From Siphonodentalium dalli (taxonomy: Eukaryota > Mollusca > Scaphopoda > Gadilida > Siphonodentaliidae): DNA of 64,000 bases. The stretch spans positions 125,624,754-125,688,753 of the forward strand of contig CP136061.1 in NCBI GenBank assembly GCA_032622095.1, read 5' to 3'. The notes below the pieces were generated by a model. It saw only the letters and a list, made by a program, of their open reading frames with translations, made no database searches and was not told where the DNA came from. Position numbers and translations under genes: made by a program. Shown here one piece after another: positions 1 to 64,000 of the stretch (position 1 is the stretch's first letter; every line of letters begins with the position of its first letter).

Positions 1-1650
1 GTCAAAATGTTCAAACAGTTGGAATTTTCATGCTGACACAACATTACATGGAAATGTTACACCACATGTAGATTGAAATTGTTCTCATTGTTTGATTTGT
101 GTGGGATATTTTTCTACTTTTTGAAAAAAATTAGTCTAAAATTGCCATCAGTCGGAAATTTTCCAAACTTAGGGGGGTATCAAGTTGGAAATTTCTAACT
201 TTTGGAAGTTTGAGGTATCCAACCCAGCGGTGGTGCTAATAGTATTTCGCGAACATAGAGAGTTTGGTTTGGTTTGGTTCAACGGGGGCGGGGTGTGCAG
301 TTGGAATTGTTTCAATGTGAACAACCCCAACGAAGACCCTCTATAACCACGCCCCCCCCCCCAATTTCGTCAGTTATAAATGTCATGCCTGACATAGCAA
401 CAGACGCAATTGTTATCTTAGTATTAACATTGATTTTAGACCACAAACTTGTAACATATTGTCTTAATTTCGGTCCTGTTTTTGACTGAAATAGCCATCA
501 GTTGAACAAAGTCGCCATATTTATTGTTCTGTGTCTCCAAGTGTCCAAAAAACATCTTGGGCCACACCCTTGCGACACCCACATATTGGTGTTCTTTACA
601 CCAATATTTGGGCGTCGCATGTGTATCTTCCCATTTGATTTCAATTAAAGCATTCGCCCATCTGATAACAATTTCGAGAGATGCTGTGTCAGACTGCTTA
701 TGAATTTTTTAAATGTTGACAAATATGGGGGGGGGCAGGTACGTGGCTTGAGGGTATCCGATATCTGGTGGGTATTCACCTTGAACAAATTCCAACTGCA
801 CCCCACCCGTTCTGAACCAGAACAACCTCCTCTATGTCCGCAAAATACTATTTACAACCCTGGGTAGTAACTCTATAACTAGTACCTCAAACTTTCCAAT
901 TGTTTGGAATTTCCAACCTGATCGACACCCCCTAAATTTGGAACATTTCCAACTATGCACGTATGCTGATTTTTGTTCTTTTCGACCCTTGTTGGGACCC
1001 ACCCACCCCCATGTCCAAAATGTTTTCCGTTATCGGCAGTTTTTTTCCCGACCATTTTTGGACACCCACCCCCTTTTAATACTCAAACAGAGATTTGCGG
1101 GTGGGGGGGGGGGGGGGTTCACGGTAAACAGCTGTATATGAATTTATGTGCATACTATTTGTCATGGATGTTAACATTGACATGTAATAGGAACGAGTCA
1201 TTTTGGTGTCATTCGGCCAAAAAAACATGGCTGTCAGCGACCATCTTGGATTTTAAAATTCAAACCATTAGCATGGGTTACAGGCTATACTGTTTGTCTG
1301 ATCATCGTGACATTTTTCATTTACATGTATTGTAATATTGACATTCTAAGGTGTTTTTTTAAGCTAAACTCATTGCAAAAACAGTCAAAAAGACTTGCGG
1401 ACCAACCCACCCCGGCGTACGTGCCCGGAAAATCCCCCCCTTGACTGATGGCCACTTCGGACCAAAATTTTTACAAAAAGTAGGAAAATATGCTACTGCA
1501 TGTTGGTCTAAAAAGAACAGCTTTTATACTAATTACCTGTTGGAAATCAAACCATGAGAACAATTTCAACCAATGCATGGGTGTACAATTTCCAAGTATT
1601 GTTGTGTCAGGTATGAAATTCCAACTGTTTAACATTTGACCAAAGTCAAG
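1..1650. repeat. Large nested inverted-repeat element
   Basis: Bases 1-155 pair as an imperfect inverted repeat with 1440-1643. Bases 160-330 pair separately with about 760-957, so the structure is a foldback within a foldback. The unpaired part, about 958-1435, holds C-rich and G-rich runs and a segment related to 61262-61420. The left end may lie before the window. No transposase-like ORF is present. It is probably a non-autonomous foldback or TIR element, family unknown. Confidence 0.6.
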
Positions 1651-3329
1651 TTAGATACCCTCAAACCCCATGTCGCCATGTCCCTGGATGTGATAACTCC
1701 ATCAATCCCCTTTCACCGCGACTGAAGTGTTGACAGATCAAGGAAGATTAGTAAAAAATGGCTATATATATATATAGTTGAAATTACTGGGTGAGGTGTT
1801 TTAAAGACTATTTCATTGAGTGAATCATTTTATAGAAATATAATCACCAACCGCACCTTTGTTGATAAAATAGTGTTAAAATTCGCGACTAGGGTGACCA
1901 AACCCATCTATGATCAGGCAGTCGTCATTTTTCTATTGGTTTCGGGATGTTTACCAACCGTTCAATAGATGTTTTAAAACAAATGCCAAAAATTCAGTGC
2001 CTGTCGACGCTGTGTTTACCAACAGTTCAATTTCTAGCTTGCACCGCGCCCAGAATATCGGGTTGTATTTCGAGAAATTTATCGAAAAATGCTAAAACAT
2101 TTAAAGTATCATTTCAATGGGATAATGTGTATGCTAAATACGTTTAGTTTTCGTGGAGAAAATTGTGCTTTTGAAGTTTTAGAAAAATGCATTTTAATGC
2201 AAGCTCACTATGTTTTTAGTGGGACAATAGGGTGTAAAACATCGATTTATCAATAACTATGATCGATTCCAAAACAAGAGTATGACAGGAATGTGTCGGG
2301 CGTCACGACTTATCGAATGATGTAGGGATCGCCGGTAAAATATTCATAAGAAAGACGAGATGGACGAAATAATACTCACCGAATTTGATCGAAGCGAGCA
2401 TCATTTGCTTAAAACTGTTTGCCGAATAGTGACGTTCACGTCCGTTAACGCACTGTGTTATCTGGCAAAAACTCTTGAGTATCTGATACCACCATCTCCA
2501 TTGTATATAGAATCTGAGCATTTGTTAAGTAAAGAGAGAACACAAACAATGGATTTTAATACATTTGAAAGGTTGATTTTTTTTTGTATTTTGTGTCCAT
2601 TTCGGTACCAAGAACTGCTAGAATAATTAATAATTTCACACAAAACTCCAATCACCAAATAGCTTGTTGTCTTGATTCCACGAGGGGTGGGGGGGGGGGG
2701 GGGGGGTTCGTTTGTATCATGTTGAGTTAGATTTTCAATTGCATAATATAGTATCATACCCCCATATATTATAATGAAGAATAAACAGATATTTCAGCCC
2801 AATTAAAAGAAATGTACATATGCAGAGTGGTTCACTCAAGCAGGGATCAATCAACTGGAATTAGGCCACAGTGATAACATATATGGTGGTCAGCTTTAAC
2901 TTGGCTATGAACCCATGACCCACAACTCATCTCAACCCAATTTTTCATTGATCAACAGGCATGACATGAAAATTCTCAATATAGAAAATTATTTATGGGT
3001 AGTTCCCTTTCTCAAGGAAAATACTTATTAAATTTAAAACATTAGAATATTTAAGTCTCCTGTCATGATCTTTAGATATTATATCATGGATAAATGAACA
3101 GATTTTGAAGAAAAAAATCTATTTTGCAGAATTTCTTGGAACTGAAATAGTGAAATTTAAAATATTTTCATGTCATAAAAGTAAAGTAAATGAAGTTGTA
3201 TTATCCAATTGGTCGATGGTTCTTAAATATTGTGTCACAGTAATCGCTTATACCAAATTTTACTAAGATTCCTGACAGATTTTGAGAAATTTCATTTTGA
3301 AATACCAGGAAATTTTGGCAAAACGTGCG
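1651..3329. other. No gene recognised
   Basis: AT-rich sequence with a G-run near 2688-2706 and only short ORFs without recognisable domains. No RNA gene or repeat family was identified. Confidence 0.5.
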
Positions 3330-4652
3330 TCTGACCCTTAAGACCTATTTGATGTGGTTATGATAGATGATACTTTTTCAGCAGTCAGATACTCGAATAT
3401 AAGAGTTCAGTGCCCCCATTTCGTTGACACAACCATTGTATAGTATATAACACGCAGTATGGCCATGCACACTAAATGCATTATTTGTATTTCTCGGTAG
3501 TTATCCACGCGAATCTTTAACAACTAATTGAGCGCATGGTCGGCTTCTAAACAGGAAGTTGGTAGTTTGTGAGAAACACGCTCAAACTTGTTGGTACGTT
3601 TACAATTTGGTGGAGTCATAAACACCACGCTACATGTCTGAGCTGAAATTTGCTGTTGTTCACTGGTTGTCTCCAAATACAATAGACCTTAAAGGGATAT
3701 ACTGTACTCAAATATTGTTGTTGGTTTCTATAGTCTCTGAGTAGTAGAGTAAGGTAACCATATTTCCATTATTTGAAAGTCTGTTGAGTACGAAGTACTG
3801 TTACGGATGGCAGATTAACCTGAATGCGAAAATACAAATTGTCGTTGTCGAGTAATTTTTGTACAGGTTTCAATGAAATGTATCAAATAAATGTTATATT
3901 ATATGCATATATACTAGTCCCAGATTTAAGTTATGGTATCGTCACTAGTCAGTGAGTGGCTTGAGTTTACGCCCCGTATCAACATATTTTTTACACGATC
4001 TTAATTGAGTGCCACGCGTTGCCCAATCTACTATCCGCCAATTAATTCGATTACGTCTTGTACACGGAAATTCGTAATTTAACTTATGGATCCAGCCATA
4101 AATTAAATTTATATCAAATTATTAACTTTGATTTTAAGATAACCTATTAACCTGAACGTTTACAGAATACATCTTCGACTCAAATTACTTATTTCTCTAT
4201 ATATTATCGATATTAGATCGTTGTTATTACCGGGAATTTATTGAAAATGGCGTACAGTACCCATTAAACACAACCGGTATTTTGTTGCTGTTGCAGCCTT
4301 ACCCCAACACTAACCATGGTAAATTCCGAAGAATAATCCATCATAGTGTACCATTTAATAACTAAGTATATTAATACCTGCAGCAATCAACGGGTTGAGC
4401 ATGATAGCAACCGAAAAAGAAAATAACAAAAGGAAAAATTAAAAAACTTTTTAGTTATATTACAAAATCATTATGTTGTCATTGATCTTCATCTACATTT
4501 TAGCATACACTCTTCATTGGTATAAACAAGCAATGTCACTTGGTTCAGTTTATGGAAATTGGCCATTAACGCTAGCCATCCAATGACGCAGAAACAGATA
4601 TGTCCATAGACGCCCAATGTATACTATATGCACATATATTATATTCTAGTTC
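3330..4652. repeat. Duplicated 3' flank of TLR copies A and C
   Basis: This stretch, downstream of TLR copy A on the minus strand, aligns by eye with 53678-54457 downstream of TLR copy C. Shared blocks lie near 3340-3490, 3610-3680, 4290-4420 and 4510-4640, with gaps. The duplication that made copies A and C therefore took about a kilobase of 3' flank as well as the coding region. The two flanks have diverged far more than copies A and B have from each other. Confidence 0.65.
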
Positions 4653-6519
4653 CTACACTGTTAACTTTCCGGGTTTGGTTGGTAAGAAGTCCAAAAGGTT
4701 TGTCCAAAAGATTTCCTGTTGTCCCTCATCCTCTGACCAAGAAAGTCGACATTTCTTCGAGAACCAATATCTCGTGACGAAGAGCATGTCCTTCTTATCA
4801 ATTGGCTCCAATAAAACCATCACCATCGGCTTGTCGTTAACCCATGCGTGTTTCGACTCTAGTTCGGCCCAGCTGCTTCTGAGGAAATTTCTGGACACCA
4901 GTAGCACAACTGATCTACACATATGAATTGCTCGAACTATTTCTTCGTCGATCGAATACCCCAACCGGAAGTGCTTGTCGTTTATCATCACTTGATCTCT
5001 ATCGTCTTGAAGAAGTTTACGAATTCGACCATCAAGCTCGGGGTAAATTGTTCTTAGAACCAAATCTTTATCAGCCTGTGCGTATGCCAAGAAACAGATA
5101 AATTGGCTGGTCTCTTCCTCGTTGTCATCCTTATTAAGTTCTATGTAATTCTTTCGAAAGTTCCGGTATTTTGCGAGCAGCATCAATTTGTAAATCACGG
5201 CTCTCTTATAATACCCCAGAACTACCAACCCAAAGATGCAGAGCAGACTAACATAAATGGGCAGTGTTGTTGTGAGAATATCTCGGACACATTTCTTATT
5301 GATTTTTGAGTAAGAGATTTCTGACAAAAGTCTCACGTCACCATAAAAATCACAAGTCAAGTTATCGAAATGACGAACAATAAACGGGGCGCTTTTGAAG
5401 ATCTTCGATAAATATTTTGTATTCACAGTAACATTTGAAGTGTTTGCCGACAGGTCTAGGACGGCATCTTTTGTCTCATTGAAGCTAAGACTTTTGAGTT
5501 GTCCGAAAGCTTGATGATCGATGACGTGTATCGAGTTTGTTGAAAGATCGACGAGGTCAAGATGAGGAAGGTTGGAGAAGTCGACGTTCAGGGCACGTAG
5601 CTCGTTGTTAGACAAGTCAATAATCCTTAGTTCTGAATTCATGGAGAACAAACCACGTGGTACCACACTGAGTCCGTTTCTTGATAAAAATTAGTTCTTC
5701 CAATTTCGTGCAGTTACTGAACAGACTCTCAAATCTATGGTTTGTTTCAAATTTACCCAAAAGATTCGCATCCAGGTTAAGCTGCTTCAGAGATGGAAGA
5801 GAGATGCATGTTGCACCTCTAATATCAGAAAGTTTGTTATCGCTTAAGTCAAACCTTTCAATTCGCTCTCCTCCGCCCTTCAAAATATTGACGCCAGTAA
5901 GTTGTCCATGTCGGATGTTAACTTCCCGCAATGAATCTGCATTGCGAACCTCGTAATTCTCGCTTACGAATTCAAGGCACTGTGGCCAGAGGAAGGTACC
6001 ATCCAATGTCACAATCTCTAAAGTCCTTGGAACCGTAGTAGCAATTTGGAGTTTATCTCTGTCTTTGAAAGTACGTTGACACTTGTCTTGATGTTTACGT
6101 GGATAAACGTAGCCTGAAAGAGACACAACAAGCTCCCTTAATCTCCGAAATGTTGGTGGATGGAACAGAGACCGCCAGCTAATAAGTAGATTGGTATTCG
6201 ACATGTTTAGAATTTCCAGACCTTCGGTCAGATTATTAACTGTCCGAAGATCGCCGAGTTGAATATCACCGAAGCCAGATACATCAAAGACTTTCAGCTT
6301 AATGGTTCCATAACTCTTCATGAAATTAGAATCCAAATTCAGAGTCTTTACATCGGTCCTCCCTTGTGTCTCCCCTCGTATTCTGCTGATATTCAAATGC
6401 TCCAGCATTCCATTCTGAAGATCTTCAAATACTGAGAGAACACTGACGGGTTGCAGCTGATTGTTGTCAGAAATATCCAAAATGCGTAGTTTCCTGCAGT
6501 TTGAGAAAGCCTTCGGCAT
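4653..6519 (-). pseudogene. Toll-like receptor copy A, 5'-truncated and frameshifted
   Basis: Two minus-strand ORFs together make most of a TLR. The upstream ORF (6519-5617) encodes leucine-rich repeats. The downstream ORF (5666-4653, 337 codons) encodes the last LRRs, a transmembrane helix at about residues 133-153 and a TIR domain at about 189-330. TIR landmarks are box 1 CFLAYAQAD, box 2 around LGYSIDEEI and a box-3 RYWF. TLRs recognise microbial ligands and signal through TIR. Compared with copy C, an extra base in an A/T run near 5688 breaks the frame. A one-base loss near 5440 and a one-base gain near 5395 cancel each other but scramble the LRR C-terminal cap cysteines. Homology to copy C stops at about 6519, so the signal peptide and first LRRs are missing. 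An expressed TIR fragment cannot be excluded. Confidence 0.85.
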
Positions 6520-8406
6520 TATCGTTGTATATTTACACTCTAAGTGTTGTCATCACTAAATCCAGCATTCTGATTGGTCGGCGCCCACGTGGCTAGTTGC
6601 AGTTATTTCTCGGTGAATGCGCAACGCCTAATAACACCAAGCTAATAACACCATCGATACGTCATTAGGTTTGGAAAGACGAACGCGTAGTGCTTTGGGC
6701 GCATTTTGACTCGCGCAGGATTGACTTAATACATCATCGGGTTTCAACATGAAGAGAAATTGTTCCTATTAACTTTTGCCAAGGGTGCTATTGGGTACAT
6801 ATCAGACGGATTCGGTGCCACAGCACACACTTTCGACAGGCCCAAGATACATACAACGGTAATGGGAGATAGGTTATTTCCTGCGATTTGTTCCATGGTC
6901 CCATTAACCAACAGTGACTCGTACCAAATGCACACTGTATTAAATGCCTCATGGGATGTGCACTTTCTTAAATTTATACATTCGGAATATGAAATCGGAA
7001 ATCGTTCAGACAATATATAAACAATAGTTTTCACCTTAGACCTGGAAGTCGCCGCTCCACCACTCAGTCGTCATTGAAATTGCCAAGTACACACAGCCAT
7101 GCATCCGTAATTAAATATCACCCGCTCGGGAGCCATTTGTAGATTTGTTCGCTATAATTATTGCAAGTTTGAGCACATATCCGTATTTATTCAATACTAG
7201 GGGATTTCCCATTACAAAATGACGGGTATATAAATGTTCTTTACTTCTTTGTTACTTTCTGTTGTCCGCGGTATATTTAACAAATTCTCATTTCTATATT
7301 AGAAATGGAATGGTCATCCTTCTCTTTTCTTTTACACTGAAGGCCCGTGGGAACACTTTATTTCACCAACAACTGTATTTGACATCACACCCCACCCCAC
7401 ATGTAAGCATGCAGTCTATATTCAGCAGCGTAGGGCCACAGGCCCATAAACTGCGGCCCATTTGTGTGAATACTTTATTTCACTAAAACAGTATTATTCT
7501 ACCCCCAACCCACATATATGCATGCACATATGGAACGCAACACAATATTACTTTATTACTATAGAAACTATAACTGAAACAGACTCCACTCGGGATCCTA
7601 TATTTAGCGGCGGAGAGGCATGTGACACATTCGCGCACATTATGGTCTTGAACAGGCAACCTTGGGGACCTCATATTCAGCAGCGTATAGGGCCGTTTGA
7701 GGCAATTAATGAGGCACATGTGCGCTCTGCGCGCACATTTTGATGTTTTAAACATTCTTTTATCAGATGTATACACAACTGAAAGACTGAAAGAGCATTA
7801 ATTAGCAACGACAGTATTGTTTACATTGTAGGCCTACATGTATTAGTCTTGATCGGATGTGGCTTTTCTAACCGAGTTCCTAAGAATCTGCTGAACGCTA
7901 TACCCACTGGCGGGAGGTCACACTGCGTCCATTCGCCATATTCCATGTATACATACTCCTTCGATTCCACGCTCAATGCACAACTTTCATGACAAAGACA
8001 ACATTCAGTACTTATGTTCACACTGAACTGGCAAATTAAAAGACCATTTAGCACCAATTTCCAACTATGGTAGAGCGTTTGAGTCTCGACTCTACACAAA
8101 ATTACACACACTCCCACGACACAACCGACATCTGTTACTTATATTCACATAAGGTCTATAGTTCAGTGCAAAAGCTGCACATGTGGTCCACGTTCAATCT
8201 CAGGTTTCTTTGACCAATCGGCGTGAAATTCGATAAGTCACAGTATAGGCCGTCGTCCAAATTTGGGCATATATTGATAGTAAATTATGAGATCCACTCA
8301 GGTGTATTGGCACATCCGCGTAATGTAGATTGATATACGACTAATTAAGAGATTTACATTTTTCAATCTCAGGGACAATTCAATAAATAGTTAGTTTTAT
8401 ATCAAA
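6520..8406. other. Spacer upstream of TLR copy A, no gene recognised
   Basis: Repeated almost exactly at 11203-13081. Several ORFs of 70-98 codons occur on both strands, but none has a recognisable domain, and their conservation between the units only reflects the recent duplication. Confidence 0.5.
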
Positions 8407-9080
8407 CTAGCCGATGAGCCCGACGTTGTCCGGGCTATTCAAAAACCAAATTTCAAGTCGATAGCTCAACCCAGCCCGACGTTGTCCGGGCTATTCAAAA
8501 ATCAAATTTCAAGTCGATAGCTCTACCCGTTTCCGAGATCTGGTCTAAGCATCCGCGAAGCTGGCGTCGCAAGCGACCCGATAAAATTCGTATCCGGGGC
8601 AAGATACATTCACATACCAAATTTCAAGTCGATAGCTCCACCCGTTTCCGAGATCTCGTCTGCGCATGCGCGAAGCTGGCGTCGCACGGGCTCAGCGACC
8701 CGATAAAATTCGTATCCGGGGCAAGATACATTCACATACCAAATTCAAGTCGATAAGCTCCACCCGTTTCCGAGATCTCGTCTGCGCATGCGCGAAGCTG
8801 GCGTCGCACGGGCTCGGCGACCCGATAAAATTCGTATCTGGTGCAAGATACATTCACATAGCAAATTTCAAGTCGATAGCTCCACCCGTTTCCGAGATCT
8901 CTTCTGCACATGCGCTGCACGGGCGTCGCACCGGGCTCGCCAATACGATAACGACGACCGCCTGGTCAAACTACACACACGTACCAAGTTTCGTCCCGAT
9001 CGGTCGAGAATCGTAGATTTGTATAAATGACAGACAGACATACAGACAAACTTACAGAGGTCTTCAAAATATTAATGAGA
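8407..9080 (-). mobile_element. Helitron-like non-autonomous element, array A copy 1
   Basis: Read on the minus strand, the element ends in a short hairpin (AGCCCG...CGGGCT) followed about 6 nt later by CTAG and a flanking T. Its other end begins TCTC with an ATATTTTGAAGACC-like motif and a CTGT-type microsatellite. These are Helitron hallmarks: 5' TC, 3' hairpin plus CTRR, insertion between A and T. The body is about four degenerate units of 120-125 bp containing CAAATTTCAAGTCGATAGCT. No Rep/helicase ORF is present. Confidence 0.65.
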
Positions 9081-9791
9081 CTAGCCAATGAGCCCGACGT
9101 TGTCCGGGCTATTCAAAAACCAAATTTCAAGTCGATAGCTCCACCCGTTTCCGAGATCTGGTCTGCGCATGCGCGAAGCTGGCGTCGCACGGGCTCGGCG
9201 ACCCGATAAAATTCGTATCCGGGGCAAGATATATTCACATAGCAAATTTCAAGTCGATAGCTCCACCTGTTTCCGAGATTTTCGTCTGCGCATGCGCGAA
9301 GCGGGCGCCGCACGGGCTCGCCAATACGACAACGTCGACCGCCTGGTCAAACTACACACACGTACCAAGTTTCGTCCCGATCGGTCGAGAATCGTAGATT
9401 TGTATAAATGACAGACATACAGACAGACAGACAAACATACAGGCAAATTTCAAGTCGATAGCTCCACCCGTTTCCGAGATCTCGTCTGCGCATGCGCGAA
9501 GCTGATGTCGCACGGGCTCGGCGACCCGATAAAATTCGTATCCGGGGCAAGATACATTCACATAGCAAATTTCAAGTCGATAGCTCCACCCGTTTCCGAG
9601 ATCTCGTCTGCGCATGCGCGAAGCGGGCGCCACACGGGCTCGCCAATACGACAACGTTCACCGCCTGGTCAAACTACACACACGTACCAAGTTTCGTCCC
9701 GATCGGTCGAGAATCGTAGATTTGTATTAATGACAGACAGACAGACAGACAGACAAACATACAGACAGAGGTCTTCAAAATATATATGAGA
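9081..9791 (-). mobile_element. Helitron-like non-autonomous element, array A copy 2
   Basis: The CTAG terminus at 9081-9084 directly abuts the TCTC terminus of copy 1, so the elements sit head-to-tail. The far end at 9791 is flanked by A, as expected. This copy contains an extra internal body-plus-microsatellite segment at about 9440-9770 that is missing from array B. Confidence 0.65.
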
Positions 9792-9868
9792 TGAATGAAT
9801 GAAAGTGTATGGTAAAGTTACTAAATATATAGCGTTATATATGTGTGTGTTATACAGAATCATATACA

Positions 9869-11202
9869 TTTGTAAATCACGGCTCTCTTATAATACCCCA
9901 GAACTACCAACCCAAAGATGCAGAGCAGACTAACAGAAATGGGCAGTGTTGTTGTGAGAATATCTCGGACACATTTCTTATGGATTTTTGAGTAAGAGAT
10001 TTCTGACAAAAGTCTCACGTCACCATAAAAATCACAAGTCAAGTTATCGAAATGACGAACAATAAACGGGGCGCTTTTGAAGATCTTCGATAAATATTTT
10101 GTATTCACAGTAACATTTGAGAGTGTTTGCCGACAGGTCTAGGACGGCATCTTTTGTCTCATTGAAGCTAAGACTTTTGAGTTGTCCGAAAGCTTGATGA
10201 TCGATGACGTGTATCGAGTTTGTTGAAAGATCGACGAGGTCAAGATGAGGAAGGTTGGAGAAGTCGACGTTCAGGGCACGTAGCTCGTTGTTAGACAAGT
10301 CAATAATCCTTAGTTCTGAATTCATGGAGAACAAACCACGTGGTACCACACTGAGTCCGTTTCTTGATAAAAATTAGTTCTTCCAATTTCGTGCAGTTAC
10401 TGAACACACTCTCAAATCTATGGTTTGTTTCAAATTTACCCAAAAGATTCGCATCCAGGTTAAGCTGCTTCAGAGATGGAAGAGAGATGCATGTTGCACC
10501 TCTAATATCAGAAAGTTTGTTATCGCTTAAGTCAAACCTTTCAATTCGCTCTCCTCCGCCCTTCAAAATATTGACGCCAGTAAGTTGTCCATGTCGGATG
10601 TTAACTTCCCGCAATGAATCTGCATTGCGAACCTCGTAATTCTCGCTTTCGAATTCAAGGCACTGTGGCCAGAGGAAGGTACCATCCAATGTCACAATCT
10701 CTAAAGTCCTTGGAACCGTAGTAGCAATTTGGAGTTTATCTCTGTCTTTGAAAGTACGTTGACACTTGTCTTGATGTTTACGTGGATAAACGTAGCCTGA
10801 AAGAGACACAACAAGCTCCCTTAATCTCCGAAATGTTGGTGGATGGAACAGAGACCGCCAGCTAATAAGTAGATTGGTATTCGACATGTTTAGAATTTCC
10901 AGACCTTCGGTCAGATTATTAACTGTCCGAAGATCGCCGAGTTGAATATCACCGAAGCCAGATACATCAAAGACTTTCAGCTTAATGGTTCCATAACTCT
11001 TCATGAAATTAGAATCCAAATTCAGAGTCTTTACATCGGTCCTCCCTTGTGTCTCCCCTCGTATTCTGCTGATATTCAAATGCTCCAGCATTCCATTCTG
11101 AAGATCTTCAAATACTGAGAGAACACTGACGGGTTGCAGCTGATTGTTGTCAGAAATATCCAAAATGCGTAGTTTCCTGCAGTTTGAGAAAGCCTTCGGC
11201 AT
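9869..11202 (-). pseudogene. Toll-like receptor copy B, lacking TIR domain
   Basis: Copy of the 5188-6519 part of TLR copy A. LRRs are encoded in 11223-10300, the last LRRs in 10349-10044, and the transmembrane segment in 10108-9860. The frame-breaking A/T-run insertion near 10371 is the same as in copy A, so it predates the duplication. The base lost near 5440 in copy A is still present here (near 10122), so the LRR cap cysteine codons read through, but the following T-run insertion near 10078 then breaks the frame before the membrane helix. The reading frame stops just after the helix because the duplication junction at 9869 removes the whole TIR domain. As DNA it is an LRR-plus-membrane remnant unable to signal through TIR. 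Confidence 0.85.
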
Positions 11203-13081
11203 TATCGTTGTATATTTACACACTAAGTGTTGTCATCACTAAATCCAGCATTCTGATTGGTCGGCGCCCACGTGGCTAGTTGCAGTTATTTCTCGGTGAA
11301 TGCGCAACGCCTAATAACACCAAGCTAATAACACCATCGATACGTCATTAGGTTTGGAAAGACGAACGCGTAGTGCTTTGGGCGCATTTTGACTCGCGCA
11401 GGATTGACTTAATACATCATCGGGTTTCAACATGAAGAGAAATTGTTCCTATTAACTTTTGCCAAGGGTGCTATTGGGTACATATCAGACGGATTCGGTG
11501 CCACAGCACACACTTTCGACAGGCCCAAGATACATACAACGGTAATGGCAGATAGGTTATTTCCTGCGATTTGTTCCATGGTCCCATTAACCAACAGTGA
11601 CTCGTACCAAATGCACACTGTATTAAATGCCTCATGGGATGTGCACTTTCTTAAATTTATACATTCGGAATATGAAATCGGAAATCGTTCAGACAATATA
11701 TAAACAATAGTTTTCACCTTAGACCTGGAAGTCGCCGCTCCACCACTCAGTCGTCATTGAAATTGCCAAGTACACACAGCCATGCATCCGTAATTAAATA
11801 TCACCCGCTCGGGAGCCATTTGTAGATTTGTTCGCTATAATTATTGCAAGTTTGAGCACATATCCGTATTTATTCAATACTAGGGGATTTCCCATTACAA
11901 AATGACGGGTATATAAATGTTCTTTACTTCTTTGTTACTTTCTGTTGTCCGCGGTATATTTAACAAATTCTCATTTCTATATTAGAAATGGAATGGTCAT
12001 CCTTCTCTTTTCTTTTACACTGAAGGCCCGTGGGAACACTTTATTTCACCAACAACTGTATTTGACATCACACCCCACCCCACATGTAAGCATGCAGTCT
12101 ATATTCAGCAGCGTAGGGCCACAGGCCCATAAACTGCGGCCCATTTGTGTGAATACTTTATTTCACTAAAACAGTATTATTCTACCCCCAACCCACATAT
12201 ATGCATGCACATATGGAACGCAACACAATATTACTTTATTACTATAGAAACTATAACTGAAACAGACTCCACTCGGGATCCTTTATTTAGCGGCGGAGAG
12301 GCATGTGACACATTCACGCACATTGTGGTCTTGAACAGGCAACCTTGGGGACCTCATATTCAGCAGCGTAAAGGGCCGTTTGAGGCAATTAATGAGGCAC
12401 ATGTGCGCTCTGCGCGCACATTTTGATGTTTTAAACATTCTTTTATCAGATGTATACACAACTGAAAGACTGAAAGAGCATTAATTAGCAACGACAGTAT
12501 TGTTTACATTGTAGGCCTATTAGTCTTGATCGGATGTGGCTTTTCTAACCGAGTTCCTAAGAATCTGCTGAACGCTATACCCACTGGCGGGAGGTCACAC
12601 TGCGTCCATTCGCCATATTCCATGTACATACTCCTTCGATTCCACGCTCAATGCACAACTTTCATGACAAAGACAACATTCAGTACTTATGTTCACACTG
12701 AACTGGCAAATTAAAAGACCATTTAGCACCAATTTCCAACTATGGTAGAGCGTTTGAGTCTCGACTCTACACAAAATTACACACACTCCCACGACACAAC
12801 CGACATCTGTTACTTATATTCACATAAGGTCTATAGTTCAGTGCAAAAGCTGCACATGTGGTCCACGTTCAATCTCAGGTTTCTTTGACCAATCGGCGTG
12901 AAATTCGATAAGTCACAGTATAGGCCGTCGTCCAAATTTGGGCATATATTGATAGTAAATTATGAGATCCACTCAGGTGTATTGGCACATCCGCGTAATG
13001 TAGATTGATATACGACTAATTAAGAGATTTACATTTTTCAATCTCAGGGACAATTCAATAAATAGTTAGTTTTATATCAAA
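11203..13081. other. Spacer of unit B, no gene recognised
   Basis: Near-identical to 6520-8406, with a few substitutions and small indels near 12515 and 12625. No coding or RNA gene was recognised. Confidence 0.5.
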
Positions 13082-13756
13082 CTAGCCGATGAGCCCGACG
13101 TTGTCCGGGCTATTCAAAAACCAAATTTCAAGTCGATAGCTCAACCCAGCCCGACGTTGTCCGGGCTATTCAAAAACCAAATTTCAAGTCGATAGCTCTA
13201 CCCGTTTCCGAGATCTGGTCTAAGCATCCGCGAAGCTGGCGTCGCAAGCGACCCGATAAAATTCGTATCCGGGGCAAGATACATTCACATACCAAATTTC
13301 AAGTCGATAGCTCCACCCGTTTCCGAGATCTCGTCTGCGCATGCGCGAATCTGGCGTTGCACGGGCTCAGCGACCCGATAAAATTCGTATCCGGGGCAAG
13401 ATACATTCACATACCAAATTCAAGTCGATAAGCTCCACCCGTTTCCGAGATCTCGTCTGCGCATGCGCGAAGCTGGCGTCGCACGGGCTCGGCGACCCGA
13501 TAAAATTCGTATCTGGTGCAAGATACATTCACATAGCAAATTTCAAGTCGATAGCTCCACCCGTTTCCGAGATCTCTTCTGCACATGCGCTGCACGGGCG
13601 TCGCACCGGGCTCGCCAATACGATAACGACGACCGCCTGGTCAAACTACACACACGTACCAAGTTTCGTCCCGATCGGTCGAGAATCGTAGATTTGTATA
13701 AATGACAGACAGACATACAGACAAACATACAGAGGTCTTCAAAAATATTAATGAGA
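13082..13756 (-). mobile_element. Helitron-like non-autonomous element, array B copy 1
   Basis: Counterpart of 8407-9080 with the same CTAG terminus (13082-13085), 3' hairpin, four body units and ACAGACAG microsatellite. Confidence 0.65.
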
Positions 13757-14141
13757 CTAGCCAATGAGCCCGACGTTGTCCGGGCTATTCAAAAACCAAA
13801 TTTCAAGTCGATAGCTCCACCCGTTTCCGAGATCTGGTCTGCGCATGCGCGAAGCTGGCGTCGCACGGGCTCGGCGACCCGATAAAATTCGTATCCGGGG
13901 CAAGATATATTCACATAGCAAATTTCAAGTCGATAGCTCCACCTGTTTCCGAGATTTTCGTCTGCGCATGCGCGAAGCGGGCGCCGCACGGGCTCGCCAA
14001 TACGACAACGTCGACCGCCTGGTCAAACTACACACACGTACCAAGTTTCGTCCCGATCGGTCGAGAATCGTAGATTTGTATAAATGACAGACATACAGAC
14101 AGACATACAAACATACAGAGGTCTTCAAAATATATATGAGA
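13757..14141 (-). mobile_element. Helitron-like non-autonomous element, array B copy 2
   Basis: Counterpart of 9081-9791 but about 320 bp shorter. The CTAG terminus abuts the previous element and the TCTC terminus lies at 14141. The length difference from array A fits unequal exchange between body units. Confidence 0.65.
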
Positions 14142-14220
14142 TGAATGAATGAAAGTGTATGGTAAAGTTACTAAATATATAGCGTTATATATGTGTGTGT
14201 TATACAGAATCATATACATT

Positions 14221-14699
14221 ATTACATAGTATATATATGTCATATTAATAAAAAAAACTTAACAAAGAACCACCATTTAACAACCATTTTGTAAATTTCT
14301 TGAATGCTATTTTGATTAATATATACAGACACTTTTTTAGAACGCTCATGTTATGATGAGTTAGCAGACCGTAAAACTATTCTCTGGTGGGAACTTCCCA
14401 TTAATATTTGCGGATGCACCTCTGAATTCCACCAATATGTGTACACATGCATTTACACATCCTGGTCATGTTATAGATTGACAAATAAGCCACCGGGAAT
14501 CAAGACTAAGTCCTTACCGCACTGAGAAAAATTCGGGTCATTATGACTATGGTTAGTCACAAACATTTGGAGTAAGTTTGACAAACCCGTATCTTCTCGC
14601 GAGTCACCATGACTAACTCTGGGGTTATAGTCGACTTAACTATATCTGAAAACAGTTTTTCATTAGCGTTGACCGCAACGAGTCGTTATGGTTAATACC
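14221..14699. other. No gene recognised
   Basis: AT-rich unique sequence following the segmental duplication. No ORF, RNA gene or repeat was recognised. Confidence 0.5.
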
Positions 14700-15085
14700 A
14701 TCATAGCCAGTACACTCTTAAAACACCTAAAAAATTAGGTACTTTGGAGTACCTAAAACTTAGGTACTCTGGAGTAAATTTAGGTACTCCGGTATAGGTA
14801 CCTCTGGAGTACCTATCCATGTACTCTATTGGTACTCTGGATTACCTGCAATTTAGGAACTCAAGTTTAGGAACTCTGGAGTACCTATCCAGATACTATA
14901 TTGGTACTGTGCATGGTGTACCTACAAATTAATTACTCTGGAATACCTAAAATTTGGGTACTCCGATTTAGGTACTCTGGTGTACCTATCCAGGTACTGT
15001 GTGATACCTTTCTATGTACTCTGTAGTACTATCTAGGTACTCGATCCGGAGTATCTAACATTTAGGTAGTCTGGAATGATGCCAC
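14700..15085. repeat. Palindromic minisatellite (GGTACTC/GAGTACC)
   Basis: About a dozen degenerate units of AGGTACTCTGGAGTACCT, itself an inverted repeat with a 2-nt centre, spaced 20-60 nt apart. The array could form cruciforms or multiple hairpins. No coding potential. Confidence 0.7.
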
Positions 15086-15285
15086 GGCGTTTAAGCATCG
15101 AATTAAATTCAAAACCCCGATCTAGGTTCTTCGAGATCATATTGACTCCCTCGCACAGTATAAAATGAAATAATCCGCCTTCTATTACTGTTATTAGTAC
15201 AGCACATCGATCGTGTTATTGTACTTAATTCGAGGTTTAATACCTAGATTTTAGGATATCCATGACCTGTTACGTCCACCTGGAG

Positions 15286-15990
15286 TAAAATTTGTCTGAA
15301 TGTTTGAAAGAATCGGTTATTTCTTAAAAGTAAACATTATAAATCAAATATCTTAAAGAGGTCTGGGTAAACCACCAATCGATCTCTAACAGCCCGATAA
15401 ATCGCAAACTACTTTGCGATAAAATCTCAAACCTTTGCGAATCGCAAACTACTTTGCGATAAATCGCAAAACAACTGGGTGATAAATCGCAGATATATTG
15501 TTATGCGTTGGAACTGATGGGCTTGAACCGAATAAACATAATAAATCAGACATCTTAAACAGGTCTGGGTGAACCACCAATCTATCTATAATAGCATGGT
15601 CAGGCTAAAATAGACCGTTCGGTCTTTCAAAGCTACCATGCATGCATGTGTGATAAGGGGCGCAAACCTTTGCGATAAATCGCAAAACGACTACGATAAA
15701 TCACAAATACCTTTGTGATAACTCGCAAACCTTTGCGATAAATCTCAAACAACTTTACGATAACTCTGAAACTACTTTTTTATTTTTCGTTGCGATTAAT
15801 CGGAAATATATGTTTCAGATTTATCGCAAAGGTTTGTGATTTATCGCAGATATATTTGTATGCGTTGGCACTAATGGGCTTCCGTGTAAACATTATAAAT
15901 CAGACATCATAAACAGTTCTGGGTCAGGATTAATTTCCCTGATCTGCTCCCTGCACGTTGAGTAAAATTTGTCTGAATGTCTGAAATAAT
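15286..15990. repeat. Dispersed repeat with GCGATAAATCGC motifs, copy 1
   Basis: Many copies of a short palindromic motif (TTGCGATAAATCGCAAA and variants) sit between segments reading GGTCTGGGTGAACCACC and ATAGACCG(A/T)(T/C)CGGTCTTTC. The same composite occurs in the same orientation at 20826-21240. An approximate direct repeat (TAAAATTTGTCTGAATG) flanks it at 15291 and 15963. Confidence 0.6.
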
Positions 15991-18011
15991 CGGCCAAATT
16001 TCTTAATTTGTGTGTAATTAATGTAACATTATCAGGGCCACTAAACTCGGTCACGTGATGGGTAACGAAACACTCATAACAAATAGCTAATTCTCGCTTC
16101 CGATGCTTATTTCTCGAAAGCAACAAATATTCTTGTTGTGCCATAATAGCGAAAGAAGAACTATATATGTCTTGTGTCCAAAAGCCGCTTTTAGAAATAT
16201 AGTCCCGTATAAAGCTGATGCCTCGCACAAATTTCAATCTCTTACTTTTCACGCTGGTGGCTTTTATTGATAACGCCAACACATTTATCCCAATTTCACC
16301 AGTAAGAAGCATCTGAGCTTTATTTAGAGCATTTGTCCATTCGGTATAATAGACAAAAATTGAGAAACATATTCCTGCATGATTTTCAAAATATATCTAG
16401 CAAATTTGCGCATCTATCCCCTCTCTGTGCCTTCAAATGCAATAGTGGTAACGCTCGGACAACAGACGAGGCATGATAACGCCCACACAGTAATATAATA
16501 TCAACTAGCTTTATTCATATGGAACAACGCCGAGAACGCCTACGAGCAATGCACGATTCTACTATCGGACAATATAACAGGGATAGCCTACAAATGGAAC
16601 AGATACATTTTTACGATCTATTATATCTACTTACAATAGAAACAAAGGAACGAATTCCCCGTTATATACAACATTCCTGTAATTTCCTCTAGAATATAGT
16701 CGAAAATGCATCCAAGGAACATAAAGTCAAACCTGTCGCTCAACAGAACTAAAAGATGTAAACTAGTATGCATAAAGATCAGGACTGCCATATGCACATC
16801 TCGCAGAAAGAGATTAAGGGCGTGTATAATTTCACCGCACCCTAGACCGATAACGCAGAAAAATACCGACGTCCTAAAAAAAAGAGACAAGGGATAGATG
16901 TTATTGTTAATATGACGAATATATTGTCTACACCGTCAAAGATATATCTGCGGACTCCTAAAAAAGCCAACTAAGTCAAAGCTAGGGGGAACTTGCTCAG
17001 TGATATCATTCGAACTATTTGGCATTTGGGGTATTCGTAAGTATATCAGAACTTTGATATAATTTTGGACCAAATGAATTTATATGTCGAAACTCTGTAA
17101 CCAGGTCTGGCACATCCTGAAATGAATAAGTATAGTGATATTTATCGATAAGAGTTGAATGTGGATATCGCCGTTTCGTGACTTTGATAGAAGGTGCATA
17201 ACGAACATAACGTATTTTACAAAAATGAACCAAACAGCGTCGCAGAAGATGGTACCATGCATGTTTGTTTCTCCGTGCATTTGAATGATTAATCATGGTG
17301 CCATATGTCATGCATGGTAAGGATGTCAATTAGCACTCGCATTGGTATAGATATTGCAATTGTATTGGGTATAAAATAATATATATTAACTGAAGACCAG
17401 TGTCCGAAAACGCTTCTATCAATTAATATTGATTTTATATCGAATAATTTATTATAAAATGAGATGATTTGATGGGACACTTTATTGTTCTATTTTAGAA
17501 CGGACCATTCAGGCCATACCATATAGCGATAGATATCTTTAGGGTGTTCCCATAGCTATGCTCCGAACGTCAACTGACACATATTTAATGATTGTATTGT
17601 TTTATTACATAGTTATAAGCGATAATGAGTCTAATTAATGTTTATTTGTGACAAAATTACACAATAAAATTTCTGGTCTCTGTTAACAGTAACCACTGTT
17701 GTTCGTTAGCTAAACGACCACACGTTTTTAGTCCAGAACATATTCGAAATATAATCAATATTAATCGATAGAAGAATTTCTTGACAGGGGTCTTTGATTC
17801 ATATCTAATATTTTATACCCCGGTGACTATATAACACATGTTTACACAGAGATAGACCATCTTTAATGTCACTTAGAAAGGCTTAGTTGTGCGATTATTG
17901 AATAAAATAAAGCTTGGGCAAAAGGCTGAACAGAATTGTATATGGATAACGTTCATTTGCTGCCATATTGTTGAGATTGCAACATGACTGTGTATAAGCG
18001 AGATCACTGAA
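15991..18011. other. No gene recognised
   Basis: AT-rich. A 26-nt segment near 16034 (GGCCACTAAACTCGGTCACG) recurs inverted near 20828. A 139-codon ORF at 16312-15893 (minus) has no recognisable domain and overlaps repeats, so it is not called as a gene. Confidence 0.45.
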
Positions 18012-18213
18012 TCGTGGCTATATTGAATTCGTGCAGCCCCCTCCCCATTCCGCGGTTTAAGTGCTACAGGTCAAAGTTCTGGAGGTGCATTCGATGTATA
18101 TGGAATCAGGAATATTCCATATAAGTTCCATATATGGAATGCACCTCCAGAACTGTGACATGTAGCACTTAAACCGCGGAACGGGGGCTGGATGAACCCA
18201 ATATGGCCGCGAC
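18012..18213. repeat. Foldback element 1
   Basis: Arms 18012-18092 and 18137-18213 are inverted and nearly perfect in the inner 58 nt (CCGCGGTTTAAGTGCTAC side). The short centre contains its own palindrome around GGAATATTCC. It is a hairpin-type MITE or foldback with no coding content. Confidence 0.7.
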
Positions 18214-18417
18214 TTGTCAAATTTAACAATACTACTTGAATATAACTATAATAGTTGAACGTAGGATTCGCCAAACCTGATAATACTTTGCCTTATTAAT
18301 TAGATATGACATTTTTCTCCAGAACGGCCTGTTATCGAACTATGTGAATATCGCTTCAATTTGCCCTTAAACCGAGTAATGTCATTTTATCGCACATCCG
18401 AGTAATATAAAGTTATT

Positions 18418-18573
18418 ATACAATGTTGTGTACAGTATGTGTTTTTCTTGTACGAGTCCAGGTTGTGGTGAAAAGTCATATTGGACGAGACACGCCAGTG
18501 TCGAGTCCAATATGACTTTTAACCACAATCTGAACGAGTACAAGAACAACTCATACTGTACACAACATTGTAT
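18418..18573. repeat. Foldback element 2
   Basis: Arms 18418-18486 and 18505-18573 are inverted with few mismatches, and the loop (GAGACACGCCAGTGTCGA) is itself partly palindromic. The arm tips carry GTCCAATATGACTTTT, a motif that recurs at 18841-18917. Transcripts would fold into a hairpin of about 70 bp. Confidence 0.75.
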
Positions 18574-18840
18574 GATGACATTTGTATTATCCATCTGTAT
18601 GTTTATCCAAATTTTGGTAATAAAACTTTTGTGGTTATTTTTGGTATTTGTCGGCACTTAATTCTCTATAAAAGCCTGTATATTAATCATCAGAAAGCAT
18701 GAATTGGAAAAGTAAACACGGAAGTGAAAAAAAAACTCAATGCAGAATTGAAACGTTTGCTAAAATCCATCAGTGTTGCGCGCGCATCACAATTTCACCG
18801 ATTCATTTCGCAATAGAGTTAATTCGTGACGCCACGGAGT

Positions 18841-18917
18841 CCCAATAAAAAGTTATATTGTACAGTCGGGAGTCCAATATGACTTTTGGGTGTCCAATAT
18901 GACTTTTTCAAGGACTA
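18841..18917. repeat. GTCCAATATGACTTTT motif cluster
   Basis: Two direct copies of (G)TCCAATATGACTTTT and one inverted degenerate copy occur within 77 bp, matching the arm tip of foldback element 2 about 300 bp upstream. Confidence 0.6.
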
Positions 18918-18959
18918 TCACGTGGCGGCTTTTGCCCAATCGGAAATGGTGTTAGTTAA

Positions 18960-19453
18960 AGACACGGCTGGCCTTGGCGGTGTGTATCCTGTGAAAATAT
19001 ATCCACCCGTCAAAAACCGCCACAAACAGAAAGAACATCAAAATGTAGATAGACTTTGTCCGTATACAAATAAGAAATATCGCATAAACAGTATGTTATG
19101 GTCATATGTTTGACCATTGTTTTGTAAACAAAAACGTAAAAAGTAACTTTTCTGGTGTTTGTTTATATTATGATGGTAAACATAAAGAGCGTTCTTTGTT
19201 GGTGAATACCTGATATGGAATTCATAAAGAGCGTTTATGCCATTTGTGTGTGATTAGCCAGTATCATTGTGCTGTCTTCTGTAACACAATCAGGATCTTG
19301 CTTAGGTAAAATATAGTAGGTCTTTATGATAACATGCTGTTTACGCGATGGTCATGGTATATATGAACGGAACGGTATGCGTTTTACTGTTTTTCAGTTT
19401 ACGGTGTTTGGAACAAATATGAATATTTTCGACAATTAAGGCCGCACGTGCCT
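18960..19453. mobile_element. TTAA-flanked MITE, family M subfamily 1 (M1)
   Basis: 494 bp bounded by TTAA on both sides. The ends form a short imperfect inverted repeat (AGACACGGCTGGCC / GGCCGCACGTGCCT). TTAA duplication is typical of piggyBac-type transposition. Inside are two direct AAAGAGCGTT motifs (near 19184 and 19226) that all family copies share. It encodes no transposase. Confidence 0.75.
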
Positions 19454-19614
19454 TTAAGGGATGGATAATAATATAGTTTTCACGACATGCGATAATTTAT
19501 CTACTTCACTACTAAATAACGTGTAGATATCGATTTGGTTACGTGACTCATATGAAATATGAAAGAGTTGTCAGTTACTAAGGCACTATAAGAGGCAATC
19601 TAATTAATAATTAT

Positions 19615-19756
19615 GATATTACTTGGTTGGTTTGATAGTATAGGCCTGATATCAACCACCGATAACCTCATTTCAGTCTTCGGCCTCCGGTCTCATGTTG
19701 ATATGAGGTTACTTCGGGATGATATAGGGCCTAATATCAAACCAATCAAGTAATAT
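19615..19756. repeat. Foldback element 3
   Basis: Arms 19615-19671 and 19702-19756 are inverted (GATATTACTTGGTTGGTTTG ... CAAACCAATCAAGTAATATC) with a 30-nt centre containing CTTCGGCCTCCGG. Confidence 0.7.
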
Positions 19757-20825
19757 CCTCTAAATAGTCCCTGATGGACAAGCATCGCATTTGCACGGAG
19801 AAGTGTATTATATGTACATCAATAATGTACTGATATTTCAGTCTTCTGACATTTGATTATCACTTGGATAGTATCGGTATTAGAATTGGAATGAAGCTTT
19901 CATCAGATGTACACGCATGTGTACTTCAAAATGTATAACAAATAGTCCCCATGCAATACATTAAATGGGTATGACTCTTTGCACACATTTGGGTTCTTTC
20001 AGACGCATATATATAGTTATGCATGTTGTTAATAATAAACACATCCCTGGGCATATCATCTAGAAATTATAATAAAGAATGATTGCGAAACTTAATAAGA
20101 TACTTTAATCAGTTAAGTAAAGAACTGTCGATCGTTTGATAACATGCATGAGTATGAAACTGGCAACGTTTCGTTCCATTTATTCATTTCCCCACACTTT
20201 CCTGAGTAGATTGTTCGTAGGACACCATATGCACACTTCTTTTGATAATTTGGTTGTGATGACTCTGTCATTGCGACATATATAACCTGTGGAAGATATA
20301 AAAATCATTCTCAAGTAAGAAAATAGTCAACTCATTATATCCGCTGGCTAAAATGGATCGAAACTGGTGTGAAAATGTGAATATCCGTGTGTGTGACGTG
20401 AGTGTTACCCGCAGTATATATGGGCGTTACCTTTTTTATATAACTAGGTTTATGACAAACAATTGTTAACAATTTGCCAACAAGCGCATATTAAAAATAT
20501 TCCAGAGACATTTTGTTTCTCGTGCACTATTTAAATGAATAGTTTAGCTCCGTTTAGCGACTGTATTGACGATTAAAGTGAAATTGTTTGAGCGCAATCG
20601 CAACTTGCTATACATCGACAATAGGCAAGTTAAACTAGTTGGGAAGGCATCACGAAGAACTCGAAACATCTAATGGAAATTTATCTAATCCTTCCATTTA
20701 ATTTTTTTTACTCCGCCTTCTCTCCAGTGGGTCTACTATTGGTCAATTGAACAACACAGTTATACAGAACTAAGTACTTACTTTGAGGTAATAAATCCGT
20801 CGGCCATTTGTACACTTAAAATAGT
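19757..20825. other. No gene recognised
   Basis: AT-rich, no substantial ORF, RNA gene or repeat family recognised. Confidence 0.5.
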
Positions 20826-21240
20826 AACCACGTGACCGAGTTTGGTGGCCCTGATTATACATCAGCTGAAACAGGGCTGGGTGGACCAACTATCGATCTA
20901 TAATAGCCTGTTAGGGATAGACCGATCGGTCTTTCACAGCCAGCATGCAAATGTCATAAGGGGAGCAAACGTTTGCGATAAAACGCAAAACAACTGGGCG
21001 ATAAATCACAAACATCTTTGCTCTAACGCTCAAACCTTTTAGATAAATCTCAAACATCTTTACGATAAATCGTAAACTGAGAATATTCAAAATAAACATA
21101 TACATATACTCAAAGAAACATAATTTCAATAGTCAGGAGATTTAGAGTTCCCTCTCTTACAACAGTGAGCAGGAAGACTGATCGGTCTATTTTAGGCTTT
21201 TAGCCCGATCGTTCTATTACAGTTCAAGTTGTGGTTCACT
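20826..21240. repeat. Dispersed repeat with GCGATAAA motifs, copy 2
   Basis: Same order and orientation as 15540-15800: CTGGGTGGACCAACTATCG, then GACCGATCGGTCTTTC, then a run of TTGCGATAAA-type motifs. Confidence 0.55.
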
Positions 21241-21805
21241 CAGACCTTTCTTTGTATCCTTCATAAATATCGCATAAATAGTATGTAGTTGTCAAGTTCA
21301 TACGCTGTGTTATGTCAACAAAGCAAAATTTTATTACAGAACATGTTGTACAGTACGTAAATAGTGTGCGATAAGCAAAATACTCAACAGTGGGAAGACC
21401 CCACTCGTGAACTGTGGCTAATAATAAAACTGACACCATGTTGTTTGCAACATACCGTTATATATAGCGCGCATGAATCCTCGTCACAAGATTTCGGTGT
21501 TGAATGGGTCACCGTGAATCACTTTCCCCAAAAAATATATATCGCCACGGTGTTGATTGCTTTGCTTATCGTACACTCTCCACGTGCTGTACCGGATATA
21601 TAAACAAACGCTGAGCTCACATAAGGAGATTTAATGTATTTAATGTATGATCAAATTTGGTACATCCATAGTGAATACATTATTCTCCATTCGTATGTAT
21701 TCGTCACCGAGACAATGGCATTGCCTGATCACCATAGCAATGTATTGTAGCATTGCACGAATTGGTTTCTAATTATGGAAGCGATTATTTCATAGCGAGA
21801 ATGAT
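21241..21805. other. No gene recognised
   Basis: AT-rich sequence without convincing coding potential. Confidence 0.45.
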
Positions 21806-22341
21806 AGGTTACACTGGTGTAAATGTTTTCCATAGGCCTCAGTGCTAACGTTTTAGCGTATAGTGTTGGCAATATAAATGTTGGGTCCAAACTTTTCTTT
21901 AAATCTGAAAAATTGACATTTTGGGAAACTTTTTACACAAAAAAATCATGTCTGTCTAGCAGGGAATTCGCCTTTAAATCTTAAGTTTTCGTAACTAGTG
22001 TCAGAACCGCATAAAAAAATACAGTCATATTTTAGACCACACCAAAAAATTCAAACTTCACTACAAAGGGTTAATTCCTGTGCCAATGGTTATTTTAGCT
22101 ATGGGAAATCATAGGGAAGAGGTGTGATGATTTTTTTATGTGAAAAGCACACAAGGCTATTGACCAATCAGGGCCCAGTGTCTATTTTATTCTCTCCTAT
22201 ATATCCGCTAGATGTCACTCGGAACCTTATTTTATGTGAAAAGCACACAAGGCTATTGACCAATCAGGGCACAGTGTCTATTTTATTCTCTCCTATATAT
22301 CCGCTAGATGTCACTCGGAACCTTATTTACACCAGTGTAAC
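21806..22341. mobile_element. MITE with GGTTACACTGGTGTAAAT ends, copy 1
   Basis: Terminal inverted repeats GGTTACACTGGTGTAAAT and ATTTACACCAGTGTAACC bound the element, and a second copy lies at 33731-34172. This copy contains a 96-bp internal tandem duplication (about 22135-22327) that the other copy lacks. GATA flanks both ends, which may be the target duplication. No transposase is encoded. Confidence 0.75.
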
Positions 22342-22411
22342 CGATAGTCACCCATGTTTCGATAAGAACATCATGTATACAGCTATGCTCTAATGATTAG
22401 ACCCCCATTAA

Positions 22412-22927
22412 AGGCACGGGCGGCGTTCGTTGAAGAAATATTCATATTTGTTCAAATCGCCATCAACAGAATGAATATTAAAATATATATAGTTTTGTTC
22501 ATATGTCAAACATACTCAGCGCGTAAATATTATATTGTCGCCAAGACGTACGATGGTGTACATAAACAAGAGCTTGCTCGTGTTACAGAGGTTGTGCTTC
22601 TGTTTACATAACAGCGCAATTTTATTGGTTAATCACACACACATGATATAAACGCTCTTTATTATTTCCATATCAGGAAAACAGTAACAAATAACGCTCT
22701 TTATGTTTACCATATCCGGATCTAAAAAAAAGCTAGGTATCGTAACGTTTTTTGCTTTTGTTTACACAACAAAGGGAAAAATATCGACAATAACATACTG
22801 TTTATGCCATATTTCTGATTGGTATAAGAACAAGGTCTGTCCATATTTTACTATTCTTTCTGTTTATGACGGTTTTTGACAGAAGTGAATATTTTAACAG
22901 CAAACCCACCGCCAACGCCGCCGTATC
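22412..22927. mobile_element. TTAA-flanked MITE, family M subfamily 2 (M2)
   Basis: 516 bp between TTAA (22408-22411) and TTAA (22928-22931). Ends are AGGCACGGGCGGCGTT and GCCAACGCCGCCGTATC. Two AACGCTCTTTAT motifs (22651, 22693) match the family's AAAGAGCGTT pair on the other strand. The right TTAA is shared with the next element. Confidence 0.75.
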
Positions 22928-22931
22928 TTAA

Positions 22932-23425
22932 AGACACGGTTGGCCTTGGCGGTGGGTATCCTGTGAAAATATCTCCACCCGTCAAAAACCGCCACAAACA
23001 GAAAGAACATCAAAATGTAGATAGACTTTGTCCGTATACAAATAAGAAATATCGCATAAACAGTATGTTATGGTCATATGTTTGACCATTGTTATGTAAA
23101 CAAAAGCATAAAAAGTTACTTTTCTGGTGTTTGTTTATATCATGATGGTAAACATAAAGAGCGTTCTTTGTTGGTGAATACCTGATATGGAACTAATAAA
23201 GAGCGTTTATGCCATGTGGGTGTGATTAGCCAGTAGCATAGTGCTGTCTTCTGTAACACAATCAAGCTCTTGCTTGGGTAAAATATAGTAGGTCTTTATG
23301 ATAACATGCTGTGTACGCGATGGTCATGGTATATATGAACGGAACTGTATGCGTTTTGACGATTTTCTGTTTACGGTGTTTGGAACAAATATGAATATTT
23401 TCAACAATTAAGGCCGCACGTGCCT
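22932..23425. mobile_element. TTAA-flanked MITE, family M subfamily 1 (M3)
   Basis: 494 bp, closely similar to M1 at 18960-19453. It abuts M2 through a single shared TTAA and ends at TTAA 23426-23429. Confidence 0.75.
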
Positions 23426-23429
23426 TTAA

Positions 23430-24029
23430 CGACGTTGATGCGATTAACCGTCACCAGTCCTATCGTGGCGACATTGGTACCACCTTGCGTTCGCGGTTAT
23501 ACCGCATTTCCATACACAGTTTATGTTAATTTTATGCTGTTTTTAAAGTCAGCATTATAACCACCACAGAGAGTGTATATTTCTTATATCGTGCGACACT
23601 GCATTTATGATGCAATTGAAAATGTCGGTCAGTGACCAACTTCAAATGTTGAATAAACCGTAAACAAATTATTAATTGAAATATTGTTTTGTGTATAGTT
23701 ATTAGAGCGTTGCATGGCGCTCACAAAAATACTGGACTGGGTGTAAGTCGGTCATGTGAAAAAGTAATGCGGAGTACGGCGGTCGCACGACATTATTACT
23801 AGTACCGCAGTAAGATTTAATACCCGCGGATTCCGCATGTAAACCACTTGACCATGGTTGAATGGCGGTATTTGTGATATACAAGCCTGCTAATATTGAA
23901 TGGTTGAATGGCGGTACTTGTGATATACAAGCCTGCTAATATTGTGTCTGTAATTTGCAGAAACAGCAGGATTGCATCACCAAATTCATATATATAACAA
24001 ATACAAAATACGGATGAATTAGATCCTGA
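23430..24029. repeat. Dispersed repeat fragments, no gene
   Basis: The segment at 23698-23800 (GAGCGTTGCATGGCGCTCAC...) recurs at 28556-28650. The segment at 23810-23870 (TAGTACCGCAGTAAGATTTA) recurs at 31890-31960. A 47-nt unit containing TGGTTGAATGGCGGTA is tandemly repeated at 23855-23945. No gene recognised. Confidence 0.6.
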
Positions 24030-25947
24030 CTCCGCAGTATCATTTTCAATGACGTGTATTGCAAAGACGTGGATCGGACATCACATGTCATACATGTACC
24101 AAATAGTAAATGCCTTGATATCAAGCATGAAATTAACAATGATGAAATAACAAAGCACGAGGTTCACGAAGCACTCGGCGAGATGAAAAATAAGAAGTCT
24201 CCAGGACCAGATAAGATTCGAAACGAACTTCTTAAAGCGGTAGTGCCGATAATTATTGACGATATAAAGCGACTTTGGAGCGAATCTTTGTTGAAACCAA
24301 TACACAAAAAGGGGGTAGAAAAGATCCTATAACTACAGAGCTATTCCATTGAGCAATTCATTAGGAAAGCTGTTCAATAAGGTGATAAACACAAGGCTTT
24401 CAAATGATCTTGAAACCAATAATATTATAAGTGAAAATCAGTTCGGATTCATGAAGCACAAAAGTACAATATATAGTGCATTTATACTCAAAACCATAAT
24501 AAACCGATATAAAAGAGACGGCAAGCCTTTGGATACTGCATTCATAGATTTTCGAAAAGCATTTGATTCTGTTAATAGACCAATATTATTTGAAAAACTG
24601 AAGCACATAGGTATAAGTGGGAATAACTTTAAAATGTTGAAATTGATGTATTTGAAAAGTTCATATATGGTCGACACAAAAGCAGGATACGGCCCTGCGA
24701 ACGTTTCAACGATTGGAGTCCGCCAATGATATATAATATCACCCACACTATTCAAAATATGCATTGATGATATAAGGTATGAATTTGATCCCTCATGTTC
24801 TCCTATCCGATTAGGAGATCAACTGATAAGTCATCTACTTTTTGCGGACGATTTGGTTTTGTTCTCTGACACAAATGATGGTCTCCAAAAATGTCTAAAT
24901 AAACTAGACGCATATACGCGCGTTAATTGTCTAAGTGTCAATACTGAGAAAACAAAATGTATTGTATTCCGAAAAGGATACACCCGAAATGTGCCAAATT
25001 TCCAATAAATGGGGCTATAGTAGATGTCGTAAAAGAGTATAACTACCTAGGTATAACATTTTGTGCCAATGGATCATTTAAGAAGGCACAGACTGAAATG
25101 CAACTTAAAGGTATGAAGGCAGTATTCTCGTTGAGAAAGTCTCTTCGAGAACATTCTCTGTTCTCTGTTGATTTGTGGGTTAAACTCTTCGACAAACTCA
25201 TCAAGCCAATTATTCTTTACGGATGTGAGATATGGGCTTCAGATATAAATTTGAACAGATTAAACACAATACCGTGTGAAATTACTCACATAAAGTTTTG
25301 TAAGTCTGTACTCGGAGTTAGCAAACAGGCGTCACACCATGCAGTTAGGGCCGAGCTCGGGAGATACCCGACAGTGATCGATGCTCTATCCAGAGCTATC
25401 AAATACACAAAGCGAATTTCTGAATCAGATCCACATTCACTCATTTATACTGCAGCTATGTCCAGTGATGAATTTGTCATCCCTGAACATGAATCAGTGA
25501 GACTCGGCATTCCAAAATTAAATTAAATTGTTCCCAATGCCTCAATTCACAAACAGATAAATGACATTAAAATCAAATTGAAAGAAAGCCACATAGAGAA
25601 TTATAAAACTGATATTTTCAACGATGACAAATGTTCGGGCGCGAATAAGTTAAGGACGTACCGTGTGGTGAAACAACATTATACACAAGAACCTTATCTT
25701 AATATTGTCCAGAATATCGACACACAAATTATGTTTTGTAAACTATGAATTAGTAATCATAACTTGGAAATTGAAAAGGGTCGCCATAAACAGCCAAAAG
25801 TGTCACTTGATGAAATAATTTGTAGGAAATGTAACATGGAGGTTGAGAATGAAGAACACTTCCTTATGCGCTGCAACACATATGGTAAGATGCGTAAACA
25901 CTTCTTTTGTGAGATAGGGATAATGAGTGATACATTTATTGGATTGA
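24030..25947 (+). pseudogene. Non-LTR retrotransposon (jockey/CR1-like) ORF2 remnant, copy 1
   Basis: Broken ORFs at 24054-24332, 24349-24729, 24957-25526 and 25764-25955 encode parts of a LINE reverse transcriptase. Recognisable are SPGPDKI (finger region), FIDFRKAFDSV (catalytic block A), FADDLVLFSD near 24841 (catalytic block C), and a C-terminal cysteine/histidine knuckle CRKCNMEVENEEHFLMRC. Frameshifts and stops separate the blocks, and the endonuclease and 5' region are absent. The insertion is therefore dead. The superfamily is inferred from motif style only. Confidence 0.8.
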
Positions 25948-26256
25948 TTGATTGATTGATTAGGGTTTTATGTCGCTTTAGCCACTAAGGCCATATCACG
26001 ACATTGCCAGTTTTAATGGTGGAGGAAATCCGCACACTTACGGCTAATCTAACAGTGATTTCAATGGCTGATAAACTCGTCGACCATGTGCGACAAACCA
26101 CCGGCCATCGGCAAGTAACTGGCAACTTTCCCAGATAACGATTTCGAGTTACAAAGTCCACGATGGAAACATGTGGATTTGAACCCTTATCGCCAGCGCT
26201 GGAAGGCGAAACGGCTTGGAGTTGTACCCCTAACCGATTGAGCCACCGAGGCCCCC
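25948..26256 (-). mobile_element. tRNA-derived SINE inserted in the LINE
   Basis: On the minus strand the element starts with a tRNA-like head. The A-box is TGGCTCAATCGGTTAGGGG and the B-box GGTTCAAATCC (26185-26175). After a body containing TTTCCTCCACCATTAAAAC it ends in an (ATCA)n tail. It is flanked by an 11-bp direct repeat, TATTGGATTGA (25937-25947 and 26257-26267), the expected target duplication. LINE sequence resumes directly after it. This arrangement is common for molluscan SINEs. Confidence 0.8.
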
Positions 26257-27927
26257 TATTGGATTGAATGATGGCCAAAAATTCCAATACATAATGCAAA
26301 GTATTTGATTCTGTTAATAGACCAATATTATTTGAAAAACTGAAGCACATAGGTATAAGTGGGAATAACTTTAAAATGTTGAAATTGATGTATTTGAAAA
26401 GTTCATATATGGTAGACACAAAAGCAGGATACGGCCCTGCGAACGTTTCAACGATTGGAGTCCGCCAATGATATATAATATCACCCACACTATTCAAAAT
26501 ATGCATTGATGATATAAGGTATGAATTTGATCCCTCATGTTCTCCTATCCGATTAGGAGATCAACTGATAAGTCATCTACTTTTTGCGGACGATTTGGTT
26601 TTGTTCTCTGACACAAATGATGGTCTCCAAAAATGTCTAAATAAACTAGACGCATATACGCGCGTTAATTGTCTAAGTGTCAATACTGAGAAAACAAAAT
26701 GTATTGTATTCCGAAAAGGATACACCCGAAATGTGCCAAATTTCCAATAAATGGGGCTATAGTAGATGTCGTAAAAGAGTATAACTACCTAGGTATAACA
26801 TTTTGTGCCAATGGATCATTTAAGAAGGCACAGACTGAAATGCAACTTAAAGGTATGAAGGCAGTATTCTCGTTGAGAAAGTCTCTTCGAGAACATTCTC
26901 TGTTCTCTGTTGATTTGTGGGTTAAACTCTTTGACAAACTCATCAAGCCAATTATTCTTTACGGATGTGAGATATGGGCTTCAGATATAAATTTGAACAG
27001 ATTAAACACAATACCGTGTGAAATTACTCACATAAAGTTTTGTAAGTCTGTACTCGGAGTTAGCAAACAGGCGTCACACCATGCAGTTAGGGCCGAGCTC
27101 GGGAGATACCCGACAGTGATCGATGCTCTATCCAGAGCTATCAAATACACAAAGCGAATTTCTGAATCAGATCCACATTCACTCATTTATACTGCAGCTA
27201 TGTCCAGTGATGAATTTGTCATCCCTGAACATGAATCAGTGAGACTCGGCATTCCAAAATTAAATTAAATTGTTCCCAATGCCTCAATTCACAAACAGAT
27301 AAATGACATTAAAATCAAATTGAAAGAAAGCCACATAGAGAATTATAAAACTGATATTTTCAACGATGACAAATGTTCGGGCGCGAATAAGTTAAGGACG
27401 TACCGTGTGGTGAAACAACATTATACACAAGAACCTTATCTTAATATTGTCCAGAATATCGACACACAAATTATGTTTTGTAAACTATGAATTAGTAATC
27501 ATAACTTGGAAATTGAAAAGGGTCGCCATAAACAGCCAAAAGTGTCACTTGATGAAATAATTTGTAGGAAATGTAACATGGAGGTTGAGAATGAAGAACA
27601 CTTCCTTATGCGCTGCAACACATATGGTAAGATGCGTAAACACTTCTTTTGTGAGATAGGGATAATGAGTGATAAATTTATTGGATTGAATGATGGCCAA
27701 AAATTCCAATACATAATGCAAAATAACGAGCCTCATACAGGCAACATAATCTGCAACATGGTCCGGACATTTTTCAAAGAAAGGTCAGATTCTGCTGATA
27801 TAATAATGAAATAGTTACTACAGTATATGTATTATGTTGAATCATTGTTGACATTGTTATATATATTTGTTATTTTGACATCGGTCCCGTGTGGACGTTT
27901 TATGTCATTAAACTATCTATCTATCTT
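26257..27927 (+). pseudogene. Non-LTR retrotransposon ORF2 remnant, duplicated copy 2
   Basis: After finishing the SINE-interrupted LINE (to about 26302), the sequence jumps back to the reverse-transcriptase block and repeats 24567-25947 at an offset of 1742, nearly identical. It then continues through the C-terminal knuckle to a stop at 27812-27814 and ends with an (ATCT)n tail at about 27911-27926. Copy 2 lacks the SINE. This is an internal tandem duplication of a dead LINE or an assembly artefact. Confidence 0.8.
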
Positions 27928-27929
27928 AA

Positions 27930-28448
27930 ATATATGGGCAGCGTTGGCGGTGGGTACGCTGTTAAAATATTCAGCTCCGTCAAAAACCGCCATAAACAGA
28001 AAGAATACTAAAATATAGACATACCTTGTTCTTATACAAATCATAAATATGTCATAAACAGTATGTTATTGTCAAATGTTTTTCTTTGTTAAATAAACAA
28101 AAGCAAAACACGTTACTGAACCTGGCTTTTGTTTAGATCCGGATATGGTAAACATAAAGAGCGTTATTTGTTACTGTTTTCCTGATATGGAGATAATAAA
28201 TAGCGTTTATATCATTTGTGTGTGATTAACCAATAGAAGTGTGATGTGTTATTTAAACAGAAACAAAACTTCTGTAACACGGGCAGGTTCTTGTTTCCGT
28301 ACACCATCGTACGTCTTGACGACAATATACTATTTACGCGCTGATTATGTTTGACATATGAACAAAACTATATCTGTTTTAATATTCCTTCTGTTGATGG
28401 CGATTTTAACAAATATGAATATTTCTGCAACGAACACCGCCCGTGCCT
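27930..28448. mobile_element. TTAA-flanked MITE, family M subfamily 2 (M4)
   Basis: 519 bp between TTAA 27926-27929 and 28449-28452, with GGGCAGCGTTGGCGG and ACACCGCCCGTGCC ends. The left TTAA lies at the end of the LINE's ATCT tail, so the MITE inserted into the tail. One AAAGAGCGTT motif is intact (near 28156); the second is altered to AAATAGCGTT. Confidence 0.75.
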
Positions 28449-28452
28449 TTAA

Positions 28453-29200
28453 CGCCCGACAACCTTCTTAAAGGGGTTAATTAATTAGAGCACGCATAGC
28501 TTTAGTACGTTGAAAATTATTAATTGAAATATTGGTGTGTGTATACATGTGTAGTTAGAGCGTTGCATGGCTCTCACAAAAATATTGGACTGGGTGTAAG
28601 CCGGTCATGTGAAAAAGTAATGCGGAGTACGGCGGTCGCACAACATTATTTCGACACACAGTTGTCGTGTCAAACATTCGGCAGTAGGTTAGCGTTATTT
28701 AGTATTTGTGGATGTCCTTTAACATGGGGAAAATAGACTACTGCGCTTGAACGAGCATGTGAATTTGTCGTTTTTAATGTACAGCAACTTGATAATCAAT
28801 AACAGAGGCATTCTCTGTCAAATAAGGTCGCTCTATTTACGGTATTAATTGCGGAACTTTCTAAAGTAAACTACGCGTAAACGGATACATACGGTAAATT
28901 ATAGAATGTGCCGGAATCGGCCTAATCGCCCCAGGGCCAACTCGCCCAGTCGACGTGTGTCAATTCGGTACCTACTATAACATGTACCCGAGTCCGATAC
29001 GGAATAAAAGATGTATACGGGTGTTATATAGCGTTTGGTCCGTTGTTTCTCAATGAATATTATTGAAATTTGGTGTATATGTCCGGGCTGGGACATGGAA
29101 TACAACAACGTTTGAATTGTTTTTAAATTTACAAATTTGTTGATTTTATTCAATTTTTTTTCGTTCTGAAAACACACTATAAAGTGTATATAATATAATA
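28453..29200. repeat. Dispersed repeat fragment, no gene recognised
   Basis: 28555-28650 matches 23698-23800. The rest is AT-rich with no recognisable gene; the 106-codon minus ORF at 29219-28899 has no visible domain. Confidence 0.5.
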
Positions 29201-29201
29201 A

Positions 29202-29500
29202 CGAACACGAGACATACATAATTTATAAACTGTTAACAAAAGATATCAAATTCAATACATGACAAAGATGACTCAGTGGAGTTTATAAAGTGAACATAAA
29301 AACATTGAGGTAAGAATCTTTTTAAGGAATGCAACTTTATTTAATGATAATAAACACATAAATTAAAATAACAAACATGAGACATACATGATTTATAAAC
29401 TGTTAACAAAAGATATCAAACTCAATACATGACAAAGATGACTCAGTGAAGTTTATAAAGTGAACATAAAAATATTAAGGTAAGAATCTGTTTAAGCATT
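29202..29500. repeat. Direct duplication of about 125 bp
   Basis: The segment beginning GAGACATACATAATTTATAA near 29207 repeats near 29377, with a few substitutions over about 125 bp. Spacing is about 170 bp. No coding content. Confidence 0.65.
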
Positions 29501-30937
29501 ACTAAACCGTTTAGCACAGACCACAGTCCACTTCACTCATCCGATCATCACCAAACTTCATATTTATCTTGATATTGATCTATCAGATGAGAGCTATCAA
29601 ATATTTTTTTAATTTCATAGGAAAAAATGGTCGCCAGCGGCCATATTGCATTTACGTTATATTTTATCGCGTCATGTCGATATCTAGTATTACTTAGAAA
29701 TTTCACCTTTCCAGATTCATAATTGCTCCATTGACTGTAACAGATGAAATTATTCCCCTCTTCGGATAGAGTGTCACTGAAACTTTATTTTGTCAGACTG
29801 TCTGTATAATCACTGATTATATATGGCAATAATCTGTAATAAGATGTAGCACTATTTTATTTTATATTTACATGCAGTGCTGTTTTTATACATCAATTAT
29901 AATCCCCCTAGATCATCATGTGATCGATCATACATCGCGCGAGGACCTGGTTGAATTAAGGGGGTTTTATGGATCACTTCTGTCCTCAAGCTAGATTATA
30001 CTTATGACATTTAATGGCATGATTCTAACGTGGAGGGTTAGATATGCTTGAGAAACCACCACTCTTTAATTCACACCAAGTTCTCAGCTGTCATGTTCGG
30101 ATATTAGAACCCATAGCCATGATATATGGTTTATTTTGTGTATACTAGTAACATAGTTATTTTCAGTACCTTTATATACCAGTACTGTGTATAACAATGC
30201 ATATAAATTAATCCATGTATACATGTATATTGATTCAACGGATGGTTTTGTCCATCAGTCTATCAAATTTGCGGGGAAAACATGGCCACAAGCAGTACAC
30301 CCTGCTAAATTTCGAATTTGAATCAATTGGCGCACCCTGCAGCCAGCTTTTATTGGAGAACTTTTTCTTATGTGGATATTTTGGGTCACCGCTAGATGTG
30401 AGCCATATTTTGTTCTCAAACTGTCCTTGTGAAGACATCACTGCCAGCGGTGATCTTCAATTTTACTATTTTTATGGCTAAATAATTTGGTTGATCCTAC
30501 AGACGACACCCCTTGTCCGATCGTCATCAGATTCCACAATTATCTTCTGGATAACCAGGGTGAGAGTAATCTAATTTTCCCGAATTTCGTTAAAAAACAT
30601 TACCACAGGCAGCAATTTGGTATCTTACTCTTTGATCCTCTTTTGCATGACTGAATTGTTTAGCAACTGTACAGACATATCCCTCATCTGGTTTTTATAT
30701 ACATGTATATCTCTTCATGCGGATAGCCAGTATTGCGTATAGGTACTTCAACTTTCTGCATTCCTGTCATCATTTGAAATATAAAAATTTACCTGATACA
30801 TGCACCCTTCAAAATTTGTTTCGTCGTATCTATTTTAATGACCCGTATGGTAATATTGATACAGATATATTTGTCAAACATTTCTTTGTACAATATACAG
30901 GTATTTAGTTTGTAACTAAATCTAGAAATATATAATA
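29501..30937. other. No gene recognised
   Basis: AT-rich sequence with short ORFs lacking domains. No RNA gene or known repeat was recognised. Confidence 0.45.
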
Positions 30938-30949
30938 GTAACTCGTGGA

Positions 30950-31439
30950 CCCCACTTCGTCCGGGATGTTCCCCTCTGATTTTCGGAGAAATGCGCGATT
31001 TAACCTTGAATTGACTATTTTAAAGGTGAAGGTCATGTCGGGGTCACGATTTGACCCGTCCAAAACACTCCCCGGACAAAAGTCACGACAAAAGTACCCG
31101 TCGAAATCCGCCCGGCTTTATACCCGATTTGACCTTGAATTGACAATTTTGAATGTCAACATCAGGTCAGGGTCATGATTTGACCCACCCGAAACACTCC
31201 TGGTACAAAAGTAACAGTAGGTATCAAATTTCGTTGAAATACTTCCGTTTTACCAGATTTGACCTTGAATTGATCTTTTTGAATGTCAAAGTCAGGTCGG
31301 GATCAAGATTTGACCCGTCCAAAATACTCCCTGGAAATAATTTCCCCTAGGTATCAAATTTCGTCAAATCTGTCCGGCAGTTTTCCCGGCCATATCTAAC
31401 AGACAAACAGACAGACAAATGTCCAAAATATATATTAAA
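30950..31439 (-). mobile_element. Helitron-like element, degenerate 3' end
   Basis: Minus-strand element with a body of about 130-bp units containing TTTGACCTTGAATTGAC and a CTGT-type microsatellite next to an ATATATATTTTGGAC 5' motif. The 3' hairpin region (CCCGGACGAAGTGGGG on the minus strand) remains, but the CTAG terminus is mutated. It abuts the next element head-to-tail. Confidence 0.55.
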
Positions 31440-31819
31440 CTAGCTGATGTACTCGACTTCGTTCGGGCTAGTTAGGGATTTTTTTTGTGATCGCCTCCAT
31501 CTGGACAGTACCCAGTATATACAGCGTCTGGCCAAACTATTGTTCAATTGGTCCAGAAACATGCCTATATCAGCACGTTCGAGAACATGGTCCCACGTGA
31601 AATTGGACCCGTCCATATTGCTCCCGGGATCGAAGTAGTCCTACACACAAATTTTTAGTCGGATCGGTCAAGGTCCAGAAACATGCCTATGAGCGAGGTC
31701 AAGTTGACACGTTAAATACCAAATTCGAGCAGTGTTAGAGTCTATAACACATACACACATGCATTCACGCATACACACATACATACATACATACAGACAG
31801 GTGTTTCAAAATGTATAAT
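31440..31819 (-). mobile_element. Helitron-like element
   Basis: The minus-strand 3' end reads GCCCGAACGAAGTCGAGTAC, then ATCAG, then CTAG (31440-31443). The 5' side has ATACATTTTGAAACACC followed by a CTGT/TATG microsatellite (31740-31800). Same layout as the 8407-9791 array with a different body. Confidence 0.55.
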
Positions 31820-31974
31820 CGATAGCTACAACAATTCTATGGTAGATAGTTCACGGCCGACCTGATGCATGCATCTTAGTTTTCTTGTTACTAGTACCGC
31901 AGTAAGATTTAATACCCGCGGGTGCCGCATGTAAACCATGCATGGTTGAATGGCGGTACAACCGCTGTAATTAA

Positions 31975-32493
31975 ATATATGGACAGCGTTGGCGGTGGGT
32001 AAGCTGTTAAAATGTTCAGCTCCGTCAAAAACCGCCATAAACAGAAAGAATAGTAAAATATAGACAGACTTTGTTCTTATACAAATCAGAAATATGTCAC
32101 AAACAGTATGCTATTGTCAAATGTTTTACTTTGTTAAATAAACAAAAGCAAAACACGTTACAGAACCTGGCGTTTGTTTAGATCCGGATATGGTAAACAC
32201 AAAGAGCGTTATTTGTTACTGTTTTCCTGATATGGAGATAATGAATAGCGTTTATATCATGTGTGTGTGATTAACCAATAGAAGTGTGCTGTATTATGTA
32301 AACAGAAGCAAAACTTCTGCAACACGAGCAGGTTCTTGTTTACGTACACCATCGTACGTCTTGACGACAATATACTATTTACGCGCTGATTATGTTTGGC
32401 ATATGAACAAAACTATATATATTTTAATATTCCTTCTGTTGGTGGCGATTTGAACAAATATGAATAATTCTGCAATGAACGCCGCCCGTGCCT
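31975..32493. mobile_element. TTAA-flanked MITE, family M subfamily 2 (M5)
   Basis: 519 bp between TTAA 31971-31974 and 32494-32497, very similar to M4. Its left flank (31886-31970) is the repeat also seen at 23810-23870. Confidence 0.75.
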
Positions 32494-32497
32494 TTAA

Positions 32498-32860
32498 TGC
32501 CCTACAACCTTCTTAAAGGGGTTCATTAATCAGAGCACGCATATATAGCTTTAGTACGTTGCAGTGAACAAATAACAGCTTGCGACTGATTCGGTGATAT
32601 TGGGTGCCCCAGAATTGGATGTATGTCTCCGAGAGTATCCGTCATTCCATACATATATCACACAATACCACAGCGTCGGTTCGATCAAAAATAATTACAG
32701 ACTCCGTAACTGGGCAATATGTTATGGCGACATGGTTCTCAACTCACGTTTCGATGAAAATTTATGAATATGATCCATCCGTCATTGGTAATACAATAAC
32801 ATGTACTTGTAAGTTGTAGTCAACACACTTGTGACTGACTCATCATGAGTCATGACTCAG
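32498..32860. other. No gene recognised
   Basis: Short AT-rich spacer between two MITEs. Confidence 0.5.
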
Positions 32861-32864
32861 TTAA

Positions 32865-33357
32865 AGGCACGTGAGGCCTTAGTTGTCGAAAATATTCATA
32901 TTTGTTCCAATCACCGTAAACAGAAAAACATTAAAACGCACACAGTTTCGTTCATATATACCATGACCATCGTGTAAACAGCATGTTATCACAAAGACCT
33001 ACTATATTTTACCTAAGCAAGAGTCTGATTGTGTTACAGAAGACAGTACAATGCTACTGGCTAATCACACACATATGTCATAAACGCTCTTTATTAGTTC
33101 CATATCAGGAAATCACCAACAAAGAACGCTCTTTATGTTTACCATCATAATATAAACAAACACCAGAAAAGTAACTTTTTATGCTTTTGTTTACATAACA
33201 ATGGTCAAACAGATGACAATAACATACTGTTTATGCGATATTTCTTATTTGTATACGGACAAAGTCTGTCTACATTTTGATGTTCTTTCTGTTTGTGGCG
33301 GTTTTTGACGGGTTTAAATATTTTCACAGGATACCCACCGCCAAGGCCAACCGTACC
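32865..33357. mobile_element. TTAA-flanked MITE, family M subfamily 1, inverted (M6)
   Basis: Opposite in orientation to M1 and M3. The left TTAA is at 32861-32864 and the right terminus has lost its TTAA. AACGCTCTTTAT motifs occur near 33083 and 33127. Confidence 0.7.
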
Positions 33358-33385
33358 TAGTTCCGCAACATATATGTAAGGAGTT

Positions 33386-33730
33386 ATTAGAAGTACGAGG
33401 GCATTATGGGGGTCCGGGCTGCGAGTCTTCTTATTGCATGGGGGCACAATTTAGTTTAGTGGTTAATATAGGTACTTCTGTTTGGCCGTGACCACCCTCC
33501 GTGCGTATGTGGGTTTAAATGACACCCGCGCACAAATATGGCCACTAACCCCTCCCCCCCCCCTAGACGCAACAGGGGCGGTCCAGGCTGTTATAGCTTC
33601 GTTAGCGGTAAACATATTCGGCGATGGCGGCATTTTGGGGTTAATTGCCAGCCTTTCGTTGTCGATTCGCCCTTGTTTCTTCGTGAGTGTAGTCGATGGT
33701 AGTTCCGCAACGTATATTTAAGGAGTTTTT
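33386..33730. repeat. Dispersed G/C-rich repeat, copy 1
   Basis: Contains GAAGTACGAGGGCATTA, GGCCGTGACCACC and GGCGATGGCGGCATTTTGG blocks that recur at 34485-34613, 50747-50789 and 51794-51985. The Polinton and a hAT element are both inserted in one such copy. Confidence 0.6.
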
Positions 33731-34172
33731 AGGTTACACAGGTGTAAATATTTTCCATAGGCCTCAGTGCTAACGTTTTAGCGTATACTATTGGCAATAT
33801 AAACATTGGGTCCAGAATTTTCTTTAAATCTGAAAAATTGACACTTTGGGAAACTTTTTGCACAAAAATATCAGGTACGACAGGCAGGGAATTCGCATTT
33901 AAATCTTGTGTTTTTCTAACTAGTGTCAGAACCGCATAAAAAAATACTGTCATATTTTAGACCACAACAAAAAATTCACTACAGAGGATTAATTCCTGTG
34001 CCAATGGCTATTTACCAGTGGGAAACCATAGGGAAGAGGTGTGATGATGTTTTTATGCAAAAAGCACACAAGGCTATTGACCAATCAGGGCCCAGTGTCT
34101 ATTTAATTCTCTCCTATATATTCCTCCCGCATCCGCTAGAGGTCTCTCCGAACCTTATTTACACCAGTGTAA
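33731..34172. mobile_element. MITE with GGTTACAC..GGTGTAAAT ends, copy 2
   Basis: Same family as 21806-22341: GGTTACACAGGTGTAAAT left end and ATTTACACCAGTGTAACC right end. It lacks the internal 96-bp duplication of copy 1. Confidence 0.75.
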
Positions 34173-34613
34173 CCTAAATCGATAGCCCGCTTTTTCGCGG
34201 GATAATTGTAACTCCCTACATTTCTTAAGAATTGCCCAACAATGGAAAAAATGTGTTCAAAAACAATATCACTTCTGTGGTTCTTAATTTATCACACACA
34301 ATTTAACCCCACCCCCTTTAACACATTATTCATAAAAAAGCACAAATTTCCACCACAGGTCATGTTCAGGCCCCATTTTCACACAGTTTTTGGGGTCTGG
34401 TGTTGTAAACTTGGCTCAGCTATGGAAGACTGCACAAGATCCTTTCCATGAGAGAACTTCTGGTAATGTGAGGTCAGTGTAACCATTAGAAGTACGAGGG
34501 CATTACGGGGGTCCGGGCTGTGAGTCTTCTATTGGGGGCACAATTTTGTAATTCTGGCTGACTCTGGCAAAGCATGGGTTAATATCAGTTCGGCCGTGAC
34601 CACCGTGCTTGTA
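34173..34613. repeat. Left flank of the Polinton, repeat copy 2
   Basis: 34485-34613 repeats 33387-33500 (GAAGTACGAGGGCATTACGG ...). The repeat is cut by the Polinton and appears to resume at 50747. No gene. Confidence 0.5.
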
Positions 34614-34619
34614 TCGATC
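34614..34619. repeat. Polinton left target-site duplication (TCGATC)
   Basis: TCGATC lies directly before the terminal AGAAGAATAGGGG and is repeated exactly after the right end at 50741-50746. A 6-bp duplication and 5'-AG...CT-3' ends are the Polinton standard. Confidence 0.95.
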
Positions 34620-35056
34620 AGAAGAATAGGGGTCTCCTTCGCCCCACTTCTAAAAATAGAATCTTTGGGGTCTAAAATTGGTTGTGGGTGTCTCGTTCGC
34701 GTCACATCTAAAAATAGAATCTTTGGGTCTAAAAATTGGTTGTGGGTGTCTCGTTCGCCTCACTTCTCAAAATAGAATCTTTGGGTCTAAAAATTGTTTG
34801 AGGGTAAAATTGTTCGAGGATAAAATTGGTTGTACTAAAATATTCCAAATTATCAAAAACCCCAAAAAAAAATATCCAAACTTCCAAATTATCAAAACCC
34901 CAAAATTTCAAAACTTCAAATATGTCTAATCTTCCAAAAATTTCAAATCTTCCAAAAATTTCAAATCTTCCAAATATTTCAAAAATTTCAAAACCACCAA
35001 AATGTCGAATGTTAAATTATTTGCGCGTAATATCTTTCGTTATTTTTTTTGTTCAA
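34620..35056 (+). repeat. Polinton left terminal inverted repeat
   Basis: 437 bp, inverted copy of 50286-50740. The outer part contains three direct copies of a unit of about 53 bp including AAAATAGAATCTTTGGGTCT. The inner part is a 9/18-bp minisatellite of TTTCAAATCTTCCAAAAA. Short ORFs here are by-products of these repeats. Confidence 0.95.
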
Positions 35057-36056
35057 CCAATGTTTCAATGTATTTATTAATCGATGTTTAGAAAATAGCT
35101 TTATTGGACATTGTGACCATCGATATGAATGCATACATTACAGTGTTTATCGGACGCAGTTCATATAATTGTCATACCTGAAAATAGACACCATTACTTT
35201 TACATAAATAATAAAGAGCGTTTATTCTTTACACTCTCTCTACCCCAGATGAAGTTATTGAGTATATGACAGGTGTGTATTATCGTGAATTATTGGAAGT
35301 ATTGAGATGTACTATGTTGAATCACTAACGGTCGAAAATTGTAATGTGAAATTACAACCCTCCAGAATGAATTGTCATATTCGCTGTACACGCAATCACA
35401 CACGCGACATTGGTAGTAACAATGTGTCTTTCACACCTTTGCTTTACCAAATGAATTCTATTATTTCCCCGGTCACAGTTATATGTCATTCAGAAAACAT
35501 ATCGATTTAATGTCTGAACAAACGGGTTAGTATCAATTAAGGTTGATAAACTGTGTCATTCACACGATAATTAGTTATCCAAAACATGCATACATATTAC
35601 GTCAGGTCGTGAGACACTCAATTATAGACATTGCTTTGATGACATTGTTATAACAACATTACGTAATAACCACTTATCACTCCATTCACACTTACGATCA
35701 TATACCGAAACTACAGGTAGCACCGATGATGTAACATTATATCACTGCTATTGTACCAATGATAGGTTCAGACAAGTTCGATGTTTAGAAAAATAGATAA
35801 TCTGCAGGTGTTCTCAGCGGGGGGGAACACAGGGTTACGTAATAATAACCAGTTAAACAACTAATGTTGTCTCGTCCGTAAAAACCAATTATCGGCCTAT
35901 TCATACATTACGTTCATATATATAATCTTATATAATGTTACGTCATCCGTGCTTGCATATGTTCGGGATTTTATGGTATAAAAATATATATGACTAAGCT
36001 GTATTCCATATAGTGAATAGACGCCGTTGTAATCACTACTCAGGACTTCTCGAAAA
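35057..36056. other. Polinton left subterminal non-coding region
   Basis: About 1 kb without a credible gene, upstream of the polymerase. It contains an ATAAAGAGCGTTTATT motif near 35212, shared with the family M MITEs, and TTACGTAA palindromes near 35660 and 35833. The polymerase promoter is at its right end. Confidence 0.6.
35977..35990 (+). promoter_or_regulatory. TATA box of the Polinton polymerase gene
   Basis: TATAAAAATATATA lies 80 nt before the polymerase ATG, a fitting distance for a short 5' UTR. It is a candidate site for the host TBP or for the element's own TBP homologue. Confidence 0.55.
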
Positions 36057-37799
36057 ATGGCTGAAGAAATAATGACACCTCTGACAGTGGATGAAATTTA
36101 TGAAATAGAATGTATTCTGCAAGACATCGAAGAATACGACAAGGCTATCGTAGCTTATCAACTGGATGAAGATATAATTGAAGCATCTACGCTTTGTTCA
36201 GGAGATGACCCATGGCCGAACCAAATCGGATACGGAGAACATGATGCGCCTAAAAATGATGTTAACAACTCACAACCCGGTACAGCTGGACCATCAGGAT
36301 TACAAAACCGAGAAGACGAACATACACCTCATCAAGAAGGAGCTGTAAAATCAGACAATCAAACAGCCGGCAGTTCTGATATTCAAATAACCGGATATAG
36401 CATTCGCAAAAGGAGTGAACGAACCTTCGGAAACAATTTGGCAACACAGAGAACATATGAGATCAAATTAGATGAAATTTACAAAGAGAAAAAGTTAATC
36501 GACATATACAGGAATCTACATTCAATGTTCGAGGACACTATTCAAAGAGCTCGTGGAAATTTGGCTGACAATGATCTTGGCAGAGTTATCATTCACCATG
36601 AGAGTTTGGACAACCCTATAATAGTTCCGTTACAAACGTTGCAAACGTTAAATGCTAACACTGTGATTGACAGAATCGAACTCGTTTTGAACAGCAACCA
36701 AACACTGACTGTTAATCAAAGTTTCCGAATAGATATAGGCACCATCGAGTTACCTAAAGGCGGAGCACGGAGGAGGATAACGGCTTTACATGATGAAAGT
36801 GACAATCTAAGAAATAAAACATCGATCGTTACGATTGAAAATACCGACAATATGTGTATGGCTCGGGCTATCGCCACATGTTGGTGTAAATTAAATATTT
36901 GCAGTCCTGATGAATGGCTGGAAATAACACAGAATAGAGGAACCAGAAATAATTTACAACTCATCATGGAATACAGAAAAGTACCGAGCAATTATTACAA
37001 CCATATGAGGACCAAAAAACGTACTGAACAAGGAAAATTAACCAAAGCAATTAGTGTCATCGCAGGTGTATCAACAGACAGACCAGCTAGTTTAGCAGAT
37101 CTAAAAGCATTCGAGGACACTCTGAATTTGACAATACTAGTCGTCAGTGCTAGACTGGGTAATAAATTCATTACCAGCGCGCCTACAGACGGTATAGAAA
37201 GACCCGTGATATATTTATATCTCACTGCTAATGAACATTTCCACGCTATACAATCCATAACGGGATTCTTTAGCGCAATATATTTCTGTGTGCATTGTTT
37301 AAAACATTATTCAACCAAAGGAAAGCATTATTGTGAACACACCTGTTTCGTGTGTAAAAGTGATAAATGTGAACAAAGTGAAAACAAAGAACATTGTTCA
37401 GATTGTAATATGACGTGTATGTCTCATCAATGTTTCGTGCGTCATAAAGCAAAACCTATTAATCAAGCTTCGGGAGAAACGACAGCTCCTTGTCAAAAAT
37501 GGTGGAAATGCTTGGACTGTACAAAAGTCATGGAGAGAGGGAAAAGACGTTCGAATCAACACGTGTGCGGAGAAACATTTTGTAGATCGTGTGACAAATA
37601 CACAATGGGAGCACACGAATGCTATGTAAGGGCCATACCTCCCGTTACTGATGATGAAAAAGCTAAATTCTGTTTCTTCGACTTCGAAACCATTCAACAT
37701 GATATATTGGAATGTTCTGAAGGATATGCACCTTTACATACAAAGGATTGTCAGGACTGTAAAGAGGATCATATATGCAAGAAATGTGCTAAGTGTCAG
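36057..37799 (+). CDS. PolB: Polinton protein-primed DNA polymerase B, exon 1
   Basis: First 581 codons of the family B DNA polymerase that replicates the element from its termini. The N-terminal 250 residues are low-complexity and acidic. A region with DNMC (D264, C267) and NEHFH (H394, H396) recalls the cysteine and histidine sites of OTU-type proteases, but this is only a resemblance. A cysteine/histidine-rich stretch (about residues 410-535) probably binds zinc. The exonuclease I motif FFDFET (D542, E544) lies near the end. The exon ends at a consensus donor, CAG followed by GTGAGT at 37800, in phase 0; reading on would stop at 37893-37895 in intron sequence. The ATG follows a short A-rich leader downstream of the TATA box. 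Confidence 0.9.
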
Positions 37800-38904
37800 G
37801 TGAGTCTTAACCTAATTGTAATATATATATATGTAACACATTACAGTCGAAATCACGATAACGTAACGCTCTTTATTAAAGGCGCGCATAAGTAGAGACG
37901 CTCTTTCATTTTTAAAAATTATATTAGATTATCGCTGAACGCTCTTTAGCTGTTACCTCGCGTGTGAGATTACCATATAACAATTACATACTTGAATTCG
38001 ACCAAAGTTAAGGGGTCTCAATATTAAAATTCAACTGAGTCACAGATGTTAAACCGAGTAATTAACTTTTTTAATTCTTGACACATTGAAAAAATGTGTA
38101 ACATATTTTTTTGTGAAAAGAGATTTTGTAATTGTTATATAGTAAACTAACATAATATATAATTGTTTTAACTTTATTGAACTTGATATCTGCGTGATTG
38201 AATCGTTAATTATACAGGCTATATGTCGGATCATGATATACATTTATAATATTGACACGTAGATTGGAACGAGTAATTTTTAGGATCAACCAACAAACAA
38301 TATTAATACGTCAACGCTCTTTATTAAAGGCGCGCATAAGTAGAGACGCTCTTGCATTTTTAAAAATTATATTAGATTATCGCTGAACGCTCTTTAGCTG
38401 TTACCTCGCGTGTGCGGTTACCATATAACAATAACATACTTGAATTCGACCAAAGTTAAGGGGTCTCAATATTAAAATTCAACTGAGTCACAGATGTTAA
38501 ATCGAGTAATTAACTTTTTTAATTCTTGACACATTGAAAATGTGTAACATATTTTTTTGTGAAAAGAGATTTGTAATTGTTATATAGTAAACTAACGTAA
38601 TATATAATTGTTTTAACTTTATTGAACTTCATAGCTGCGTGCTTGAATCGACAATTATACAGGCTATATGTCGATGGTCGGATCATGATATACATTTTTA
38701 ATATTGACACGTAGATTGGAACGAGTAATTTTTAGGATCAACCAACGAACAATAGTAATACGTCAACGCTCTTTATTAACGTTGAACCTATACCAAAACA
38801 TTTTTTTTTTTAAATAATTATCTGAACAAAGTGTAGACGTTTTATTTTGTTTTTTTTATTATCGATAAAGCTAGAGGTTAAAACGTTCAATTATTACTTT
38901 TCAG
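37800..38904 (+). other. Phase-0 intron in the polymerase gene, with 450-bp tandem duplication
   Basis: The 1105-bp intron has a GTGAGT donor and a pyrimidine-rich TTATTACTTTTCAG acceptor. Most of it is a head-to-tail duplication of about 450 bp: units 37865-38312 and 38313-38763, plus the start of a third at 38764. Each unit opens with AACGCTCTTTATTAAAGG and contains two further ACGCTCTTT motifs. Coding frame and polymerase motifs join cleanly across it. Confidence 0.85.
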
Positions 38905-41730
38905 AACTGTTTAAAAACATGGTGCGGAAAAGTCCAGCATACACCGAACTTCCTCGTCGCCCAAACAGCTTGCTACGAATGCATGCATGAATCGTTGGAA
39001 GTGAAACCGAACTGTAGAAATTGCGGACCTCTATGTGATGCGTGTATCGACAGTGATGCGAAGAAGAAGAAGAAGAGTGACCGAAATTTATGTTCGGATA
39101 CATGCGGACTCCGAGAGGTTATATTTAGCGGTCCTGATACCGGTGAAAAGTTTGGAAAATGGTTATTCTCGGAACAACACAAGGGATTCATAGCACTGGC
39201 TCACAACTTCAAGGGTTACGATGGATATTTTCTCATGGAATATCTCATTGATCAATCATTGAGACCCAAAGTTATATATAATGGATCCAAATTGATGTAC
39301 CTATACGTGGAAAAAGATCTTCATATCAAAGTACTGGACAGTCTCAGCTTTCTACCAATGAAGTTGGCACTGTTACCGAAAACTTTCGGTCTGGATGGCG
39401 AGAAAAAAGGATGGTTCCCGCACTTTTTCAATAAATCAGCCAACCAGAATTATGAAGGACCCTATCCGGATGCCAAATATTACGGCGCTGATTATATGAG
39501 TGTGGCTGAACGAAAAGACTTCACGAAATGGCACGCTGCTCAAACAAATGCAGTTTTCATCTTCAAGAAAGAATTATCGGATTATTGTCGTAGTGATGTC
39601 AATATTTTGAGACAAGCTTGCATAAAATTCAGAACCCACATCATGAATGCGACTGGAAATATACAACCCGTAATTGACGAGTTTTCTGGCGATATGAAGT
39701 TCAAACTGGTTGGTGCTGTTGATCCATTCCAATACGTTACAATCGCATCGGTATGTATGGGTATATTCAGAACGAAATTCGTCGACGAGGAATGGAGAGT
39801 GCGTCTAAGTACCGAAGGGAAAACGTGGCTTCCTGCTAAATGTAAAGATGGAACTTTGTCTATTTTATACAAAGGTGAATGGGTTCAAGAAACAAAACTT
39901 GAAGATGAACGCGGCGTACAAATTCGTGAGAAAGAATTTCTCAAATCCCAGATAGCTCGAATCCCCAAGACATCATATAAAGATCAATACAGCAAAAGTT
40001 CGATTCAATGGCTGGAATGGATGATGTTCAAAGACAAAGTTCACATAACTCACGCTTTGAACGGCCGTGAAAAGAAACTCGATGATGCAAAGTACAGATT
40101 GGATGGCTATTGCGAAGAATTAAACACGGCATTCGAATTTCACGGATGTCAATTCCATGGATGTGAACTTTGTCTGAGTCACGATAGAGACGTAGTCAAG
40201 AATCCGATAACCAACCAGACACCTAATGAATTATACGGACTCACACAGAAAAAGAAGAAGTTTATAGAAAGTCGAGGCATGAAATATGTGTGCATTTGGG
40301 AACACGAGTTCGTCGCTGCCCGAAAGACTAATCCGGAGCTTCGTGACTTCATTGCTAGTTTAGACATTGTTGAACGGCTAGAGCCTAGAGACAGTTTCTT
40401 CGGCGGCAGAACGAATGCAACTAAATTACACTACAAAACTGCCGTTGGTGAGAAAATACATTATTTTGACTTCACGTCGCTGTATCCAAGTGTGCTCAAA
40501 TACTCTCGCTACCCGATTGGACACCCGAAAATCATTTTGGGCGATGACATTACCGAGCTTAAGGATTACTTCGGAATAGCGCAAGTCAAGATTTTACCAC
40601 CTAATGGACTCTATCACCCCGTATTACCGTATCGATCCGAAGGTAAACTGAAGTTTCCACTGTGCAGGACTTGTGCTGATAATGAAAATCAACGACCTTG
40701 CACGTGTACGTGCCAACAGAGAGCTATTACCGGTGTTTGGTGTATTCCTGAACTGGAGACAGCTGTCAAAGTGGGATACAAGATTCTCAAAATATATGAA
40801 ATATACCATTGGACCGAAACGTCAGACTATAGCCAACAAAATGGATTATTCACGGAATATATAAACACATTCTTAAAGTTCAAGCAGCAGGCTAGCGGTC
40901 CTCCGGATTGGATAAAATCTAACGAAGACATGGATAAATACATCACAGCGTATAAAGACAACGAAGGTATATTACTGGACAGAGAAAGCATCGAAAAGAA
41001 TCCAGGACTGAGGCAAATCAGTAAGCTCATGCTCAACTCATTTTGGGGGAAGCTAGGCCAAAACCAGAATTTCAAACAGACCGAGTATTTCCATGAATCG
41101 GAACAAGACAATCTATTCCAACTCATTTCAAATCCAATGAAACAAATGGAAAATTTTCATGTCATAACTGATGACATTCTTCAAATGGAGTGGACCTATC
41201 GAAAAGACTGTGTGCCTTGTGGAGCTGCGAATAACATATATTTGGCCACATTCACGACGTGTCACGCTCGATTAATGCTATATGAAGTTATTCATTCCTT
41301 GGACAGAAGAGTATTATATTACGACACGGATAGTTGTGTATTTAGCAGCACTGAGGATCAAATTAATCCCCCACTGGGTGACTATTTGGGACAACTGACC
41401 AGCGAGCTAGATCCTGATGAATACATCGAAGAATTTGTTTCTGGAGGCCCCAAGAATTACGCTTATCGAACAAATAAAGCTAAAGAGACGTGTAAAGTTC
41501 GGGGGTTCTCTTTGAACTTTGAAAATTCACAGTTCATCAATTTCCAGACGATTAAAGAGCTGTTAGAATCTGGAAGCACAGTGCCCATCACCACAACCAA
41601 TCCAAGGAAAATATGCAGATCGAAAGGAAAAAGAAAAATATATAACAGATCTGAGGACAAACAGTACCGAGTTGTTTATACCAAACGCAGACGATTGGAT
41701 AACATGGATACACTGCCATATGGATATTGA
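38905..41730 (+). CDS. PolB: Polinton protein-primed DNA polymerase B, exon 2
   Basis: Codons 582-1522 plus stop of the polymerase (whole protein 1522 residues, in range for Polintons). The exon opens with a cysteine-rich zinc-finger-like stretch and continues into exonuclease II (HNFKGYD, N682 and D687) and exonuclease III (YCRSD, Y808 and D812). Polymerase motifs follow: A (DFTSLYPS, D1103), B (KLMLNSFWG, K1288 to G1296) and C (YYDTDS, D1388 and D1390). All catalytic carboxylates are present. The C-terminus is basic, with a KRRRL motif that may be a nuclear signal. The upstream acceptor sets the start; the first in-frame ATG of the exon, at 38983, is internal. No lesion is visible, so the enzyme looks functional. 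Confidence 0.95.
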   Translation, partial: NCLKTWCGKVQHTPNFLVAQTACYECMHESLEVKPNCRNCGPLCDACIDSDAKKKKKSDRNLCSDTCGLREVIFSGPDTGEKFGKWLFSEQHKGFIALAHNFKGYDGYFLMEYLIDQSLRPKVIYNGSKLMYLYVEKDLHIKVLDSLSFLPMKLALLPKTFGLDGEKKGWFPHFFNKSANQNYEGPYPDAKYYGADYMSVAERKDFTKWHAAQTNAVFIFKKELSDYCRSDVNILRQACIKFRTHIMNATGNIQPVIDEFSGDMKFKLVGAVDPFQYVTIASVCMGIFRTKFVDEEWRVRLSTEGKTWLPAKCKDGTLSILYKGEWVQETKLEDERGVQIREKEFLKSQIARIPKTSYKDQYSKSSIQWLEWMMFKDKVHITHALNGREKKLDDAKYRLDGYCEELNTAFEFHGCQFHGCELCLSHDRDVVKNPITNQTPNELYGLTQKKKKFIESRGMKYVCIWEHEFVAARKTNPELRDFIASLDIVERLEPRDSFFGGRTNATKLHYKTAVGEKIHYFDFTSLYPSVLKYSRYPIGHPKIILGDDITELKDYFGIAQVKILPPNGLYHPVLPYRSEGKLKFPLCRTCADNENQRPCTCTCQQRAITGVWCIPELETAVKVGYKILKIYEIYHWTETSDYSQQNGLFTEYINTFLKFKQQASGPPDWIKSNEDMDKYITAYKDNEGILLDRESIEKNPGLRQISKLMLNSFWGKLGQNQNFKQTEYFHESEQDNLFQLISNPMKQMENFHVITDDILQMEWTYRKDCVPCGAANNIYLATFTTCHARLMLYEVIHSLDRRVLYYDTDSCVFSSTEDQINPPLGDYLGQLTSELDPDEYIEEFVSGGPKNYAYRTNKAKETCKVRGFSLNFENSQFINFQTIKELLESGSTVPITTTNPRKICRSKGKRKIYNRSEDKQYRVVYTKRRRLDNMDTLPYGY

Positions 41731-42019
41731 ACGAGGTACGTAATATATATAATTTAATCGTCTATATTTGATCAAGGTTGTAATGAGAGTGTAAACATTC
41801 GATCGATGGTAGTTATCGGATTATACTAAGACTTGTTCAAACACGTTCGATGTTAGATAACATCGAGCGTGTATGAACACGTATTACTATAAACGTATGG
41901 CCGTCATTGGTCAATTTATCCAAGGTGTCCATTTTTTCGATCTATAAAATGCTACCCGATCCAGTTCACAATTACAAATTCGGTAGTCCTATACTGTGCG
42001 TGTGAAATATTCTATACAG
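41731..42019 (+). promoter_or_regulatory. Post-polymerase spacer with hairpin, TATA box and predicted 5' UTR exon
   Basis: Arms 41835-41855 and 41858-41878 form a hairpin of 21 bp with two mismatches (GTTCAAACACGTTCGATGTTA side), possibly a transcript-end or regulatory structure. CTATAAAATG at 41943-41952 is a good TATA box. About 70 nt further on, CAG/GTTAGT at 42019/42020 is a plausible splice donor for a non-coding first exon of the downstream PC4-like/TBP transcript. Confidence 0.5.
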
Positions 42020-42125
42020 GTTAGTTATGAATTAGTTGTTTTTTTTCTATCATTACATTTTTACCTCCTGTACAATCTCATTTTGGTTTATACTTAAACC
42101 AAAAAAAACAACTATGTTTTTTTTT

Positions 42126-42686
42126 TTATTTTCTCAACGAAGAGTCACCATAATTCCAGATTATTCCGAATGACCAGATTAATTCATTCTCTAATTCTGA
42201 AATATATTTCGATTTACTTGTAGAAATGTAATCCAAAATCACGCCGCTGTTAAGTATTTGTTCAATCGTGAACAGTGTACACGGTTCACGGAGAATGATA
42301 TATCCGTGAATTATTGTCACTTCTTCAAAACTTCTCTGATTGAAAACCCAGTCTCGGTATTCTGCAAATCTCACAAAGTTATCTCCAATAAGTTCACGAA
42401 TGTCATGTATTTTGTTTTTAGGAACGCCTCTAAATACCCAGCGATTTGAAAACATTTGATTCAATATATCCGGTAAGAAATCAGTTTCAAATTCAGACCT
42501 AGCAATCAAAGATTTCAATCGTTGTACAGGAAAATATCCTTCATCTATATTCTTCAGTATTATTTTAATTTCTCTTATAAACCAATTGTGTAGTAGTTGT
42601 TTTTTTATTTCTGGATTTATAGTTGACATTTCAATTAGCTGATTGTATATTTTCTCCAGTATTTCTGCGGGTAGTATTCTCTCCAT
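42126..42686 (-). CDS. Polinton hypothetical protein, antisense, 186 residues
   Basis: I do not recognise this protein. The open frame runs on upstream to 43280 only because the GC-rich repeat has no stops. The chosen start is the ATG at 42686, which leaves a normal-composition protein of 186 residues beginning MERILPAEILEKIYNQL. That opening resembles the first helix of an F-box (LPxEIxxxI), but nothing later supports an F-box protein. The rest is predicted helical with scattered aromatics and no cysteine motif or membrane segment. It sits antisense between the polymerase and the PC4-like gene, inside the predicted 5' UTR intron. Whether it is translated is unproven. Confidence 0.55.
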   Translation of the reverse strand: MERILPAEILEKIYNQLIEMSTINPEIKKQLLHNWFIREIKIILKNIDEGYFPVQRLKSLIARSEFETDFLPDILNQMFSNRWVFRGVPKNKIHDIRELIGDNFVRFAEYRDWVFNQRSFEEVTIIHGYIILREPCTLFTIEQILNSGVILDYISTSKSKYISELENELIWSFGIIWNYGDSSLRK

Positions 42687-42733
42687 AATGAACTGACTCA
42701 ATGACTCAATTTTCTTATTCTTATTGAGTATGC

Positions 42734-42972
42734 GAGGGGGGCGGGCCTCCCCCAACAGGGGCGAGCGGACCCCCCATGGGCGGGGGCGAGGGGACCCCCA
42801 GGGCGGGGGCGGGCGGGCTGGCCTCCCCCTCCCCAGGGCGGGCGGGCGGGCGGGGCGGGCCTCCCCTCCCCAGGGCGGGCGGGCGGGCGGGCCTCCCCTC
42901 TCCAGGGCGGGCGGGCCTCCCCCCTCCCCCAGGGCGGGCAGGGCGGGCGGGGGGCGGGCCTCCCCCACACCC
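42734..42972. repeat. Extremely GC-rich minisatellite
   Basis: About 240 bp of GGGCGGGC / CCTCCCC units in an otherwise AT-rich element. Runs of three or more G on the plus strand could form G-quadruplexes. ORFs across it in several frames are composition artefacts. Confidence 0.85.
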
Positions 42973-43081
42973 AACATCCACCAAACACATGAGCGGACTC
43001 CTTTCGGACTTTTGTACTCTCGATGTGTAACTGATAAGTAATGTTTTGTTTTCTTATTTTCCAGGTTCAAAATAAAAAACA

Positions 43082-43693
43082 ATGACTGATCAACCCGATG
43101 TTGAAGGAAACCAACGGACTGAAACCAACGAGAGGGCGTTCCATCCACAATGCTTAGCCCCGTTAGGAAATGACATTTTCCTATTTGACGGCCGATTCCT
43201 GGGAAATCTGTATATACACATACGAGAGTGCGGTGAAAGTTCTGCGGGCCAAAAATTTCCGACAAAATCTGGAATAACATTAAATCTAAGGAGATTCAAA
43301 GAGTTGAAATCTTACTTAGCAGATATACATCAAGAAGTGGTCAGTTATCGTACCGGTGAAGACGATGTATTCATGAGACGTCATATCGGAGGGAATTTCT
43401 TCATTACGATAAAGAGCGGCATCCCGCGTGTTGACATTCGCAGGTATTGGCTGCCTGAACATTCAGATGATTTGTGTGCAACCAAATACGGAATATCTCT
43501 GACATTCGACCAATTTGAAGAACTAGTTGGAGCTATATTCGTCCTGTGTGCTAATATTCCTGAAATTGATCAGACTGTGCAGTGCTATTTGACCGACGAT
43601 CACCAAAACCAGGAAGGATCTTTAAGATGTATGGAATGCTGCCCCAACGGCGATAGAACATGTTTGATTAACCGGATGCAGACATTGATCTAA
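43082..43693 (+). CDS. Protein with two PC4-like (p15) ssDNA-binding domains
   Basis: 203 residues. Two regions match the PC4/p15 coactivator pattern of a beta-sheet ending in (V/I)x(I/L)R, then PTKxGIxL and a helix. Domain 1, about residues 31-88, contains GNLYIHIRE and FPTKSGITLN. Domain 2, about 103-166, contains VDIRRYW and ATKYGISLTFDQFEEL. PC4 binds single-stranded and melted promoter DNA and bridges activators to the TBP-containing preinitiation complex. A cysteine cluster (C183, C186, C187, C194) ends the protein. The gene stops 11 nt before the TBP homologue. Assignment is by motif recognition and is fairly secure for both domains. Alternative: a virus-type ssDNA-binding protein of the same fold. 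Confidence 0.7.
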   Translation: MTDQPDVEGNQRTETNERAFHPQCLAPLGNDIFLFDGRFLGNLYIHIRECGESSAGQKFPTKSGITLNLRRFKELKSYLADIHQEVVSYRTGEDDVFMRRHIGGNFFITIKSGIPRVDIRRYWLPEHSDDLCATKYGISLTFDQFEELVGAIFVLCANIPEIDQTVQCYLTDDHQNQEGSLRCMECCPNGDRTCLINRMQTLI

Positions 43694-43704
43694 ACATTAC
43701 TCCT

Positions 43705-44229
43705 ATGATGCTACGAATAACTAATGTCGTATGTTCTGCAGATTTGAACTGTTCTATTAATCTAAGGGATTTGACACTCGGCTGTTCGAACATTGAATAC
43801 AATTCCAAAAAGTTTAGCGGAGTTGTATGGAAACATTCTAAATTCGGTGGATGTTGCCTCGTGTTTAACACGGGTAAAATCGTTGTTAACGGGCGTTCTG
43901 ATAGTGTCAAACAGACACGAGTTCGATTGCGTCGGTACGCTCGACATATTCAAAAATGTGGTTGGCGAGTGAGATTAAATTCCATAAAAATTTTGACAAT
44001 GTCTGCATTTTGTCAGTTAAATGGAAAACTTGACTTAAACGTTTTAGTGAAACTTATGGAATGTTCTTACGAATTAGAGCTGTTCCCTGCGGCAATGTTC
44101 AGACGTGAGAAAATACATTTTACATGCTTTCATAATGGAAAAATTGTGATTACGGGCATTAAAAGTGAAAAGCAGATGTTAAATATTGTATATCCTACCA
44201 TATGTGAACTTGAATTACTTTCAGAATAA
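43705..44229 (+). CDS. TATA-binding protein (TBP) homologue, core domain only
   Basis: 174 residues forming just the bipartite TBP saddle: repeat 1 about residues 4-88, repeat 2 about 92-173. Conserved TBP features include EYNSKKF, FNTGKIVVNG, RRYARHIQKCG, SYELELFP, HNGKIVITG and a final VYPTI. The four phenylalanines that kink TATA DNA are all present (F37, F54, F127, F142), so DNA binding is likely retained. TBP nucleates transcription by binding the TATA box in the nucleus. There is no N-terminal extension. The start is ATGATG at 43705; the frame is open upstream only to 43672 and differs from the PC4-like frame. It is strongly divergent from cellular TBP, so not a recent host copy. TBP is not among the genes usually listed for Polintons. 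Confidence 0.85.
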   Translation: MMLRITNVVCSADLNCSINLRDLTLGCSNIEYNSKKFSGVVWKHSKFGGCCLVFNTGKIVVNGRSDSVKQTRVRLRRYARHIQKCGWRVRLNSIKILTMSAFCQLNGKLDLNVLVKLMECSYELELFPAAMFRREKIHFTCFHNGKIVITGIKSEKQMLNIVYPTICELELLSE

Positions 44230-44230
44230 A
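44225..44230 (+). terminator. Polyadenylation signal overlapping the TBP stop codon
   Basis: AATAAA includes the TAA stop of the TBP homologue (44227-44229), implying a very short 3' UTR for the rightward transcript. Confidence 0.5.
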
Positions 44231-44560
44231 TATATATATGTATCGATTATCTATTTTTTTCATTCGGGGGATGGCTCACATACCTTTGTTTTTTAGGCTT
44301 TTGACAAAACAAACAAAAACAATAGATTTTTTTGTTTGTTTTGACAACAGGCCTAATACCACCTCACCGGACTCTATCCACAGACCCCCCCCACCCCACC
44401 CTCTCAACCCAGTCATATACATATATATATATATATATATATTTTCCCAGTCATACATATGATAATATAAGAACGATAAATGATTGTATTTACAATATTT
44501 TATTTATATACATAATATAATTTAAAGAGTGTTTCTCTCGTTGTCGCTAATGAAGAGCGT
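44230..44560. other. Convergent intergenic region of the Polinton
   Basis: Separates the rightward and leftward gene blocks. It contains an (AT)n run at 44415-44443, a C-rich stretch, and an AATAAA on the minus strand (44504-44499) serving the leftward genes. An AAGAGCGTTTAC motif near 44552 and an AAAGAGTGTTT near 44524 resemble the MITE and intron motif. No gene. Confidence 0.6.
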
Positions 44561-45007
44561 TTACAGAATATATTTCAACATAAAATCCTTAATAATTAAA
44601 TCATTATACATATAATTATTGGCACTGAAACGTCTCATTATATTTTCTAGACTGTATCCGCACAGTTTATAGAATGCAAAGTATATGCAATAGGGACCAC
44701 ATATATTAGAACCCTGTAATCTGTAAGCATTGCACTCGTAACGAGGTCCATTCAATAACAACACGTGTTTAAATCGTCCGTTGTAACACTCGGGTTTTAA
44801 TCCCATAGGGTCGAAGAACTCTGATACGTTATGTTCCTGGAATGTCATCAATATCCAGTGGCGTCCAGGTTGGCTACTCTCGTCTGTGTTAACTATATAC
44901 ATCCGGGGATATTGGATATAAAGAGGTAATTTGTCTATGGGACAAACATCTATCTCATTATGGTTTGTGAAACTATTTATCGCCCTCATGAGTCCGCGTG
45001 TATTCAT
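44561..45007 (-). CDS. PRO: Adenovirus-type maturation cysteine protease
   Basis: 148 residues, typical of Polinton PRO. The catalytic triad is recognisable: H50 in GRHW, D66 in FFDPMG and C103 in SNICGPYC, with the oxyanion glutamine Q98 in RLQGSN. In Polintons and adenoviruses this enzyme cleaves capsid and core precursors during particle maturation. Its start codon overlaps the stop of the major capsid gene by one base (TAATG), the tightest coupling in the leftward block. The frame is intact. Confidence 0.92.
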   Translation of the reverse strand: MNTRGLMRAINSFTNHNEIDVCPIDKLPLYIQYPRMYIVNTDESSQPGRHWILMTFQEHNVSEFFDPMGLKPECYNGRFKHVLLLNGPRYECNAYRLQGSNICGPYCIYFAFYKLCGYSLENIMRRFSANNYMYNDLIIKDFMLKYIL

Positions 45008-46269
45008 TATTCAATGCAAACTTTACGACTCTCGTCAACTTTGAGAACGGCAGGAAATTTTGCGTAAACGATTACAGTACAATTGTCTTTCAAAGCCGAT
45101 GAGAATTTAATCTCGAGGCGTGTGTGACCTTTGTGCGGTATGACTCTATCGTGATTAATTCCTTGCGGGTTTATCCGATATATGCAATAACCTTTCGCAT
45201 AATCCTCATAAGTAATATGAACGGCTTTTCGTTTCGCATCTTTTATTATCGTATTGTAAGCTTCTACATATTCCTTACTGGTAAAGTTCGGTTGTAGTGC
45301 TTGGGCGGGCATAGACTGCCCGTTGACGTAAAATCCGACGAAGTTGCATCCAAAAGTCGCAAAGTTGAACGGGTTCTTATCGCGTGAACCGCTTTCAGCC
45401 TTTGATGATACTAAGCCAATAATACAGCTACTGGGTACGTTTCCTTGAAATAGATTATCTTCTCCCAAACTGAATGCACCTTTTGACACTGTATACGTCT
45501 TTATGATAGATTTTGAAAAAGGATAACACGCGTTCTTTTTCTTGAGTGACTCAGTATGACTGAGTAATACACCGGGGTTAACTTTCACAGTGGCTAGTCT
45601 CAAATTAGCTTCCTGTATTTTCAACTTGTATGTCTCAGTGGTTCCTGCATACATCAGTCTAAAAACATCTCTCGTCTGCCAGAATTTTAATGTGAGCGGG
45701 AGACCATTTAGTAGTAATTTGTCCTGTTGGAAGAAGTCAAGCTGAATTGATCCCATAATATCCATTATTTGACTAGTACGGGTTGTTTTGGACCTGTAAT
45801 ACAGGCCAGAGTTCCCGCTTTTCGAATCTGCCAGGTCCATACCACCTGCCGTGTCCTTTTCGAACGCTTGTCCACGTAGCTGTTCCTTACGTTCAGTTTC
45901 TAAGAGTACATCGAAATATGCTTTGTATGGATAATTCGGCCCGACTTGACTCACGGGAACTTGCTGTATATTCAAATCGACCTGCGAAAATATTGAATGT
46001 AGGGGTGCATTTATCAGACCCACATCGTCATTAACGGTTAGAGCCGAACCATCTTGCTTGGTTATTTTGAGTTTGAGAAGTAGCAATGTCCGTTTGAGGT
46101 CCATGTAGGTTGTGGCCATGGCGGGAATATTGAACTCTAAAGCTGCAGTGTCTGTCAGCTGATTCACGGGTCTGTAGTTTATCCATTCTGTCGCTTGTAT
46201 TCCGCTGTCAACCGCGGGCGATTCAAATAATGCCAATTTAGAGGTATGGTACTCTCTGTATTCATTCAT
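45007..46269 (-). CDS. MCP: Major capsid protein, double jelly-roll
   Basis: 420 residues. The N-terminal half has the pattern typical of Polinton major capsid proteins (often annotated as F54H12.2-like in invertebrate genomes): an early ESPAVDSGIQATEWINYRP segment, LHSIFSQVDLNIQQ, and YPYKAYFDVLLETERK. It then continues through a DxLLLNGLPLTLKF strand into the second barrel. Such proteins trimerise into the icosahedral capsid shell. Assignment rests on family resemblance, length and position between the minor capsid block and the protease. The start overlaps the end of the upstream small basic ORF by 4 bp. No lesion. Confidence 0.85.
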   Translation of the reverse strand: MNEYREYHTSKLALFESPAVDSGIQATEWINYRPVNQLTDTAALEFNIPAMATTYMDLKRTLLLLKLKITKQDGSALTVNDDVGLINAPLHSIFSQVDLNIQQVPVSQVGPNYPYKAYFDVLLETERKEQLRGQAFEKDTAGGMDLADSKSGNSGLYYRSKTTRTSQIMDIMGSIQLDFFQQDKLLLNGLPLTLKFWQTRDVFRLMYAGTTETYKLKIQEANLRLATVKVNPGVLLSHTESLKKKNACYPFSKSIIKTYTVSKGAFSLGEDNLFQGNVPSSCIIGLVSSKAESGSRDKNPFNFATFGCNFVGFYVNGQSMPAQALQPNFTSKEYVEAYNTIIKDAKRKAVHITYEDYAKGYCIYRINPQGINHDRVIPHKGHTRLEIKFSSALKDNCTVIVYAKFPAVLKVDESRKVCIE

Positions 46270-46598
46270 GGTTTATCGAAAAAGGGGGTTTTCACTTTCT
46301 TAGGGTTATGAGCCAAATCGTTAGGTAACACCCTCTTATTGTTTTTTTTGGACGCCTTACGTGCTTGTGTCAACTTATTTTCTGCAACTTCGGCTTTGGC
46401 CATTTCAATCGCTTGCGCTATGGGTGTCACTACGTTAATATGCGGTTTTAGAACGTCTTCTTCTTCTTCACTATCGCTATTTTGAGTTTTGTCAATAAAG
46501 TAGCGACCCTCATTATCTGGCGTTAACTTCCCATTAATCATGTCCCTGAAATGTTTTCTCCACTTTTCAATATCGGTTGGAATATACGTGATCGACAT
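46266..46598 (-). CDS. Small Polinton protein, acidic centre and basic tail
   Basis: 110 residues. An N-terminal helical segment (EKWRKHFRDMINGKL) is followed by an acidic run (DSEEEED) and a lysine-rich tail (KKNNKR, NPKKVK) that could bind DNA or act as a nuclear signal. It overlaps the minor capsid gene by 33 bp upstream and the major capsid gene by 4 bp downstream. Position and composition suggest a capsid cofactor or core protein, but I do not recognise a family. Confidence 0.7.
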   Translation of the reverse strand: MSITYIPTDIEKWRKHFRDMINGKLTPDNEGRYFIDKTQNSDSEEEEDVLKPHINVVTPIAQAIEMAKAEVAENKLTQARKASKKNNKRVLPNDLAHNPKKVKTPFFDKP

Positions 46599-47004
46599 GT
46601 TTCTTCAGATGTAGTGTACAGGTCACTCTTTTTTCTGCATTTATTTTAGAAAGTTTATCGCCTCTTATAAAAATCCTGAGACGCTGAAGTTTATCCTGTC
46701 TTACGTTTATGTAGAATGAGTCCTCAAAACTCCGCCAATGACCCGTATCACGTGTGTCTCTCTTTATAACCCGGAGGATGGGGGATGATGTGTCGCAGGC
46801 TATTGATTCTCCACATATGTCCGAACAAATATATAATAAATCCGTGTCTATATGGTCAGTTATGTTTATGTCTTTCAAACAACATAACCACGCTCCTTCC
46901 AATATTAATACACCAGGTAACTCTATTGTGAAGTCGAGAGGACGATTATCTGGATATTTATCTATGGAATCGTCGCTAGTCAGGTACAGATAATAATTAT
47001 CCAT
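46567..47004 (-). CDS. Minor capsid (penton-type, single jelly-roll) protein
   Basis: 145 residues. The start, with YLTSDDSIDKYPDNRPLDF and then LEGAWLCCLKDI, is the typical opening of Polinton and adintovirus-like penton proteins: short strands, an Asn-rich turn, a tryptophan in the second strand. These form pentamers at capsid vertices. It sits immediately upstream of the small basic ORF and the major capsid gene. Length and frame are normal. Confidence 0.8.
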   Translation of the reverse strand: MDNYYLYLTSDDSIDKYPDNRPLDFTIELPGVLILEGAWLCCLKDINITDHIDTDLLYICSDICGESIACDTSSPILRVIKRDTRDTGHWRSFEDSFYINVRQDKLQRLRIFIRGDKLSKINAEKRVTCTLHLKKHVDHVYSNRY

Positions 47005-47008
47005 ATGA

Positions 47009-47449
47009 CTAGTTTCTATTTTGTTTCAAAAGAGAATCAATGTTCATCTCTTCTCTTATAGTTTTATCAACATCACTGAATATATACTTGAAGGCAGACC
47101 ACTGGTTATACGGAATACTTATAATCGCGGGAGTGTTATTCACAACTCGCCTAATGCGTGTATAAATGCGCCCTTGATTATTACATAATGTAACAGTAAT
47201 GTTTGATCGTATTGTCCACTTTTTCACGAACCCACAGGGGTGTTGTTCGTAATCATGGGGGCGTGACTCATTCGTATGACGTAATTCATAGTCCACCGTC
47301 TGACGTGGTATCTTCTTTGGAACAAATATAACTGGTAGTGACAGAGTTATTACCATAATAGTAATTCCTATCCATTTAAGGAGATTCATATGTAGACGAC
47401 CGCGTTCTGTTTGAAACATATTCGTCAAGGTATCTGTTCTATTATTCAT
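47009..47449 (-). CDS. Membrane protein with possible PC4-like domain
   Basis: 146 residues. A single strongly hydrophobic helix at about residues 22-43 (alternative start M21) is followed by a 100-residue domain. Residues 78-134 follow the PC4 pattern: strands TIRSNITVTL and GRIYTRIRRV, then IISIPYNQWSAFKYI and SDVDKTIRE, similar to the isoleucine-strand/QW-helix of PC4. A membrane-anchored PC4 fold would be odd, so this may be convergent or a derived capsid or vertex function. It lies 4 bp upstream of the minor capsid gene and 35 bp downstream of the integrase. The membrane helix is clear; the PC4 resemblance is an inference. Confidence 0.65.
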   Translation of the reverse strand: MNNRTDTLTNMFQTERGRLHMNLLKWIGITIMVITLSLPVIFVPKKIPRQTVDYELRHTNESRPHDYEQHPCGFVKKWTIRSNITVTLCNNQGRIYTRIRRVVNNTPAIISIPYNQWSAFKYIFSDVDKTIREEMNIDSLLKQNRN

Positions 47450-47484
47450 GATTGTAATGATTTCCCGCGGATAGCTTGCTCTTA

Positions 47485-48603
47485 TTAATTTTGATATCTG
47501 TCGACATCAGACTCTAAAATCCATGAATTAAATTTGTCAGGCCATGAATGCCAGTGCACCAGGACTTCAGTTTGACCCTTTCGTTTCCTCTTTTTGACAA
47601 TTTTATCTATTCTGTAAACTGTTTCGTCATCAACGCGCACCCCTTGAAGTTCTGACTCGTAGAAAGCGCCCTCAATGTTTTCATCCAAGAAATCTGTCAA
47701 TGTATACAAGGGTATGTTCTGCCTGTAAAACCTCTTAGTCACTTTGAACAACTCTCCAGTCCATTTCTGAGAATATTCTCGGTCAAAAACTGCTTTGGTG
47801 TGTGATATTCTAACGATATCATTTACATTGTATTTGAACTTTTTCTTCAATTTACTTTTAACACCTCCCTTCTGTCTTATTAACCACTGATCGAGACGAG
47901 ACTCATCTTCATTCTCAACAGTTATGGAGTCAGGGGTGGTGCCTAACGAACGATGTATTGTATGGTTATAACTTTTCACAATATCTTGTAGAATGTCGAT
48001 ATATCTAGCATTATTATGCTTTATCATATAACGTGAAATCTTCTGCTTTATAGTTTTTATGACCCGTTCCGAATAATTGGCTTTCATTTCGTTTTGCGTA
48101 AACATTTGAGATATATGAAGACCCTTAAGGTAACTTTTGACCCGTTTGTTTGTGAACTCCGAACCGCGATCCGTTCGGAGGATGCGCGGGGTTCTTCCAC
48201 CTTCAAATATATGTTTCATAGCATTGATCACATTAATTGCAGTTTTCCTCTTTATAGCTTCACACCATAACTTCCTAGAAAAAATGTCAATCATTACTAA
48301 CACGTAGGTGTAATTGTCGTTGTCTTTGGAAACATCATTCATATCCATGAGGTCTCCATCCCATTGACTGTCAGAAGCGTTTACAATAACACGAGACCTC
48401 GGGAATTTTCGTCTAACACTTTTTGTCAGGGAATAACTTTCATGATTTTGTAGCCACGCCACAATCTCGCGCTTGGAAATGTTGTGCTTATTTTCAGATT
48501 TTACAGTCTGATGCAACTTTGTAGCTCCTGAGTACGATGCGGGGTGACCCGGATTAAAATAAATTGAACTCAAATAATCTTTCCACTCGGCCATATTGTT
48601 CAC
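47485..48603 (-). CDS. INT: Polinton integrase with chromodomain
   Basis: 372 residues, retroviral-type (rve) DDE integrase. Catalytic residues are D84 (WDGDLMDM), D145 (LRTDRGSEF) and E179 (NYSER), giving D-60-D-33-E spacing. The C-terminal region, about residues 326-371, is a chromodomain (YRIDKIV, VHWHSWPDKFNSWIL) with the aromatic positions Y330, W351 and W354. It may direct insertion to modified histones. The enzyme integrates the element and creates the 6-bp duplications seen here. The start overlaps the preceding ORF by 4 bp. The frame and all three catalytic residues are intact. Confidence 0.95.
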   Translation of the reverse strand: MNNMAEWKDYLSSIYFNPGHPASYSGATKLHQTVKSENKHNISKREIVAWLQNHESYSLTKSVRRKFPRSRVIVNASDSQWDGDLMDMNDVSKDNDNYTYVLVMIDIFSRKLWCEAIKRKTAINVINAMKHIFEGGRTPRILRTDRGSEFTNKRVKSYLKGLHISQMFTQNEMKANYSERVIKTIKQKISRYMIKHNNARYIDILQDIVKSYNHTIHRSLGTTPDSITVENEDESRLDQWLIRQKGGVKSKLKKKFKYNVNDIVRISHTKAVFDREYSQKWTGELFKVTKRFYRQNIPLYTLTDFLDENIEGAFYESELQGVRVDDETVYRIDKIVKKRKRKGQTEVLVHWHSWPDKFNSWILESDVDRYQN

Positions 48604-48971
48604 AGTGATATCCAGCGTTTCTTCTTTATCTTGGTCAGCTTACCGGCGATTATACCCGGAGGTCTAGATATTTCACGCTTAACCCCTCTTATTTTCTTTT
48701 TTCTTTGCTTAGTATGTGTCTTTTTCGATGTGTTAACTTCTGATTTTTGGATTGCATCCTGAGGTTCAGTCGTTTGAACTGTATTAACAATCTGATTATT
48801 CATCGGGTCCATTTCTTTATCCATTTCATCGGAATGGCTACTATTGTTTGCCGAGATGTCGCTGTGTTCAATGTTAGACTCCGATGAAACTTTTTTGTGT
48901 TCACTTTTTTCAGTGTACCTCATATATCTTTCATACGGGATCAAAACAGTTTTCTTCACAGACTCCATCAC
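48600..48971 (-). CDS. Small Polinton protein with KKTVLIPYERYMRY motif
   Basis: 123 residues. An N-terminal VLIPYERYMRY segment and a C-terminal RPPGI...KKKRWISL ending flank a low-complexity acidic/serine centre and a lysine-rich stretch (KKTHTKQRKKK). Proteins of this shape recur next to the integrase in other Polintons, but I know no function. It overlaps its neighbours by 4 bp on both sides (ATGA). The basic part suggests nucleic-acid binding. Confidence 0.7.
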   Translation of the reverse strand: MMESVKKTVLIPYERYMRYTEKSEHKKVSSESNIEHSDISANNSSHSDEMDKEMDPMNNQIVNTVQTTEPQDAIQKSEVNTSKKTHTKQRKKKIRGVKREISRPPGIIAGKLTKIKKKRWISL

Positions 48972-49291
48972 AAAAACTGTTTCAATTTAGGTTCAACGAT
49001 GTTCAACATCAAAGCAATGGCGGTTGAGTGATTATTCACACTTTTTCTTTTCCTCAACAAGCTCACAGATTTATCACCCAAGAATATATAAAATGATTTA
49101 TATCGTCGTAATTTAGCTTTTTGTTGAACTGTAACTGTTAAACTATCATGTAGTAAATTGATCGTAATTTCAACCAGAACTTTCAACTGATTATTAGTTA
49201 TCGATGTCAATAATGCGTTTCGTTGAGATCTTGATTGGGTTGATGTCAATAGTCTGACAAAATTCAACTCATTACGTAATAATCGACTCAT
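48968..49291 (-). CDS. Small conserved-type Polinton protein
   Basis: 107 residues, mainly helical and basic, with LTSTQSRSQRNALLTSITNNQL followed by a leucine-rich helix and a lysine/arginine region (KAKLRRYK). This helix-rich pattern is common for a short ORF between the ATPase and integrase in Polintons; its function is unknown. It begins 40 bp after the ATPase stop and overlaps the next ORF by 4 bp. Confidence 0.7.
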   Translation of the reverse strand: MSRLLRNELNFVRLLTSTQSRSQRNALLTSITNNQLKVLVEITINLLHDSLTVTVQQKAKLRRYKSFYIFLGDKSVSLLRKRKSVNNHSTAIALMLNIVEPKLKQFL

Positions 49292-49331
49292 TTTATCGTC
49301 GCGACTCAGCTCCGATACTGTCCCCTTCTTA

Positions 49332-49997
49332 TTACGTAGTAGGTACGTAAATTATAGGGTCTTGGTTGGGAAACACGTCTGTTCGTAGCCTGTATTTATC
49401 CTCAGTGTGAGGGGACATATCTATTATAAGATACGCAAATGGTTTCTTCATACAATCCTTGTATGCATCAATGAGTACTTTAGATTTACCGGGATACAAT
49501 TGTCTACCCAATGTGGAAATTTGTGATCCATCCCTCAAATTTTTGAATAAAATTAGATATCCTGTGTTTAAGGCTATAGTTCTCGCAGCCTTGCCTTGTG
49601 CGTATAAATTTTGTGAAATAAACAGCACCGAAAGACAGCGATGATGAGTTTGCTGCGTAAATAGTGTTTCAATCTCTTTTTGGTCAATAATGCGATGCAT
49701 CAAGTCGTCTAATATTAACATAATATGTTTACCGTCAGCAAATTCTTCGATTTCTGTTTGGGTAGGTAATCCTTGATGCATGACCAAATTTTCGATTGAT
49801 GATTCAATTTCATCATAGAAATTTTGATAAATACCGTAACAGTACATTATTTTCTTAGGTGGATCTCTAGAATACATTCCATTAAGATTTTGCAGGAATC
49901 TGTAGACCCATCTCGTCTTACCAGAACCAGTTGGTCCGGTGATGCAAATACTAGAACAAGGTTCAAATGGTATGGAGCTATGGTTAATTGGACCCAT
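49332..49997 (-). CDS. ATP: FtsK/HerA-type genome-packaging ATPase
   Basis: 221 residues. Walker A is GPTGSGKT (21-28). Walker B is HIMLILDDL (91-99, D97 and D98). A polar sensor, FISQN (126-130), follows. The enzyme pumps DNA into capsids in related viruses and is a Polinton hallmark. It is the first gene of the leftward block. Its ATG directly follows a run of nine A, with a TATATAAG box about 50 nt upstream. No lesion. Confidence 0.93.
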   Translation of the reverse strand: MGPINHSSIPFEPCSSICITGPTGSGKTRWVYRFLQNLNGMYSRDPPKKIMYCYGIYQNFYDEIESSIENLVMHQGLPTQTEIEEFADGKHIMLILDDLMHRIIDQKEIETLFTQQTHHRCLSVLFISQNLYAQGKAARTIALNTGYLILFKNLRDGSQISTLGRQLYPGKSKVLIDAYKDCMKKPFAYLIIDMSPHTEDKYRLRTDVFPNQDPIIYVPTT

Positions 49998-50045
49998 TTT
50001 TTTTTTGTGTTCACTGTGTCCTATTTATTAGTAGCTATACAGTTC

Positions 50046-50053
50046 TTATATAC
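50046..50053 (-). promoter_or_regulatory. TATA box of the leftward Polinton block
   Basis: TATATAAG on the minus strand, 49 nt before the ATPase start. Only this gene in the block has an obvious TATA element, consistent with a long leftward transcript. Confidence 0.5.
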
Positions 50054-50285
50054 ATCATAAGTAAACATTTGTTATGGCTGTTGTAAATGAATTACCAGGA
50101 TGACACTGCAAGCTATAATATTATAAAAACCTAGTTCTTATAACATCATTGGTTTTGGTAAGTGATGTGAAGGTGTTTGGTGGATGTTGGGGGTGGGTGT
50201 GGGCTGGTATTATCAGGTTGGTCTGTGATTGAGTGTACAAAATGTCTTGTCAAGTGAACACCTGCACATTTCATGAAAAAAATAT

Positions 50286-50740
50286 TTGAACAAAACAAAT
50301 AACGAAAGATATTACGCGCAAATAATTTAACATTCGACATTTTGGGGGTTTTGAAATTTTTGAAATATTTGAAATTTTTGAAATTTTTGGAAGATTTGAA
50401 ATTTTTGGAAGATTTGAAATTTTTGGAAGATTAGACATATTTGAAGTTTTGAAATTTTGGGGTTTTGATAATTTGGAAGTTTGGATATTTTTTTTTTGGG
50501 TTTTTGATAATTTGGAATATTTTAGTACAACCAATTTTATCCTCGAACAATTTTACCCTCAAACAATTTTTAGACCCAAAGATTCTATTTTGAGAAGTGA
50601 GGCGAACGAGACACCCACAACCAATTTTTAGACCCAAAGATTCTATTTTTAGATGTGACGCGAACGAGACACCCACAACCAATTTTAGACCCCAAAGATT
50701 CTATTTTTAGAAGTGGGGCGAAGGAGACCCCTATTCTTCT
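50286..50740 (-). repeat. Polinton right terminal inverted repeat
   Basis: 455 bp, inverted copy of 34620-35056, differing mainly by one extra 18-bp minisatellite step (two 9-mers of TTTCAAAAA/TTTCAAATA) and a few bases. It ends ...CCCCTATTCTTCT directly before the duplicated TCGATC. Confidence 0.95.
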
Positions 50741-50746
50741 TCGATC
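50741..50746. repeat. Polinton right target-site duplication (TCGATC)
   Basis: Exact copy of 34614-34619. Confidence 0.95.
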
Positions 50747-50797
50747 GCGTTATATATGACACCGCCGCATGGCTATGGCTACCAAAATCACCCTGGA

Positions 50798-51785
50798 CAG
50801 AGGCGGACTGGCCGATCGGGAGACCGGGAAATTTCCCGATGGGCCGGAGGCCGGAAAATTTTTGATTTCACGTGATTTTCTATCAAGCGAGAATCCGAGG
50901 GTTTTTTTTACGGTTTGGGGGGGGGGGTAAATGTGGTTGGGCCGCCCAACCACAACTCGCCCAACCACAACTTGGGCCGCAAATGAAACCGACGTGGGCC
51001 GCCACATGTGTTGTTTAACCAGCCGTGTATCCAATAAGATGGTACTCTTCTCACATAAATTCATGAGGGCAGAGGCGGACTGCATGGCCGATCGGGAGAC
51101 CGGGAAAATTCCGGACGTGGGCCGCCACATGTGTTGTTTAACCAGCCGAATTGGCTAATCGTAATTCTGACTTGTCGGCATCGTATAACACCACGTAAAG
51201 ACCCCATTAATCTCGAGATTTTAACGGTAACTCCCAGCTGTAAATCCCAAAAAAATTCTTACGCACCCCTACCCCAATTGAAATTTACAAGAAAATAGGA
51301 ACGCTTCAGTTGATGCCAGTCTAGTTTATCGGATTCGCGATTTTCTTGTATAGTTTTCAAAATGTTCTCACCCGGGCCGAACAACCATGAACAGCCCGGT
51401 GTGTCCTGGTCTCTTGTCCGTAGCCGTGTGCATTTGTCTGGAGTTAGACCGCTAGATGTTAGATTTTATGCAATTTTTCAGGTAAAAATATCTGAATGGT
51501 CTCATACCGGGAATATATAGAACCATGGTTTATGAATATATAGGATATTAGACCAGAGGTGCAAATGGAATTATGCAAAAACATGTATTTGGTCTGCATC
51601 TGATTCAAGGGGAGGGGGTGCAAATGGAATTATGCAAAAATATGTATTTGGTCTGATTCTGATTCAATGGGGGGGGGGGTGCAGTTGGAATTTTCCAAGG
51701 TGGACTGTGGACGCCCCCCCCCCAAACAAATGGGCCGGTATTATATTAATTTCCCGGGCCGGTTTTTTGGCCCAGTCCGCCTCTG
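50798..51785. mobile_element. Non-autonomous hAT-type element
   Basis: 988 bp with inverted ends CAGAGGCGGACTGG / CCCAGTCCGCCTCTG and a perfect 8-bp duplication ACCCTGGA (50790-50797 and 51786-51793), as expected for hAT transposons. Inside, CAGAGGCGGACTGCATGGCC recurs at 51070 and a block with GGGCCGCCACATGTGTTGTT occurs twice (about 50996 and 51118). There is a G-run near 50917-50928. No transposase ORF. It interrupts the same repeat that hosts the Polinton. Confidence 0.8.
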
Positions 51786-51793
51786 ACCCTGGA

Positions 51794-51981
51794 CACCACC
51801 GGGCTGTTAGCTTCATTCGCGGCGAACATATTCGCCGATGCCGGCATTTTGAAGTTAATAGCGACACTTCTGTGTGATCGCGACCCCTGTCCGTGCGTGA
51901 GTGGGTTTCCATGACATCCCTGCACATAATTATATTGCCCCTAAAATCACCCCTATACCGACAGGGGCGGTCCGGGCTGGT
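51794..51981. repeat. Dispersed G/C-rich repeat, copy 3
   Basis: Matches 33560-33650 (ACATATTCGCCGATGCCGGC and flanks) and continues the repeat interrupted by the hAT element. Confidence 0.55.
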
Positions 51982-52150
51982 TCGGGTGGTGTTTAGTCAC
52001 ACCGATTTCTACATTGTTGTATTTGTCTCGTTGTCGTAGTCACCAGTTGTTGAATCTTGTGAATTATTCTGGTGGTTTATAATTTTGGCGTGTCAAGTGT
52101 AGCCTTTTGCAACTTGCAGTTGGTCAGATCACTGCAGTTTGCTGCATTCA
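51982..52150. repeat. 169-bp direct repeat, copy 1
   Basis: Identical by eye to 52294-52462. It begins TCGGGTGGTGTTTAGTCACA and ends TTTGCTGCATTCA. The pair brackets a 28S rRNA fragment. Confidence 0.85.
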
Positions 52151-52293
52151 TCGGCGCGCGCGCGACGGAGATCGGTTTGCCCGTCTTTAGCGGACAAATC
52201 TCCTAGTCGAAGGCTAAGTCTCAACAGATCGCAGTGAGGTGGCTGCTCTACTGCTTACGACACCCCGACCGAGAACTAGGTCGTCTACGAATG
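52151..52293 (-). rRNA. 28S rRNA 3'-terminal fragment (partial)
   Basis: The minus strand reads CATTCGTAGACGACCTAGTT, later CTGCGATCTGTTGAGACTTA, closely matching the conserved 3' end of metazoan 28S rRNA. Only about 140 nt are present and no other rRNA sequence is nearby, so this is a captured fragment, not a functional gene. It could be part of a 28S-derived SINE or a scrambled rDNA spacer. Confidence 0.8.
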
Positions 52294-52462
52294 TCGGGTG
52301 GTGTTTAGTCACACCGATTTCTACATTGTTGTATTTGTCTCGTTGTCGTAGTCACCAGTTGTTGAATCTTGTGAATTATTCTGGTGGTTTATAATTTTGG
52401 CGTGTCAAGTGTAGCCTTTTGCAACTTGCAGTTGGTCAGATCACTGCAGTTTGCTGCATTCA
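52294..52462. repeat. 169-bp direct repeat, copy 2
   Basis: Second copy of 51982-52150. Its last 18 nt form the start of the inverted repeat at 52445. Confidence 0.85.
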
Positions 52463-52677
52463 GTTGCGGTGAAGAAATTTATCAATGATTAGCCATTATG
52501 AGAAACCATTATAGCGTGTGCCTAATTGGGTACGTTGACTGCTGTGTTTAAGAATACGGATGTGTTAAAATTGTTCAACTCAACATATATTTGTGTGTGA
52601 ACTAAGACCTAACTTGTTTCTCATAATGGCTAATCATTGATAAATTTCTTCACCGCAACTGAATGCAGCAAACTGCA
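52445..52677. repeat. Perfect 62-bp inverted repeat
   Basis: Arms 52445-52506 and 52616-52677 appear perfectly complementary, with a 109-bp spacer. The right arm abuts the truncated MITE at 52678. Confidence 0.8.
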
Positions 52678-52987
52678 CAATGCTACTGGCTAATCACACA
52701 CAAATGGCATTAACGCTCTTTATTAGTTCCATATCAGGTATTCACCAACAAAGAACGCTCTTTATGTTTACCATCATAATATAAACAAACACCAGAAAAG
52801 TAACTTTTTATGCCTTTGTTTACATAACAATGGTCAAACATATGACCATAACGTACTGTTTATGTGATATTTCTTATTTGTATACGGACAAAGTCTATCT
52901 ACATTTTGATGTTCTTTCTGTTTGTGGCGGTTTTTGACGGGTGGAGATATTTTCACAGGATACCCACCGCCAAGGCCAACCGTGTCT
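52678..52987. mobile_element. TTAA-flanked MITE, family M subfamily 1, truncated (M7)
   Basis: Right part of the family, ending at TTAA 52988-52991. The left part is replaced by the inverted repeat. AACGCTCTTTAT motifs lie near 52711 and 52755. Confidence 0.7.
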
Positions 52988-53108
52988 TTAATGGACTCGC
53001 GACTGGTCATTCTGAACTAAAAGGCTCGACCTTCTATTTCCGAATGTCCAGTCACTGGTCTATTAACCCTGACCAACATCATGATGCATTGACTTTAATT
53101 ACACTTAA

Positions 53109-53673
53109 CCCTTTCACGACGGGAGCTGCGCTGGTGCAGCATTAAGACCATGTGCCAATACATTCTCTTACATATGCGAGTCGGCCATAGGTCGCCTCGC
53201 ATATATAAGAGAATGCATTGGCCTAACAATTTTTTTTTATCAATTTGTCTTACCTTCTTTAACAATTTTTATCATTTTGTTTTATTTTTTTCTAACATTC
53301 TACTACAATTTTGTATCGTTTTTCTTATATTCTTTAACAATTTTATAAAATTTGATAATTTGTTCTTACATTCTTTTATTTTGTTTTTATCATTTTTTTC
53401 TTACCTTACATTCTTTATCAATTTTTATCATTTTTTCTTACATTCTTTAACAATTTTTATAATTTTTTTAATCATTATTTCTTACAATCTTTAACAATTT
53501 TTTATCATTTTTTTTTCTGACATTCTTTAACAACCATAAAAAATAATATACAATTTGTTAGTCCAATTCATTCTCTTATATATGCCAGGCGACCTGTGAT
53601 TGACTCGCATATAGAAGAGAATGCATTGGCACAGGGCTTTCGCAAAAAATCAGGAAGCTCCCGCCATGAAAGG
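53109..53673. mobile_element. TTAA-flanked T-rich MITE, copy 1
   Basis: 565 bp between TTAA 53105-53108 and 53674-53677, with ends CCCTTTCACGACGGGAGCTG and AGCTCCCGCCATGAAAGG (piggyBac-like CCYTT start). Subterminal foldbacks read ATTCTCTTATATATGCGAGTC. The core is a T-rich minisatellite of TTCTTTAACAATTTTTATCA units. Related to 61518-62932. Confidence 0.75.
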
Positions 53674-53677
53674 TTAA

Positions 53678-54457
53678 GGTCTATTTGATGTGATTATGAT
53701 CGGTGATATTTTTTCAATAGTTAGATCACGAAGATAAAAGTTTGATGTCCCAATTTTATTGACACAACCATTGTATAGTACATAAAACGCAGTATGAGCA
53801 TGCATACTAAATGAATTATTTGTATTTGTGGGTATTTATCTGTACCAAACTTTTGCAAATAATTGAGCACATGGTCAACAGGAAGTTGATAGTTTACGCA
53901 GTGAGAACATGGTCAACAGGAAGTTGAGCACATGGTCAGAAAGTTTATAGTTTACGAGAAACACGCTGAAATGTGTTGGTATGTTTACATTATTATTATT
54001 ATGGAGTTATATCTATAAACACTACGCTACATGTTTGAGCTGATATTTGCTTGTATTTTTTGTTGTTCATGTCGTCGGTTGTCTCCAAATCCAAAAATGC
54101 TTAATCCCAAGCAGCTATATAACTAACCTGTGGCACCATAACCCCAACAATAACCCATTCGGTAAATGTCGAAGAACAGTCCATTATATATCGTATCATT
54201 TAATAACTAAATGTTTTAATCCATGCAATAATTACGGGTTGATTGCCAAAATGATAGCAACAAAATATCGAAAAGAAAAAAGGTTGATTTTGTTCTACAT
54301 TTTGGCGTTATAGCATCGTTGGTATAAAAAAGCAATGTCACTTGGTTCAGTTTCTAGAAATTAGCCATTAACGCTAGCCAACCAATAACACAGAAACAGA
54401 TATTTCAGTAGACGCCCAATGTAAACTATATGCACATATATGGTATCCTATAGTTTC
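53678..54457. repeat. Duplicated 3' flank of TLR copy C
   Basis: Aligns with 3330-4652 in the same orientation. The T-rich MITE ends exactly where this homology begins, so the MITE may lie in or near the original duplication junction. Confidence 0.6.
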
Positions 54458-56664
54458 CTACACGGTTAACTTTCCGGGTTTGGTTGGCAAGAAGTTCAAA
54501 AGATTTGTCCAAAAGATTTCCTGTTGTCCCTCAACCTCTGACCACGAAAGTCGACATTTCTTCGAGAACCAATATCTCGTGACGAAGAACATGTCCTTCT
54601 TATCAATTTCCTCCAACAAAACCATCACCATCGGCTTGTCGTTAACCCATGCGTGTTTCGACTCTAGTTCGGCCCAGCTGCTCCTAAGGAAATTTCTTGA
54701 GACCAGTAACACAACTGATCTACACATATGAATTGCTCTAACTATTTCTTCGTCGATCGAATACCCCAACCGGAAGTGCTTGTCGTTTATCATCACGTGA
54801 TCTCTATCGTCTTGAAGAAGTTTACGAAGTCGACCATCAAGCTCGGGGTAAATTGTTCTTAGAACCAAATCTTTGTCAGCTTGAGCGTATGCCAAGAAAC
54901 ATACAAAGTGGTCCATATGTTCTCCAGTGTCATCTTTGAGTTGTATGTATTTCTTTCGAAATTTTCGGTATTTTGCGAGAAGAATCAATCTGTAAATCAC
55001 GGCTCTCTTATGATATGCCAAGATGACCAAACAAATGATGCAAAGCACACTAGCAGAAATGGGCAGCGCTGTTGTGAGAATTTCTAGGATACATTTATTG
55101 TTAACTTTCTCATAAGAAATTTCTGACAAAAGTCTCAAGTCACCGTAGAAATCACACGTCAAGTTATCGAAATGTCGAACAACAAACGGTGCGCTTTGAA
55201 GATCTTCGATAAATATTTTGTATTCACAGTAACATTTGAGAGTGTTTGCCGACAGGTCCAGGACGGCATCTTTTGTCTTATTGAAGCTATAAGACTTTTG
55301 AGTTGTCGGAAAGCTTGATGATCGATGACATGTATCGAGTTTGTTGAAAGGTCGACGAGGTCAAGATGAGGAAGGTTGGAGATGTCGACGTTCAGGGTAC
55401 GTAGCTGGTTGTTAGACAAGTCAATAATCCTTAGTTCTGAATTCATGGAGAACAAACCACGTGGTATCACACTGAGTCCGTTTCTTGATAAAATTATTTC
55501 TTCCAATTTCGTGCAGTTACTGAACACATTGCCAAATCTAGGGTTTGTTTGAAATTTACCCAAAAGATTCGCATCCAGGTTTAGCCGCTTAAGATGCGGA
55601 AGAGAGATGCATGTTGCTCCTCTAATATCAGAAATTAGATTATCGGTCAGATCCACTCTTTCAACCCGCTCTGCTCCGCTCATCAAGAAGTTGAGGCCAG
55701 TAAGTTGTCCATGTCGAATGTTAACTTCTCGCAATGAATCTGCATTGCGAACAGCGTAATTCTCACACACGAATTCAAGACACTGGCGCCAGAGGAAAGT
55801 ACCGTCCAGTGTCACAATCTCTAAAGTCTGTGGAAGAGTAGTATAAATATCGAGTTTGTCTCTGTCTTTGAATGTACGTCGACACCTTTCTTGTTGTTTG
55901 CGTGGATAAATGAAGTTAGCAACGGATACAGCAACCTCTTTTATTTTGAAAAATTTCGGTGGATGGAACATGGTTTCCCAGGTGATAACTAAATTAGTTT
56001 TCGACATGTTTAGAACCTCCAGGCCTTCTGTTAAGTTATTAAGTATGCGAAGATCGTCGAGTTTGATGTCACCGAAGCCATATGCGTCAAAGATTTTGAG
56101 TTTAATCGTGCCGTAACTTTTCATGAATTCAGAATCCAAATTCAAAGTTTGTACAGTGGTCTCCCCTCGTGTTCGGCTGATATTCAAATGTTCTAGCATT
56201 CCATTCTGAAGATCTTCAAGCACTGAGCGGAGACTGGTGGTTGTCAAATGGTCGTTGTCCGAAAGATCCAAAATGCGGAGTTTTCTGCAGTTAGGGAAAG
56301 CCTTTGGCATTATGATTTCTATGGGCCCGGAGACAAGATGGAGTTCTTGCACATTGTCCAGTCCAGAGAAATGGTACGGCCCTATCACTCTCCCAGATGC
56401 AAATGATAGCCCATATAAGTTCATGTTAAGATACGTAACTCTAAGCCACGATGGATGAGTGAAGAGATTTGGGCGGGTCCAATTCCTGACGTCTATATGA
56501 AGTCTGCTGATTCCATCTGGAACTTTATACGGAAAATAGTCACAGTTGAGAAACTCGACAGTCCTGAAACAACGTCCAGCAGATGTCTGATATATATGCT
56601 CTCCCATGGAACATTTTACTGGCAGACAAAAGACACACAGAAACATATCACAGAGAGATGACAT
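54458..56664 (-). pseudogene. Toll-like receptor copy C, near full length with one frameshift
   Basis: ORF 56745-55159 encodes the N-terminus and LRR ectodomain. ORF 55162-54458 encodes the juxtamembrane segment, membrane helix and TIR domain (FVCFLAYAQAD, LGYSIDEEI, RYWFSKKC). The best start is the ATG at 56664, followed by a hydrophobic signal-like stretch (CDMFLCVFCLPVKC). Compared with copies A and B, two extra bases (AT on the coding strand) near 55290 shift the frame just before the LRR cap. The other frame-breaking runs of copies A and B are absent here. If that indel is a sequencing error or polymorphism, this is an intact single-exon TLR; as written it is broken. A TIR-only product would lack a signal peptide. 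Confidence 0.8.
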
Positions 56665-56749
56665 CCTAATAGTAGATACGTTGCTGCGAAAGTTGGCAAT
56701 AACTTCTATTATGAATATACAAGTGTAGCAGCTGAGTGCAGACACTTTT

Positions 56750-57975
56750 AAACGTTCTTGTGTATTTTATTCAAAACACACTTAAATGTACCGATATCGG
56801 AAATTGTTCAAACAATTCTATTCTCATCACATGACAAATCCGAACACCCATCGCACAGTCAATAGCAGTATCAGGCAGAGCCAGTCGGAAGCATTCTTAA
56901 GGGGTCCTTATAAATGTATTAGTTATATAATCGGTCGGCGTATAAGTGTAACACACTTAAAGTCACGCGACGGTTAGATGAGTTAAATTATGCTAGCTAA
57001 TGTTACACATATATGTGTAGTTTTCTGCTTGAAAAATATGTCGCCCAATTTCGACTGCTGTGTTATCTCCAATCAACTGTACATTTGACTATATAAATGC
57101 TAATCGGTGGCATCTGGTCTTTCAAATGTTCAGCTGTGGTGGACAGATTTGAGACTTAAGCACGATGAGGCGAGATTCTGATACACGTATATATACTTGT
57201 AACCGGTAACACGTGTGTTGTCATTGACAACAAAAGTCAACTGACTCACTTGACCATAACGACCAGACGCTCATTGTCAGTCGGTTGGGATTGTTTGTCT
57301 CCGTGCTGTAACGAAATTGTAACAAATCTGATTCATCCAATCAGTGAAGAACGGTGTGACCTACACGTGAATGTAAGTTACCTGCTTGAATTGGTTTAAC
57401 TTCGAAGCCACAGCGACCATGATATCAATAGATTATTCATACGTTTTCCACGCGGTGAGTTCAAGACTATGAACATGTAGTTTATGTGAAACTAAATCAG
57501 GTGGCTTTCCCGCCTGAATCCTCATATATAGCAATACTATATTTAAAACACGCGTTACAAGTTACATATACGAATAACCAAACTCCCTTTTGTATCCTGA
57601 TCAGAAGAAATTTCTCCTCGATCTAATTTCGTTCGCACTTCAATATCACGTTGTCTGGCAATAGTCCTAATATGCGAATCTGTAGTTATTTCATCAAAAT
57701 GCAAACGACCATCGGTGAATCTAGAGCGATAAAATCGCAAACAGATTGGGGGATTAATGTGTAAATGTCGCTATTGTATTTGCTTGGCTGGTGAAGATTT
57801 CATTGCATTCTGAATCTCTGGTCTAACCAGCTATATAATTTATAGTGTGGGCGCAATCCCGGGAGAAATATATTCACATTCACCCGTTTGCTGACTCAAC
57901 AACGAGAGGTCTAGAAACAGGATGTGTGCCTGGTGTTCGGTCCCACTAACTTTTCAAATTTGAAAAACGTGAATC
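56750..57975. other. Upstream flank of TLR copy C, no gene recognised
   Basis: AT-rich; no TATA box or domain-bearing ORF was identified with confidence. The promoter of copy C should lie near 56750-56950. Confidence 0.4.
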
Positions 57976-57979
57976 TTAA

Positions 57980-58492
57980 AGGCACGGGCGGCGTTCGTTG
58001 CAGAACTATTCATATTTGTTCAAATCGCCATCAACAGAAGGAATATTAAAATATATATAGTTTTGTTCATGTGCCAAATATAATCAGCGCGTAAATAGTA
58101 TATTGTCGACAAGACGTACGATGGTGTACGTAAACAAGAGCATGATCGTGTTACAGAAGTTTTGCTTCTGTTTACATAACACAGCACAATTCTATTTGTT
58201 AATCACACACAAATGAAACGCTCTTTATTATTTCCGTATCAGGAAAACAGTAACAAATAACGCTTTTTATGTTTGCCATATCCGGTTCTAAACAAAAGTC
58301 AGGTTCTGTAATGTTTTTTGCTTTTGTTTACATAACAAAGGAAAAATATTTGACAATAACATACTGTTTATGCCATATTTCTGATTGGTATAACATATTC
58401 TGTTTATATTTTACTATTCTTTCTTTTTGTGGCGGTTTTTGACGGAGGTGAATATTTTAACAGCATACCCACCGCCAACACCGCCCGTATCT
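57980..58492. mobile_element. TTAA-flanked MITE, family M subfamily 2 (M8)
   Basis: 513 bp between TTAA 57976-57979 and 58493-58496, with AGGCACGGGCGGCGTT and ACACCGCCCGTATCT ends, very similar to M2. It has one intact AACGCTCTTTAT (near 58218) and one altered copy (AACGCTTTTTAT). Confidence 0.75.
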
Positions 58493-58694
58493 TTAATGAT
58501 GAAATAGCTATCTATAGAACATATATACTAGAAATTTCTCCAACCATCTAAATCACAATTCATTGATTTGCGTTATTATTATTATTATATCTTTATTTCC
58601 TCTATACAATGAAGATTTTATCAAGAATATAACATTTTGTAAACAGCAAAATGAACAGAAACCATAATTAAATTTGATATACATGTACTGGAAA

Positions 58695-58800
58695 TGACGA
58701 TGATGATGATGACGATCGCTGGTGGTGGTTATAGTGATGGCGTCGTCGTCGAAGATGATAGTGATGATCATGTGACGACGATGCTGACGATAATGATATA
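58695..58800. repeat. (GAT)n-type microsatellite
   Basis: Imperfect GATGATGATGAC / GTCGTCGTCG repeats. ORFs across it are compositional. Confidence 0.7.
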
Positions 58801-58899
58801 GGAGAATCAGAGAGAGTGGCATAGAACTTTTAAGTTCAAGTTTAAGTTGCAAATCCGATCGGCACCCAAGTGGTGACACCTCAAATAGCATAATCAAAT

Positions 58900-60495
58900 G
58901 AATGATTCGCGTAACAGCAAATATGACCGTAATAAAAAAAACTGTTGTTGCTTATCACATGAATATATAATCTTGGTGGTGTCACCCCTTATTTGGTACG
59001 TGGGATTCAGGCCATTTCCATGCGGTATTCGGGTGCATACAATTGTACACTCGTCTTCGGGATTAAAGACATATTATGTACTTGTTCGGGTGCGTGAAAC
59101 GGATAAGTTAGTATACTTGTGCTATGACAACTAGAGGAATGTAACATTCTACTAACATCGCCAAAATTTGAAGCAAATCGACCATACCACCCCATAGCAA
59201 ACATAGTCAGAACTTCGCTCAATTGTAAATATTTACTACTCGATTCGGGACGCATCTATCGGCGATAAACTAACTAAAACGATTTCGCAGTCGAGAGTCA
59301 CTGCATTTAATTCCTATATAAAAATGACGATTTGGATTTGGATATATTATTTGTAAAATTACTACTTTGAACAAGATTATTCTCCATTTTAATATGATCA
59401 CCATACCGAAGTGTTTCACACCACTTTAACATTTGCAATGGTATTCGGGATTAAAAGAAAAGGCGACTATGCGCCTTTGATGGCGACTTATTATGGTATT
59501 TGATGGCTAGAATCTGCATTTTTATGCCTTGTTTTATCTTTTTTGGTTGTATGTTAATCAGGCGCTAGTTTGCCATGTGACATTCATAAATTAACAGGTG
59601 AACTGCGAAGGCATCCGCACATGCATTATTGCGCCGGAAAATAGATAACTATTTTGTACATGTGGCTATCATAACTAAGTTTTTCTCTTAATGCCAGGGG
59701 GGGGGGATTTCCGACACGTATGCTGTGGGTGGTGGGTGTCAAAATAAGCCCAAAGCAATTTTTTCCGTGACAAAATTATTTTTCTTCCTTCACACCTTTT
59801 ATTGGATTTTTACTAGTTTGTACTGGTTTGTAACACTAAAAAATCAATAAGAAGGAACTGCAGCAACACTAAACACGCTAGGGCCATTGTGTGTTGGTTT
59901 GTGCCTCTTTAGGACAAGGGACAGTATTCTTAATGCAGCTGAATCGCCCATGCAGTATTCTATGTAATTAACATCAAATAAGGATAACTTTAAAGAAATA
60001 AATTTAATGCCAAATCTGGTCAAACATGGACATTAAACACTGATGTATACACTGATGTATAAAGAAAAAAACATGTAACATACCTAGATTTGTGAGTGGA
60101 TAACACAATTATCTCATATGTGACAAAAGAGATAGAAAATGGTAATAATTCACAATATCATGTAGTCATGAATGAGTTAATACAGGTTTCTACTAAAAGT
60201 GTATGTTTGTTTTTTATTATATGCTTTACTCTCACATGCTACACGTGAGCAGTCCAATAGAAATAATGCCTTTTCTGAACTCATACAAGATTCCTGAATT
60301 CATACAAGATAAACTGTGAACGTTATAAAATTCCTAACCAATCCTGACCAATCTGAATCAATTGGAATCAATCGTAACATTAACTTTCTTTGATTTCCCA
60401 TTGGTGCTCCTGTGTGCTCTAGTGTATTGCTATATGTGCGATAAACATGTTTTAGTAATGTCTAATGAGTCTGGGTGGCACGTAGCATATAATAA
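58900..60495. other. No gene recognised
   Basis: AT-rich. A G-run and GGGTGGTGGGTGTCAAAA segment near 59697-59745 belong to the repeat also seen at 1010-1075 and 61262-61420. No ORF with a domain, no RNA gene. Confidence 0.45.
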
Positions 60496-60499
60496 TTTA

Positions 60500-60608
60500 A
60501 CCTATCTGATATAATACAATCACCTATCTGGTGTAAAACAATATCACCTATCTGGTGTAAAACAAAATCACATATCTGGTGTAGAGCAATATCACCTACC
60601 TGGTGTAT
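60500..60608. repeat. Minisatellite of CACCTATCTGGTGTA units
   Basis: Five units of 24-27 bp, each containing the near-palindrome CACCTATCTGGTG. Confidence 0.75.
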
Positions 60609-60940
60609 AGACATAATATCTTTATAAATTTCCATAACAAAGTAACAAAACACAAAAACTAAAAAGGTCTCTAAAAAGGACTTCCACACACATTTTGGCA
60701 CTAAAACAGTGACTATTAATTATGATTAACCGTGCGCGCTGTGTCAGTGACCGTTACCCACTCAGACATAGCTGCTATTCACAATAGCAATAAAGCTTCT
60801 TAATAGGTTTTGTGACGAGAAGGAAATTGAATGCAACCTGGACACAATACAATGACTTCAGTTTAGCAATAAAATGTTCGATGGTATATAAATATTAGAA
60901 CGTCAGTTTGTCTATAAATGTTCGATATAATATAATGATT

Positions 60941-61073
60941 AGAGCATATCTTGTCATTGACTACGCGAATTTCGTGGGCAGTGGGAATGGTGTAGTTCAC
61001 TCGCCTTCGGCTCGTGAACTACACCCTTCCCACTGGCCACTACATTCGCGTAGTCAACTCCAAGCCATGCTCT
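60941..61073. repeat. Foldback element 4
   Basis: Arms 60941-61000 and 61014-61073 are inverted with few mismatches (TTGACTACGCGAATTTCGTG side), with a 13-nt loop, TCGCCTTCGGCTC, that is itself a small hairpin. Confidence 0.75.
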
Positions 61074-61261
61074 ATTCATATACTAAGCTTTAAAATAAAT
61101 TGACTGCAGAGCTGTGGAAATATGATATTTAACAAAAACGATTAAAAATCCACTGCAGTCAAGAATATACTGCTAGAGACCAGTCCTGCTGTTCATTGCT
61201 AGATTCACTGAATATCAATGTAGGAGGTTTGGTCCTGGTTTTCTCTGTATGTTTGTGTTTT

Positions 61262-61420
61262 GCGTTCCACAAGGGGGTGGGTGTCAAAACATGGCTGGAA
61301 AAAACTCTATGAAATGGAAAAAAAATTGGGGTCGGGGGTGGGTGGGTCCAAAAAGTGGTCATCGGCAAAAAATTAGCATACGTGTCTGGAAATGTTTTAC
61401 GACCCCCCCCCCCGTTAATG
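61262..61420. repeat. Dispersed GGGTGGGTGT repeat fragment
   Basis: Inverted relative of about 975-1075 (AAGGGGGTGGGTGTC ... GGTGGGTGGGTCC), ending in a C-run. Confidence 0.5.
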
Positions 61421-61517
61421 CGCATGTAAAGTTAAGGCAGATTGCTAATGAGAAAAGTGATGGACATAGATGATACTGAAGAGTGAAATCTATGTCTATC
61501 ATCACATATTTTCTTAA

Positions 61518-61647
61518 CCCTTTCATGACGGGAGCTGCGCTGGCGCAACATTAAAGACCCTGTGCCAATGCATTATCTTATCTATTATATATTTTGGAAG
61601 ATCTGTGTGTGTGTGTGTGTATGTGTGAGGGTGTGTGTGTGTGAGGG

Positions 61648-61689
<42 letters not shown>

Positions 61690-62932
61690 GGTGTGTGTGT
61701 GTGTGATCGCGATAAACTCGAAAACGGCCGACCCGATTTCGACGAAACTTGGTATGTGGAGGTACCTTCGGCCGGGGAGTGGCTTAGGCATATGAATTTG
61801 CCCGTGCGACGTGACCTTGATCTTGAAATCGGGTCATTTCAAGGTCAAACGCCCGAGTATCACGGGATTTCGATGAAAATTAGTGTCTGTTGACACTTTC
61901 ATGTGGGGAGTGTCGTAAGCCTATTCGTTTGCCCGTGCGACGTGACATTGACCTTGAAATCGGGTCAATTCAAGGTCAAATCGCGAATTTTGATGGGATT
62001 TCGACGACATTTGATACGTGTGGTTACGTTTGTCCACTGAGTGTTTTGGGCGGGTCAAATCGTGACCCCGACCTGACTTTGACCTTCAAAATGATCAATT
62101 CGAGGACTCGATGTCAAATCGGGTAAAACCTGATGGATTTCGACGGGTACTTTTGTCCGGGCAGTGTTGTGGACGGGTCAAATCGTGACCCCACCTGACC
62201 TTCAAAATGGACAATTCAAGGTCAAATCGCGCAATTCGCCGAAAAACAGAGGGGAAACAGCCAGGACCAATTCAAGGTCAAATCGGGTAAAACCGGATGG
62301 ATTTCGAAGGGTAATTTTGTCCGGGCAGTTTTTTGGACGGGTCAAATCGTGACCCCACCTCACCTTGACCTTCAAAATGGACAATTCAAGGTCAAATCGC
62401 GCAATTCGCCGAAAAGCAAAGGGGAAACAGCCCGAACGAAGTCGGGTCCACCTGCTAGTATATATATTATGCGAGTCGACCATAAGAGAATTCATTGGCC
62501 AAACAAATTTGTATCATTTTTTTATCAAATTTTCTTACATTCGTTAACAATTTTCATCATTTTTTCTTACATTCTTTAACAATTTTTATCATTTTTCTTA
62601 CATTGTATAACAATTTTTATCATTTTTTTCTTACATTCTTTAACAATTTGTTTTACCATTTTTTCTTACATTCTTTATCAACTTATTTTATCATTTGTTC
62701 TTACATTCTAACAATTGTTATTAATTTTTATCATTATTTCTTACATTCTTTAACAATTTTTTATCATTTTTTCTTAAATTCTTGAACAATTATAAAAAAT
62801 TATATAAAATTTGTTAGGCTAATGCATTCTCTTATATATCCGATGCGACATGTGGTCGACTCGCATATATAAGAGAATGCATTGGCACAGGGTTTTTCGC
62901 AAAAAAAACATGAAGCTCTCGGCATGAAAGGG
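61518..62932. mobile_element. TTAA-flanked T-rich MITE, copy 2, interrupted
   Basis: Same family as 53109-53673. The left end is TTAA plus CCCTTTCATGACGGGAGCTG; the right end is CATGAAAGG plus a mutated TTAA (TGAA). A Helitron-like element occupies 61581-62458. The T-rich core runs from about 62500 to 62800. Confidence 0.75.
61581..62458 (+). mobile_element. Helitron-like element nested in the MITE
   Basis: Starts TCTATTATATATTTTGG after an A, has a (GT)n microsatellite (61606-61705), and ends with hairpin CCCGAACGAAGTCGGG, then TCCACCTG and CTAG before a T. The empty site would be A|T inside the MITE. The body has four to five units with TTCAAGGTCAAATCG. No Rep/helicase is encoded. Confidence 0.75.
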
Positions 62933-62936
62933 TGAA

Positions 62937-63978
62937 CAGGTATTCAGGATTCAGGGGGGAGACACCTTCAGTCTGACGAGTATCTTTCCGGAATAGAGAA
63001 GTTCCGCTTGTAGCTTGTGGCGTGTAGCTTGTAGGCATTCAACGGTCATTTTAGGAAGATGTCCAACCGACTCGCGGCCTATGTAAGTGCAAGTGTCATG
63101 CAGTGTCTCACATAGTCTATCATTAGGCACCTTTCGAACAATGAACAACTCGTACTGTTAAGAATTTAGTATAGCTAACAGTTGTCGTATTTTTTTCGGA
63201 CGGTCCGAAAACCTTTTCCCAGACTTGACGACTATATATACGTCAGTTTGTGAGCAAATCGTGCCATTCAAACTTCTTGCTACTCACAGTGAGGTGATAT
63301 GGTTCTGTTCGCCGTGATTATGTTGTACTTAGTTATGTTGTTATCAGGTCATAGTCAGTTGTATAGGCTCGATGTTTGCACGAATTGTGTTTAGTAAGAG
63401 TATTGTACACAGCGACAAATACACTAAGATGTAGTAATTATAATCAGTATAGTAGTTAATTGTACTAAAGGTGTCTATGGTGCTCTTGGCCATTTTGAGG
63501 AAGCACAATCACGAATTGGCCGATTTTAAAAATAAAATCATAACCACCCCTGGCCAAGTGGTCCTGCTGTATTGCTATGATGATATTAGGGCAAACTGAT
63601 GCTGTTAACAAAAAGTACCGTTATATTTGTTTTCATTTATTTTTCCAATACTGGTTGGATTAGTCGTCGAAAATCGACTATAATCGAGATGGTTATTCAC
63701 GTCATTTCAGAAAATCAGCGCAGGCATTATTATATTTTTCAAAATTTCAAAATATATATGTTCTTGAATGTTTCATACACATTGTGTTTTTTTCTCAAAT
63801 CGCTCGGATTAGCCAAACATCGCAAAAATGACAACTTTAGAAAAAAACGGTACTTTTTTTGTAACGGCATAAGTATGCCCTACCGACATCACAGTAATTC
63901 AGCAGGACCACCATCATCTTAGCATATTTAGCAGGATCGCTTGACCAGGGCTGATAACGGACAGATTCACATGACCAG
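62937..63978. other. No gene recognised
   Basis: No domain-bearing ORF, RNA gene or clear repeat was recognised. Confidence 0.4.
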
Positions 63979-64000
63979 CTAGGCGATGTCCAGCCCGACT
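63979..64000 (-). mobile_element. Possible Helitron-like 3' terminus cut by window end
   Basis: CTAGGCGATGTCCAGCCCGA has the same layout as the CTAG-hairpin terminus at 8407 and 31440, but the window ends before the second hairpin arm. Confidence 0.35.

Follow-up and report, generated by a model that had tools for sequence, protein, structure and literature searches.

General transcription factors are usually regarded as cellular or giant-virus genes. The giant viruses (Nucleocytoviricota) are, like the element described here, virus-like and TBP-encoding, and as a rule they bring their own RNA polymerase, whereas no RNA polymerase was matched among the ORFs of this Polinton. TBP genes were reported to be sporadic in integrated Cymbomonas elements of putative mirusvirus origin, which are present in an algal host and contain neither a DNA polymerase gene nor a gene for a double jelly-roll capsid protein (PMC10675990). 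The Polinton core list of PMC8097293 contains int, ppolb, atp, pro, pz, pw and two capsid proteins, and it contains neither TBP nor PC4, whereas TBP and PC4-like genes were found in the present element. No description of a Polinton TBP was found in the open-licence literature searched, which included PMC10675990, PMC11071308, PMC10120064, PMC8905726 and PMC8097293.

Layout of the element

The window (the whole stretch of DNA analysed, 64,000 nucleotides) corresponds to C1:125624754-125688753 of the host genome, which comprises 2.23 Gb in 9 contigs. It was found to contain a Polinton with the PolB gene, the rve-chromo integrase gene and the inverted ends of the Maverick/Polinton core (Table 1). 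Candidate ATPase and C5-type protease genes were also present, the matches of both being below the curated cut-offs. The inverted arms 34620-34992 and 50368-50740 were 99% complementary over 373 bp and the element tips were AGAAG...CTTCT. The inverted repeats and the 6-bp target duplication were established from the window's copy alone, the end segments of the six other copies examined not containing the element tips. The inverted repeats of related copies seem to be longer than in the window's copy. The sequence 34999-35813, whole or in part, was found inverted near the right ends of the copies L099, L101, L103, L105 and L109.

Table 1. Positions of the element, its ends and its genes in the window
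Feature	Positions	Strand	Remarks
Polinton (Maverick) element	34620..50740	.	16,121 bp; inverted arms, tips, PolB and integrase inside
Left target site duplication	34614..34619	.	TCGATC, 6-bp
Left terminal inverted repeat	34620..35070	+	~373 bp at 99%, then on at 91%
612-aa ORF	36057..37895	+	without Pfam or PHROG match
Protein-primed-type family B DNA polymerase (PolB)	38983..41730	+	915 aa; Pfam DNA_pol_B_2 E 1.8e-51
GC-rich tandem array	42758..42951	.	precedes the PC4-TBP pair; length differs among copies
PC4-like gene	43082..43693	+	203 aa; Pfam PF02229 E 4.9e-14, two PC4 stretches
TBP gene	43705..44229	+	174 aa; two repeats (residues 3-85, ~92-167); open frame throughout
Adenovirus-type cysteine protease candidate	44561..45007	-	148 aa; Peptidase_C5 E 6e-4, 20.0 bits vs cut-off 21.3
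420-aa ORF	45007..46269	-	without any match
rve integrase with chromodomain	47485..48603	-	372 aa; Pfam rve 4.8e-15, Chromo 8.2e-08
P-loop ATPase	49332..49997	-	221 aa; several AAA/Pox_A32 matches, each below own cut-off
Right terminal inverted repeat	50272..50740	-	
Right target site duplication	50741..50746	.	TCGATC, 6-bp

The 221-aa P-loop ATPase is probably the packaging ATPase. No double jelly-roll major capsid protein was matched among the element ORFs by Pfam, PDB or PHROG. For the 612-aa ORF, which was considered as a capsid gene, the structure model was of no use (pLDDT 31) and the PDB search gave no match below E 0.16. The 420-aa ORF is a possible capsid gene.

The TBP start codon was found 11 bp downstream of the end of the PC4-like gene. 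PC4-like proteins are single-strand DNA binders; the ORF gave a weak transcription regulator match in PHROG, and no homologue was found at E <= 1e-3 among 104 candidates. The spacer with the GC-rich array varied from 174 to 472 bp across the 48 loci measured, one further locus being without the left anchor, and the array is possibly the promoter region of the PC4-TBP pair. The array spacer contained ~67% GC vs 38% GC in the element. A 186-aa ORF at 42126-42686 (-), which begins MERILPAEIL, was F-box-like by eye and without Pfam match, and the listed 384-aa ORF was found to be this ORF joined to the translated repeat. The spacer before PolB contained a repeated sequence at 38136 and 38581, 445 bp apart.

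The TBP homologue, its relatives and its copies

The earlier note had claimed that the 174-residue ORF aligns with both TBP repeats, and had proposed profile and structure checks, a phylogeny and a search for the same ORF in other molluscan Polintons. The alignment was upheld, PF00352 matching both repeats in two stretches (E 2.9e-32, 110.8 bits vs the cut-off of 22.9) and solved TBPs matching residues 5-167 (best E 1.1e-24), followed by the presence of the saddle fold of solved TBPs in the 174-aa protein. The ORF encodes a genuine homologue of the TATA-binding protein and belongs to the regular gene set of this Polinton family. With cellular TBP (human, yeast and host) it was found to share the two-repeat saddle over its whole length, the four phenylalanines and the TFIIB stirrup glutamates, whereas it was only 30-34% identical, was without the N-terminal region, contained a shorter repeat-2 stirrup and replaced base-contact residues in repeat 2, and was encoded by a mobile element. 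The fold search also gave 40 viral (BFVD) rows at E <= 0.001, of which the best was 22% identical (TM 0.80, E 6.1e-12 vs E 4.1e-18 for cellular TBP).

A search with the window's protein (P0001) gave 30 proteins at 37-58%, and the family profile gave 313 proteins, 120 of them among the matches listed. The named sources included Pinctada imbricata (P0114) and bivalve symbiont assemblies, namely the Solemya velum gill symbiont (P0104, P0113), Ca. Thiodiazotropha taylori (P0081) and Sedimenticola (P0021); the relatives in symbiont assemblies are presumably host DNA. Some clusters stood for many sequences (288 for P0091 and 198 for P0067), as repeated genes would give. The relatives in other species would be expected to sit in Polintons, and two or more of the 313 profile matches may lie outside them. 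No relatives were found in viral contigs with P0001, A3, A5, PolB and integrase as queries, or in two scans of genome contigs. One viral contig matched by the alignment A2 (L001) was rejected, since a phage tail-type ORF occupies the opposite strand at the match.

The tree was built on the 66 rows left when 124 were thinned at 70% identity, with six references. The family was found to form one clade (100/99) with a long stem, placed inside eukaryotic TBP/TRF2 as against archaea. In the free tree this clade joined human TRF2 (98/86), and the alternative tree without this grouping was not rejected (AU p 0.456). The grouping may be long-branch attraction, and a TRF2 origin, suggested by the tree, was not upheld by the AU test. 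TRF2 (TBPL1) begins ITNVVC, as does the Polinton protein, and also departs at the yeast positions V203 and L205 like the Polinton family, whereas it is without three of the four phenylalanines; this TRF2-type loss was absent in the Polinton family.

The host's own TBP was found to be an ordinary gene with introns on C6 around 155,354,088-155,368,400, its core being 31% identical to the Polinton protein. The genome search with the Polinton TBP gave at least 150 full-length matches at 97-100% (best 150 of 453 candidates), of which two contained stops; the 148/150 without stop were not counted as evidence because a TBP search favours intact copies. Copies were therefore also taken by a PolB search (best 50 of 2323 candidates, all 99-100% identical), which avoids picking by TBP and, being of best-matching copies, leans to young elements. 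The TBP match was present at the expected offset in 43 of the 50, and all of the remaining seven contained a TBP gene, which in one copy was located 11.8 kb from PolB; the gene was intact in L115 and L117, whereas in L110-L114 frame changes or a stop disrupted it. TBP was thus present in 50/50, intact in 45/50 and broken in 5/50 PolB-selected copies, and together with the sequence, the fold, the element ends and the target duplication this supports the claim of a Polinton-borne TBP.

Among 83 copies of TBP, of which ~76 came via the TBP search that favours intact ones, the once-seen variants were 39 N / 15 S, as neutral (p 0.76), followed by shared variants of 18 N / 15 S with N below neutral (p 0.016); the direct comparison of the two classes was not significant (p 0.11). 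Among 81 copies of PC4, the once-seen variants were 45 N / 23 S with 5 further stops and the shared variants were 19 N / 28 S (p 8.6e-7), the direct comparison giving p 0.008. At the 90 TBP loci, 6 of which repeat a place already included, the 88 full rows of the PC4 gene contained 9 frame breaks and 7 stops. The variant pattern of both genes would fit constraint on active elements with decay afterwards, the constraint signal for TBP alone appearing modest.

TBP matches were also found ~2.8 kb apart at C2:85770832, 85773599 and 85776370 (-), at C2:195210394 and 195213263 (-), and at C9:9109704 (-) and 9112742 (+), as if the PC4-TBP part had been duplicated inside or between elements. At C7:21496372-21496893 (-) the open frame that contains the TBP copy extends to 383 aa rather than 185.

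Kept and replaced residues and upstream sequences

Residue counts were made on 124 family rows, the fragments P0028 and P0031 having been dropped beforehand. The columns counted were those invariant in five cellular TBPs and clearly of one class, columns with the cellular residue in more than 6 rows and another residue commonest being left out; 30 of them keep the commonest cellular residue in the family and 14 were replaced. F37, F54, F127 and F142 of the window's protein were found to align with the four intercalating phenylalanines, as had been claimed. Phenylalanine was present at these positions in 111/124, 120/124, 120/124 and 88/124 rows, respectively, and the F142 position contained His in 31/124. 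The TFIIB stirrup was found to contain conserved Y, E, P, E and L (115, 110, 116, 120 and 110 of 124 rows), whereas the window's protein contained L124 in the stirrup in place of the Pro of cellular TBPs and of 116/124 rows. The basic helix contained conserved R76, Y78 and R80 in 115, 122 and 118 of the 124 rows.

At the 11 base-contact positions (yeast numbers), the minor-groove contacts of cellular TBP, replacements were found at 6/11 in the family and at 5/11 in the window's protein. The V122 position contained N in 63 rows, P0001 keeping V, followed by N at T124 in 100, T at N159 in 121, S at V161 in 120, H, N or T at V203 in 122 and T, C or S at L205 in 110 of the 124 rows. The base-contact face departs from cellular TBPs most in repeat 2. 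V203 and L205 are among the three positions changed in the classic altered-specificity mutant. TGTAAA and other variants become usable by TBP after three substitutions in the second repeat, according to PMC10005294. The replacements would lower the likelihood of TATA binding and not that of TBP homology. With the bending and docking faces kept and the reading face changed, the pattern would best fit a functional TBP whose DNA preference has changed.

The earlier note had also listed good TATA boxes at 35977, 41943 and 50053, and had suggested that the protein could recruit RNA polymerase II, or compete with host TBP, at promoters of the element. The octamers were found to exist (TATAAAAA at 35977, TATAAAAT at 41943 and TATATAAG on the minus strand, the last at 50052), and as evidence they are weak. 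Octamers were present 80 bp upstream of the 612-aa ORF and 55 bp upstream of the ATPase. PC4, the next named plus-strand gene after the octamer at 41943, begins 1,139 bp away from it, and the 250 bp preceding PolB, PC4 and TBP contained none. Three matches upstream of the 612-aa ORF were reached in 17/1000 dinucleotide shuffles and the one match upstream of the ATPase in 128/1000. The TATA matches of the element are mostly the chance yield of AT-rich sequence and were rejected as proof of TBP function; with the base-contact face also differing from cellular TBPs, the action at the element's own TATA boxes was not supported in the form claimed. No shared motif above chance was found upstream of 14 element genes, the top 8-mers being present in 9/14 and 19/60 random draws reaching 9 or more, so that no cognate promoter was identified; the minus-strand neighbour of PC4 entered this comparison with an incorrect start, the actual start being 42686.

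Possible role of the element TBP

Upon expression of the element the PC4-TBP gene pair would be made, and the element TBP, acting in the nucleus, would kink DNA like cellular TBP and dock host TFIIB through its kept stirrup, followed by the assembly of preinitiation complexes with Pol II on the promoters of the element. As much of the base-reading face is replaced, mostly in repeat 2, it would most likely prefer a core-promoter sequence other than the host TATA box, and this changed preference would let the element genes run outside TFIID control. Such building of Pol II preinitiation complexes at element promoters with a preference other than TATA is given somewhat better than an even chance. 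The further proposal, that an animal Polinton clade has an orthogonal core-promoter system in which kinking and TFIIB docking are kept and a different core element is read, is tentative and is held with less than even confidence; if true, host Pol II and TFIIB would be borrowed whereas TFIID, TATA competition and host promoter control would be escaped.

A plain TATA binder at the element's outer promoters, adding to or replacing host TBP, would agree with the four phenylalanines kept in the window's protein and with the octamers before the 612-aa ORF and the ATPase, but is unlikely in view of the replaced base-contact positions, the chance level of the ATPase match and the empty upstream regions of PolB, PC4 and TBP. 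The better keeping of the TFIIB stirrup and the basic helix than of the base-reading face could instead point to a decoy or shut-off factor, which would sequester TFIIB, TFIIA or TFIID partners and dampen either the transcription of the host or its silencing of the element; for such a decoy the kept DNA-kinking phenylalanines would be superfluous, and we consider it rather improbable.

The TFIIB-facing stirrup would likewise be superfluous in a DNA-bending factor that serves element replication or integration, and not transcription, with the PC4-like protein at the inverted repeats; this role, to which the closeness of the PC4-like gene and the changed base-reading face would be suited, is distinctly improbable. 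Passive capture of a host gene without a role is scarcely credible, since the Polinton TBP is unlike host TBP, is without introns, was present in every PolB-selected copy and forms a deep clade with strongly kept residues, the five broken copies being what speaks for it. Pol II recruitment or competition with host TBP, as raised in the earlier note, may each apply.

With its own TBP beside a PC4-like gene in a 16 kb selfish element, Polintons would set up preinitiation complexes with host Pol II. If the DNA preference is changed, the protein would be a natural altered-specificity TBP, the counterpart of the laboratory ones, on a transposon without an RNA polymerase gene, and a tool to separate TBP sequence, TFIIB docking and TFIID control. 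For annotation, hundreds of 'TATA-box-binding protein' genes in an animal or symbiont assembly can be mobile-element genes.

Near the insertion, host TIR-domain and leucine-rich-repeat ORFs were found side by side at 54458-56745 (-), as in a Toll-like receptor-type gene.
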